Origin: Pseudoscleropodium purum
Taxonomy: Eukaryota; Streptophyta; Bryopsida; Hypnales; Brachytheciaceae
Length of the DNA stretch: 64,000 nt
Assembly: GCA_963969395.1 (NCBI GenBank)
Contig: OZ017804.1
Location: forward strand, 18,910,001 to 18,974,000
Direction: 5' to 3'
The position numbers and the translations under genes are program-made. The notes under the pieces are model-generated. The model saw only the letters and a program-made list of their open reading frames with translations, searched no databases and was not told the origin of the DNA. This document shows positions 1-64,000 of the stretch, piece by piece; position 1 is the stretch's first letter, and the number at the start of each line of letters is the position of its first letter.

Positions 1-887
1 TGTTCCAAAACTGCCATTTCTTATACAAGTTTCAAAATTTAGGAAAAAACATTTTTGGACACATGTAACCACAGGATATTGTAGTACACTAGTTTGAAAA
101 GATGTGGTAAAAATTTCAGAAATTTTCACAGTGTAGATTGCAAGATTATAGCATTTAAAGTGACAAAAATCATTTTTTCGGCTCTGCAAAAAACTGGGCA
201 GCTGAACTTCACAAGGTCACATTTGTATGAAAAAATGTTCAAAATGATTGCAATACTTTGGATTAATTTTTCAAGGTATTTTGGCTACAGGCTTAAAAAT
301 TTTAAGATCATTTGAATTTATACAACATATAGGAAAAAAATAGTAAGTAAAAAGATTTAGAGAATGGTTCAAAATACTAAATTGTTAACAATTTATTTAT
401 GGAATTGAAAAATGCCAATCCTAATGGTTGTACTGTTGTAATAAATAATCTTCACCTAATATTTTTATTTTTTTCCAAAAATATTGAAAATTGAATTCAA
501 GAAAGGACTTCAAAGTTTATTTTGGGGTACATAATCCATAACCACCCGCAAACTAAAACACCTCATAACTTTTGACTCATTGATCAAAATTGAATGATTC
601 AAAGCTCTTAATGTGTATATAAATCTAGAAGAATAATTTCAAATTTGGATTTTTGAAAAAAATGATTTTTTCAGATCTGTCTAGATTGCTCAAGTTGAAA
701 AACAAACTATATATTAGGCTATAACTTTTTACTCATATTTCCAAATGTCTTGAAATTTAGTGCACATGAAAGATACCTTGTCCATGCCTTGTATCAAAAT
801 TTGGGCTAAAAACATAGAAATATCTAGTGACACACACTTGCCCAAAATTTCTATATTGCCAAAAAACGCAATTTGGTCCTTTAGGGG
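1..887. mobile_element. TTAA-flanked element, copy 1 (left end outside window)
   Basis: Non-coding AT-rich element whose right terminus reads GGTCCTTTAGGGG followed by TTAA at 888-891. Its interior (about 95-330 and 540-760) is clearly similar to 14,893-15,794, 20,074-20,690 and 52,043-52,954. The left end lies before base 1. No transposase is present, so it would depend on an enzyme supplied elsewhere. The short reading frames inside have no protein-like content. Confidence 0.7.
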
Positions 888-1534
888 TTAACAAATTCAA
901 GATGACATGCATATTCTTCGAAAATGGAAGATTATTTCTTTATAATAGTTAGGTCCAATGGTACTTGATTTATTCAACAAGAAAGTTAAGGAAAAGTGGG
1001 TAAAAACATTTAGTCAAAGTGTTCAAGTGAGTATTTTTTGGTCATTGTCCAACTTTGGACATCATTTTCGGGTAAAAGAACACTTTTTTCAAATTCTTTT
1101 AAAGATTGTATTGTCTTTCAATATTCATATTCAAAACTAAAATTGCTACAATCAAACAAAAATTATATGAGAAATAGCACAAAGTATTTATAATTTGCTT
1201 GGTATTAAAAATTTTACTATTTAGAAAAAATAATGGTACTTTCATTATTAGATCTTATGCATTTTTTCAATAATCAATAGAAACCACAATTTTGACAAAT
1301 TAAAAAAAATCAAATGCTAAAGAGAGAAATTGTAATTTTGGTGAATTTTTGAAGATATGTTTTCAAAATTAACTAGAAGAGAATCTAAAAATAGTTTTAT
1401 AATTTCAACTATAAGGATACTTTCTACATTTTTTGTTGCACATTATCATTGGTGATGCAAACATGAAAAAAGTTATTGAATATATATTTTATAATGCATT
1501 TGTGTTTTGTTCAAATCCCTTGGGCTTTTAGGGA
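888..1534. mobile_element. possible second TTAA element abutting copy 1
   Basis: A right terminus like that of the family (GGGCTTTTAGGGA, then TTAA at 1535-1538) lies 647 bp after the TTAA that ends copy 1. A similar back-to-back arrangement sharing one TTAA is seen at 14,893-16,444. The left end here does not show a good terminal repeat, so the boundary is uncertain. No coding content. Confidence 0.35.
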
Positions 1535-1700
1535 TTAACACATGGCTTTAGTTCCATTTGTGGTGACAAAGGTCCCTCCCTACTACTTGACTAAATACTT
1601 CTTGCAAATATGAGGGATGTTGTAAAGGAAACCAAAGATTTATTTGGCATGAAGCAAGGCTAATTCCAAAATTGGAACACAAGGTTTAGCCCATAAAGGA
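1535..1700. repeat. dispersed repeat shared with 8,942-9,100
   Basis: About 160 bp beginning ACACATGGC and continuing through TTTGTGGTGACAAAGGTCC recurs at 8,942-9,100 in the same orientation. Both copies directly follow a terminus of the TTAA family, so the pair probably descends from one duplicated locus that already carried the insertion. Confidence 0.6.
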
Positions 1701-1849
1701 CTAGTTTGTGTTTATTGGCTACATAGCAATCTTGGGCACATATATGTGACTAAGATTTCTGTATATTTTACCCAAATTTTAATAGAAGGTGGGAACAACA
1801 AATATTTTTTATATTCGTTGAATTTCATGACATTTGAAAAGAGGAGTCA

Positions 1850-2500
1850 AAAGTTATGGCCTAAAACCTTTGAATCATTCCATTTTTATCAATGAAAAGT
1901 TATGAAGAGTTTTTGTTTGCAGTTTATCATGGATTATCATAGATTTTCTACTCTAAAATAAACTTTGAAGTCCTTTATTTTACTCAATTTTCAATATTTT
2001 TGGAATAAAGTAAAATCGTAGGATGTAGATTGTTTATTACAACATTGAAACCATTGGGATTGGCATTTTTCAATTCCATGATTTAATTCTTAACAATTTT
2101 GTATTTGAATCATTCTCTACTACCCCCTACTTATTATTTTGTTCCTATATGTTGTAGAATTCCAAATGATCCAAATAATTTCAAGCATGTAGCCAACTTG
2201 TCTAGGAAAAATAATGCAAAGAAGCACCACAAATTTGAACCTTTTTATTTATTTATAGAAAAGTGGGCTTTGTGAAGTGCAAGCTATTGTGCTTTTTGCA
2301 AGGTAGAAAAAATAATTTTAGTGAATTTGAATGCTTATATCTTGCAATCCATGCTAGTGGAAGTATCTAAAATTCTAACCACCTATTTATTATTACAAGA
2401 TCCTACGGTTACATATGTCAAAGAAATGTTTTTTTCTCAAAAATTTAAATACTTGTACTACAAATAACAATTTTTGGGCATTTCAAGTGAAAGTATAGTC
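1850..2500 (-). mobile_element. fragment of TTAA-family element, inverted
   Basis: Reverse-complement similarity to 15,200-15,560 and to the right part of copy 1, including the stretch around ACAACATATAGG, the region near the anti-sense of TTGAATCATTC, and the AT-rich block near 2,280-2,400. Terminal repeats are not recognisable, so this is a decayed fragment. Confidence 0.5.
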
Positions 2501-2539
2501 ATAGAAAAGATGAAGATGATATTTGAAATGCTCATGCTA

Positions 2540-3700
2540 AATGTTTGCAAGTGGTTGCTAGTTTCTTTATTTAAAGAAAAAGAAGAATTTGGCATATGAA
2601 ATACTCATGCTCAATAGTTCTTTGAGACTAAAATGGTGATTAAGGATTGTTTCTATGTATTGGTGCAATGAATATTTAATGCAACGTGTTGCATATAAGA
2701 TTGTTGCAAATAAACATCAGTCAAATAACATTTACTTCAAAAAAATTCAATGCTAGAAAAAAATTGTTTTTGTATTATGAATTGTAAATAATATTTAGGG
2801 GGGGATATTTCTTCGTTTAAAGAATGAAATACCATATATCTCCAAGTTGATTTCTGATTAGTGTTTTTCTTAAGAATCCTTAATTTCAAAACAAAGTTTA
2901 AGTTTGTACACTTTAACGAAAATGCGTATGATAGTATGGACAACACCAAATTGTCAATATGAAGTAGTGTGTATCATTTCTAATTTATCAAATCAATATG
3001 TGAAGAAAATATTTAATTTCCTATTATTTTTTGTTGTGCTACAAGTTTGTAAACATCTTCTATTTCAAGGAGATCAAATTCTTTGAATATAAAGCACTCT
3101 TCTTCAATTATGTAAAAGCTCAATATATATGCAACAAACAATACATACTACTCCATACCATACTAAAATATTTCAATAGTAATATAATTATCTTATAATA
3201 TTCACAAAATAGTAAGTAAATGGTTTAATTTGTTTCTTTATAATAATAGAAAGATACATATTCACATTGGATTCTTTTTGTGTAAGTTATACATTTTTTC
3301 AAAAAAAGGAATTTTATAGGGATGAGTTTACTTGTTAGAAAGATCTCACCATTGAAATTGACATTTTTCAATTGCAGCTTAGAACTACTAACAATTTAGT
3401 TTTTTTTCTATCTCGTACCTATTTCTACCAAACAATCTTTTATGGAATAAAAATCACCTTCATTTTTTTTCTGAATTTTTTTCCTAGACTCTAACCTTGA
3501 TTATTCATGATGAAAAAATATGTTCAAGCTTTGTAATACAAAACTTTCAAAGCCTTATAATCCAATCATGGAAGGTCTAAAAAAAATGATTTCTAGAATT
3601 TCAAACACAAATTTTCTGAAAGCTATAATGGGGACACATCCCACTAAATCCAGCCCACAAAGTTGGTTGAGCAAGGTAATTTCAAGGTTCACCTGGGGTT
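2540..3700. repeat. 2.9-kb repeat unit, distal half (copy a)
   Basis: Similar to 11,300-12,480, 13,620-14,200, 19,500-20,060 and 20,760-21,730. Landmarks are CTACAAGTTTGTAAACATCTTC near 3,040, GATCAAATTCTTTG near 3,070 and the block with TAAATGGTTTA near 3,220. Non-coding in all frames. After the unit, 3,700-4,380 holds nothing recognisable. Confidence 0.7.
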
Positions 3701-4389
3701 AAAGTAAAAGAAAAGCCCTCTACCATACCTTGAGGTCAAGTTCGTAATGGCCAATTCAAAATCATTTCTTTTTCAAGATGATCCCTTTTGTTAGTAGTTT
3801 TTAGAATTTTTAGAATTTCATTATGGAGGAAGAAGAATATTTCATTCACTTTAGAGATAGGGACCTCCATCTTTATGGTCATGTAGACATATGTGGTATA
3901 GTAGCTTAAGTTTTAGAATTCTTCAAATTGACAATTTCTCAAGCGCCAGGCACGCCAATCTTGAGAATGCTAATCACCATAACAATTCCTAACTAGAAAA
4001 TCATGATAAAGACTTATTTAAAACCTTGCTATCAATGTTTTTGTCTCTCCATTAAAAGTACCAAAATAAGATTTCATTTTACACTGGCTGGCAATCCATC
4101 TTCAAATCCGAACATGAAATTGATGTTTGTTGAATTTAAGGATTAGAACAAATACATGGTTTTAAATCATGGATTTCTTACATTTATAAAGCAATGACCT
4201 TGGTATTTTTATTATTTTTCATTTTTCATGGGGTTCTTTTTCTAAGATTCAAATTATTTTAATCAATCTTTTTTACACTTTCCAAATATGTCACAATAGA
4301 ATTTCTAAAAATTTCATCGTAGGCTATATTCATTTATTTTTATTTTATTTTCTAACGAATCTGACCCGAGCGTAGGGTAATTTAAACAT

Positions 4390-5420
4390 GTAGCAGTCCC
4401 CCGTCCCGGATGGCGAGCAGGGGATGTCTTCCTGGAATGGAAGGGAAGGAATGCTTCAGTTCTGAAGCAAACACTACTGGCTAGGGTAGCATTCAGTCCT
4501 ACTGCCTGGTGTAGTTCCCCTTATTTCTGCAACAATTAGTCCTTAATAAATTAGTCCACGGATTGTAAATTTCACCGTTGTCTCACTCCAGAGAAGAAGA
4601 AACTTTCAAATTTAGTAATTCACAAAAACTGGAGAATTAAATGTGAGAATCTAGTATTGGTTTCCAGCACATTGAAAGAAAATACTTTAATAACTTACTC
4701 ATACGCTATATATCTAAATCATGCAAGCTATAAACTGAAGTGAAACCTTCTCCCAACAACCTATGGGGTTCAACATGAAAAAAAAATCCTTGCAACAATA
4801 GTCACTATCCAAGTTTGCAAGTAGGTCCAACAAGTGGGCGGCGGCAGGTGATAGAAGTGGGTTCTAGGTCAAATTGGTTGTCTTTTGGCACGCCTAGAGT
4901 TCTTTTTTTCAATTCTCCATCCTCTAGGCTAGAGAAGGTGATTGTCACTCTCATTGAATGTTTTTAGCTTGTTTTGAAAGGAAGTCTTGGGGAAGCGGCC
5001 ACAAGTTGGAAAGAATGGTGCTCATTGGTTTTAGAAGACAACAAAGGGTACCTACAATGTGTCTTTTGACGAGTTTTCCTATACAAAGGTACTAAATGCA
5101 TAACATATAAGTTGAGTTGTCACTTTCTTAGCCATGCTTTTTATCCATTTGTAGGGTGAATAGTAAGTTTGCTTTTGAAAAAGATAAGAGTTCAATAGTC
5201 ATAAAAAACAAAGAAGATGTACTAGTTGATGAAACATATTAAATTCTAATATATTATCGACAAGACTCCTACCATATAGGAGGATTCCCATCAAAGATGG
5301 AGTGAATTATAGAAGGAGCTATTAGTTACTTAGTCAAGAGAAAAAAATTCACAATGGAGGGTCTTGTTGAGTAGTTGCAAGTAGTTTGTTAAATTTTTTC
5401 ACCAAAACGCTCTAAAACTA
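4390..5420. repeat. 2.9-kb repeat unit, proximal half (copy b)
   Basis: Begins with a locally GC-rich head (GGATGGCGAGCAGGGG near 4,410), continues through ATTTCTGCAACAATTAGTCC near 4,520 and TTACTCATACG near 4,693, and ends in the block near 5,340-5,400. The same order of landmarks recurs from 5,560, 9,750, 12,590, 18,180 and 22,980. No open reading frame is conserved between copies. Confidence 0.7.
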
Positions 5421-5905
5421 CCATTTCATATTTTTCATATTTTTAATTCAAACTTGGTAGTACAAAAATTTCAAAACTTAATAATCCAGTCTTGCAAAGG
5501 CACAATAAAAACTTGTTGTCTTCACTTTAAACACAAATTTCTTGCAATCTCCGGTGGCAACAGCAGCCCCGTCGTGGATGGCGAGCAGGAAGGAAAGGGA
5601 TGCTGCTTCAGTTCAGTTAAGGGAGTTCTGTTTGAAGTCGGGGTTGAAACAAACTACTGAAGCAAGCACTATTGGAGGAGCAGTCCATCCTGCTGCTACC
5701 TGTAAGTAGTTCCCCTTATTTCTGCAACAAGGAGTCCTTAATTAGTCCATGGACTGCAAATTTCACTGGGATCACAAACCAAATGGAAAGGAACTTTCAC
5801 ATCTTGTAATTCACAAAAAACTTGAGAACTCAATATGAGAATTTGTAGGTGTTGGTTTCAAGGACGCCCAAAGAAAATATTTCAAAAACTTACCCATACG
5901 TTGTA

Positions 5906-7595
5906 CAGTGGGGTACCAATTAAAATGTCGTTTTCGAATTCGCAGTGAGAAAATTTTCAATACTGCCAACTTTGAAAGCCTCCGGAGAGCTCAAAAATTT
6001 GTATTTTACTACAAAATTTTTAACAAAGAATTATCTTTAAGTTAATTGTATGTATGACAAATTTCAAGGCCAAAAGATTCACCGAAAAAAAGTTATTCAA
6101 AATCTACCAACATTGGTAGCTGTGGAAATTTTTCACTGCTGCCAACTTTGACAGCCTCCCAAAGATTGAATTTTTTTTTTTTTCATGAAATTCTTGGAAC
6201 AAAAACCTCTTTATGTTAATAACATTTGATAAAAATTTCAAGGCCAAAAGATTAATCCAAAAAAAGATATTAACAATCTACCAATATGTGTTGTTTTGAG
6301 AAACAATTGTGAAAACCGTTTCACTACTTCAATTTTGACACACTCTTTAGGGCTGAAAAATTGCTTATTTACCATGAAATTTTTGGCACAACATGATCTT
6401 TATGATAACAACATTCATGCCAAATTTCAAGGTCAAAAAATTTATACAAAAAAAAATATTTACAATCTACCAATGTGTGTAGTTGTGAGATACCTTTTAT
6501 TAAAGACATTGAATGAAACCAGATGATGCAATCTCTAATTATAACTTTTAGTTCCAACTTTTAAGAGTGGGAGAACTTCTTTGATGATTTGGGGTGCATT
6601 TACTGGAGGGCAAAAGTCACAAATTGTTTTTATGCCCAAACATAGACATTCTACTAAGGATTTTGTTGAAGTGGTCTACAATGTCAAGTTGCTTCATTTT
6701 ATGAGTACAGTGCCACACGGATTGCTCATGGAAGATGGCGCACCTGTCCATTGTAGCAAAGTATGTGAAGAATGGAGATAAACACACCTTTTGGAGAAGC
6801 TCGATTGGCCTGCAAATTCTCCCGATCTCAATCCAATTGAAGATCCAGTTGAAGATTTTGAAAGATGTTGTGCAATATGGCCCAATATGTCCAAAAAATT
6901 TAGATGACTTGAAGGTAGTTATTGAAAGAGAGTGAAGGTTAATCAATGGTACAAAGCTTCTTCAACTATGTCATTCTATGCCCTCTAGGTTACAAGCAAT
7001 GATTGAGGCAAATGGAGGACATACACGTTGGTAGATTGTAAATATTTTCTTTTGTATAAATTTTTTGACCTTGAAATTTGGCATGAATGTTGTTATCATA
7101 AAGATCATGTTGTGCCAAAAATATCATGGTAAATAAGCAATTTTCAGCCCTTGGGAGGGTGTCAAAGTTGAAGTAGTGAAACGGTTTTCACAATTGTTTC
7201 TCAAAACGACACATGTTGGTAAATTGTTAATATCTTTTTTTTTATTAATCTTTTGGCCTTGAAATTCTTATCATATGTTATTAACATAAAGAATTTTTTG
7301 TTCCAAGAATTTCATGGAAAAAAAAAAAATTCAATCTTTGGGAGGTTGTCAAAGTTGGCAACAGTGAAAAAATTTCCACAGCTACCAATGTTGGTAGATT
7401 TTGAATAACTTTTTTTCGGTGAATCTTTTGGCTTTGAAATTTGTCATACATATAATTAACTTAAAGATAATTCTTTTGTAAAAATTTTGTGGTAAAATAC
7501 AAATTTTTGAGCTCTCGGGAGGCTTTCAAAGTTGGTAGTATTGAAATTTTTCTCATTGCGAATTCGAAAACGACATTTTGATTGGTACCCCACTG
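5906..7595. mobile_element. Tc1/mariner transposon derivative with about 575-bp terminal inverted repeats
   Basis: Ends read CAGTGGGGTACC and GGTACCCCACTG, typical of Tc1-type termini. The left flank is TA (5904-5905); the right flank is TC (7596-7597), a TA with one change, because paralogous empty sites (for example near 8,133 and 18,853) read TACAT at this place. The two terminal repeats are about 5,906-6,478 and 7,023-7,595. Each contains three direct subrepeats of about 177-187 bp. The centre is only about 540 bp and holds the C-terminal half of a transposase. This is therefore an internally deleted, non-autonomous copy. Confidence 0.9.
6551..7036 (+). pseudogene. Tc1/mariner transposase, C-terminal half (DD34E)
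   Basis: The frame beginning at 6,551 reads SLMIWGAFTGG, then LLMEDGAPVH and, after one in-frame TAA near 6,779, LDWPANSPDLNPIED. These are the second catalytic Asp block and the Glu block of Tc1-type DDE transposases. Counting through the stop, 34 residues separate Asp (in MEDGAP) from Glu (in NPIE), the Tc1 signature. The N-terminal DNA-binding part and first catalytic Asp are absent, because the coding part is flanked immediately by the long terminal repeats. The frame decays after about 6,950. Not functional. Confidence 0.88.
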
Positions 7596-8291
7596 TCCAT
7601 CTAAATCATGCATGCCAAAGAGTGGTGTAAAACCTTTCCCAATGGCAGATTTTCAATTATAATAGGCATCCAATTTGCAAGTAGGGTCAACAATGGGCAA
7701 TAGTAGGCGGGCCATCTTCATTCCAAGTCAAATTGGCTTTCTTTTGGCACGGCTAGAGTTCCTTCTTCCTTTCTACATCTTCTAGGCCAGTGAAGGTGAT
7801 TGTCACTCTCATTGAACGGTTTTATCTTGTTTTGAAAGGAAGTCGTGGGGAAGCAGCAACAGTTGGAAATACAGGTGCTCATTGGGTGTGGAAGGCAACA
7901 ACTGGTGTCTATAATGTAGTAGCGGTCCATCCTCCTACATGTGAGTAGTTTCCCTTATTTCTGCAACAATTAGCCCTATTAGTCCATGGACTATAAATTT
8001 CACTATTTTCACACTCCAAATAAAAAGAAACTTTCAAATTTTGTAATTCACAAACACTTGAGATTTCAATATGAGAATCTAGTATTGGTCTTAAATACAC
8101 CTAAAGAAAATACTTTAAAAACTTACTCATACAGTGTACATTTTAATCATGCATGCTAAAAGGTGGTGTGAAATCTTCTCCAAGCTACCTAAGGGGTCCA
8201 CCACAAAAAAGAATTTTGCAACAATAGCAAGCATCCAAATTGCAAGTAGGCGCAACATTGGGCAATAGTAGGCAGGAAATCTTCATCCTAA

Positions 8292-8941
8292 AAAGCTTTG
8301 AATCATTCCATTTTGATCAATGAGTCAAAAGTTATGAGGAGTTTTAGTTTGCAAGAGTTTGCGAGTAGTTATTGAATCCCTACTCTAAGACAAACTTTGA
8401 AGTCCTTTATTTAACTCAATTAAATTTATTTTAAAAAAAAAGTGTAGATTATTTATCATAACATTACAACCATTGGGAATGGCATTTTTTCAAATCCATG
8501 AATAAGTTGTTAATAACTTAGTATTTTGAATCATTCTCTATTTCGTTCTACTTACTATTTTTTCCTATCTATTGTGCAATTCCAAATGATCTAAATATTT
8601 TTGAGCATATAGCAAACTTGACTTGAAGAATGAACTCTAAAAGTAACCACCATTTTGGCCCTTTCTTCAATACAAATGTGACCTTATGAAGTGTCGCCGC
8701 CTAATTTATTGTAGGAACCAAAAAAGGATTTTTGTCACTTCAAATGCTATTATCTTTCTATCTACATGGTGGAAATTTTTGAATTTTTTTGCACATCTTT
8801 TCAAACCATCATTCTACAAGATCCTATGGTTATTTGTGTTCAAAAATGTTGTTTTTTTCCTAAAATTTGGTACTTGTACTAGAAATAGCAATTTTAGAGT
8901 AGTTTTGGTGAACACATAGTCAAAATCTTTTAGGGCTTTAC
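8292..8941 (-). mobile_element. TTAA-family element, inverted, right end degraded
   Basis: Reverse-oriented relative of 14,893-15,794: 8,292-8,350 matches the complement of 15,460-15,550 and 8,530-8,640 matches the complement of 15,200-15,300. The terminus near 8,930 (CTTTTAGGGCTTTA) is a mutated family end. It lacks its other end. Confidence 0.5.
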
Positions 8942-9100
8942 ACATGGCATTAGTCCCCATTTGTGGTGACAAAGGTCCTTCCCTACTTGTCAATTGACTA
9001 CTCTTGCAAATATGAGGTATGCTCTAAAGGCAACCAAAGATTCAATTGGCATGTAGCATGACTAACCCAAATTGGAGCACAAGACTTGAGAAGACACAAT
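8942..9100. repeat. dispersed repeat shared with 1,535-1,700
   Basis: Second copy of the segment described at 1,535-1,700, in the same orientation and again directly after a TTAA-family terminus. Confidence 0.6.
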
Positions 9101-9307
9101 TTAATAAATTTGGAAGCTCTAATGTTGTAGCTTGAAAGAACTTTGGATTAGATCCTTCTCACTTTAGGTAAAAACACCTCCTATAATGTGACTTAAAATC
9201 CTTGAGACTTATTGGATTTTATCCAAGCTTAAAAAAATTTCAATGTAAAAAATTTCAGACCTTGTTTATCATATACTTGTGGAGGATTCTATATTTAAAG
9301 ATTATAA

Positions 9308-9650
9308 TGGCTACTTTACACATGGGCCAAAGGTCAAGAGTCCGTCAGCCTCCACCAATCAAATTTCATAAAACCCCGACTTTGGCCTCTCGACCTTTCA
9401 CACAAGGCGGCACAATCTAGAGTCTGTCGCCTTCCAAATTTACTACATGGCAACCCCAACTCATATGTGGCGATGGCCTCGCGACAAACTCTTGACCGAA
9501 GTTTGGGTCACCACTTTGTGGTGACCCAAACTCTAGTCGAGAGTCCATCAAATTTACCATTTATTGCCCATTTTTTTGGACTCTCGCCCAAAGTTTGGCC
9601 ATGAACTCCTACAGCCTCTCAATTTGGTTGGCCCATGTGTGAAACCCCCC
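9308..9650. mobile_element. Tourist-like MITE, copy 1
   Basis: A 343-bp non-coding element ending in TTTACACATGGGCC (left) and GGCCCATGTGTGAAA (right), flanked on both sides by TAA (9305-9307 and 9651-9653). A second copy in the opposite orientation is at 56,681-57,004 with a TTA duplication. The 3-bp TAA/TTA duplication and the terminal GGG of the better-preserved copy place it with PIF/Harbinger-type (Tourist) MITEs. At 9,501-9,531 it has a perfect hairpin with 14-bp arms and a 3-base loop. Confidence 0.88.
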
Positions 9651-9749
9651 TAAGTTAACTCCATTTTAGACAACCAATATAGATAATTAATTTTGGTAAA
9701 CTTTGTGGATCATTTTAATCTTGAGATTGTAGCTTTGGGTCATGATGAA

Positions 9750-12575
9750 ACTTTATGAAAGGATGTCGAGGAATGATTTCTTTCAGTTCTCAAAGGAAGT
9801 TAAGCTCCACTTAGTTCTATTTAGGGTTTGAAACAAACCGAAGAACTATTGTATTAAAGACAATTCAATACTATTGTCTGTAATTTCCTTATTTATGCAA
9901 CAATTATTCCTTAATTAATTATTCCATGTAAGGTACTGTGCTCATAAACCGTCATTTTAAGGGCTGGTCAGCCTTTAAGATGTATTTTAGAAGCCCAAAA
10001 TTATTATTTTTAATTTTTCACTTAAAAGAAAAATTGATGTGCAATTTAACACAAGTGGTTTCATATTTTTCAGAGCATTTATGAATTACTTGTGAATTTT
10101 CAAAGAATTTTGCAATAGGTACCTATTTGTGATCCTAGGCCTTGCAAAATCTACACATGTGCTATCTGAAAAAGATTTGGCAAGACCAAAAACAAACAGT
10201 GAGGCATTCAAAAAGTAATACACAAGGTTCTTAAATGTGACCTTTACAAAACTTAGGTGAACACTGCATTCTTTTAACATGTGTAAGAGGGCAATTAAGC
10301 AATCAATTCCCATTTAGAAAAATTAAGTGGACTCACCTTGGTTTTGAAATGGACCCTCCCGAACTCTTATTCCATTCATTAAAGAAATATAAGCAAATCT
10401 CAAAAATACTATAATATTATAAGCATTTCAACTTACATCCATTGAATATTGCTTTTAAAGCCATCTATGGGACGGTTTAAAGAAGAAGGTCTAAATTAGA
10501 GCCATCTTCTATTTTGCAAATTTCATTAGGGTGCCACTTTCTTGTGTGCCATTTTTGTGCCGTTGCCACAATCAAATTTTGTAATAATTCATAAAAACTT
10601 CAAAATTCAAGGTGTGAATCTAACGTTGTTTTCAAGTACACCTAAAGAAAATATTTGACAAACTTATATGGTATACATCTAAATAATACATGTTAGAAGG
10701 TTATAAAATCTTCTTCTAATTGCAAATGGGCTTAGTGTAAAAAAATGTATATTAATAGGAGGCATGATGAGTAGCAATTAGGGAGGATAGTAGGTGGGCA
10801 TTTCTTATCCTAAAACAAACTAGCTTTGTTGTGCTAGGATTAGAGTCCCTTCTTTTCTTTTCTCTATCGTGTTGGTGAAGGTGATTGTTACCCTCATTGG
10901 ATGTTTTTAATCCTATTTTGTAAGGAAGTCTTATGGAAGTGGCAACATTTAGAAAGATGGTGTTAATTAGTTGTGGAAGACAACAAAGGGGGTCTAGAAT
11001 GTATCTTTTGATAAGTTTTTATATACAAAGGTATTGAATGCCTGGCATGTAAGTTAAGTTGTCACTTTTGAGGTCTTGCATTTTAACCTAAGAGCTCAAT
11101 GGGCATAGAAAATGAAAAAGTTGTTTAATGATGTAGAAATTGATGAAATATATTAAATGCAAGTCTATTGTCAACAAAATTCTCACCCTATAAGAAGTTT
11201 CCCTTGAATAATGGAGTGAGTCATAGAGATAGTTATTAGTTAACTTATTAAAAAGAAAAAAGTCGTTCACTGGTTATAAGTGGTTTGTTCATTTATTTTA
11301 TAGAAAAGATGAAGTTGACACTTGAAATACTCAAGCTCAATGGTTGCAAGTGGTTGCTTGTTTATTTTTTTAATGGAAAAAAAGAAGTTGGTACTTCAAA
11401 TACTCTCACTCAATGGTTGTATGAGACAAAAATGGTTGTCAAAAATTGTTTCTATCTATTAGTGCAATGGATAGTTTTAAACAAAGGGTTGTATGCAAGA
11501 TTGTTGCAAGTAAAACAAGAGTTTAAACATATTGGCTACAAAAAAATTCAATGCTTAAAAAATATGAAGTTGTGTTCTTGGATCATGTATTGGAAATAAA
11601 ACATTATTTTATGGGAAAAAATGATTTCTTATTTAAACAATTAACTTGCCATCCATCTCCAAATTTATTTCTAATTGATGGCTTTCTTTGAGATTCCTAA
11701 TTTCAAAACAAAATTTAAATTTATACACTTTCACTGACATTTATAGAATTATAAGAACAACATCCAATCAACAATATGAAGCAATGTATATTATTCTTAA
11801 TTGTCAAATCAAAATGTAGAGAATACTTCTATTTTCCTAGTATTGTCCATTGCGCTACAAGTTTGTGAACATCTTCTATCTGAAGGTGATCAAATTCTTT
11901 GGATATAAAGCACACCTCTTCAATTATGTGAAGGCTTAATATATATTATGCAACAAAGAATATATAGCACTCCATATTGCATAAAAATATTTCAATATTA
12001 ATCTACTTATTTTACATTACTCACAAAAATGAAAGTAAATGGTTTACTATGTTCCTTTACAATAATAGAAACATGCATATTGGATTTGTTTTTCACACAA
12101 ATTTTACATGTTTTCAAAAAGAGAAGTTCTATATTGCATAAAAATATTTCAATAGTAATCTACTTATTTACTATTACTCACAAAAATGAAAGTAAATGGT
12201 TTACTTTGTTCCTTTACAGTAATAGAAATATGCATATCGGATTTGTTTTTCATGCAAATTTTACATGTTTTCAAAAAGAGAAGTTCCATATGGGTTACCA
12301 TACTTATTTGAAAGATCTCACCATTTGAAATGGTGTGTTTCAATTCCATTTTAAAACTATTAACAATTTAGTTTCACTTCTATCTTGTTCCAACTTGAAC
12401 TTATGGAATAAAAATCACCTTCACTTCTTTTGAATTTTTTCTTGGACTCTAACCTCAATTATTCATGATTAAATGTTTTGAATTCAAACTTTTTAGTACA
12501 AAAATAATACAGACCTGCAAAGGCACAATAAAAACTTGTTGTCTTCACTTTAACCACAAATTTCTTGCAATTGAT
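9750..12575. repeat. 2.9-kb repeat unit, most complete copy (d)
   Basis: Runs from a decayed head (GGATGTCGAGGAATG near 9,758 and GGTTTGAAACAAACC near 9,826) through the TTACTCATA-like block near 10,660, the distal block from 11,300, and ends at 12,575 where the next head follows directly. This gives a unit length of roughly 2.8-2.9 kb and shows head-to-tail arrangement. About 9,950-10,550 is divergent and may be inserted DNA. Short reading frames here are not conserved in other copies. Confidence 0.65.
11978..12290. repeat. tandem duplication, period about 157 bp, two copies
   Basis: The segment containing GAAAGTAAATGG is present at 12,031 and again at 12,188 with high identity through TTTTCAAAAAGAGAAGTTC. 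Other copies of the 2.9-kb unit contain this segment once, so the duplication is local to this unit. Confidence 0.85.
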
Positions 12576-14210
12576 GGTGGCAACAGCAACCCTGTAGCGA
12601 CCCCCCGTTCGTCATGCTTGGCGAGCAGGGATTTTCTTTCGGGAAGGGAGGGGATGCCGCTTCAGTTCAATTGAGGGAGTTCTTAACCAAACACTATTGT
12701 AAGTGCACACTGCCCCAAAGTAGTTTCCGTTATTTCTGCAACAATTAGTCCTTCATTAATTAATCCACAGATTGTAAATTTCACCGTTGTCACACTCCAA
12801 ATAAAAAGGATCTTTCAAATTTTGTAATTTACAAAAAAAATTGGGGATTCAATATGAGAATCTAGTGTTGGTTTCAAGCACACCTAAAGAAAATACTTTA
12901 AAAACTTACTCATATAGTATTCATCTAAATCATGCAAGCTAGAAAGTCGTGTGAAACCTTCTCCCAATTGCCTAGAGGGTCCAACATGAAAAAAAATTTG
13001 AAATTATAGTAGGCATTCACGTTGCAACTAGGAGCGACAATCTAGAGTAGTAGCCAACAATGGGCAATAGAAGGCAATAGTAGGTAGGCATGCTTTATTC
13101 TAAGTCAAACTAGCTTTCCTTTGGCACGGCTAGGCTCCTAGTTTTTCTTTTCAACATCCTCTAGGTTGGTGAAGGTGATTTATTCTCTCATTGAATGTTT
13201 TCATCTTATTTTGAAAGGAAGTTGTGGGGAAGCCGTGACAGTTGGAAAGAATGGTGCTCATTAGGTGTGGAAGACAACAAACAATGTCATTTGATGAGTT
13301 TTCCCATAAAAAGGTACTAAATGTGTGAAATGTAAGTTTAGTTACTTTCTTAGCTATGCTATTTATGTAGTCGTAGAGTGAATAGGAAGTTTGATTTTGG
13401 AAAAGATAAAATATCATTGGCCATAAAAATAAAAAAAGATGTAGCAATTGATGAAACATATTAAATTCTAATTTGTTATTGACAAGATTCCCACCAATTA
13501 GGAGGATTCCCATCTAAGATGGGAGGAATCATAGAAGAGGCCATTAATTAGTTACTTATTCAAAAGAAAAAAAAATTCATAGTAGAGGGTCTTACTCAGT
13601 AGTTGCAAGTGGTTTGTTAATTTATTTTCTTAAATTGACACTTCAAATACTCATGCTCAATGGTTATGTGAGACAAAGTGGTTATCATGGATTGTTCTTG
13701 TCTATTGGTGCAATGGATATTTTTGTATGAAGTGTTGCATATAAGATTGTTTCAATTATAGTCATAGCAATTTAAAGATACTGGCTTCAAAAGAATTCAA
13801 TGCTAGAAAATAATTGTTTTTGTATTATTTATTATAAATAAAAAATTATATTATGGAATAAATGATTTTTCATTTAAAAAAATTAACTTACCAATTACCA
13901 TCTATCTCCAAATTTATTTCTAATTGTTTTGTTTTTTGTAGGATTCCTAATTTCTAAACAAAGTTTAGATTTGTACACTTTAACTAAAATGCATAACAAT
14001 GAGGAAAACCCCAACATTGAGAATATGTAGAAGTGTGCATCATTCCTAATTTATCAAATCAAAAGGTGGAGAATATTTCTAACTTCCTATTACTTTCCAT
14101 TGTGCTATAAGTTTGTGAACATCTTCTATCTCAAGGAGATCAAATTTTTTAGATGCAAGAAACACCTTTTCAATTTTCAATTATATAAAGGCTCAAAAAA
14201 ATAAAATAGA
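12576..14210. repeat. 2.9-kb repeat unit, truncated copy (e)
   Basis: Starts with GGTGGCAACAGC and a GC-rich head near 12,600 (GCTTGGCGAGCAGGG), follows the standard order through 13,020-13,600 and the distal block 13,620-14,200, and stops near 14,210 before the last part of the unit. It directly follows copy d in the same orientation. Confidence 0.7.
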
Positions 14211-14290
14211 ATATTATATTTTATGTGTGTGTATATATTTTTTTATTTTTTTATTTTTTTATTTTTATTTGTGTGTGTGTACTAAAGTAA
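14211..14290. repeat. simple repeats (TG)n and T-rich tract
   Basis: TGTGTGTGTATATA, then T-rich runs, then TGTGTGTGTGT around 14,225-14,280. Low complexity. The following 14,290-14,880 has nothing recognisable; the small open frame at 14,540 is not protein-like. Confidence 0.8.
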
Positions 14291-14892
14291 TTGAGGAATG
14301 AAATTAGTGTAAAATTTAACTTGATTACTAAGGAAATTCAATAATTGTTTTTAATGTAATTTTTTCTATTAATGACCAAGATACAAGGTAAAAGTTTAGA
14401 AGAATCCACACATTAACTTCATTTTCTACAATTATATATTTAGACATACGTTTGTGTATATTTCAAATTTTCTTATTTTTCATTCTAATTGACATGAAGT
14501 TCATTGTAAAATGTCAAGATATTAGCTTTAGGACCCAACATGCCTAAAGAATGTAAGAATGTAAGAATGTATAAATTTTTTGGGTATTTCTATATTACGA
14601 CTTGCAAAAAAACTATTGTAGTGTCGAGAGTCCTCTTTGAAAAGAAAAATGTAGAAGAGACTTGCAAATTGATGGAATCAAGCCTTATGGATGCCACCCT
14701 ACCTTTCATTGTTTTTTTCAATTTTATATAGTTACTAAGTTAGTTTTGTATAGATAGAACAACCATTCTTTAGCTTGAGATATTTGTTTAATCATGTACA
14801 ACATAAGATTTCTTATGTTTTGTCAAAAATACTAGATGTAGTGCAATTTCCTCCATTCCTTCAAGTATTCCAATCATTTATTTATTGGTTAA

Positions 14893-15794
14893 CCGTAAAG
14901 TTCCTTGACTGTTTTTTCACCAAAAATGCTCTAAAATTGCTATTTCTAGCATAAGTTTTAAAAAATTTAAAAGAAAAAACATGTTTGAGCTCATCCAATA
15001 GTAGGATCTTGTAGTATGCTAATTCAAAAAGATGTGGAATTTTTTTTTTAAATTTGCACCTTGTAGATTGCAAGATATTAGCGTTTGAATTGGCAAAAAG
15101 TGTTTTTTTTGGCCTTTCAAAAAACCCGGGCAATTGCACTTCACAAGGTCACATTTGTAAAAAAAATTGTCCAAAATGGTTGCAATCCTTTGGATTCATT
15201 CTTGAAGGAAATTTGTCTACATGATTAAAAAATTTAGCTACATCATTTAGAATTGTACAACATATAGGAAAAAAATAGTAAGTAGAAAGTAGAGAATGAA
15301 TCAAAATACTAAATTGTTAATAATTTAGTTATGGAATTCAAAAATGCCCATTTCAATAGTTGTAATGTTGTAATAATCAATGTACATACTATGTTTTTAT
15401 TTATTTTTCCAAAAATATTGAAAATTGAGTTAAATAAAGGACTTCGGTAGAAAATTGAGTAGAAAATCAATAACCACCCGCAAACTAGAACTCCTCATAA
15501 CTCTCATCTCATTGATAAAAATAAAATGATTCAAAGTTTTCCAAATACATAAATCTAGAGGACCAATATCAAATTTATATTTTTGAAAAAAGTGATTTTT
15601 TCTTGATTTGCTAGGCGGCCCGATTTGAGAAACAAACAACATTTTGTATCATAACTTTTCATTTGAATACTCAAATGAAATGATATTTAGAACTCATTGA
15701 CAAAAAATTCAGCCTCAATAAGTCAAATTTCTGCTCACATACACCAGCCCTAAAAAGTCATGTTGCCAAAAACACAAGGCTAGTCCTTTAGGGG
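14893..15794. mobile_element. TTAA-flanked element, complete copy
   Basis: A 902-bp element flanked by TTAA at 14,889-14,892 and 15,795-15,798. Ends read CCGTAAAGTTCC (left) and GTCCTTTAGGGG (right). The interior is homologous to copy 1 and to 52,043-52,954. Non-coding. Confidence 0.85.
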
Positions 15795-15798
15795 TTAA

Positions 15799-16444
15799 TC
15801 TTTAAATGCCCAAAGTCTTTTTAGAGCTTCTTGGAATTTTCTCTAAATTGATCAAAAAGCTAACATTTTTACAAGTTTTATCAATTAAAAAATACTTGTA
15901 ATAGTAGAAATTCAAATTAGGCATGGATGAGATCAAATGGGAAATGAAAAACTCAACAATATTGCTTATAAATTGAAAGATCACAATGTTTGATCATGAG
16001 GGTGTTAAAATTGTGAATGTGATTTGAAATCAATGAATCCTCTTTTTACATGTCAATCCTAAAAAATTGGTCACAAAAAAATATGAGGTTAAAGGGCATA
16101 ACATGCATAACCCTAATCAATTAACAATCTTTCAAAATCTACTCTATAATTTTTTTTAAATGGATTTCTAATGTGATTTTTCTCTAAAATTTTGTGTATT
16201 TGAGGTTCATTTCCAAGAGCCTTCCACACTAGAAAATCAGAATTTGCAATAAACACCCTTGCACAAAATCTTGAATAGGAAATTCATAATCATTCATTTT
16301 CAAAATTGAATTTTTGATGCTAAAACTAGACTTCGAAAGAAATTTTTTGTAAATAAAAACTACTTGAAATAGTATTATGATAGTAACTTATTTAACTTTG
16401 GAGTATTGTGAACACTAGAATTTGATGCCCTTGGCATTTAGGGA
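15799..16444. mobile_element. TTAA-flanked element, 646 bp, sharing a TTAA with its neighbour
   Basis: Starts directly after the TTAA ending the previous element with TCTTTAAATGCCC and ends with GGCATTTAGGGA followed by TTAA at 16,445-16,448. The ends are inverted repeats of each other (TCYYTAAATGCC). The interior differs from the 0.9-kb group, so it is probably a separate subfamily. Confidence 0.7.
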
Positions 16445-16506
16445 TTAAGGTGGAGAAGGAACATTCTTTGTTTTTTTGTTTTTTTGTTTTGTTTTTGTCT
16501 GTGACA

Positions 16507-16746
16507 AGTGATATTGGTCAGTTTCAAGTGCAATGGAATGAATTGGAATTAAGCTTAAGTTAGATCCTTCTTATTATGTTCTTTTAGTTGCAAAAAAATC
16601 GATGTAAAATTGCAAGGCAATGATGCAACGAGTGATATTGGTCAGTTTCAAGTGCAATGGAATGAATTGGAATTAAGCTTAAGTTAGATCCTTCTTATTA
16701 TGTTCTTTTAGTTGTGAAAAAATTGATGTAAAATTGCAAGGCAATG
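16507..16746. repeat. recent tandem duplication, period 124 bp
   Basis: AGTGATATTGGTCAG starts at 16,507 and again at 16,631. The two copies are nearly identical over about 115 bp, with differences only near the end (CAAAAAAATCG against GAAAAAATTG). Divergence is far lower than between surrounding repeats, so this is a young event. Confidence 0.92.
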
Positions 16747-18150
16747 AAACAAACAATATTCAGTTAGTTAGTTTCTATTATTCTATTATTTTCTTAACCC
16801 TGGAGCGCTTCGACATCCAAAAATTGGATGATGAACAAAAATCGAGAGTCACAGCGGACAAAGAGAAGCGAATTTTCATCCATCATTTTTTCCGGAACAT
16901 TGGAGTTGGGTTCTTTGTTCGCAAATGCTCACAGCAGGTTGAGAAGTATTCACAGCAACAAGAACCAAAAATATGAAGTCCACGATCTCAGTTTTTGGGA
17001 GAAAATGGGATTGCTAGTGGAAAGTTTGTGCTTGGTTGGCTCTATCTGGGCCGAAAAATTATAGCCTGGTTACCTCCTTTGGACATTATTGTCGGTGTGT
17101 GGGCACGTCTTTTTAAATTCCTAGAAACATCTTTACAAATGTTAAACGAAAGCAATTTCAAAGCACTTGTAGGACGAATGTAATCAATATTCGGAGTTGT
17201 ACAATAACACACAGCGAAAAGGCATGACAATTGAATTTTCCGATGACAAGAAATGACATGGTGGTTGGAATATTTAGTTGTTGAGGAATGAAATGGCTAT
17301 TGATTGTTTACAACATACTCCGGGGAGGCGATTTCTAGAGAATGAATGATCAAGATCACTTCATAATTCACTTGGAGTCCTCAATTGTACGACTTGCTCA
17401 TTTATTTCTGAAGAAAATTTTAAAATGAAGGTCATTATGTTTCTCTTATTTTTCTGCCCTTAAAATATGTTGAATGTGGAAATGGGCAAGTTGTCGAGTC
17501 CTTTCTGAATTGCGGACTGAGCTTGTCGTATGGGAAGCACTTTAGCTTATCCAAAAGACAAAACTTCCATCTCTCTTGTGAGTCCTCCGCATTGCAAAGT
17601 TCACATATGGAAGTAAGGTGTTGTGAAATATTGGTGACATACACTCTTGCGAACAACACATTTGGCTCTTCTCATTGTGCATTTTTCCTAATTTTTTCTA
17701 CCATTCCCATGCCTTCAAGGATGTGCTTCTTTAGCGATGACCACCTACCCGACAAAGTCAATGCGCACTTCTCACAAGTCAAAGCTCTGGATCTCCGTAA
17801 GAATTATAATTTTGCAAAATCTGACCCAAGAACACAACAATTTGATTCCCAATTGTAAAGATGTTACAATTACTTTTGTCAAAAATTGCAACAATTAGCC
17901 AGAATTGGTCCTGCAAATTCATTGACTTCTCTCATGTCTTTGCACTCTAGCAATGAATCAGGTCATTCCAGGGTTAACCATTCTCAATGAAATGACATTA
18001 GTTTATTTTGTACTTCGTTTTCATTCTGCAACAAGTGATGAAAATTGCAATTGCAATGAAACATTGAAATTTTAGTTTCTATTGCTCTGTTTCTTTTCTG
18101 CAACAAGAGTTGTAATTTCAATTCCAATAAAAAAAATCAGTAATAGTTTC
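16747..18150. other. unassigned single-copy stretch within the repeat block
   Basis: This stretch has higher sequence complexity and is not repeated elsewhere in the window. It contains short open frames on both strands: about 16,734-17,183 (+) and 17,435-17,659 (-, containing CELC and CLL blocks). None shows a domain I recognise. It could be a captured gene fragment or part of an element whose other copies are outside the window. I see no reliable splice structure. Confidence 0.3.
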
Positions 18151-18159
18151 TTTTTGATG

Positions 18160-20069
18160 GGGCATGTCGACCACGATGGTGGTAACAGCAGCCCATCGCA
18201 GTCCTCCTTCCATCGTGCCTGACGATGGAGCAGGCAGGGGTTTCTTTTCTTAAGGAAGGGAAGGGAACTAAGAGCATCCCCACCAACTAGTTCCGTATCC
18301 CTAAAATTTTAGGGAGAGGACCTTGAATGCAAATAGAGATGTAGAAACTCCTCGCACCAATCTGCTTCCAAGTTCTGTATCCCTAAATTATACAGAATTC
18401 TGTAAAACGTTGGGCAAGTTCTGTATCCAGAGGCTCGTTTGCCGAACTGGCGAGGTCTCATCCATATCCAGTCAAGTTGACCACATCGAGACTTCAGTTT
18501 TAGGGATACAGAAGCCCCCTGGTGGGGATGCTCTAAGCTTAAGCTTAAGGGATGCCGCTTCAGTTCAATTTCAGCTTAAGGGAGTTCTGTTGAAGTTCGG
18601 GTTTGAAACAAAACCACTCAAGCAAGCACTAAGTTACTGTAGTAGCCACTAAAGTAGTTTCCCTTATTTCTGCAACAATTAGTCCTATATTAGTCCAAAA
18701 ATTTCACCGTTGTCTTACTCCAAAGATAAAGGAACTTTCAAACTTTGTAATTCATAAAAGAACCCTCAAAATTCAATATGAGAATTTGTAACCGATGGTT
18801 TCAAGCGCATCTAAAATAAAATACTTTTAAAACTTACTCATATAGTGTACATCTAAATCATGCATGGCTAAAAGGTGGTGCAAAATGCTTCTCCCAATTG
18901 TTGCCTATGGGGTCCAACATAGAAAAGGATTTGCAACAATAGTCATCATCAATTTGCTAGTAGGTCCAATAGTGGATGGTAGTGGGCAACATTACTAGGT
19001 CAAATTGGCTTTCCTTTGCAACGGCTTGAGTTTCTCCATCCACTAGGTTGGTGAAGGTGATTGAGACTCATTTTGATTGTTTTTAGCTTTTTTGAAAGGA
19101 AGTCGTGGATGAGTGGTGATAGTTGGAAATAGTGGACCTCATTGTGTGCGAAAGACCACAAAGGGTGCCCATAAAGTATCCTTTGACAAGTTTTGTATAG
19201 AAAGGCACTAAATGCATGGCATCTAAGTTGAGTAGTCACTTTCTTAGCCATGCTTTTTAGCCATTCATAGGGTGATTAGGAAGTTGAATTTTGGAAAAGA
19301 TAAGAGTTCAATGGTCATAAAGAAACAATGGAGTTGTCTAGTCATGTAGTAGTTGATGAAACAAATTAAATGCTAGCTTCTTATCAATAAAAGTCCTATT
19401 ACGTAGGGGAATTTCCATTGATGATGGGGTGACTCATAGAAGTCGCTATTCATTTACTTATTCAAAAGAGAAATCTTGATGCTGAAAAGTTGCATTGAAC
19501 TTGTTGCAAGTGGTTTTTTAATTCGCTTATAAAAAAAGATGAAATTGACAATTCAATCCTCACGCTCAATGGTTCTTTGAGACTATGAAAATGGTGGTCA
19601 AGGATTGTTTCCATCTATTGATGCAATGGAGATTTTTGAACAATTGTTGCATGTAAGATTGTTGGAAGTACAACAACAATTGAATGATATTGGCTTCAAA
19701 AGAATTCAATGCTTAAAAAATATTTTTCTTATATCATATATTATAAATAAGACATTTATGGGGGAAAAGTTAATTCTTCATTTAAGGAATGAACTTACTG
19801 TGTCTCTCCAAATCGATTTCTAATTGGTGTTTTCCTTATAATTAGTAATTTCAAAACAAAGTTTACATTTGTACACTTTCACCAAAATGCATAGGGTAAT
19901 CAAGATAATACCAATATTCACAATATAAAGTAGTGTATATTATTCCTAATTTATCAAATCAAAATATAGATAATTCTTTTAAGTTCCTATTATCTTCCAC
20001 TGCGCTACAAGTTTGTGAACATCGTTTATTTCAAGGAAATCAATTTTTTTGGATACAAGGCATACCTCT
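18160..20069. repeat. 2.9-kb repeat unit (copy f, first part)
   Basis: Begins GGTGGTAACAGCAGCCC near 18,177 and follows the standard order (GCAACAATTAGTCC near 18,670, TTACTCATATAG near 18,832, distal block from 19,490). It is interrupted by a MITE at 18,272-18,533 and cut by a TTAA element at 20,070. Confidence 0.7.
18272..18533. mobile_element. MITE with GAGCATCCCCACCA ends and TAA duplication
   Basis: A 262-bp element starting GAGCATCCCCACCA and ending TGGTGGGGATGCTC, a perfect 14-bp inverted repeat, flanked by TAA at 18,269-18,271 and 18,534-18,536. The 3-bp TAA duplication points to PIF/Harbinger-type mobilisation. It lies inside the head of a 2.9-kb unit; the ATCCCTAAA/TTTAGGGAT pair just inside the ends extends the inverted symmetry. 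Non-coding. Confidence 0.88.
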
Positions 20070-20073
20070 TTAA

Positions 20074-20690
20074 CCCCTAAAGTTCCATGACTATGTTTAC
20101 ACTGTTAATGTTCAAAAATTGCCTTTTTTAGTATATATACTAAAATTTTGAAAAAAATCCCATTTTTGATGCATGTAACCTTAGGTTCTAGTAGTATGCT
20201 GACTTGAAAGCACTCATGTTGTAAAAATTCCAAAAATTTTGACCGCGTGAATTGCAAGATATTTGCATTCAAAGTCACTAAAATTATTTTTTGAACCCTG
20301 CAAAAAACAAGGCAGCCACACTTCAAAAGCTCACTTTTTTAAGAAGAAAGGTCTAAATTTGTGGTACTTCTTAGGATTCCTATTTCTAGACAAGTTGGCC
20401 ACATACTTAAAAATTTTCAATTCATTTGGAATTATACAACATACAAGAAGAAATTAGTAAGGAGACAATAGTAGATAATAATTCACTACACTAAAATACT
20501 TAAAAATTTAATTATTGAATAGAAAAATGCCAATCCCTATGGTTGCAATATTGTAATAAACAATCTACATCCTATCATTTTATTTTTTTTCAAAAGTATT
20601 GAAAATTGAGTAAAGTAAAGGATTTCAAAGTTTCTTCTATAACTGCCCACAAATAAAAATTCCTCATAATTTTTGTCTCATTGATCAAAA
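20074..20690. mobile_element. TTAA-family element, right end lost
   Basis: Left end CCCCTAAAGTTCC after TTAA at 20,070-20,073. The interior follows copy 1 to about 20,690 and then breaks into 2.9-kb unit sequence, so roughly the last 250 bp are missing. Confidence 0.75.
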
Positions 20691-20699
20691 TAGAACATG

Positions 20700-21765
20700 C
20701 ATAGAACATGTTCTCTCTCAAGGATATCAAATTCTTTGGATATAAAGCACACATCTTCAATTATGTGAAGGCTCAAAATATATACAACAAAAATGTATAA
20801 TACATACTAGCATGCAAGATTGTTACATGTACAATAGTAGTTTAATGATATTGGCTTTAAAATAATTCCATTCTAGAAAAATATTGTTTTTATATTATAT
20901 ATTATAAATAATACATTTATAAGGGAAAAATGATTTCTCATTTCAGAAATCAACTTACCATCCATCTCCAAATTTTTTTCTACTTGATTTTTTTCTTACA
21001 ATCCTTAATTATAAAACAAAGTTTAAATTTGTACACTTTCACTAAAATGCAAAAAATAAGGACAACACCAAATTGAAAGTATGAACTGGTGTATATTATT
21101 CCTAATTTATCAAATCAAAATGTAGAAAATACTTCTAATTTTCTAGTATTTCTCATAGTTTTACAAGTTTGTAAACATCTTCTATCTGAAGGAAATCAAA
21201 TTCTTTGGATATAAGGTACACCTCATGAATTATGTGAAGGCTCAATATATATGAAACAAAGATTATATGGTACTCCATATTACACATAAATATTTTAATA
21301 GTGATCTAATTATTTTACAATATTCACAAAATAGAAAGTAAATGGTTTACTTTGTTCCTTTACAATAATAAAAAGATGCATATTGGATTTTTTTTTCACG
21401 CAAATTTTACATCTTTTCAAAAACTGAAGTTCTATATGAGTTACTATATTTTTTAGAAAGATCTCACCATTTGAAATGGTGTGTTTCAATTCCATCTCAA
21501 AACTATTAACAATTTAATTTCACTTCTATCTTGTTCCTATTCAAACTTATGGAATAAAAATCACCTTCACTTCTTTTGAAATTTTCCCTAGACTCTAACC
21601 TCAATTGTTCATGATTAAATATTTTAAATTCAAGATTTTTAGTACAAAAATCCTAATAATCCAGACCTGCAAAGGCACAATAAAAACTTGTTGTCTTCAC
21701 TTTAACCACAAATTTCTTGCAATCAATGGTAGCGACAACAACTCCATCATGGTCTTCAGTTGTGC
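20700..21765. repeat. 2.9-kb repeat unit (copy f, continuation) and next junction
   Basis: Resumes with CAAATTCTTTGGATATAAAGC and runs to the distal end (CATTTGAAATGGTGTG near 21,468, CAAATTTCTTGCAATC near 21,710), where a new head begins. It repeats part of the sequence just left of the TTAA element, so the junction involved a duplication as well as the truncation. From 21,766 to 22,150 I see only faint similarity to other repeats. Confidence 0.65.
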
Positions 21766-22150
21766 TTGACGACAAATCCGTCATCGAGGATGGAGAATAT
21801 GAATTTTTTTCTTTTCGAAAGGGAAGCTACCATAACATTTAGTAGCAAAGTCATTGGCTACCTTCCCTCTATAGAATGGTGCCGAATATTTGGCCCATAT
21901 CATTAGCTAAAAGATACATGTCGAATTTTGCCAAAGTCCTAATCAATTACTGCTAACTTGGGGTTCTTACATAGACAATGCACAAAATCTATAAACTCAC
22001 TCAAGGTAAATGTAAACTCAAATACATTCAATACAAATAATGCAAAATATAAAAGGTTTTTACAAAATGGCTACAAAATTATTAAAGAAATCAATTTCAA
22101 ATTTTAATATTCCTCAAAATACATTGTTAACCACTTGTGTTGAGTGATGT

Positions 22151-22760
22151 TGGGTGAGAAAACAATTTCTTATATATCTATGGGGTACTAGTTGGTAGAA
22201 CAAACAATGTGGGATATGTAATTTACAATTTGTAGTTTCTTAACTGCTCATAGTTTAGTCAAATTAAAGCAAAGGATTGTGATTGAAGTAGAATTTCAGA
22301 CCTCATTTAGGCATAGTATAAAAACTTTTTTTAAAATCTTTGAATTGAAAAAAGTTGGTAAATGAAGTTAAGTTTTCTCTCCAAAAATCCTTTTGAGATT
22401 TAGATCCTCCAATCAAAAGTTATGGACAAATTTCAGAGAGGGGTTGGAAGGAAATTTCTTTTTGACATATGCAAACATCCTCTTTGAAATTTATCTATAA
22501 CTTTTGATTGGAGGATCTAAATTTCAAAGGGATTTTTGGAGATGAAATTGATCTCCATTTAACAACTTTTCATTGCTATAGTTTGTTTGAAAAAAGTTAT
22601 TATACTATGCCTAAACGAGGTCTGAAATTTTACTTCAATCACAATTCCTACTTTTGATTTTAACTATGAGTGTTTAAAAAACTATAAATCCTAATTTATA
22701 AATCCCACATGGGTTGTTCTATCTCCTACCACCCCATAGATATATAAAGAGATTCTCCCC
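22151..22760. mobile_element. foldback element with arms of about 290 bp
   Basis: The left arm (22,151 to about 22,446) and right arm (about 22,466-22,760) are inverted copies at roughly 80 percent identity by eye, separated by about 20-40 bp. Outer ends contain TATATATCTATGGGGT and its complement; inner ends contain CCTCCAATCAAAAGTTAT and its complement. There is no coding content. Transcribed through, it would form a long hairpin RNA, a possible small-RNA source. I cannot identify a target duplication. Confidence 0.85.
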
Positions 22761-22979
22761 AAATCTAAATTTCAAACTAAATAATTGCATTGACTAGAAA
22801 GAAAATTGCTATGGTATATCATTCAAAGAATTCTAGCTTGGGATTTTAGGCAAACCATTTTTCTTAACAAATCATGTTCATTTGTATATTCAATTCAAGA
22901 TTTAGCAAAAGAATATGGAACATGCCAAAAATTTACTACCACTATTCCAGTATTGCCAGTTTAGATTATTGATGCGTGG

Positions 22980-23850
22980 ATGAGTTTCGTGGATGACGCC
23001 TCTGGGGAGGGAAAGGCAGCCTCCCTGAAGGCTACTGAATGTTATGGCTTCGATTGATTTAAGGGAGTTATGTTTTAAGTCGGGGGTTTGAAACAAACTA
23101 CAGTGTATTGAAGTGAAGCAAACACTAAGCTTACTATAGTAGCAGTCTGTCCTACTACCTGTTGTAAATTTCACCGTTGTCACATTTCCAAATTTTGTAA
23201 TTTGCTAAAAACTTGAGAATTCAATATGAGAATCTAGTGTTGGTTTCAAAGGCACCTAAAGGAAAGAACTTTAAAAACTTACTCATATGGTATACATCTA
23301 AATCATGCATGCTAAAAAGTGGTGTGAAACCTTCTCCCAATTGCCTATAGGATCCAACTTAAAAAAAAAATTGCAATAATAGTAGGCATCTGAGTTGCAA
23401 GTAGGACCTGCAATAGGCCACATTAGGCAATAGTACGGGGGTATTTTTCATTCTAGGTCAAATTGGCACGGGTAGAGTTCTTTTTTCTTTTTTCTCCATC
23501 CTTTAGGCTGTTGAAGGTGATTGCCATTCTCATTGAATAGTTCTAGCTTGTTTTGAAAGGAAGTCATAGATAAGTGGCAACAATTGGAAAGAATGGTGCT
23601 CATTAGGTGTGGAAGACAACCAAGGGTGCCAATAGTGTATCCTTTGATGAATTTTCTTTTAGAAAGGTACTAAATGCGTGGCATCTAAGCTGAGTTGTGA
23701 CTTTCTTAGCTTTGCTTTTTATCCATTGTAAGGTGAATAGGAAGTTGGATCATCAAAAAGATAAAAGTTTAATGGTTATAGAAAACAAAAAAGTTGTCTT
23801 GGTCATATAGTAGTTGATGAAACAAATTAAATGCTAGTTGAGGGAGTTAT
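22980..23850. repeat. 2.9-kb repeat unit, proximal part (copy g), cut at the large transposon
   Basis: The head near 22,990-23,110 (GGGGGTTTGAAACAAACTAC) is followed by the usual block (TTACTCATATGG near 23,278) up to ACAAATTAAATGCTAG near 23,836. There it switches to a short head-like fragment (TTGAGGGAGTTATGTTT) and then the terminal repeat at 23,857. Confidence 0.65.
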
Positions 23851-23856
23851 GTTTAA

Positions 23857-23892
23857 GGTAAACCAGCCTATGACAAGCAAATCGCCTAATGC
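23857..23892. repeat. left terminal inverted repeat of the 8.48-kb transposon
   Basis: Begins GGTAAACCAGCCTATGACA and ends GCCTAATGC. The partner is at 32,297-32,332 in inverse orientation with four mismatches, all between positions 20 and 27. Confidence 0.9.
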
Positions 23893-24329
23893 AGACATCT
23901 ATAAAACAACTCAATTCAGGAGTAATTGGGTGGATTACCGAATATTTGCATTTCAAATCTTCTGACTACTTTAGGAAGTAGTTGGCTTGTAATTGATAAT
24001 TAGTTCTTTGTCATAGAATTTAACAATGTTGTATTGAGAAGTAGAGGGATAGTTCTGACATTGCAAAAAGGCTGATTAATGCAATAATGTCACTAAATTG
24101 GATATAATAAGAGCCTCTCTTTAAATTGAAAAACGACGGCCTTACAGAAATCAAAGACTGAAAAGCAATGAAGTAGTACACAAAAGAGGCAGTTGATTTA
24201 GATCACAAAGCAGACTCTAGAACATTATAATTTTCATTTGCAAGTGTTCTTTTACATATGTGCAAAGGTCTAATGCACCATTTGAGTAGCTAAAGCACCA
24301 CTAGAAGGACACTAGTTCTGCATTCAACT

Positions 24330-27273
24330 ATGAGAGAGAACACTAGTGATGATGAAATGGAGAGTTTCCTCAATGCTGATTTATATGACAGGGCAGATTC
24401 AAGTGTTGAATATTATAGCAATAGCAGATCAAAGAGTGAGGAGGATGCCGCTTTAGATGACCAAGAAGAAGGCCAATATGAAGACCTCATTGATTCAATT
24501 TTTGGTCATGAGGATTCAGAAAGAGTGCTGCAGCACAAAGGAGCCATAATATTAGGGAAGAGGGCCACAAAACTAGGAGGAACTAGAATCAAGATAAAGG
24601 TTGAAATCACAACACTCAGGACATTGAAGGAGAAACAAGGAGTATCAGTGATGCAAGGAGAGACCTATAAAAAGGAGATACTAGATTTGAAGAAGAGTTG
24701 TGGCAGTGGAGAGCAATGGAGGGGTCAACAAGAAACTGAGCAAGAAGAATGGGACACATCTGCAAGAATATCAAAAGGTAAGCAAAAGATGTACCTTGGT
24801 GGAAGTGGGGATGAGATGAATAGGGATTATATTGTGAAGAATTCCTATGAAGGCAACAAATCCAACAACAAGATGGAGAAGAGAAGGAGAATAGTTAGCA
24901 ATGAGGAAGGCAAGAGTATGGGCACATCTAGCAATGATGAAGGTAGTAGAAAGGAAAAATCTAGTAGTAATGAAGGTAGGAGTAGGCACAAATCTAGTAA
25001 TGATGAAGGCAAGAGCAAGGGCACATCTAGCAGTGATGAAGGAAAGAGCAAAGGCAGATCTAGTGGTGATGAAGGTAGAAGAAGGGGTAGATCCAAGACT
25101 GATGCAAGCAAGACAAGGGGCAGATTTAACAATGATGTAGACAAGAAAAGGAGTAGATCCAACAATGATAAAGGCAATGAAGAAAAAAGATGCTATATTG
25201 AGGAGAATGGAGGCAATCAACAATCTCCTACAATTGATTCACATGCTTGGAGCAATTCAGAACTTGATGAAAATCAAAAGAAAGAAGAGGACAAAAGCCA
25301 AAGAGGATTATGGAGACAAAGAGAAGGTTCACTTACAAAGAAGAAGCCCTCTTCAGCTGCAAGGCAAGGCAATCAACATCCACACAATGTTAGAGAAAGC
25401 ACAAGAAAGGCAAAGGTAATTGTCCCTATATCTTTTCTAAAACCAGCAGTAGACATTAGGGACACAATGCCTTTGCCTCCTAAGTACTCAAGTGGATCAA
25501 AGAAGCCAAAATAATAGTCCCGTGGATCATGGTCAAATGAATCTCTTCAAAAAGCAATCTTAGCTATAGAAGATGGACATAAACTGAAGGTTGTAAGTGA
25601 TTTTTACAACATCCCAAGAACAAGCATCATGGAGCATGTTAATGGCAAAAGAAAAATAAGAAAACTAGGAAGAAAAGGAGTTCTTACCATTGAAGAAGAG
25701 GCTGGACTAGTAGAATATTTGGACAATATGTTAGCATTAGGACATCCTTTAACTATCAATGATTTGAAAGGAAAGGTTGCTGAAATGGTAGAAGGGAGAC
25801 CTAATCCCTTTACAAATGGAATTCCAGGAGATAGTTGGGTTAAATGGTTTAAAAAAAGACACCCTACCTTCACCTTAAGAGTAGCCCAAGGGTTAGAAGT
25901 CAATAGGGCCATTGGCTTATGTCTAACCAATGTCAAAATATTTTATGACAACCTAGCATCTTTGTATGCGTTGAACCAGTATCCTCCACATCACATTTGG
26001 AATGTAGATGAAAGTGGAGCTCAAGCTGGAAAGGGAGGAGCTAGAGTATTAGCATGTAGAGGAATAAGAGTGGTCCATTCATTGATTGCAAATGAAAGAG
26101 AATCATTGACAATTTTAAGTTCTATAAATGCTGGAGGTAAAACCATTCCTAACTTCTACATATTCAAAGGGACTCATAGAACGAGAGATTACCTAGCCTT
26201 ATATGAAGTTGATCTACTAAAGGAATACAACCTAATGGTTGGATGAATTCATTTTTGTTCTCTAAGTGGATTGACCATTTTATAGCTAAAATTGCAAAAA
26301 AGGAGGGATGAGCACAACCAATAGACACTTGATGATTCTAGATAGCCTTAATTCCCATGTTACTTTGGATGTCATAACAAAAGCAAGAGATGTAGGGTTA
26401 GATGTATGCTCTTTACCATCACATACCTCTCATGTACTTCATCCCCTAGATGTGGCAGTTTTCAAACCTTTTAAAACTGCATTTAGGGCCTACATGGACA
26501 TTTTGACATTGCAAAACAAAGGAAAAAAATTTGGAAAGGAGGGTTTAGCACAATGGGTTAGTTTAGTACTTCACAAAGCCATGACAACAAGCAACATCAA
26601 GGCTGGATTTAGGGCTACAGGAATATGGCCACTAAATCCACACAAATTGGACATGAAAATGAGAACTAGTGAGGGATTTATTACCAAGCCACTAGAGGTA
26701 CAAATTCAAGAGATTTTGGAGGAAGATGTACCTGGTACCCAAGAAGATGTTGTCCACTATTATGTTGATGAAGAAGGTGATTGCCCATTTGAAGACCAAG
26801 AGACTGATGCTGGTGTTGATCCTACAAATGAAGGACATTTCAGCAGATTTTTGAGGTTACCACAACAAGTCATCAAACCAAGAAGAAGCATAGAGGATCT
26901 CAGGGTTGATTATTCAAAATCTCGTATACTAACTAGCAGCCAACACATTCAGAATGTGGAGGCATTGGCAAGCAAGAAAGCTAAGGCTATGGAAGAAACA
27001 AAGAGGAGGAAAGAAGAAAGGGAGCTTACAAAAGTGAAGAGAAGGGAGGAGAAGGCTCAACAAGATGTCATCAAGTTTGCAAAACAAGCTGAAAGAAGAG
27101 CAAACAAATTATACAAGGCACAATGGACAAATAAAGCTGTCAAAGAAGCAGGTGAGAGACTACATAGGGCTATTAAAGCAGGGGTAGGGAGAAATCCAAG
27201 ATTATCTCCATATTGTGGATTTCAACCAGCTCAATGCAAATCAAATCAAAAAAATTGCTATAGAGAGACTTAG
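24330..27273 (+). pseudogene. pogo/Tigger-type transposase (HTH_psq + DDE), broken
   Basis: One frame runs from the ATG at 24,330 to 26,246, interrupted only by adjacent TAA TAG at 25,512-25,517, and continues after a frameshift near 26,285 to 27,273. The N-terminal 390 codons are acidic and lysine/serine-rich with a 12-13 residue repeat. After the stops, WSNESLQKAILAIEDGHKL begins a psq-type helix-turn-helix, followed by WVKWFKKRHP, typical of the CENP-B/Tc5 DNA-binding region. Catalytic blocks follow: WNVDESGAQ (first Asp), MILDSLNSH (second Asp, 26,330-26,360) and HPLDVAVFKPFK. The tail (about 26,960-27,170) is a charged, probably coiled-coil segment. Two stops and one frameshift make it non-functional unless the first part is a separate ORF. 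Family membership is firm. Confidence 0.92.
24890..25190 (+). repeat. in-frame minisatellite encoding Ser/Lys/Asp/Glu-Gly repeats
   Basis: About eight degenerate copies of a 36-39 bp unit, each encoding variants of SSNDEGKSKG. It lies inside the transposase leader ORF and keeps the frame. It gives a low-complexity charged linker; a nuclear or DNA-contact role is only a guess. Confidence 0.85.
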
Positions 27274-27685
27274 AGCCAAAAGAAAGAGGAAAGAAAATGG
27301 AACACCTCTACCAACTTTTTCTCCTATTGTAGAGTTGCCATGGTCAAGTACATCATGGATATGGAACCAACAAGGTCAAACTCTACAAGTTTCAATGCAT
27401 ATAATAGGCAAAACCTTTGGAATGCCCCAAAGTTTTGTAGTTTCAGGCTAGCAACAACCTGTGCAAAGGACAAACCCCTTTATAACTTTACTACAGTAGT
27501 GAAAGTTCTTACACTTAAAAAATTGAAAATAGAAAAGACTTTGGAATAGGGAAAGGAATATATAGCTTTGAGCAACTAAGAAGAAGATAGTATATTAGGG
27601 ATCCAAATGGGTTGGACAATCTCCTTAAAACCAAAACTACAAAGCACAAGCAAGGATAGACTTAGAACATGTCAAAATTGAATAT

Positions 27686-27940
27686 GTGAAAGGACAATTT
27701 GACCAAGAGGAGCTAGAGAAAGCTAAGCAACACATGCAAACATTGATTGAATTGGCAAGAAATCCTTCAGTTCCTCCATTCGCACCTAGCATTAGTATTC
27801 TTGAAGTTACTCTTTTGTACTCAGTTGATTATTTAACTATTCCAAAGGCTTTTCTAACTACACATGTACATTTTGTTTATGTCATTTTGAGTTTCATGAT
27901 GATGAAAATGATCTGCAAGGAATTTATCATTTACAACTAG
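27686..27940 (+). CDS. unassigned short ORF in the transposon
   Basis: The open frame (84 codons from its ATG; coding-like sequence starts about 20 bp earlier) has a helical, charged start (GQFDQEELEKAKQHMQTLIE) and a hydrophobic end. It follows the transposase by about 400 bp on the same strand. It may be the degraded tail of the transposase, a second transposon gene, or captured host sequence. I recognise no domain, and the second half is not convincingly coding. Confidence 0.3.
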   Translation: MKGQFDQEELEKAKQHMQTLIELARNPSVPPFAPSISILEVTLLYSVDYLTIPKAFLTTHVHFVYVILSFMMMKMICKEFIIYN

Positions 27941-28309
27941 TTTTTTCTATGCTACAGTTCTTTTTTGACTATAAGCATGTTGAACACTGTAAGCTACAAA
28001 AAGGGCATAAAATTTAGCTTATCTTCTTCAATCTAAAACCTACAAGAACTACTATTCTAAAGAAGACCTTTGAAATTTTGTGTGAGATTTTGATGCTTAT
28101 CGTGGTGAACACATACAAGAAATGAGCTTAACTTTAGTAGCTTCCAATGTGAAGGCACAAAAAGTGCTACACAATGAAGGCTTTGGCAAGTGCTGCACAA
28201 ATAGTAACGATAACAAGGAATCTCAATGCCAACAGCTAGTACAAAAAGGTTGATTTAGCTTTCCAAAAGGAATAATGAGCACTGGAGATAGTATGTACCT
28301 TTGTGACAC

Positions 28310-30281
28310 TACCATTGTTGTTCGATTGCACCTTGATAGCAATGTATTTCTTCTTTTTGAGCAACAATATCTACTTGTAGACTCCATCCAGGTCAATCTC
28401 CAAGAGCCTGTATTTCTTATTTACTTGCAAAAGTGGGTTGAATGAAGTGATGCCAAACAAGTATTTCATCTAAATTCTTGAAGATAGCATCACCCAAAAA
28501 AAACTATGAAGTGAATGAAGTTGTTTATCTCTTTGATGACCTTCGCAGCTATGGTCTTTGCTGCCAAAAGATCCTATCGTCCAGAATGAATCATGATAGA
28601 ATCTGTGTCCCCATATATTACTTGTCAAGAACCACTGATCATGCCCCACACGCCTTACCAAATATATCATAGATTAGGTGGAAAGTAAGAGATACTAGTG
28701 TGGACACATATGAACTCATTCATACTTTCATAAAGGATATTGGTCACGGCCTTGAGTTGAGAAATTCCAAGAACACAAGCTTTTACGAAACATTCAAGAA
28801 ACTAGTGAATTTCCATTGAGAGGCTCAAAACACAATAAATGGCTAATCTGCAAAAATGAAGGCATACTTGTGCAATGATAAGTTTTGCAATAGGCTTGGT
28901 AGAGAATCCTGAATTATTAAATCCAAGGCATCCATCCATATTACACATGACAAAACAGTGTCATATTCATAGAACTAATCAGTTATGGCTAATAAGAATG
29001 GGCAACATGTTCAAATTGCAAAGATAGGATGTAAGATGAATTTCAACTACATGTTGATATAACATAGTGCTGATCCTTACAAGAGTTCAAAACTCACAAG
29101 TTACATGGTTGCGTGTCATACAACAAGTACCTATTGACAGTGAGTTTAAGAGCCTGTTGCTAGATGTCGAATTGGTAATACTTGCAAATATCAATTGTCT
29201 TCTTTAGCCATCCTTTCACTTGTTTCATTCAGTCTATTAGACCCTTTAGTACCTATCCATTCGCAATACTCTCATTATCAGCACACTCCCACATTGTATA
29301 TTATATAATGGAAATGTCATACATTTTGAGAGCATCAAGCATTACATAAACTAGTGATACATGCTACACCAAGATAGAAAGATTAAAATTTGACAACCAA
29401 ATTCATGCATCAATGGAAGCAAAAAGTCCAACAATGTCGATAGTGTACCTAAGGAAGTACACCTAGCACTTCATTTGAAGGGAGGGAAGGAATTGCACTA
29501 GTGATAGCTCTCTCTATAGTTGTAAAGCAGACGTTGAATTCTTGAAGGGTGAAACATGAAAATCTAATCATTAATGCAATTCAAGGAAGGTGACATGCAA
29601 ATCTCAAAAGTCAAAGAAAAGCTATTTCAATGTAAGATAGTTTGTTTCTAATACCAAGTAATTGAAGTAAAAGAAGATCTCAGAAGTTGAAACAAAGAAT
29701 CGAATAGCACTAAAAGACTCAAAGCTTTTAGGATGAAGCTGAATGATAGAAGGATACAAATTCTTGAAGTCAAGTAGCAAGATAAACTTGTCATAGAGAC
29801 CCTTCGTGGGCTCTAATACCAAGCCTCCAAGATATGCAGATCTTTTCTTCCCTTTCTTGCCAAGAGCATTGTCAAAAATGACTTCAGAATTGTAACCATC
29901 GTCACCATCTGCATGTAGATCTCCAAGAGTTGGTGTCTTTCTCTTACTAGCCTCTTTCTCTTTTTGCGATAGATTGTCAAAAAGTATAAACTTTTGCAAA
30001 TGAAACTCGTGTAATAGAAGATATTCTACCCTCTGTGCCTTAGCTCCCTTCAAAACATATTGAAGAAAACAAGCCCACTATCCTTCAATCAAGGATCCTT
30101 GACTCATTTCAAGTGCCAATAAGACTATCCAAATGAGATGTTAAATCTGAATGTTTCGTAGACTCATACCTGCAACGTCTTACCCCACAAATTTTCACTG
30201 ATATTCATGAATTGACGGGTCAATGGCAACACGCTTACATGAAACATGAGACCTAAAGATAGTCATGCGTCTGTCTCTCTA
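28310..30281 (-). pseudogene. POLA1: DNA polymerase alpha catalytic subunit, intron-containing decayed segment
   Basis: Read on the - strand, seven exon-like blocks follow the family B order of Pol alpha. They are: about 30,281-30,171 (LSLGLMFHVSVLPLTRQF, then WGKTLQ after a one-base frameshift); about 30,048-29,730 (GAKAQRVEYLLLHEF, then GGLVLEPTKGLYDKF and motif A, LLLDFKNLYPSIIQ); about 29,545-29,449 (EFNVCFTTIERA); about 29,255-29,117 (QQALKLTVN, motif B region); about 28,948-28,860 (GCLGFNNSGFSTKPIAKL); about 28,775-28,505 (motif C, VIYGDTDSIMIHSG); about 28,445-28,310 (KKYRLLEIDLDGVYK, LLLKKKKY). An apparent donor (GTATGAGT) follows the first block. Several stops occur (for example DA*LS where Trp is expected) and frameshifts are present. 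It covers the polymerase core only; the N-terminal region and C-terminal zinc module are not seen. In the host the enzyme would extend RNA primers at replication starts. Retained intervening DNA shows a genomic copy, not a processed one. Confidence 0.92.
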
Positions 30282-30289
30282 GATTCAAT

Positions 30290-32296
30290 TTGTAATCACC
30301 ATTCCATATATTATCCTTACAGTATAAGGAAATGAAAGAAACGTTTCACAGTAAACCATTGAGCACCACAACTAGAGGTAGTTCTCTTGAGAAACACATT
30401 GCTTCAAACTGACATATTTGGGACCAAAGAGATTCCTTCAAAAACATACTAGAATCTAATAATCTTCAGTTGTCAATTTACTTAAAATAAGAGAACTTAC
30501 CAGTTCTATCAAGGAAGAGGTGTTCCCATACATTCACCAAAAATTTCACTCAATCCCAAGTTTCTAGAAACTTACCAACATAAACAAATGTCGAGCTGAT
30601 GATCCTTGCTTGCGGAGAAACTTTTGTCGATTACCCTCAAGTTGATCAATTTCCTACATAGACTGGGAGTCGGTGACCTCTTGTGAAACTTAAAGGCAAA
30701 TCTAAGACGTCCTACAATTAATTGCAAATGATCTCAAAGAGTGAGCTACAAAGCCTGACTTGCACTTGCACTCTTGCTGTAGTGGGTCACAACCGGAATG
30801 TAAAAGAACAACACACGCCATAGTCGACCTATGTAGCTTGTGGCCATGTCGTCGTCTTCTTCGATCTTCGGTGCAAGATAAAACCTGATGTGACCCATCT
30901 CGACAATCTTGTACTCCACAAAAACGGGCAGTTATTTCGACATACTCACCATCACAATGCTTGACAAAGATGTAGCTTTTATAAAAGAAAAAGTATCGCA
31001 ATGCAAATATCAACGTCAAAAGCTCTTGCATCTCCACGACTGTCTTGTCCTCTTCTTGCAAAACACGTCAATACGCACTCTTGCAATGAATTTGCAGGCC
31101 ATGAAATTGCTGTCTTCAGTCACCACTCACCTTATCAACTGACGAGTTTTGCCTGCACACGATGTTGGCGCTCCCAATGTCCCCTCCCGTTGAGAATTTC
31201 ACTCATTCCTTCCTTCGTCACAGAGATCACCACTGCACACACCTAAAACTCAAGCTCAATTCAATCTTCAAAAACAGCACACACACAGCCATTCCACATG
31301 CACATGAAAGCATTTTGACACATCCGCAAGGGATAACGAAGTGAGCATGTCCAACCGTGGCACCACAGATCCATCCTATAAGAATGCACAAGGAAACCAC
31401 AAATTCTGACCTAAACTCCATACCCCACTCGATCAATCAAACCACCACGACACCGAGTATGAATACTTGTGTCACGAATGGTGCTCAAATTCTCGCAGAT
31501 GTGAGAAAACTCTGCAGACAGCAAAATCCCTATATTAGGGTTGACTCCCACAAACTCAAATGCGCTGAAGCTCCTGATCTTTGCTAAAAACAAGCTGAAG
31601 CAGGCCAAATTCCGGGGTAGGGATGAGCATTTACAACATCAACCTTTGTGTGGAAATGTCAATTGCTTGCTACTTTTACTTCAATCTCGCGGCATCTAGA
31701 AGGCACTGTTCTACCAACATCCGAGTGAAATTTTCCTTCGAAGAGGAACCAAGCATCCAAGGCGACAGATTGGCGTGCAAATTGAAATTGAGCAAGGCCA
31801 AAAAAATTGGGGATTCACTTGTAAAACGGTTAAGTTAGAGGAAATGTCTTGTGGCCCGTTGCTTCTTGATTAGTGGGTTGTGAGATCTGACAAGAATACA
31901 TAAAGACAAGGCAGAGCTATAGTTCCAGCCTTTCATGAAACTAAGAACGGCCACATTGCAATCTGAAATTGGCTGCTCAATGTTTGAAAAGAGCCGGTGT
32001 AAGTTAAAAACAAGCTGATTTTAATGACCTGTAAGTCCACATTGGCATTATTAATGACTGAATTAGACATGTCTCAGGGCAATCATGGACACATGGCTGT
32101 CCTAAGATAGCTTTAAATTTGATGGCTATGACCCAACCTACGGGTTGTTTCAGATCTTCACAACAGATTGCTTCATTAATTAAAATGAAATCGATGTGAT
32201 TATTAAAAAAATTAAATTAAATGATACTTAGTGTTTCTTTAGTGTTCTACAGCTCTGAAAATTAACACCTTGCTGATTTACCTCTATTTTCAGAAC
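30290..32296. other. unassigned cargo DNA, locally GC-richer, inside the transposon
   Basis: This stretch is less AT-rich than its surroundings between about 30,600 and 31,850. Short frames exist on both strands. The most protein-like is on the - strand at about 30,932-30,747 and contains [18 protein letters not shown], but it matches no family I can name. It lies upstream of the polymerase blocks in their reading direction, so it could be their captured 5' part with introns, or a second captured gene. Confidence 0.35.
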
Positions 32297-32332
32297 GCAT
32301 TAGGCATTGTGCCTGTCATAGGCTGGTTTACC
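32297..32332. repeat. right terminal inverted repeat of the 8.48-kb transposon
   Basis: Reads GCATTAGGC at its inner end and TGTCATAGGCTGGTTTACC at its outer end, the inverse of 23,857-23,892. Beyond it the sequence changes to unrelated flank (ATAGTGGGTCC). Confidence 0.9.
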
Positions 32333-32439
32333 ATAGTGGGTCCAGTCGGTTCCGCTGACTTCCAGCTCGTTTGATCTCTGAAGTCAAAGACTGAATCAGG
32401 TACCCCAAATCATATACATACATCAAAACAAGGAAGGGG

Positions 32440-33860
32440 TTTGGGCCCCCAAATTTCTTCAATTTTTTTTATTTTACGTTCTGACTCCTGTAACCTGAAT
32501 CCCAAGGAAGAGGGCTGAAAGACGAGAGAGGTCCAATTATTAACAATCAGTTAACCTCACGCGAGAAAGGAGAGGGTCTTTATTTTTAAATTCAAATTAC
32601 TCCAGTCTAATCAAACTAGAGGGAACTGAGAGTCAGCAAGAGGTCTTGTCTCAAAGGAAGGGTCTAGTTGGCCAACCCGACCAAATTGGAGAGGACTAAA
32701 AGACAGGAAAAAAAGGTCCCTTCTATCAAAAATTTAGTTAATCAAGAGGTCTGAGAGAGGTCCATTTATTAACAATCAGTTACTACTTGAAAGAAAAGAG
32801 AGGGGTTTATTTTATTTTGAAATCCAGTCTAACCCAGTCTAATTAAACCAAAAGGAACCGAGAGTTAGCTAGAGGTCTTGCTACAAAGGAAGGGGCCAAT
32901 TGGCCCAGCTAATCAAACAAGAGAGGACTGAGTGATGAGAAAAAAGGTCCTTTCCATCAAAAAATTTAGTTGATTAATTAAATTCAAGAGGACTGAGGCA
33001 AAGGAAGGTCCTTTTATTCGAATTTGCAGTTGGGCCAAGCTAACCAAAATCAAGGAGAAAGGGTAGACTAGGAGAGAGACTAAAGTGAACTGATAGCAAA
33101 TAGAGATTATTTTTATTTAAATCCGGTTAATCCCAAAAGGGGATAGAGGGAACCTTTTATTTTCATAAATCCAGTGACCTTAAGTTGACCAAAACCAGAA
33201 GGAACAAGAACCTAAAAAGAGTTCCTTATTTAAGAAAAATTCAATTAATTCAAGTTCGGTAAACTTGAGATAAGAGAAAGGTCCCTCCATTCGAAATCGA
33301 GTTGATCACAAACCCAGCAAAGACCGACAGTAATAATAGAGTCCTTTTGTTAGCACAACTCAGCTGATTCCAAGTTGGTTGGATACAGAGAGAAATAGAG
33401 ACATCTTTTATCTTAAAAATTACAGTAAATTAAAGCCATATGAATCACATAAGGAACTGAGAGCAAGGATGGGTCCTTCTGTTTAAAAATTCGATAGACT
33501 TAAGAGTGAACCGAGGGAGTTCTTCTATTTAAGAAATTTCACCTGATTGAACCTAGAGGGGCTGAAGCAAAGAAAGAACCTTTTATTAAACTAATTGGGT
33601 TGATTTCAAGCTTGATCAGAACCAAAGTAGGCTGAGAGCAAAAGGGAGGGTTAATTGACACAAAATCCAGTGGTTTCAAACTGACGGAAATACAGAGTGA
33701 ACTGAGAGTGAGATAGGGTCCCTTATTCTAAATTTTTTGTCAGTCTCAAGCCTAAGCAATACCAGGGAGAGCAGAGAGCAAAAAGAAGGGTTCCCTTCTC
33801 TAAAAAGTCAATAATCTCACGGTAAGTGAACCAGAGAAGTTGATACAGGGAAGGACCTCT
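32440..33860. repeat. degenerate tandem array, unit about 60-70 bp
   Basis: About 20 copies of a unit with consensus AAGGTCCTTTTATTT, then TTCAGTTGATTCAAGC, then AACTGAGAGCAAAG. The GGTCC-like landmark recurs, for example, near 33,220, 33,280, 33,340, 33,401, 33,468, 33,574, 33,645, 33,711, 33,785 and 33,850. Copies are strongly diverged. No coding content. It starts about 110 bp outside the transposon end. Confidence 0.85.
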
Positions 33861-33879
33861 CAACTGGGAAGGTACTAAG

Positions 33880-35362
33880 GATCTGGAGGTGTATTTGGGT
33901 TGAAGGAATACAAATGCTCGCTCTGGAAGAAATCAAACTATGAAAGTAGAAGTTGGATTTTGGAGAGAAATAAAAAACACAATTAGCCGGCATATCTACA
34001 TTCAACCTTGTATACAAGGAATTCAAGTGGGAAGAAAAAGGAGAATGAAAAGGTTGAAGAAGGCTCAAGTTTTGAGGAAATCTCTACATCCCCACCACAA
34101 GCCAAAGTCAACCATTAAAAAAGACAAGGGAAAGGAATCAAGTGACTAGGATAATACTCTAGAGCTAGACATATTAGCACCTTGACAGAAAAGTTTAGCA
34201 CGGAAATATTTAGGTTTATAAAATTGGTAGCCGTATCTTCAAAAAAGACTAGATTCCCTTAAGATTTGGTTGAGGAAAAATCACCAAAATCAAGTGACTT
34301 TTGTAAAATAAAAAATTCATAAAAATTAGCATAGGAATTTAGTAGGAAGTAGATTAGGCCTATTATAAAGTGATTTTTGCAAATTCAAAAAAAGAAAAAG
34401 AAATGAAAAGAAGGAAAAAAATAGAAGAAGGAAAAAATCAATTAAAATACGAACAAAAGATGGACGAAACACACGTGAAATCAACCGAAATGGACACCCA
34501 AATCAACCATGAGGAGAATAACGAGGTAAGAAATTAACTGCAACTTTTTTACAAATGTTTCATTAATTTTAAAACAATATTTTTAATAGAAATTAAATAA
34601 GGGTAATTTAATCAACTAAATAAATATATTCCATAAATAAAATAAAGTCAAATAGAAAAAAATTCCATAAACTTTCAATTCAATTATTTAGTATAAAAGA
34701 TCCTTAAAACAAAGGCTTCAATTTATAAATAGGTAGACAATATAACATAAAATCTTTAGGGAATCTTTTAAGTAGAATTATTAGAATCCTTTAAGGAATA
34801 TTCTTTAGCATCTATAAGATTTTCTACCTTTATAAAGGACCATTATTGGATAATCCATGTTAACATAACACTTAATTAGGGTAAATTTAAAAAGTCAAGT
34901 AAGGTTGACCAAATTCTTACTAAACTTATAATTTAGCAAGAAGATAAAAAATAGAATTTTACCTATCAAATAAAATCCAATTTCGATAGTTAGAATAACC
35001 ATAATTGGCGGATGAAGTTTTGAATTAGAAAAACATCCAAACTTCATCCGTGAAAATCTCTTAGGAATCATGGTAGAATTTTCAAATCTCAACCATCCCC
35101 CAAAGAGTGCAAAAACTTTACAATTTAGCTTAGATACAATTTTCTTTGCTCACTTGGCCTCTTAGTTTCAAAAGGGCCAAATTCGTTAAAAATCATCATA
35201 ATTATTATCAAATAAAAAATAAACTAAAAAATAGGAATAAAAAAAAGCTTCATTGCTTGAAAGGTAGCTTGTTGTTACATACCCAAATCACCTATAGAAT
35301 TAGTTACAAAGAACCTGGTTGTACATGTTTGGTTTCAAGGGTGGAGATCAAAATACTCACAT
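33880..35362. other. no gene recognised; one short hairpin
   Basis: AT-rich and non-coding. A hairpin with arms CGGATGAAGTTT and AAACTTCATCCG lies at about 34,988-35,052. The open frame at 33,940-34,149 is lysine-rich and looks accidental. The gypsy integrase remnant ends abruptly at about 35,363, so this flank is probably where that element was truncated. Confidence 0.5.
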
Positions 35363-36400
35363 AAAGTTGTCCATATTTTTGTAAATCATGCTTGACTGTT
35401 TGGATAACACACTTAGCCAAGCCATCCGCCTCAAGGTGATCTATAGAAGTTGTATAGTGATCTATCAAAGCTTTAGTACACAATTCTTCAAATGAACCAA
35501 GGAATTTCTACCCTTGATTTATCAACACCTCAACAGGTGCCCCAAAATGTGCCAAAACACAATCAAGAAAAGCCATAGCCGCCAACTTTGAAGAATTTTG
35601 TGGTAGAGACACAAGTTCAATCTACTTGTTAAAATACTCCACCATCACTAGCATATATGTAGCTCCATGTGAGGTGATAACAAGTGGCCCGGAAAAATCT
35701 AGAGACCAATGGTAATCCAAATTCATGATGGGCAAAGGTCATAGTTGAGGTGATAAAGTAATAAAACTCGATCAAACTTGATCGCACACCTCACACCAAG
35801 AAACATAAATGGCGACTTGTTGATACATACTAGTGCACCAATATTGACATATAATGTGTTCTACGCACACTAAAATGTCCAAGCTCCTCGTGTACTTGCC
35901 GTACTCAAGAAGCCCATTGATTTGGTCTTGGAACAATGCACCTAATTCCATTAGACCATACTCGAAACAACAAACCGTTCTCCCAACAAAATCTTGCTGC
36001 TCGATGACCAACTCTATCTTGCTCCAAGGTAAAAATAGGTGTGAAAAATGTCCCTTCTTGAATCTTGTGTAAAATCGCACAGTCTTCCCACACATCACTA
36101 ACAACTTGGGCCTTGTTAGATTCTTCATCTGACCCCTGTTTAGGTAGAATACAGGGTTGACAGGACGGTCGGACATCCGAGACGTCTAGATGCGGACGTT
36201 GTGTCTGCATCGTCCGCTGACATTCGCGGACGCCGTCCGCCCTGTTCGCCTTCTGACGACGGGAGGGACGCTGCGTCCATTGGCGTCCATGAGGACAGAC
36301 GTCCAGACGTCCGGGTTATGGACGCTATTTTGGGGCGGACGTACTGATTTGTCAACCCTAGTAGAATAGGTGTAGAACCTGACATCAAAGTGAGGTATGC
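35363..36400 (-). pseudogene. Ty3/gypsy integrase remnant
   Basis: On the - strand, QVAIYVSWCEVCDQV (35,772-35,830) is the end of the zinc-binding region, and further on blocks with SFEELCTKALIDH and ADGLAK (about 35,390-35,500) belong to the catalytic core. The integrase would insert the cDNA into the genome. Many stops and frame changes are present, and the 3' end is cut at about 35,363 with no recognisable LTR. A 209-bp MITE interrupts it at 36,152-36,360. It follows RNase H in the usual gypsy order. Confidence 0.82.
36152..36360. mobile_element. 209-bp hAT MITE with perfect 8-bp target duplication
   Basis: Starts CAGGGTTGACAG and ends TGTCAACCCTA. The 8-bp GTAGAATA is duplicated exactly at 36,144-36,151 and 36,361-36,368. 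The 8-bp duplication and YAGGG ends are hallmarks of the hAT superfamily. Unlike everything around it, it is GC- and CpG-rich, with many GGACG/CGTCC words. Removing it with one duplication restores the integrase frame (GSTPILPKQGSDEESNK). It is therefore younger than the host element. Confidence 0.95.
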
Positions 36401-36499
36401 TGCGACATGTCATCTGGGGACTGCCTCTCTATCACATTTTCCATACCATCTAGCTCCAGTCAAATCCTCTTCTGAAGAGCTTGGATTATAAGAGAATCC

Positions 36500-37945
36500 A
36501 TCAGCATCTAGATTTGTAATGCTTGCTCAATGTACCACCTCAAAATCATACTCTTGAAGTAGCAATGCCCACCTAACAAGCTTGCTAGTAAGCTTATGTG
36601 ATTCTATAAGCTGCTTAAAAGGTTGGTGATATGTCACCAATGTAAATTGTTGGCCATATAAATAAGGTCAAAAATGTACAATAGCTCAAACTGTAGCCAA
36701 TGCTTTTCCCTCATAAGATAAATAGTTGGACTCTACATTGTTATTACTCCTAAGGGCATATGCAATGATATATTCTCATCCTACATCATCCTTTTGTGTT
36801 AAGATTGCTCCCAATCCCATTGCACTCCAATCTACGTGTAGTTGAAAGGATCTAGTAGCATCTAGCCGTTGAAGTATAGGAACTAAACCCAACTTTTCTT
36901 TCAATGTATCAAAAGCTTGTTGTTGCTTACAGCCCCAAGTCCATGGTTGGTCCTTTTCCATAAGAATTGTCAATGGCTTGGCAATCAAGCTAAAGTTCTT
37001 AACAAACCAGCCATAGTAATTTGCCAAACCAAGAAAAGTTCAAAGTCGTGATACATCAACAATTGTTGGGATCTTGTGCAACACTTCTATCTTTGATTGT
37101 TGCACTCCAAGACCCCCTAGCACAATTACATGGCCCAAATATGGTAATCAATCATGGAAGAACCTACGTTTGCCATGATGCAAGCGCAATCCTCACTTTT
37201 GTAGCTATTCAAATATTGCTTGCAAATGCTTTACATGCTCCTACAAGCTAATGCTAAAGATAATAACATCATCAATGTAGCATCTAGCAAATGGTAGGCT
37301 AATTAAAACTTGGTCCATCACCTTTTAAAACTCAATTGGTGCATTCTTGAGACCAAATAGAAGAAACTTCTAGTGATAGAGTTGATCCTTGTTGTCTTGA
37401 TCAACTCCCCAAAATGTTGTCTTTACTCAATCTCCTATGAGCAATGGCAACTGGTGATAACTAGTTCGTAAGTCTAAAATATTAAAAACTTGAGAAAAGC
37501 CCACTACATCAAATATTTCCTTTGGCATCGACATTGGATATTGATCTAATTTGGTTTTACGATTAACTAGACGGTAATCTCCACACATACGTTTCTCCGT
37601 CCAATTGCTAAATATATCCTTTTTGGAAGGCATAATTGTAGCACAAGCATATTTGCCATTAGAAAGCTCAATTAAACCCATGGCCAATAACTCCCGACAA
37701 CGAGTCAGGATACCATCTCTCTTTGAGATACTCAATCTATAAGGGTGTAGAAAGATTGGATGATCATCTTTCAACTGAATGTGAATAGGTTTGCCTTTAT
37801 AGTCCTCAAGTTCCTCCAATGTAAAGACAAAACAACTACAATATGAGTGAATAAAAAGCCCGTATCCTTTGTGCTTCGACACTAGTAAGATTTGGCCTAA
37901 ATCCAATGGCCAATCATCAAACTCAGTGGCTACCTTATCAACCAA
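36500..37945 (-). pseudogene. Ty3/gypsy reverse transcriptase and RNase H remnant
   Basis: Reading from 37,945 downward: the open stretch to 37,427 carries KRMCGDYRLVNRKT and then FNILDLRTSYHQLPL, the first RT catalytic block. YIDDVIIF (about 37,255-37,290) is the polymerase active-site motif. FLGLANYYGWFVKNFSLIAKPL leads into RNase H with QLHVDWSAMGLGAILTQ (36,776-37,027) and further pieces to about 36,600. Frame changes and stops separate the pieces. Domain order and motifs place it in Ty3/gypsy. Not functional. Confidence 0.92.
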
Positions 37946-38519
37946 TAGGGTACTACTACATGCTAGTACAACTTGTAATTGCTAATCTATAAAAGGCACA
38001 ACTTCCGTGTCCCCAATCTCCTAACTTGAAGTCAAATGAAAGGCTTCATTGCCACAATGTGTATGTAAAGGTGTAATGTCCACAAAAAAAGGAGATCTTG
38101 CAAAAATATCCTTGAAAAAATCTCTTGAAAATTTATTTTCCAAAATCTTGAGCCAAAGCAACAAAAATACATTGAACCTAAAGCTCTTCCACTGCATGCT
38201 GCTTCAAGTGAGAAAATGACTCAGACTCTTTGAACTTAGTAAGTTTTGGCTCCATTGCCCCCTCACTATTGCTTTTTGGCCTTAGAATAAACAAATAATC
38301 ACCATAATGTTGTTGAATAACAAGACATGTGCCAATAACCCACACTAGAATATTGAGATCCATAGCCTAGCCCAAAAGAAAGCGTCGTTGACATTTTGTG
38401 AGGTTGTAAGCAACAATGGTACCAGTTAAAAAATCTATGGTATGTTCTTGCTCATTTGTAGTAGGTTCTTCATGAGTTTGAGAGATATTACTCCAAGCAT
38501 ACCAAGACTATGCGCTTGA

Positions 38520-40674
38520 AATGCAAAAGAGCCTGGATATGTTACAAATGTAAGAAATGAAACTCAGGGTGCTCCCAACTTGTTCACACAAGCTAACAAA
38601 GACTCATCATCTTTGAAAACATCCAAAGGAATACAATGATCATCCAAAATATCAACTACCTTGTGTCCTATAGGCCTTTTGATTCTTTAAAGGGATGCTT
38701 AGAGCATATAAGATGTAATTAGATTTGTCCAAATTCAATGTGGGTGATGAGCATAAGAGCCCAAAGTCGCAGCATCCACAAAGGTTGGAAGGCCTAGAAA
38801 TTGATGAATACAATACCCATCCTCGAGAACCTTTGAACGTATGTCACCTAATGGTGGTACATTTTCAAAAATATTACCTAGTGGAATATACCACCATTGT
38901 GTAAATTGGAGCAAGTTTGGAAATAGACTACATCACGGATCATCAAGACCTTTATTGGCTCCTACACGTGAATGGCCTTGATAAGGCTAACTAGCAATAA
39001 GTAAATCAATGTGGCCCAACCTCCTCAAATCCTCATCACTAATGAGAGTGACATCTCGAGGGAGTTTGTCAAAACAATTGTGAACAACAAAAGGAGATAA
39101 TTGCTCTAGATACAACACTAACAATTTTTGGATATGATGATAGGCTACATGATTAGGTGTAACCCCATTATCTACATGAATACAACCCTTGATCTTAACC
39201 CCTCACCATCCAAGGGGACAAAAGTATCCTCACAGAGTTTTAAGTCAAATTGAAGGTGTTCTAACTTTTGCATCCGACATCTAAATTCAATAAAACTTGT
39301 TAGAAAAGTTGTGCTCTCTCTTCTAATTTATTTCTTAAAATTTTCAAATCAGTACAACTTGTATTGATTTCTTGAAAGTCATTAAAAGTTCACAAGTTCA
39401 ATTTGAGTCCACCAAATTGCATTTGATGGCTAAAACTTTGGGGGATTGTATCTCTTTCACCTAATGTTTGTTTTCAATAAAATTTGTTGTGTTATATTTA
39501 CATTGAAGTCTAGTTATTGTGGTAAAATTTTCATGTCAATCCAAGTTGTTTTGAATATTTGGAAGCAATTCAAAATTCAAAATCTAACATTTTTGGATTT
39601 CAATGAACTTCAACGGCTTGTTTCTTCTCTATACAATGTCCATTTCTTGTAAAATTTTTTGGGAAAGTTGTGCATACTAGTCTAGTTTGTATGGATAAAA
39701 TTTCATATCAATCCAAAAAGTTATGAGGGAGTGAGAAGCATTTTAGTAGGAAGAGGTATAGCCTTAGATGTGTTTTCTGCAACTTTTCTTGCTTATTTTT
39801 TGACATTTGCAAGCCATTTTGCAAACACATTGAATCAATTTATTGATATTTTTTTTTCTTTAATGTATTTGTATGCTGGTTTTGAATCATTTTATAGCTT
39901 TAAGTTTTTTCATTTGAGTAAGTTTAAAAAATCGAATTTCACCTCCAAGTGTGCTGCTAGGAAAAAGTCAACATCTTCTTTCAACACTAAAACATTATAA
40001 TCTTTCAATCTATATGGTCAAATGACTCCAAATTTGATTCACATCATCTACAACATGTTCACTACAAGATTGCACGGTTAAAATCTTTACAATTTTGTGA
40101 CATTTACATGTACATCATTTTAAAAGCACTAATGTTTTGGAGTCCAAAATGGCCTTGGGCAGTGAGGGGTTAAACCCAGCCTTCAAAGCAATTGCCAAAC
40201 TGGTAACAATGCCCGCAAATAGCTCCACAAGGGTGATATCCTCTATTGGTGAATGCCAATGAATAGGTTGACAAAAAAAAGTGAAGAGGAGACAGATGGT
40301 TCCTCTATGAGATCCAATGAAGCCACAATATCTTGGCACTGCCAAGAAAATTTAATTTGTATACTCCATGGAGGTATAGGGTCTTTGCAATGTTTGCTAG
40401 GAACTTCAAAAGAAGATGAATCAGACAATGCCATGGAGCTAAACATAAATGTCATAGTTTCTTCTATAAGCACTAATCCACATGATAAATCTAATATCAA
40501 TGCACTACAACCAAATAAAGCCTTTGCTAACATAGTCATGGCGACTACTGCAAAGGCTATAAGAACAAATTTATTTTTCTCATCACCAGTAGACCATCCT
40601 GGTCTAATCCATGCCTCTTCGATCCAATTGTTAAGACCAAAACCAAGAGGATATAGTGCTTGTTGACCAACCAA
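38520..40674 (-). pseudogene. cytosine-C5 methyltransferase domain within the gypsy polyprotein, inactivated
   Basis: Lies between protease and reverse transcriptase. On the - strand, a linker (VGQQALYPLGFGLNNW, 40,674-40,250) leads into VELFAGIVTSLAIAL (motif I, cofactor binding, about 40,200-40,228), then across a TTAA insertion to LPRDVTLISDEDLRRLG and P-Y-Q-GHS (motif IV, 38,970-38,986), FENVPPLGD (motif VI, 38,848-38,869) and GSYAHHPH (motif VIII-like, about 38,741-38,775). Order and spacing match C5 methyltransferases. The catalytic Cys of the PCQ motif is Tyr here, and a TAG precedes it, so this copy is inactive. The intact ancestor would methylate DNA, presumably of the element or its target. 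Reading frame is continuous for long stretches between motifs. The family assignment is from motifs only. Confidence 0.85.
39199..40169. mobile_element. TTAA-flanked element inserted in the methyltransferase domain
   Basis: A 971-bp element starting CCCCTCACCATCCAAGG and ending CCTTGGGCAGTGAGGGG, flanked by TTAA at 39,195-39,198 and 40,170-40,173. Removing it with one TTAA joins LKAGF to KIKGCIHVDNGV in one frame, which then stays open through the next methyltransferase block. This proves the TTAA duplication. Interior non-coding; the sequence near 39,990-40,010 resembles 56,250-56,280. Confidence 0.95.
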
Positions 40675-40766
40675 AATGTCATAGTTTGTAGCACTAATGA
40701 CTACACATTAAGCGACAAATGTGAATAAAATAACCCAAGTTCAATGCAAAAAATCAATTGCAATGG

Positions 40767-41291
40767 CTACTTAGTATAGCCAGTAGCATGCTCTGTACCT
40801 CTAACAAAAGTAACAATGGTGAATGGACAAGGCTCAAGGTCTGTTGTAATGAAACCTAATTCTTGAGCAAGTTGCTTTTCAATCATCATTGGTTGAGTAC
40901 TAAAGTCCAGCATTACACATAATGGTGTAACACGACTAATATTGTCATCCGTGCGATTGACAACAAAAACGTTGTTGTCATTAATTAGCCGTATCATGTT
41001 TGGTCATAAGCTATGACGTTTTTGAGCAAATCTAACTACAACATCAGCTAAGTAAGCCACCCCTATAGTCAAAGATGCATTAAATAAAAATGGTGGCTCT
41101 GGCTATTGTAAAATACCCTCTTCAAATACTACAAGAGCTTTAGTTACAAACTTAGCTTGCAATTTAATCAAATCTTCTTTTGTGGAAGGCTCAATGATAG
41201 CTTGAGCTACTTCAAGAGATGGCATAGGCACTCTACCCTCACTACTAGGATTTGAATGTCTTATGACTGTAAAAATATGACTGAGTATCAC
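40767..41291 (-). pseudogene. gypsy-type aspartic protease remnant
   Basis: On the - strand, 40,767-40,997 reads VTPLCVMLDFSTQPMMI, the retropepsin active-site loop, followed by EKQLAQELGF. The expected D-S/T-G-A is D-F-S-T. All three replacements can be explained by single C-to-T or G-to-A changes. A preceding open piece (41,103-41,291) belongs to the same polyprotein, between gag and protease. The CACTA element at 41,289 interrupts it. Confidence 0.8.
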
Positions 41292-41699
41292 TAGCGACTA
41301 CTCGCAATCATATTTTTGGATTCCAAAATTTTTGGAAAAATATGACTACAAATATGATTGTCAATCATATTTTGCTTTTGTATTTCATGGATATATGGTA
41401 TACATGTATGGAAATTGGCAAAATATTTTTTAGGGAACCGTAGAGAACGTATTATGGAAACATTAGTCATATTTGTCAATCATATTTTTGCATATATGAT
41501 TACATGCAGTCATATTCTATAGTTACATTTTTGTAGGTTCACATTTTTTTTGAAGTTTTCTTTTCGAGCAACCTCCTAAAAATTTGGGCAACCTAAAAAA
41601 AATGAATATAAATTATTGCTCAAAATTGTAAAATCCTAGCCATTGTTTTTTAGGGATCTTGAAATCCCAGCTGTCATTTTTAGGATTTTGAAACCCTAA

Positions 41700-42470
41700 C
41701 TGCCACTTCATTTGCTTCATCTTCTTCGTTTTTTGTTGCTTTTTAACTCTTGTTTTTCTTCCTCCTTTTGTTTTTTGAAGTTCTAATTGTTGTGTTGTGT
41801 TTTAGTTTTGTTTAGTTGTTGCTTTTTAACTCTTATTTCTTCTTCCTTCTTTTGTTTTTTGAAGTTCTAATTGTTGTGTTGTGTTTTAGTTATTGTTGTT
41901 TAATTATTGAGGTTCTAATTGTTGTTTCTTAATTGTTACTAATATGTTGTTGCTTCTTACATCTTAGTTGTTAGTTTGTTGTTGTTTCATTATTGTTGCT
42001 AGTTTATTGTTGCTTTATAGTTGTTGTTAATTTGTTGTTGTTTTATAGCTGTTAGTTTGTTATTTCAAAGTTGCTTTGTAGTTGTTGCTAATTTTTTTAT
42101 GTTAGCTAGTTGTTGCTAAGTAATTTGTTGTTGTTTCTTAGTTTTTAGTTTTAGTTATTGTTGGTTTGTTGTTGCTTCAAAGTTGTTGCTAGTTTGTTAT
42201 TGTTTTTTAGTTGTTGTCTCTTAATTATTGTTTCAAAACTGTTACTTCAAGGTTGTTGTTTTAAGATTGTTGCCTCAAGTTGAATCTTAACTCTTGTTTA
42301 ATTGTTGTCTTTTAGACATTATTTCCTATTGTTTGCTATTTCTTGCCTTTTATTATCTTTTATTGCATCTTAACTTGTCTTATTCTTGCTTTTTATTGGT
42401 ATTTAGTTTTAGTTTTTGTTGCCTCTTGTTATATCTTAGCTTTTACTTCTTACTATCTTTTAGTACTAAC
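41700..42470. repeat. low-complexity GTT-rich tract
   Basis: Repeated words such as TTGTTGTTGC, TAGTTTGTTG and TTTTAGTTGTTG with no fixed period. Lies in the middle of the CACTA element. The frame at 42,294 (Leu/Ser/Phe-rich) is a by-product of this composition. Confidence 0.8.
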
Positions 42471-42479
42471 TTGAACAAA

Positions 42480-42895
42480 AAAATGACTCACTATAGTCAT
42501 ATGCTACATCAACCAAAATATAATTCACTACAATCATATCCCATATCACTCAAAATATGATTCGTCATAGTCATATTTCATATCACTCAAAATATGATTC
42601 GTCATAGTCATATTTCATATCACTCAAAATATTTTTCACATAGTCATATTCCATTATTTCATATCACTTAAAATATGACTTAAAATATGATTCACCGTAG
42701 TCATATTCCAAATCACTTAAAATATGACTCATCGTAGTCATATTCTATATTACTTAAAATATGATTCACTGCAATTATATTCCAAATCACTTAAAATATA
42801 ACTCATTACAGTTATATTCCATATTACTCAAAATATGATTCATTGTAGTCATATTCTATGTTAACCAAAATATGACTGTGGTAAGTCATATTTCA
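42480..42895. repeat. CACTA subterminal tandem repeats, period about 42 bp
   Basis: About ten copies of a unit resembling AAAATATGATTCGTC plus ATAGTCATATTTCATATCACTC. Two central copies are almost identical (near 42,550-42,630). In En/Spm elements such subterminal repeats bind the TnpA-type protein; that role is inferred here from position. Confidence 0.85.
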
Positions 42896-43191
42896 CGTAC
42901 GATTTTTTTATTTTGCTCAAGCAGCTTATGAAAAAGTCCAGCCTCCAATGATAGTCAACATATACACCATATTGGCAAAATACGTCTAAAAATAGTTTAT
43001 TATACTCCCAAATCTATATAACCACAAATATGACTTACCAATTATATGACTGAAAGTGAATGACTCATGAATGACTCAACCCAATCATATCGCAACTATC
43101 TATAGCGATTTTTGCTTGAGTCACATTTCTTGATTTTGAGACTCACCACAGTCATATTTTGAAATCATAAAACAATCATTTTCTTGTAGTG

Positions 43192-44549
43192 CTTTCAACA
43201 TCTTGCCAGCTAAATGAAATACTTGAACTGATGCAAAATTCGGAGCCAACATTTCTATAGAAGAAAATACTAGCATTTGTAACACTTTGTAAGTGAAAGT
43301 GTATGTCAAGTCATTTGTAGTAGTCCTTCCATGTGGCATTATTGCCACTGGAACCTGAGAATTAAAGAAGTAGTAGCTGCAAGTCTAAATGATAATGGCA
43401 AACATGCTTGGCCAATATGGTCTGACAAGACACTATGTCAAATATGCTCACTATCTTTGCATATATTCAAAGGTAGTGCAACCAACTTGGTTGCTGTTTG
43501 GACATGTGTGGCCATTGCTAATACTACCATCTCTTTGGCAGCACTAAACATATATAAATCCAAAGCAAAATTTGTAGAAATTGTAGTTTAAAAAGTCAAT
43601 TTGGCTATAGTAACTTGGCCAAGTAAAGCCACAATGTTAAACAACTTTTTAAGCTCTACAATTTTGGCCTTTAGAGCTTTTTCCTTCTCTAAAGAAGGTC
43701 GCTTCTCTAGATGTAAAATGAAACAATGATCTACATTGTGGCTGAGCCTACCACAATGAGTACACTTTAGTTCCTTTTTCTTGGATTTTTCCCTTGCCTT
43801 GGCTACTTCTATTTTTTGTTTGGGCTTTTCTATAAACTAGACCTTCTTCTTTTTTGGGCAATTGGGATCATTTTTGGCATGACCAGATTCTCCACATCCC
43901 CAATAATGAAGAGTCTTCTGGCTTTTTTTAAGTTGGGTCTCTATCAAATTACTTGTAGCTGTAGTAGTCTTTTTAAACTTAGTAGTATCTGTCATTCAAA
44001 AAACCATGTCAGTAGCATCATGTTGACACAAAGTTCTATCACACCTCTCAATTTTAGTAACGCTTGTACTAATGTTGCTCGACCTTTATAGTTGATTATA
44101 ATTTGTGGTGTGGCTAAATTTAAAAGTTTTTTGTCAATTTTGAACAAATAGATCTTTACAAATTGGCTCTTTGCAAATACGCCTCTAGATTCAATTGCAA
44201 ATCATATCAACCTGGTATACATCATGCGTGGAGTGTTATCTTTTTCACGCTTGAAGTCTTGAATGCGTTGCATTTGATCACAGTGAAAGCCTTTGTACTC
44301 AACCTCTAGATGAGCAATGAAAAGGCGTAGTAGTTCAAATACTAGTAGATCACCAATTACAACCAATGCTGCATGTGTGGCTTGTGCCATTTGAAATAAG
44401 GTAATGGAAGATTGAACTAATGCCAAATTATTCCCTTTGGTGTTCTTCGAAGATGAATCATCTTCCTTCTTTTCCAAACTCCCTTCTCCCTTCCCCGTAG
44501 GAATCAAACTTGTTGCTACGTCCTCTTTGAGCGTAGAAACAAGCTCCAT
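43192..44549 (-). pseudogene. gypsy gag remnant with two zinc knuckles
   Basis: The open frame 44,549-44,202 ends in FKREKDNTPRMMYTRL, a gag motif of plant gypsy-like elements. Downstream on the - strand there are two CCHC modules: one near 43,852-43,910 reads Y-W-G-C-GESGHAKNDPNC (first Cys changed to Tyr, a G-to-A change), the other near 43,724-43,770 is intact (CTHCGRLSHNVDHC). Further pieces reach 43,200 (VQVFHLAGKMLKA), where the CACTA element cuts the frame. Gag would package the element RNA. Start of gag and 5' LTR are not recognisable upstream (44,550-45,400 has nothing I can name). Confidence 0.82.
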
Positions 44550-45748
44550 ATGAGCCTTCCAAAAGCATTCTACCTAGTGTAGTTGGAGTATATGCTCAAC
44601 AGTCCATCACTCATATCTTTGGAGCGCTTCATACTCCAAGTGTTGTGGCAATAGTTCAAAAATATACCAATTATTGAAGCTTGGAAACCGTTGATGCCTC
44701 TTTTTCATTCAAGTCCGGAATTGGAGTTTCCAATCGGAAAGAGAAATGCTTCTAGCCCTCCCAAAAAATCAATCCCTCACCATATTGCAAAGATTGTCGT
44801 CTATATCGTAAAATGTACCCACACTCCGAATCCAAAGCCTACTAGTGGTATCCAATGTCAAAATAGGCTCAAAGCCTCATTAGTATCCATTGCTTGCCCA
44901 AAATCGTTGGTGTGACTATCTTCCAAGTTGTTTAGTGATGAAAATTGATAATATTGACTCTTAGTGTATACCATTAAAGGATTACTTGGGTACCTACAAC
45001 TATTTAAAGGCTAAAAGCAATCTACACTTGTATCACCATCAAACTTGTAGTTCACGGATCATTACTTCTCGAGTACCACAATTCAAACAAGCACCACCCA
45101 CTTGGTGCACAGAAAATGGTCTCGCCGATGATTAATCCGACTTCACTACCATGATACATCTATCAAAATGAAAGCCTATTCACAAACAAAAAATGGGACA
45201 AAACTGGAAACTACCGACAACAATCAATCCACGCATATGTGATTTTTGCGCCATTTGTCTAGCCAGGTAGCGAGGCACCAGTGGCTGACTCAGAAAAGTC
45301 GAGCAGTGGTGCAAGGATGTCCTTCCCCACACACCTACACCTACACGCGTCAAGTTATTCCAGAGTGAGTTTCAGGGTTTCAGCTTCCACATGAGAGCCA
45401 TTAGAACATTATTTGGAGTGAAGGGCTAGCACATAATTGCATGAATCCCCCCTTCTCTTTCAAAATTTTGGTGAATTTTTAAATTTGAGTGTGCAAGATT
45501 GGAGCTATCGAAGATGGCTAACCATGTTGTCCTTGTTTTTTTTTGCATTTGTAGTTGTACTTTTGACCTTTTTTGGTTGTAGACATCGTTGTGTACTACC
45601 TAATATTCTAGTTCAAATCAAAGGGGGTCATACAATGCGACGCTTGTTGCCAATTATTACAATCTTAGTTTGGAGGCAACAGTGTCCATATTGCATGTGG
45701 TGGATTGAGTTGTACTAGTACATCCACTACGACATTGTAGAAGGTGAT

Positions 45749-46930
45749 GTGTGGCACACATCTCCGCAAATACTTGATATGAAGTATTGGTTAACTTATC
45801 GTATGGACTTTTTAGCCTTTGAGGCTTTAGTTGATTTGTTAACACCTTTTTTAAGGCCTATTGCAGCTACTTTTGTAAGACCCCCCATTCCAATTAGAAA
45901 ACAAATCAAGCTTGTTTTGTATCGATTAGCTGACATTGTAAGTTGTGCTAGGATGTACAGCTTATATGGATATGGTGAGTCAACTATCCGTAAGTACACA
46001 ATGATTGTATGTAGGGTATTAGCTACTAGAAGAGAAAATGGTTTATTCTTTCATTTCATTCACATCCTTGATGGTGATCACTTGCATAATATCATAGAAG
46101 GCTTTATAGATATCACAAGTTTGCCTAATATAGCTGGTCCAATTGGTAGCATTCATATCCCATTGGCATATCAACCTAATGGACGATACACTCCCATGCC
46201 CCAAGATTTTTTTAATCAAAAAAAATTTCATAGCATAGTCTTACAAGGTGTGTGTCATGCAAACATGATATTTTGGAATGTTTGTGCTGGGCAACCTGGA
46301 AGAGTCCATGATGTTGGACAATTTGTTGTGTCTTCTATTGCAACAAAATTGAGTACTAGACAAACTTTAGCATGACCTATCATCCACTTGAGTGGCATGG
46401 ATATCATGCCATATCTAATTGGGGACACAGCTTATCCTAGCAAATTGTATTTGCTTAAGAATTTCAAATCAGAGAATCCAACAATGGTTGATCACATTCA
46501 GTACACTTCTTTCCTTTTTTTTTTTCTTTCTGATGTTCACTTTAAGATGATTCATAATTTTTATGTGTATTTATTAAGTAATTTTTTGGAGGTTTCTACA
46601 AATTTGACTCAACTGTTAATCATGGAAGAGTAGTTATAGAACAAGCATTTGGAGGCTTGAATAATTGTTGGCGCATCCTTAGAGCTTTCAACATGTCCAT
46701 TGAGAAGGCTGTTATTGTTACATTAGCTTGTTGTGTTTTACACAACTATTGTGAGTTAAAGAAGCAATGAATGCCCGTGCTAGCAAATGTCAGACTTCGA
46801 CATGACCCACATGTGGATTTCCATGTTGGAAGGATGCAACTTCCCCATGAAGGGTTAGCTGCTAAAGTAGCTAGAGAAGCAATGTGAAACATCTTATTTG
46901 CATCTTGGCTAGAATGCAATCCAGAGTGAT
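45749..46930 (+). pseudogene. PIF/Harbinger DDE transposase, inactivated
   Basis: One frame runs 45,749-46,375, passes a TGA and continues to about 46,500 with YLIGDTAYPSKLYLLKNF (second Asp block). After an intron-like gap (about 46,499-46,590; GTACAC donor-like start, TTGGAG acceptor-like end) it resumes near 46,617 as NHGRVVIEQAFGGLNNCWRIL (Glu block) and LACCVLHNYCE. The first catalytic block should contain D-G-T after GSI, but reads IGSIHIP, so a short in-frame deletion removed the catalytic Asp. The N-terminal part (FLAFEALVDLLTPFL) is the usual helical region of DDE_4 proteins. Two more stops lie in the tail. Pairs with the gene at 48,380-49,010. Confidence 0.93.
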
Positions 46931-48379
46931 ATTTGTCTTTCTTTTACATATGTGCCTTCATATTACTAATATACCATCGTCCCAATCATCTACTTCTTAC
47001 AACATAATGCTTCATGTCAAATCTTGTAAATATTGTTTGAATAAAAAAGACAAATGAGGTTGCTTGTCCTAATTTATCAACATCAAAGACCATAAGAATA
47101 AATTAGGACTCAATAATACTATAATGTCTTCAGACATGAGAATTTCTAATAAAACACAAGAATGTCACTTATGGATTGAGAAATTATAATGTTCAATTAA
47201 AAACATGTTGAATTTTTTTAAACAAATTATGCATTCTCTGCAACACTGCCATTCATTTTGGAATTTCAATCTAAACCAAGGAAGTGAGCAAACTAGATTG
47301 CTACAATAGAATTAAAATCATTTTTCAAAAGCAAGTACCATCTAAATAACTGAATCTATGTTCTTGAAGTCAATCACAATGCAATCTGTGTTATTGAAGC
47401 CTTATATGTATGTAAAACCAAGGCTACTAGTGCAAACTAACATCCCTCAATTCAACTTTTCTTTAATAAATTTAATGCATTCGGATCTCCTTCGTTTATT
47501 AAAAGCAATGAAAAGATAAAAACAAAACAAAACATTACATTGCTGGACATCAAAAGATTTTAATTTCTATGAACTAAAACTTTTGAAATTCATAACTAAT
47601 TCTACAAAACTCCATAGAGTATGAAACAACAATAACTAGGTACACTTCCATATTTTTCACTAATACAACTCACTAATACTAGTTTGAAGAATTTTAATAC
47701 AGAGGAGAAGACAGCAATGTGATAAGCAAAAGTACTACAATAAATCATTTGGAATCATAATTGCATTCAATTATGTGAGGCATACCCAAAAGCCTTAAAT
47801 TATATTTTTGTAAATCACAATTATATATAATGACGTATCTAAGTCAAAAGAACAACTATTGTCACACTCTCAAACTTCAATTTTCTTGAATTTTAAGAAA
47901 TTGACAATGGAGGCTTACAGTCTTTCAATGTAGCAGTGATGTCAAATTATTATAATGTACGTAATGTCCATAATATTCACCAATGGTTGTGGTACAAAAA
48001 TGTAAGGTATTTTAGAACGCCTTGGACATTTATAATTGGACAGTGCCTTCAGAAGGTGTGTGTCAATGAAGGCTCCCCTACTTCACTATTCTTCCTTTAA
48101 AAATATGTAATCAATGGATGCATATTGCAAAATAGGAATGCAATACATGTCCTTCCCACTAGACACATGAATGAATTAATTCAAAAAGCTTTTCAAAATT
48201 CAGTAAAAGGCAATGAGGTTTTTACAATGTGTTGCTAATCAAAGAGATTTTAGAGCCCTCATCTGCAATGGAATGGAATAATTTTATAGATGAAAAGTAG
48301 AAGTACAATAGAAGAAATCATAGAGAACATGAAGATTACTCTGAAGTCTTCTTCAAAACATCTACAAACATAGAAGCCA
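46931..48379. other. non-coding spacer between the two Harbinger genes
   Basis: AT-rich with no open frame of note and no internal repeat that I can detect. Its position between convergent transposase and Myb-like genes suggests it belongs to the same element. Confidence 0.5.
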
Positions 48380-49010
48380 TGCGCTCACCACTAGCTTGTT
48401 GCAACTAAAACATTTCAAATTCCAGTTTCCTGTTCTCTTGACAGTCAAGCAAGTTCTCCTTGTGCATTGTCAAGGCAACCTCAATCCTTAGCTTCTCAAT
48501 CTCAACTGTTGAATCTACCAGCTTGTCCAACACTTCCATCAAGTTTTGGTCAATCCTAGCCCTCTTTGTTGGTTTAAAAGAAGTCCCTTTGCCATGATAT
48601 CCAATCAAATTTGCTATACAAGTTCATGGACTGCTTCTAGTACTCTCATGGTTGGTGCTAGTTGATGAAGTTGGGCCGGAACGTGGTGATGATGATGGCT
48701 CCCCCTCTCTATTGTCTTCCTCAGTGAAATCTATAGGTGTAGTCGAGGTCCTCGTCTTTGGCATAGGTATGCCTTGGTCCATACTACTCAGTACGCCATT
48801 AGCCTTAGTTGTGAGGCTAAGGATTTTTTCAATGGCATCATACCAAATGAATTTGGCACCCTAATCTTGCACTCCACCGCCTATTTGGTTCTGCAACTTC
48901 TTAATCTTGGAATAAGTGCTCCTCAACTTCTTCCACTTGTCTAATAAAGAATTCACTTCCTCTTAGATTCGTGAGGAAATTAGGCAATTAGGAGCTTGTG
49001 GATTCTCACC
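48380..49010 (-). pseudogene. Harbinger-associated Myb/SANT-like protein, broken
   Basis: On the - strand, LLDKWKKLRSTYSKIKKL (about 48,930-48,960) is the end of a Myb/SANT-like (trihelix-type) DNA-binding region, followed by FIWYDAIEKILS, a Ser/Thr-rich linker, and a helical tail RKLEFEMFQLQQASGERMAS ending at about 48,380. This is the accessory protein that in PIF/Harbinger elements binds the ends and brings in the transposase. Several stops (for example after GGGVQD) disrupt it. The N-terminal part up to about 49,250 is degraded. Confidence 0.8.
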
Positions 49011-50099
49011 CACTGATGTTGCCGCTTCATGATTGAATTGTAAGCTTCCACATGCTCTTTGCACTACGCAAGCAAGAACTTAACGGCGGCATTGCTCTAA
49101 TACTGCTCTTGAGGGGGTGGATGAGATTGAGGAGGAGGAAGTGCAACAATTGGAACTAAAGAAAGAAGAGGTGGAACTTAAGAAGGGAGGGGAGGATTTG
49201 TGAGAAGTAATAACAACAATCTCTCTTCCTCCATGCTCACTCACAACTCTAAACTCACTTACAAAAAATTAATAAGAAATAGTACTAAAAACAAACCCTA
49301 ATAGAAACTAGAGAAGAATAAACAATAAACTACAAGCATTGTGAGGTGAGCAGCTTGTTGTGCCTACTATGGAGGATGTACAGAGTCAGGGGCAGAGCAA
49401 GTGTGAGGAAGGAGTAGCACTTTGACCAACCGGGTAAAAAAAATTAATGTGACTCCACATTCAGACACTGTAGTTGGAAGAAGAGGCATTGGCGGGGCTC
49501 TATTCCACTAGGGCAAGTTCCACCCCCTTGCTAGGCGGAACCCGCAAGGAGACACCAACACCCACCAACAATTGATGCATGTACATGGGTTGAATGTCCG
49601 CCATAGGGGAAGGTACCAAAATAAAATACAAAAAATTCAAATTGGATCCTCTTCCCTAAACAACAAATTGCAAAAACACAAGAAAAGTGTGAATCAGAGC
49701 CACCGGCAAACACCTATGATTGGTAATCATGAGTCATCAATCCTATATCAATAACAAAAGGTAGACCTTAGAAAGTGTTTAACTAGACTCCAAAACCTAA
49801 AATTCTTGGAAATTTTGGAAATTTGATGTTCAAAAACACCATTCAGCCCATGAAAAACACTAATCTAGGCTGAATAACAAGTCTAAATGCCAAACAAATA
49901 ACACCATTGGATTCCTTGGCAATTTTCACATCAAATAGGCACAAATTTTACTCAAATCCGAGCTAATATGCCCCTAGAATTGAATTTCAAAGTTTGCACT
50001 CTTCTTCTTTTTTTTTCAAAAATAATTCTAAATCTACAAATATGCAAGATTATGTATTTTGCAAAATTTACCCTATTAGAACATTTCAAATATCTTTCA
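49011..50099. other. no gene recognised
   Basis: Contains the probable degraded start of the Myb-like gene and the right end of the Harbinger element (perhaps near 49,390, GTCAGGGGCAGAGC), but I could not pair it with a left end. The rest is plain AT-rich DNA. Confidence 0.4.
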
Positions 50100-50245
50100 A
50101 AATCCTAGATTTCAAGAATCTTCAAATATCAAAGATTTTGATAGAAAATCTATAAAATTCCTAAATTTCAGGAATCTTCAAATATAATAGATTTTGATAG
50201 AAAATCTCTAAAATTCCTAGATTTCAGAAAAATCTTCACAATACC
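50100..50245. repeat. short tandem repeat, period about 60 bp
   Basis: Two to three copies of a unit containing AAATTCCTAGATTTCAG, AATCTTCAAATAT and AGATTTTGATAGAAAATCT. Non-coding. From 50,246 to 52,042 I recognise nothing; open frames at 50,817 and 50,912 are hydrophobic and T-rich without domain features. Confidence 0.8.
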
Positions 50246-52042
50246 TAGATTGGAAATCTTCAAAATTAGTAGATGTCACAATGCACCGCTCCACTCTAGA
50301 GACTTATTGCAAAAACTGCAACAAACTGCAAAACTCCATAACTTCTTAAAAAATCACTCAAATCTTGCATTTTTTAAAGCAATGGAATTGTATGGAACTC
50401 CTCTACTACTACAAGTACTAGCAACAATTTAGAAGTTGAACTTTTGTCATTCCACTCAAGATATATACTATAAGAAAGAAAGAAATTGACAATAATGTCA
50501 AATCAAGGAGCTCTCTCTCCCTAAACATTCAAACCTTAAGGTGGATGAAATCCATCCAAGACTAAAAAGATTTCTTATAAGAATCCATCTAACACTACAA
50601 TCCAATGTAGAATGGCCCCGATGTCACTTCACATGACATTCTAGCCCTTCTTTAAGAAACTTTATTTTTACTTCCCTTTCCTAAAAAATTCTCTTTTGGC
50701 TTGCTTCCTTGTCCCACTTTTCTCTTGTCCGGTGACGGCCATGAAGAGATTGTGAGGGGAAGTGGGGAGTTCTCCGGTCCATCACTCTTTTTCTAGCATG
50801 AGGGGGAGATAACTCCGTGGTTTTCAACCCCAAATTCAAATGCTTCCGGTTCGTGCCTCAATTTCAAATGCTCCCACTGCTATCTTTTTCTTGGGGATAT
50901 GAGATTGAACATTGGATGACACCATTGGATTTGTCTTTCTCTCCTCTATTTCCTCTCATTTTTTTTTTGTCGCCATTTTTTTTCACAACCACATTTTTAC
51001 TTTTTTATGTAGCCAACCATGGACTGCCTCCCACTTGTTGCGATTCCTCCCAATGCCCCTCCACGCCATCTTCAACAAGTTTCGAGCCTTGCCACTTGCT
51101 TATTTGTCACTTCTTGGAAAGTTGAGGACGTTACCATTCATGACTTTCCTAGCCTCTATCCTTGGGTCATTTAAGCATTTTTGAAACAATTATGTGGCCA
51201 ACACCTTGCCAATTTCACGAAATCCAACTGTTGGTAGCAACAACATCACCAATTCTATGAAGATGTTGCAAGCCACATCACTCCATTCATTTGTAGCTGA
51301 AGCTAATTAGGTAAAAGGAGGCGCCATTCTCCAAAAGCAAGATAAGATTGAAGCAAAAAAAAGAGCAAATAGGTGCAATATTTGGTATCCTATATTACTT
51401 GAAGAATTCAACCGCCTCCGCAAATTAGGTGTCAAATTTTCCTCTCACCTACTTCATGAATTGGCCCTTTCCATTCTTGTAGCTCTCAAGTCTATTTTCA
51501 CAACCCATTTTGTTAATCCCAAAAATGATATTTTGTTAGTCAACAAAATCTTAACGAATTACGTCCATTAGTTCATGGATAACTACAATATAGTCCTTAT
51601 ATCCCAATGTGATCATTTGACTTGTAACACTAAAAAGAACTTCAAATCGAAATGTAAACCACCTACCATTTGGGGATCTTGAAAAGTGGATTTTTATCCT
51701 AGGAATTTGATGAAAATCTCATGAAAAAAATTGGATGAAACGCATTTTGTTGTCAATATGATAATGGTCAAACTTTAGGATTTGGGGGAGATACAACCGT
51801 CAAATACGCTAAAATTGTCTTAGGTGGGGAATCCATGACTATGGTGGTTTGCATTTCAGGCAACCATCATGCCACAATAGAAGCTCTTAAGGATATACAT
51901 ATTTTTCTTTTAACTTTAAAAGATGAGATCTAAGCATTTGGGAGAGTTGAAAATACTTCTTTTTAATATTCAAGCAACTTGATCTTGCAATTGTTAAGGT
52001 TTCTTATTCTAAATCTTAGAAGGGTGTACTCTAACAAGTTAA

Positions 52043-52954
52043 CTACTAAAGCATGACTATGTTTTCATTGAAAATGCTCGAAAAGTACCATTTTTTGTAC
52101 AAGTACCAAATTTTTGAATTTTTTTTTGACATATATTACCATAGGATCGTATAATATGTAATATCAAAAACATGTGGTAAAAATTTCAGACATTTTCACC
52201 CCATGGATTGCAAGATATAAGCATTCAGATTCACTAAGAACATTTTTTGCCGTGCAAAAAGTAAGGCAATTGCACTTCTCCAACTCACTTTTCTATGAAA
52301 AAATGACCAATATGATAAAGATTCTTTGGATTATTTTTCACAGACAAGTTTTCCACATGCTTGAAAATTTTCACATCATTTGAAATTGTACAACATATAG
52401 AAAAAAAAATAATAAGAAGGTAGTAGTAGCAAAATCCAAAATTATTAAGAATTGACATATGGAATTGAAAAATGCCAATTCCAATGGTGAAAATGTTGTA
52501 ATAAACAATCTACATCCTATAATTTTATTTTTTTTCCAAAATATTTAAAACTAGATAAGATAAAGGATTTCAAAGTTTATTTTGGAGTATAGTAGGGAAT
52601 CTATAATTGCTCGCAAACAAAAAAATCTTCTTAACCTTTGACTTGTTGATCAAAATAGAATGATTCAAAGCTTTCCATATAAATATAATTCTAGAAAACC
52701 AATTTCAAATTTTTACTTTTGAAAAAAGTGATTTTTTTTTATTTGCCCAAACTACAAAATTAAAAAAACAAAAACATATTAGGCTATTACTTTTGGCTCA
52801 TATTTCCAAATGTCATGAAATTTAGTGCATATGAATGATATTCCTTTCTTCCACCTTCTATTAAATTTTGGGCAAAAAATACAGAAATCTCTAGTCACAC
52901 ACACCTTCCTAAAATTTCTACGTAGCCTAAAAGCACAGCTTGGTCTTTCAAGGA
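52043..52954. mobile_element. TTAA-flanked element, complete but mutated ends
   Basis: 912 bp between TTAA at 52,039-52,042 and 52,955-52,958. Ends CTACTAAAGCATGAC and GGTCTTTCAAGGA are diverged family termini. The interior matches copy 1 (for example TGGTAAAAATTTCAGA near 52,174 and ACAACATATAG near 52,390). Confidence 0.8.
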
Positions 52955-53142
52955 TTAACTAAAATATCTTCTAGTTGGATGTATTAATGAATGAATATAG
53001 ATGAAGATTTAGCCTTGCTTTTGGATTAGTGCTTTGAAGTAATTTAGAACCTAAAAATGTACTCCATCTTTTAGGGGGTAACTTGTACATGATCAAAATT
53101 ACTACAAGGGACAAAATAGATTTAGGGTAGGCTTGTAAAGTT

Positions 53143-54272
53143 CGGGTGAACTGCCCCCCTCATCCGTCCCTTGAAGTCATTCTAGGGTATATGTAAATAA
53201 AAAAGCCCCCCTATTTTTTGCTTTATTTTTAAAAATCCTCTACATCTCTCCTAGCTATCTTAGGGTCTTTAATTCCTAAAGGACCATTGTCCCTTTGGGG
53301 GACAAATGGGATTTTGGGTAGGTACCTATGGGCTGAAATTTTTTCCTAATTTTTAAAACCTTTAATAAAATATAAAAATTGATTAACTTTGTGGGATTAT
53401 AACTTTTTTTCAATTAGTGCCTAGGAACAAAAGTTATGTCCAGACAAGCTCAAAATAGGGGACAAGAGGTAGCCAATTTTTTCTAAAAATTTTAAGTTTT
53501 TGTTTTTTGAAATTTTTTACCTCATATATTATATATTTGTGTACATGGAAAGCTTGGGTTAATTCCATTTGGATTTTTTATGAAATAGTTATGGACAATC
53601 TTGTTTTTCGAGCAATTATAACATCTTCTTGAAAAAAATAACTTGTAGGATTCATTTCTGAATGCAATTTTTATAATTTTTCAAAAAAATAAAGTCCATA
53701 AGGTTTGGTTTGCTTGCTAGAACAATCTCACGATTGGGATTAGTGCATTTTAATCCACAAATTTAGAGATATTAATAATTTAGATTTTTCTTCTATCTTG
53801 TATCTACTTCTATTTAACAATTTTTTAAAGAATAAAAATTAAGGTTTTTTTGAATTCTTTTTCTTCTCTCTAGACTCTCATCTTGATTCTATACCATGAA
53901 GATTTAAAGCTCAAAACTCTGTAGTGCAAAAAATTTAGTCCTGCAATATATGCTGAAAAATTTGTTTTTTCACTTTAAATGCAAATATCTTGTAATTTGT
54001 GCCGTCAAAAGTTCTAAATGTTTTTTCCTTATATTCTCATACTAGTTAGGTGTTAGATCCTATGATTGAATGTGTGCAATTAAATTTTTTTTTACGTTTT
54101 GCTAAAGAAATGACAATTTTGAGTGTTTTGGAGCCAAAAAAAAAAAGGTCTTGATTCATTGGGGATTAATTGCAAATAAGAATTTAGAATTTGAAAATTT
54201 TATCATGCATAGCAAATAATAGATTTTAGCATTTTTCTCGGGGGGACAAGCAAGGGGGGGCAATTCACCCTG
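53143..54272. mobile_element. outer MITE-like element split by a TTAA insertion
   Basis: The left end GGGTGAACTGCCCCCCTC (from about 53,144) and right end AGGGGGGGCAATTCACCC (to about 54,270) are inverted repeats, also sharing a GGGAC/GTCCC block. Without the inserted 53,273-54,165 element the outer unit would be about 235 bp. No target duplication is evident. Confidence 0.65.
53273..54165. mobile_element. TTAA-flanked element, second subfamily
   Basis: 893 bp between TTAA at 53,269-53,272 and 54,166-54,169. Left end TTCCTAAAGGACCATTGTCCC. The next 60 bp and the right third align with 55,547-56,425. Nested inside the inverted-repeat unit at 53,143-54,272. Confidence 0.85.
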
Positions 54273-54279
54273 ACCACTC

Positions 54280-55424
54280 ACAATATAGTCTCAATATTCT
54301 TTTCAATTTATTTTAATTTATTTTAAAGATAAAAGACCTCCTCTTTTCACAACAAAATTCTGAAAATGAATAGTTGCACTTATGTCCTACATAGAAGGAT
54401 TCTCTGTCATGCATGGGACACAAAACGTCCACGAATGCGGAGTCATTTAAGATATGGGTTAACTTAAGCTTGATTGGGTTGCTAGGTGGGAAGCATCCTC
54501 CAGGCGTGTGCCAGACAGAGTCCCAAGCTCAGCTACAAATGGTAAGCAGTTCAGTTATCAACTGTGGCCATCATTTGCTGCAGATTCCATGCCTGGAGAT
54601 CATCACTCCTGAAACATAAAAATTATTTATGGACTCAGTCTAGCATAGAATAAAATCTCCAGGACTGACTGGATCATGGGATTCAAAGTGGAGTGGAGTG
54701 GAGTAGAGGAGGCTTTGCATTGACAAAAATTTGACAAAATTTGCACATGGGAGGAAACATGAGCACGACCTCGCTTCCAGAAGATGAGCCAAGACTACAG
54801 GGACATCAAACATACATACATATTTTTTCAAGAAAAATGTACTGTAGGTTGACTACTTCCAAATACGAATTCAAAGTTTCCCAAATTTGATAATAATATG
54901 GTAGGAAATGACAAAATTTTCAATGTCACTGTGCTCTTCTTGTAAGGTGGAATTGCATGGGAGTTGTGTGCCCCACATCTGTTTTGATTTGTATTTGTAG
55001 GTGGTGGAATAACAATGCACAAAGGAAATTTAAAATTTATCTTTCAAAATGGGGTCAAATTTTCACTAAAAATTCTAGTTTTCTTATCCTGAGAATTGTC
55101 ATTGATTTGACTTTTGAGTTCCATCCATTTTGAATATTTTCATTCAATTTCATACCTTTCGTCTCGTGTAGACCTTTCCTCTAATTCCATTTAGTTTGTT
55201 TTTTTGATGCACAATTTTTCACCAATTGGCTACAATTGGCAAAAGAGAATGACTTTTTTTTGTTAGGCAAATTTTCATTATTTCCTAGTCAAAATAGCAA
55301 GTTATTACAATATATTTTGAGACCAATAGCCAATTTTTACCTAGGTATATCACCTAGCTTTGATATGAGTATCATCAAATGTCACCCCTACATCACCTCA
55401 AGCATGGCCCTACTATCCTCCAAA
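54280..55424. other. no gene recognised
   Basis: Plain AT-rich sequence with a slightly GC-richer part near 54,410-54,800. Open frames on either strand have no domain features and are probably chance. Confidence 0.4.
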
Positions 55425-55535
55425 TATGACCCCGACATCATTCAAGCATTGCCCAAGGATTGCCCAAGCATCGCCCAAGCATCATCCAAGTATCATCCCA
55501 AGCACAGCCCAAGTATGATACAAGTATAATCCAAG
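55425..55535. repeat. minisatellite of CCCAAGCATCG-like units
   Basis: About ten imperfect copies of a 10-11 bp unit (GCCCAAGCATC, ATCCAAGTATC, CAGCCCAAGTATG). It ends only a few bases before the TTAA target of the next element. Confidence 0.85.
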
Positions 55536-55546
55536 AAATGATTTAA

Positions 55547-56425
55547 CCCCTAAAGTCCCATTGTCCCCTTAGGGGACAAATCAGATTTCGGGCAAGTTCT
55601 TGTGACCTCAAATTTTGGTGAATTTTTTTGAAACTTTTCCACAAGATAGAAAAACTGATGCCTAGGAGCAAAAGTTATATCACAATAAGCTTGAAATTGA
55701 ACTCAGTGGGCAACACAAAAAAAATCACAAAAAATCAAAATAAATTCTAATTTATTTTCTTCTGAAATTTTATATTTTTGTCTACATGTGAAGTTTTGAT
55801 TCATACTATTTGGACCAATAATGAGAAAGTTAGGGACGATCTTATTTTTTAGGCAATTTAAGCATCTTCTTGACAAAATAACTTGTAGGATTCATTTCTT
55901 AATGGAATTTTCACAATTTTTCAAGAATTTTTTTTGAAAATGTTATGTTTTCTTGCTAAAACAATCTCACCGTTGGGATAATTGTCTTTCAATCCCATCT
56001 TAGAATTATTAACAAATTTTTTTTTTTCAATCTTGGACCTACTTCTAGTTAATAATTTTTTAAAGAATGAAAATCAAGTGGGTTTTTTTTGGTTTTTTTA
56101 ATTCCCAAACTTTCAACTCAATTCTTCAACATAAATTTTTTTTAATTCAAATTTTGTATTGCAAAAAAATTCACAATTGGTGGTCAAAGTCATCTAAAAT
56201 TACAAGCTAGTGTTCAAATTTTTTTTTTTTTTCAACTTTGAATGCTAATATCTTCCAATCTATATGGTCAAACTTCATTAAATTTTTACCACATGAGCTA
56301 AGACAAGTGAAGTACACAATCTTATAATTAGAATTTTTTTTTAATTTTTTTTTCTTGAATGAACGTAGCAAAAATGGCAGTTTTGAGTGGTTTTTGACAG
56401 AAAAAAGGCCTTGGGACTTTAGGGG
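55547..56425. mobile_element. TTAA-flanked element, best-preserved ends
   Basis: 879 bp flanked by TTAA at 55,543-55,546 and 56,426-56,429. Both ends read CCCCTAAAGTCCCA inward, a perfect 14-bp inverted repeat. Just inside the left end is CCATTGTCCCCTTAGGGGAC, a short palindrome also present in the 53,273 copy. Non-coding. Confidence 0.93.
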
Positions 56426-56680
56426 TTAAGAACTTTGGTGCCATTGATCCCCACACCACTATTGTTTCACATTACCATTGCATAGTAAATTAAAGTAGAG
56501 CCACCCATTACTGACCAGTACCCCATTGGCAATGAATAGGGGGGGTTGAAATTCAAAAGAAGTTGTGATTAATTTTCAACTAAGTATTAGTCCTTGGTTT
56601 CCTACCATCAATTCTTCCATTTTTTTCATGACACATGTACTTGGTTTGAATTACCAAAGTGAACAACAAGTACTCTCTTA

Positions 56681-57004
56681 GGGGCGCTTCACACATGGGC
56701 TGACCAAGTCGAGAGGCCATAGAAGTTCATGGCCAAACTTTGGACGAGAGTCCAAAGAAATGGGCAATAAATGTAAAATTTGATGGATTCTTGACAAAAT
56801 AGCGACCCAAACTCTTGGTTAAAAGTCCGTCGCAAGGCCATCGCCACGTAGGAGTTGGGTTGCCATGTAGGCAGTTTAGAGGACAACAAACTTTGGATTG
56901 TGCTACCTTGTATGAAGGGTCGATAGGCCAAAGTTGGGGTTTTCTGCATCTGATTGGTGGAGGCTGATGGACTTTTGACCTTTGGCCCATGTGTGAAGTG
57001 GCCC
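56681..57004. mobile_element. Tourist-like MITE, copy 2
   Basis: 324 bp, ends GGGGCGCTTCACACATGGGC and GCCCATGTGTGAAGTGGCCC, flanked by TTA at 56,678-56,680 and 57,005-57,007. The same family as 9,308-9,650, in the opposite orientation. The apparent 115-codon frame on its - strand is a side effect of its composition. Confidence 0.92.
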
Positions 57005-57009
57005 TTAGA

Positions 57010-59030
57010 TGAGCAGTTTTGGAATAGATTAAACATTGGATATGGTTTTAAATCAACTTTTGGCTTTCAAAATTCATAACAATTTCAATTTAAGAGATAA
57101 ATTTACCAAAATTTCTACAATCCTCATTATTTCTATCAATGTACCTCTAAAAAATTTGCTTTGCCTTGCACAACTCTAAATCATGCATACAATTGCTTAT
57201 TTGATCAATTATGGGTGGATCCACTGTACTTCCCAGTAAGGTAGGAGGTCATTTAGAACCGTCCATTAGACTCACCTGTAATGGACTTGAAGTGATCTTC
57301 AAATGGTCTTTCTATGGTCATTGAATGAATCAATAAATTTTTTTTACAAGAGCCAATCATTCTCTTTGCTTTTCCCATTTCTCTTCAGATGTTGCAGATG
57401 TTGCAAGTGAATGGTTTATGTAAGATGTAGGATCAGAAATAGGGACCTACGACTCATCTTGTTTGAAAATTCATAAGTAATTCAAAAATGACTCAAAAAA
57501 TATGAAACAACTTGTGTTACAATCAGAATCTAATTTTCTTTGTCTGAAAAATAAGCTAAAAATAATCCCATTCAAGAAACCACATGAAAAAGGAGCCTCC
57601 TACCTTATTAGTCTTCTTCGCAGTTCCTTGGATCCTTTCAGAAACTGCCAGCCAGCCCATGTTGTGATGCAGTGTCCCCCATTTTCCGCTCACCATGTGG
57701 ATCATCCCCCAGGGAGGAAAGGGCCAAGGCAAGAGTGAGCAGCTCCCACATGTTACTGTACCCTACATTCTGGAGCTGGAGTCATTCAGAAGGGATTGGG
57801 TGTAGGCTTTGTGAAAAAAGCAATCAATAATATTTTGAAGTTAAGAAGAAGACACCTTGGTGCCGAGCCCATCATGAATGAAGAGTCTTACTGAAGCCGG
57901 GAGTTCAGCAAGTGAGCTCGTGTATCTCAAGGAGGGACATAAGGTTTGCCACTGACCTTAAACCACCATCTACATTGTGTGTACATCTCCAAAGTCAGTT
58001 CTGTACCTATTTCAGAAGAAATGCTTTTAGAACCAAACTTTGTTCCTTAATAACTTTTGCATACAATATTCAAATGCCACGTTCTCTAGTGTGTTGGAAC
58101 CTCCTTTCACTTGCCAACAAGAGCATATGAAAATCTGACCAGTTTAAGAATAGCAAATAGGCTTAGTAGCAAAGAGTGGCAGTTTGGGGGTACCCACCTT
58201 AGGAAGCAAGGTCTATCCTTGTTGTCTGCTTGTTTTGGAAGTACACTCTAGAAAAATAGTCACTAAAGTACATAGTTGCAATTTGGAGGATGTAAAAATT
58301 GAGGAAATTGTCTTCATTTGTTGAGGAGCACAAAGTAAAGTTAGTTTTTCTTTGGTCAATGATGGTGTGAAGGCTCTCATTAGTTGATGACCATGACTAA
58401 CCAATATGAACTCCCTCATTGGTTGATGACTACAAACCAACAAGATGCCTCTTATTTGTTGAATTGGGTTCTAGGAATAAGATTCAAATTCCATTCTATG
58501 CAAAGATTTGTAAAAGTTGGAGGTGGCATTCAAGTAGGAAATAGTGCAACTTTCACCAACAAGAGTCTAATATGGCTGCCAATCCTTATGTAAGAGTAAT
58601 GGAGAGATATGAAGATGGTAGGATGAGATCAAAGGTTTAGGAAAGAATGATAAATGAAGTAAAACATTGGAAAAGTTGTACCCTCTAAATTATTAATATA
58701 TTGCAAAATTACAAAATTTTGGTTTGTTCATCTTCCCTTCTTCTTAAACATGAGGGAAGAAAAGTTGTAAAGTAAAATTATATACATTTTAGAGTCTCAA
58801 ATGTAGTAGTAGAGAAGCTTGATTTTGAATAAGGGCAAGTACTGTCCAATAGTGGGGAGCCATCTCTTTGAGTGGATAGTAAAGAGAGCTATCTACTATC
58901 TACCTAAAAGTAACTCCATTTTTGGGTTTTAAAGATTTAAATTTTTTTACAATCTCCTTCTCCCTCCCCCCTCTTGTAATTTTCAAAAACCAACATAGTG
59001 AAAGTCAATATGGGATGATTCCTCCTGATA
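57010..59030. other. no gene recognised
   Basis: Non-coding. A short segment with GGAGCCATCT and TTTGAGTGGATAGT near 58,855 recurs near 59,390, so the two flank a diverged local duplication. A locally GC-richer part at 57,590-57,780 has no protein match I can recognise. Confidence 0.4.
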
Positions 59031-59039
59031 TTGTATTTG

Positions 59040-59222
59040 GTATTTGTATTCAGTATTCCTCCCATGTCCTTATTTGATACTATATTCATATCTGTATTTT
59101 ATATTCATCCATATCTGTATTTTATATTCATCCATATCCATATTTTGTATTGTATTCATATCCAATATCCATATTTAGTATTCATCCCATATCCACATCT
59201 AGTATTCATTTCAAATTTCATA
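59040..59222. repeat. AT-rich minisatellite, period about 28 bp and shorter
   Basis: Repeats of ATATTCATCCATATCTGTAT-like units and shorter CATATCCA words. The Tyr/Ile-rich open frame here is accidental. Confidence 0.85.
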
Positions 59223-60551
59223 TTTGAATAGCTTAGATTAAATCTCATAAGATCAACAACTTGTGATTTTTTGAGAAATCAATGGCAATTTCAAATTTTA
59301 AAGGGTAAGCATTTTTTCTTAAATAAAAATCAACGGTCTATAAATTTTTTGAGAGAAGGGGAGGGGGCAACTAATACAAACCAGGTGGGAAGCCATCTTT
59401 TGAGTGGATAGTGTTATTGCTCTCCCCCTTCCATCCGATTTTGGGAGAGATTCAATGGAAAATATAAATGAGTTGTTAGGAAGTGGGTAAATTCTTTTAC
59501 AAAGATGAATATGTGAGTGCAAAAATTGAACTTTAGAAAATCAAGTTTGTTACATTCCCTAGCAAAAATTATAATGGAAAAATTCAATCAATATTCCTAC
59601 AAGGTGAAACTTAATTTGTTTGATATAGAAACTTAATCAAGTATAAATGGAAAATATATATAAAAGAATATTGATGAATTTTGGAGTAGCCAAAATTTGC
59701 AAAAGAGGGTATAGAATATTGTGTAGTAAGCTGTGAGTTATTGTTAAAGTTAAATTTAGTAGGCATCCACAATCAACTAAGTCCAAAATCCAACACCTAC
59801 ATTCACACCAAAAAGAGACACTTTTTTTTAGATATTGATCAATTAAACAAGATGCACTCAACTAGTGTGAAAATTTATAGAAGAAGTTTCAAAATTTTCA
59901 ACTAACTCTTTCAAGAGATATTATTTAATAAACCTTCTCATATTAAATTATAAGGTTTTGAATCTTCTTGATTTAAGACTTGTGGACTATTGATTTTGAA
60001 TTTTTTTTTGAAATTTTATATTATAAAGTTAAATTGAGAGAATGGGCTAGAAAAAGAACTCAGTAAAACAAATTGGATTTCCATTCTCTTAAAATTTTAA
60101 AGGAAAACTATGTATAAGATGAACAAAAAAAATCAATTGTTTAGAGTTCTAAGATGGAATTGAAATATGCCAATCCTAAAATGATGATATTGTTTTAGCA
60201 ACCAATTTCAACCTTCTAAAATTAATCCTTTTAAAAAATTTGTGAAAATTGAGTCAAAAAATGAATCCTATACATTAATAAGTTAAAGAAATGTTGTGCT
60301 TGCCCAAACTATAAATTCTTCTTCTCTTTTACAACAATAATCCAATTGGAATGAATCAAATATATTTACATCTAGATATAAATATATTCTTCAAGAAAAA
60401 ATCATTAAAAATTTACTATGTTTTTTTAATTAAATTTTTAAATATATATTCTAATTGATATAATTTTATTTATGCATGACACTTTTTAAAATAAAAATAA
60501 CTAGAATTCTCTCCCCAATTTTTCAGAAAATTGAAATCTAAATTATTAATT

Positions 60552-60632
60552 CAAGTTTAATTTGGACTTTATAGAATTGATTGATTTAAAATATCAATCA
60601 ATCAATTATATAAAGTCCAAATTAAACTTGAT
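60552..60632. repeat. near-perfect hairpin, arms about 35 bp
   Basis: The left arm TCAAGTTTAATTTGGACTTT plus TATAGAATTGATTGAT is followed after a few bases by its inverse ending GTCCAAATTAAACTTGA. About 80 bp in all, with very few mismatches in otherwise diverged DNA. Non-coding. Confidence 0.88.
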
Positions 60633-61013
60633 AGTGATAATGTGAGTTAAAGGTCATTGTCATTGTGAAAGGTGTCTGGGTGTAAGAAATAAAACATTTT
60701 ATGAGAAGTTTTCACTACATAGTTGTATGGTTGTATTTTGTAAAAAAAATTCATTTTGTATGATTATTTTTAAATTTACTATTTTTAAAATGTTTTTGCT
60801 ATACAAAATATAACAATGCCAATTTTTCATGCAACTACTAGTTAGTTCTAAATTGTTAGGCAACACATATTCTCATATAATAAAATTAAAATATTGAAAC
60901 TAAAAAATAATTAATGAGGCTTTCATCTCTCTAGACATGTGCTAGCATTGTTGATTTGCATTTAGGAATGATGTTTGAAAATATGACAAAGGCATCACTT
61001 CTTTAGGAGTTAA

Positions 61014-61591
61014 CCCCTTAAGGACCAAGGAGTAGTTCAAAATTCCAAAATTGTAAAGATGTGTTATAAAATGCAGCTTAGAATAATAGTTTGATGATGA
61101 CTCTCAAAATTGCTGTAAAATGTGAGTCATAGATCATATTTATATGGTTGGATCAATTAGTACAAAAAGTCACAAACCAACATTTTTTAATAATATTTGA
61201 AGCCAAAAATTGAAAATCCCTTCTAAAATTGATTGTAGATTGAACATTTGTGATTTTCACAAAAAAAAAATTTCCTAAATTTTTTAATATTTATGTTTTA
61301 ATCATAGTGATTTTTGAAGATTCAATTTAATTTTTCTATTCAAGTCATTTTTGAAGGGTCATTTTTTAAATTGAAAAGGTTATCTTTGAGGCTAGATTAC
61401 CAATACCTATTGAATAATAGAATATATGCAAAGGAAAGTATTTAATATCTATTTTGTACAAATGTTAAAGAACTAAGAAAATAATCTTCAAAAAAACAAT
61501 TGATGAAAAAATGCATTTTCATGTGCTTGATTGAAATGTCTTTTGTATTCATCTGTTATTCAAAATTTAAATGCCTAAAGTCCTTTGGGGT
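61014..61591. mobile_element. short TTAA-family element
   Basis: Left end CCCCTTAAGGACCAAGG after TTAA at 61,010-61,013; right end AAAGTCCTTTGGGG followed by TTTAA (TTAA at 61,592-61,595). About 578 bp. The ends match the family consensus; the interior is not clearly related to the 0.9-kb copies. Confidence 0.72.
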
Positions 61592-61599
61592 TTAAACCC

Positions 61600-63680
61600 T
61601 AAATGATTGGGGAAGGCCCTCCTTCTAAAATCACCTCCAAACTCCTATTTTTGAAATGAAAATATACTATTTCTTCAAATCATACATATTTTGAAATATC
61701 TTCAATCATAATTCAATTTTTTTTTTTAAATTCCCAAACAAAATGATTTCAAAGGCCAATGTCTCAAATTTTTTCAAAGAATAGTTTTCCATGTTGACCA
61801 TATACAATTATGTAAAGTTAAAAATAGGTCAATTTTTATAAGGATTATAGAAATCAAAGATTATATTCAGAGCCTTGCAATTAAGTGACATATATTGAAA
61901 AAACAAAAATTCCCTTAAACATGCCCTTTTACTGTATGCTTCAACCAATCATCCCCTTGTCCACTTCCACTCCCATAAATATTTTTCTTGATATGGCTTT
62001 TGATTGGCTAGGTTTTTCTTGCAAGACAATCTCCAATGAGAGTTTTTTAGAGTGTTTGCTATTGAAGAATCACCTAAGGCGGAGATTTTGTCCAAATTAA
62101 AAGTTTATTCAAGCTACAAAAATTTAACCCAACAAATCACATGAAAAAAATATGAAATTTCAAAATGAATAAAAAATTTGAGATTTAGATACTCCCTGAA
62201 GTTGGGCAACAACCATAGAATGGTCAATTAGGCATTGAGGAATTAAAACATACTTATTTGTTCAAATTTGGGCTTTTAGATGTTTTGAGATAAAGTGATG
62301 ATTCAAGATATTCCAATGTAACTATCCCTACTTTTAACTACTTTATCAAATTGACCATTGGAAATTCTTGTCTAAAATGCACTCCTACTATTCATGAAAA
62401 TCTATGGTTGATTTTAGAAACATTCATTTTCAACACTTTGAAAATCCATAGTTTATTCATATTGTATCTATAAAATGTATTCTAAATGAATCAAGAATTC
62501 CCTTCAAACTAACTACAAGGCTTTACAAAAAATTCAATATAATCATGGGAACCATACTAATTTCTTATTTGTACAATTTTTTGGGTAATTACCTTACTAT
62601 GGTATAGCTTGCATGGGAGACCTAGGAGTCTTAATTTGGAAGGAAAGCCTAACCACATAATTCGACATGGCAATAAACTTGTCCTACAAAATGGACCACG
62701 TAGGGTGAATTTACCTTGAGGGAAAAATACAAGAATTTTTTTTCACACATGACAAAATTTTCAATCAAATGCTCTTAATTATCTAGGAGAGGTGTAGAAC
62801 ATGAAATTAGCACAACATAAAATTATTATTATTATTATTTTTATAGAATACAAAATTCGCCCTATGTTGGTCCAACTTCATGGAATAGGTTTAGCATTCT
62901 ACCATAGTTGGAGCTTTGTAAGAAGGGATAAGACTATTAGTAGTCAAAGTTTGCCTTTATATGGGTTTCTTCAATATTAACCCAAAAACAACTTGGTGGC
63001 CATTTTCTAGTTGATGAATGATATAAAGTCTTGTTATATAGGACAAAAGTGTAACTCTTCATCCTCCAAAATTTGTGGAAAAATAGAAGGTCATCTTATA
63101 CATTATCTTGACTTTTAATGAGTACTTTTGCAATATTTTAAGCCAATGATTCACATGGTAACAAAAAGGGATGATTTCCAAGGTCACCCCTTTGTTGTTT
63201 GAGAGTTAATTCTAACAATCCCCATGTTAATTGAATCTAGGCAACTAATTTCATAAAGTTAAACCCTCTTTGAACTAATATTAAGTTGCATAACATAAGC
63301 ATGAAAATTAAATAAGACAAAACTTACCTAATCCTATAATATTGTTCTAGACACTAAATATTTGATGGATAATAGAGATTTCTTCTACTTTAGATAGAAG
63401 TGTAGATTTTCATCCTTGGAATTTTGTAGGTAAAATAGGAAGGGCTTGCATAATAGTTTGACCTCTAATAAAAATTTTAAGTCATTTTTTTAAGCAAATG
63501 ATTTTCATAATACCAAAAAGAATGATTTCTAAGGTGACCACCTAGAGTTCTAAGTTAATGGAATAAGTAAATTGGTAATTTTTTTAAATTTCTCATGGCA
63601 CTTTCCCTTTTCCAAAAAAAGGAAAAGCATAATTATCTATATTCTATGATATGTACACCTATAATACCCATGTATTACAA
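61600..63680. other. no gene recognised
   Basis: AT-rich DNA without coding frames, clear repeats or terminal repeats that I can detect. Confidence 0.4.
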
Positions 63681-63689
63681 TTCAAAATA

Positions 63690-64000
63690 ATGTGACTGGA
63701 ATCATTAATAGAACAAGTTACATTAAGAATAGTTCTTAAATTTTCTTCACTAATATAGGGAAATTTCAGACTCGTGAGTTTTTTTTATTATTGTAAAAAA
63801 ACAAAGTAGACCATTTATTACTATTTTAGAAATCATTTAAATAAATTAGATTAATATTGAAACATTTTTATGTAATAATATATATTATTTGTTGCATATA
63901 TATTGAGCCTTCACCTCATTGAAGAGATGTGCCTTATATCCAAAGAATTTAATCTCCCTTAGGTAGAGGATGTCTACAAACTTGTAGCACAATGGAAAAT
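63690..64000 (-). repeat. 2.9-kb repeat unit, inverted copy running off the right edge
   Basis: The complement of 63,885-64,000 matches 3,030-3,140 and 11,840-11,960, including CTACAAGTTTGTAGACATC and TTCTTTGGATATAAGGCAC. Similarity continues weakly to about 63,690. Its orientation is opposite to all copies in the left part. Confidence 0.75.

What the first reader, a model, noticed from the sequence alone, without database searches (positions are those of the whole stretch)
23857..32332. A pogo-like DNA transposon that appears to have captured part of the DNA polymerase alpha gene
A 36-bp inverted repeat (32 of 36 matching) encloses both a pogo/Tigger-type transposase and, on the other strand, seven exon-like blocks of the replicative polymerase alpha core with intervening DNA kept. 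Capture of host gene fragments is well known for Mutator-like and CACTA elements and Helitrons in plants. I do not know of it as usual for pogo-like elements, least of all with a replication polymerase.
Basis: partly seen in the sequence, partly recalled or inferred. Interest (0 to 1): 0.88.

Follow-up and report, generated by a model that had tools for sequence, protein, structure and literature searches.

The report
Moss transposon carrying replication-gene pieces
A pogo-type jumping gene in a moss genome has picked up intron-containing pieces of two DNA-replication genes (DNA polymerase alpha and the sliding clamp PCNA) and spread them to several places, and its relatives in the same genome carry other DNA, some of it from other host genes, in the same internal slot.

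Summary
The element is 23856-32333 (8,478 bp), with 36-bp TIRs and TA on both sides. It holds a broken pogo transposase (+) and, antisense, 2.4 kb of POLA1 with introns. In the window's own genome (unnamed, 313 Mb, moss by gene trees) I found 22 right-end and 24 full-length left-end matches, window included. Two further elements, on two other contigs, match the window element from TA to TA at 93-94%, carry both genes and have unrelated flanks. All 9 POLA1 matches other than the window and the donor gene lie in this family. Donor genes for POLA1 and PCNA survive elsewhere (about 88% and 84%). So this is true transduplication. More generally, the family has fixed arms (about 4.2 and 0.65-0.8 kb) around a variable cargo bay: all 20 paired elements exceed the arms by about 3 kb or more; two others carry PreP-protease pieces, one of them also a RUS piece. 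The four firmly named fragments are antisense to the transposase. One cargo-bearing copy keeps a 1,062-aa transposase frame. Gene capture by TIR elements is known; this is a new variant.

The parts
23854..23855 (.). TA target-site duplication, left
   Evidence: TA on the left in 12 of 12 complete copies
23856..23892 (+). left terminal inverted repeat
   Evidence: the 435-bp left end has 24 full-length matches at 86% or more in the genome, window included
24294..25514 (+). N-terminal part of the transposase frame (Ser/Lys-rich, 33-bp repeats); in this copy cut off by two adjacent stop codons
   Evidence: in copy L011 the same stretch is one frame with the transposase (1,062 aa)
25518..27451 (+). 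pogo-type transposase (HTH_Tnp_Tc5, DDE_1, spacing DD35D), broken by at least 3 frameshifts here
23856..28019 (+). left arm shared by the family
   Evidence: similarity of eight copies without POLA1 (L010, L011, L018, L021, L022, L023, L025, L027) ends at 27979-28019; identity to seven other copies 93.8-95.6%
28020..28126 (.). 107 bp, probably the rest of the ancestral left arm: the diverged member L029, which lacks POLA1, matches up to 28128
28127..30535 (-). captured POLA1 segment, introns kept (exons aa about 797-1141), 87.6-87.8% to the donor gene; about 275 bp of the donor missing at 28744-28749
30540..30765 (.). further host piece, 82% to C43:2142504-2142721, function unknown
30767..31523 (-). 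captured PCNA segment (exons aa 141-264 plus some 3' DNA), introns kept but one shortened, 83-84% to the donor gene L042
31524..31691 (.). 168 bp, probably ancestral right arm: kept in the PCNA-bearing copies and in the diverged member L029 (match starts at 31525)
31692..32333 (.). right arm shared by the family
   Evidence: six copies without PCNA (L011, L020, L021, L024, L025, L027) start matching exactly at 31692
32297..32333 (-). right terminal inverted repeat
32334..32335 (.). TA target-site duplication, right
   Evidence: TA in 12 of 12 complete copies and after 18 of the 20 fetched right ends

Best explanation
This is one copy of a pogo-superfamily DNA transposon family in a moss. The family took up genomic DNA of host genes (introns included) into a slot between its transposase gene and its right arm, and then copied that cargo to new chromosomal sites by transposition. 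Shown: an 8.48-kb unit with TIRs and TA duplications; three end-to-end copies with POLA1 plus PCNA on three contigs with unrelated flanks; donor genes elsewhere; relatives with other or partly deleted cargo; one cargo-bearing copy with an uninterrupted transposase frame. Inferred: DNA entered during repair of the gap left by cut-and-paste excision, when synthesis switched to other genomic templates, and later aborted repairs made the internal deletions that distinguish the copies. The cargo is non-coding passenger DNA.
For: Element ends and TA. Right end: 22 matches; 14 of the 21 besides the window begin exactly at the TA base 32335, the rest within 4 bases of it. L014 and L019 cover 23854-32335. 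Flanks of 12 complete copies (up to 600 bp left, 98 bp right) gave no BLAST hit in any of 66 pairs on either side. 9 of 9 POLA1 matches other than window and donor sit in elements. Donor POLA1 (L035/L037, hits 77-100% to P0121 over aa 624-1299) and donor PCNA (L042, 4 exons, 96-100%). Window cargo is 87.6-87.8% (POLA1) and 83-84% (PCNA) to the donors, but POLA1 cargo is 93-96% between the window and L012, L014, L019, L026 (L016, L017 pieces 88.6-90.3%), so capture came before most of the spread. L015, L016, L017, L028 keep upstream POLA1 exons that the window lost. Decay: at columns conserved in at least 95% of relatives POLA1 is wrong at 33/186, PCNA 6/67, transposase 4/74 (POLA1 against transposase p = 0.01); stops 6/431 codons against 0/568 (p = 0.006).
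Against: The repair-switch mechanism itself was not observed; no junction scar was analysed. PCNA decay alone does not differ significantly from that of the transposase (p = 0.52 and 0.15 at the 95% and 90% columns). Frameshifts do not discriminate: at least 3 in 1.9 kb of transposase, 2 in the PCNA exons, none clear in the POLA1 exons. The stop count leaves out two stops before the transposase domain and one PCNA stop that I trimmed. PCNA cargo of L014 and L019 differs from the window's by 8-10%. The left-arm tree does not group all copies that share cargo: the window, L014 and L019 are not a clade, nor are L012, L013 and L026; either the tree is poorly resolved or cargo was exchanged between copies. 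Four of 24 left ends and two of 22 right-end matches have no partner in the lists.
Confidence: 0.9

Rival explanations
1. Capture by fusion: two neighbouring family insertions (or two TIRs) trapped the host DNA between them and moved as one composite element, as proposed for Pack-TYPE elements. It differs from the best explanation only in how the DNA got in.
For: This is the published model for Pack-TYPE elements of all DNA superfamilies (PMC8903248 section 9). Cargo lies between two fixed arms.
Against: POLA1, the 226-bp piece and PCNA come from three places on three contigs (C44, C43, C42), and the last two are joined at 30765/30767; that needs several fusions. (The POLA1 joint at 30535/30538 is an internal deletion, since L016 has POLA1 upstream DNA there.) No internal TIR remnant was seen in the window element (other 36-mers at most 21/36).
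Confidence: 0.3
2. Two unrelated pogo remnants happen to flank a patch of POLA1 and PCNA DNA, or the patch was inserted into a dead element later.
For: Before the genome search the right flank did not continue the repeat on the left, so a chance pairing of ends was possible.
Against: Two other end-to-end copies on other contigs with unrelated flanks. 20 of 21 long right ends pair with a left end. POLA1 cargo is more decayed than the transposase.
Confidence: 0.01
3. A nested Helitron or other gene-capturing element brought the cargo into the pogo element.
For: Helitrons typically carry several gene fragments with introns (recalled).
Against: No perfect GC-rich hairpin followed by CTRRT between 27400 and 32340 on either strand, and no inverted repeat above 80% enclosing the cargo besides the TIRs in the list (the 25 longest of 33 pairs).
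Confidence: 0.03
4. The polymerase and clamp pieces come from a DNA virus integrated in the moss genome.
For: Giant-virus relatives reported in moss genomes can carry polymerase and clamp genes (recalled).
Against: In trees the POLA1 piece sits with Ceratodon and two unnamed proteins (0.999) and the PCNA piece with Ceratodon, Physcomitrium and unnamed proteins, and both align to host genes with introns.
Confidence: 0.005
5. The cargo is kept by selection: antisense pieces of essential genes shield the element from silencing or tune the host genes.
For: The four firmly named cargo genes are antisense to the transposase. A link between pogo transposases and PCNA protein is in print (PMC5371812, passages).
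Against: Cargo decays with stops and deletions. Other members carry non-replication genes. No strict PCNA-binding motif in the window transposase. No expression or small-RNA data.
Confidence: 0.04

Closest known systems
Pack-TYPE transposons, in particular Pack-Mariner of rice (PMC8903248; passages and section 9 seen)
   Same: TIR element with captured host coding DNA between the TIRs; successive acquisitions; most CACTA and Mariner Pack elements are low copy
   Different: Pack-TYPE elements are defined as non-autonomous; here the transposase arm is present in 16 of 20 fetched loci and one copy has an uninterrupted frame. The captured pieces in the examples I read are 58-280 bp; here about 0.76 and 2.4 kb with introns, in a pogo element of a moss
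Transposase-bearing gene carriers of the fungus Pyrenophora tritici-repentis: a hAT with a histone H3-like gene and a Tc1/mariner element with an extra ORF (PMC3538342; passages seen)
   Same: likely autonomous DNA transposons with an extra gene between the TIRs, in many copies
   Different: one extra coding gene per family there; here fragmentary, intron-bearing pieces that differ between copies in one slot
pogo superfamily, including the plant Lemi family (PMC7386202; passages seen)
   Same: DDE_1 plus HTH_Tnp_Tc5 transposase, TIR of 40 bp or less, TA duplication, DD35D
   Different: published full elements are 1.2-5.2 kb; here 15 of 20 pairs span 7.8-10.9 kb and five more. That paper found land-plant pogo in 23 eudicots only; PMC7325037 (passages seen) adds Selaginella. 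The arms alone (about 4.8-5.1 kb) fit the published range
RPA-carrying plant Helitrons (PMC4683698; passages seen)
   Same: a transposon that has acquired a replication-type gene
   Different: there a coding gene in a Helitron; here decayed fragments

Membership tests
pogo superfamily | transposase with DDE_1 catalytic and CENP-B/Tc5-type DNA-binding domains | tested here: met
   window, both above cut-off; L011: DDE_1 above, HTH_Tnp_Tc5 below cut-off
pogo superfamily | TIRs, usually 40 bp or less | tested here: met
pogo superfamily | TA target-site duplication | tested here: met
   12 of 12 complete copies
pogo superfamily | DDxD spacing in the published range (DD29-59D) | tested here: met
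   DD35D counted by me on the translation; range from PMC7386202
pogo superfamily | length 1.2-5.2 kb | tested here: not met
   8.48 kb here; arms without cargo about 4.8-5.1 kb
Lemi family within pogo | phylogenetic placement of the transposase | not tested
   no tree with named pogo families was built
Pack-TYPE element | captured host coding DNA between the TIRs | tested here: met
Pack-TYPE element | cargo duplicated to new sites by the element | tested here: met
Pack-TYPE element | non-autonomous, no transposase match | tested here: not met
   left-arm/transposase sequence in the window and 16 of 20 fetched loci; 1,062-aa frame in L011
Helitron | 3' hairpin plus CTRR end, no TIR or TSD | tested here: not met
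   TIRs and TA present

The most novel reading that the evidence does not exclude
A transposase-encoding pogo family whose full-length members have a cargo bay at one fixed place, refilled again and again with DNA of different host genes, always in one orientation (antisense to the transposase): a self-mobile gene shuffler with a directional capture step, rather than a chance capture by one dead copy.
Probability: 0.35. Interest if true: 0.85.

Novelty: new variant of a known kind. Interest (0 to 1): 0.72.

Why it matters
Gene shuffling by plant TIR elements is described mainly for non-autonomous Pack elements that borrow a transposase. Here, in a moss, transposase-bearing elements themselves carry the cargo, donor genes are still present, and copies at different stages (POLA1 upstream part, downstream part, both; intron deletions; other genes) sit side by side. 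That makes capture order, deletion and a possible strand bias readable from one genome, and extends gene capture to the pogo superfamily.

Tried and rejected
Dropped ideas. (1) A replication-gene theme: PCNA beside POLA1 first looked non-random, but other members carry PreP-protease and RUS pieces, so it is probably chance. (2) A PCNA-binding motif in the transposase: only a non-canonical QEDVVHYY; a strict motif in 1 of 120 relatives; not supported. (3) Reading the left flank as a broken repeat whose continuation should follow the element: the 16-23-bp matches are chance level. (4) Subterminal repeats beyond the TIRs: none above shuffles. (5) TIR 19-mer in viral contigs: 0; in genome contigs: one bacterial MAG hit, about what chance gives by my arithmetic. 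(6) Transposase relatives in viral contigs: none. (7) L010/L022 cargo: long matches in three places only, no donor. (8) L025 cargo: long matches at 94-98%, not sorted into copies and donors. (9) Further cargo in 27440-28295 and 31440-32300: 9 of the 12 frames scanned against Pfam, best match E 4.9. (10) An LRR-like stretch in L018: the best PDB matches are designed Pizza proteins (E 3e-10), LRR receptors follow at E 3e-5, almost no single stretch passes on its own, and Pfam and NCBIfam give nothing; left unnamed. I lowered the novel reading from 0.4 to 0.35 for that.
Full report
What is there. The inverted repeats are real: 32 of 36 bases, against at most 26 of 36 in 100 resampled end pairs. 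With the outer bases and the TA duplication the element is 23856-32333, 8,478 bp. On the plus strand lies a pogo-type transposase (HTH_Tnp_Tc5 and DDE_1; DD35D counted by me). Its best-scoring relative is an unnamed protein at 52% identity over 99% of the query; the named ones among the 120 listed are from Taxus and Adiantum, at 41%. In this copy the frame is broken: two adjacent stops after a 406-aa N-terminal part and at least three frameshifts.

The cargo. Seven POLA1 exon blocks lie on the minus strand, in order, between 30289 and 28296, with gaps of about 100-250 bp between them. A frame near 30.9 kb matches the C-terminus of PCNA (E 2e-13), and tblastn gives exons for residues 141-264 (E 2e-34). 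A profile scan of all six frames of the 64-kb window finds significant POLA1 and PCNA matches nowhere else. In trees of 121 tips each, the POLA1 piece joins Ceratodon and two unnamed proteins (0.999), and the PCNA piece nests with unnamed proteins, Ceratodon and Physcomitrium (support 0.75-0.89), both on long branches (names). So the host is most likely a moss and both pieces are decayed host genes.

The genome test. After many unanswered tries, the genome search answered. The window is C48:18910001-18974000 of a 313-Mb genome. The right end has 22 matches, window included. I fetched 20 of the other 21 as 10-kb loci, L010-L029; the one left out is a 40-bp match. L014 and L019 match the window element over its whole length, 23854-32335, at 94.4% and 93.1%, including POLA1 and PCNA. 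The flanks of 12 complete copies (up to 600 bp left, 98 bp right) gave no BLAST hit in any of 66 pairs on either side. TA stands on both sides in 12 of 12; of all 20 fetched right ends 18 are followed by TA (L021 and L029 are not). Homology that stops at the TIRs on both sides marks transposition, not segmental duplication.

POLA1 in the genome. The 2-kb query gave 12 matches. One is the window and two form the donor gene at C44:13666396-13668669. The other nine all lie in family members: seven in fetched loci (L012, L013, L014, L016, L017, L019, L026), one inside the 48-kb interval between the ends of L015 and joined to left-arm sequence (L040), and one at C43:9950174, joined to left-arm sequence (L039) and about 4 kb from a left end. 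The donor gives hits of 77-100% to P0121 over aa 624-1299, the part fetched; two hits contain one stop each, and both overlap neighbouring hits at their ends, so probably overrun into introns. It aligns to 28127-30535 at 87.6-87.8% through exons and introns. The window copy lacks about 275 bp of it.

PCNA in the genome. The donor at C42:22431641-22432629 has four exons covering residues 1-264 at 96-100% to P0245 and no stop in the hits; a second, inverted copy 4.6 kb away was not fetched. It aligns to 30767-31523 at 83-84%, with one intron shortened in the window. A further piece, 30540-30765, matches C43:2142504-2142721 at 82% and two nearby places; I could not name it. The joint 30535/30538 in the window is an internal deletion, because L016 has 2.6 kb with upstream POLA1 exons there.

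The family. Comparing the 20 loci with the window shows a left arm (23856 to about 28019: left TIR and transposase) and a right arm (31692-32333). The diverged member L029 (about 78% here) has no POLA1 or PCNA protein hit, and its similarity ends at 28128 and resumes at 31525, within two bases of the limits of the POLA1 and PCNA donor matches (28127, 31523). That suggests ancestral arms of 5.1 kb and one bay site, filled with 6.3 kb of other DNA in L029; that DNA might also be the original interior. Between the arms, contents differ. POLA1 plus PCNA: window, L014, L019. Other parts of POLA1 plus PCNA: L016 (aa 477-847), L015 (479-739), L028 (399-770), L017 (479-669 and 1076-1141). POLA1 downstream part (aa 951-1141), another 1.9 kb and a PCNA remnant of up to 178 bp: L012, L013, L026. 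Other DNA with a PCNA remnant: L010, L022 and L018, L023. Other DNA without PCNA: L011, L027, L021, L025, L020, L024. Named contents: PreP-type M16 protease in L011 (Pfam E 4e-15; PDB zinc metalloprotease E 2e-19) and L025 (E 1.5e-11); a RUS/UVB-sensitive domain in L025 (E 1.5e-6, just above cut-off); a kinesin-like coiled coil in L011 (weak: E 1e-3, below cut-off; no PDB match). Most other cargo frames tried gave nothing: no Pfam match for 6 of 10 (one of them POLA1 by tblastn) and 8 of 9 cargo frames, no NCBIfam match for 7 of 7. The L010/L022 cargo has no donor in the genome.

Sizes and pairing. The left end has 40 matches, a capped list (40 of 45 candidates scored): 24 full-length at 86% or more, two at 75-79%, one partial and 13 short. 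Of the 21 long right ends, 20 pair with a left end in inverted order: 15 span 7.8-10.9 kb and five span 11.4, 14.1, 15.7, 24.2 and 48.3 kb (L029, L028, L024, L020, L015, positions). L012 and the 40-bp match have no left partner, and four of the 24 left ends have no right partner. None of the 20 pairs is an arms-only element; each holds about 3 kb or more beyond the arms. The long intervals may hold later insertions; I did not check. Arms-only copies outside the capped lists cannot be excluded.

Order of events. Window cargo differs from its donors by 12% (POLA1) and 16-17% (PCNA), but POLA1 cargo differs between the window and L012, L014, L019 and L026 by 4-7% (L016 and L017 pieces by 10-11%); left arms differ by 4-6%. 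Capture therefore preceded most of the spread. The decay test agrees in part: POLA1 departs from conserved columns at 33 of 186, PCNA at 6 of 67, the transposase at 4 of 74. POLA1 against transposase is significant (p = 0.01), PCNA against transposase is not (p = 0.52). Stops: 6 of 431 cargo codons against 0 of 568 (p = 0.006), with one PCNA stop and the two stops before the transposase domain left out of the strings. At codons invariant in the nearest proteins, POLA1 and PCNA show 54/627 and 17/255 changes per non-synonymous site (0.086, 0.067), compatible with loss of function at about the same time. The left-arm tree has very short inner branches. Some cargo classes are clades (L018+L023 1.0; L010+L022 0.908; L011+L027 inside a 1.0 clade with L021, whose cargo differs), others are not: the window groups with L016 and L017 (0.975) and not with L014 and L019, and L012, L013, L026 are scattered. 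Poor resolution or exchange of cargo between copies would explain this.

Autonomy. In L011, a complete 8.45-kb copy with PreP and kinesin-like cargo, the N-terminal part and the transposase form one 1,062-aa frame. Whether it is active is unknown.

Strand. POLA1, PCNA, PreP and RUS are all antisense to the transposase, as is the weak kinesin call. Four of four gives p = 0.125 two-sided, five of five 0.06, if independent: a lead, not a result.

Mechanism. Shown: capture at the DNA level (introns), from several loci, followed by transposition and internal deletion. Inferred: template switching during gap repair; the fusion model of Pack-TYPE elements (PMC8903248) is the main rival.

Against what is known. 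Pack-Mariner elements of rice are close but are defined as non-autonomous. Transposase-bearing carriers are in print for a fungus, including a Tc1/mariner element (PMC3538342). pogo elements are listed at 1.2-5.2 kb, in land plants in eudicots only (PMC7386202), with Selaginella added by PMC7325037. I noticed no report of host-gene capture by plant pogo elements in the listings, which cover open-licence PMC papers only. Of the papers cited I saw passages or one section, not whole texts.

Noticed in passing
window 5902-7599: Large near-perfect inverted structure: arms 5902-6133/7368-7599 (95%), 6126-6359/7141-7374 (92%), 6357-6478/7023-7144 (98%). A possible foldback element.
   Followed up: no
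window 22170-22747: A 578-bp palindrome-like stretch (77.6% self-complementary).
   Followed up: no
window 4550-5350, 12761-13545, 18682-19450, 23185-23839: A diverged local repeat family left of the element; the copy at 23185 breaks near 23839, shortly before the element.
   Followed up: partly
window 32524-32971 and 37427-37981: A 232-bp imperfect tandem repeat and a minus-strand frame that looks like a Ty3-type reverse transcriptase by eye (no Pfam match), to the right of the element.
   Followed up: no
window 45719-46375: Frame with a DDE_Tnp_4 match (E 8e-6), perhaps a Harbinger-like transposase remnant.
   Followed up: no
genome G000, 13 places: Short matches (51-64 bp) to the left end only; they may mark short non-autonomous relatives of the family.
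   Followed up: no
G000:C42:22426069-22432629: Two PCNA gene copies in inverted orientation about 4.6 kb apart.
   Followed up: partly
L010 6160-9057 and L022: 2.8-kb cargo found in three places (94-100%) with no donor found in the genome.
   Followed up: partly
window 31585-31598 and 32005-32018: A perfect 14-bp direct repeat 420 bp apart in the right arm.
   Followed up: no
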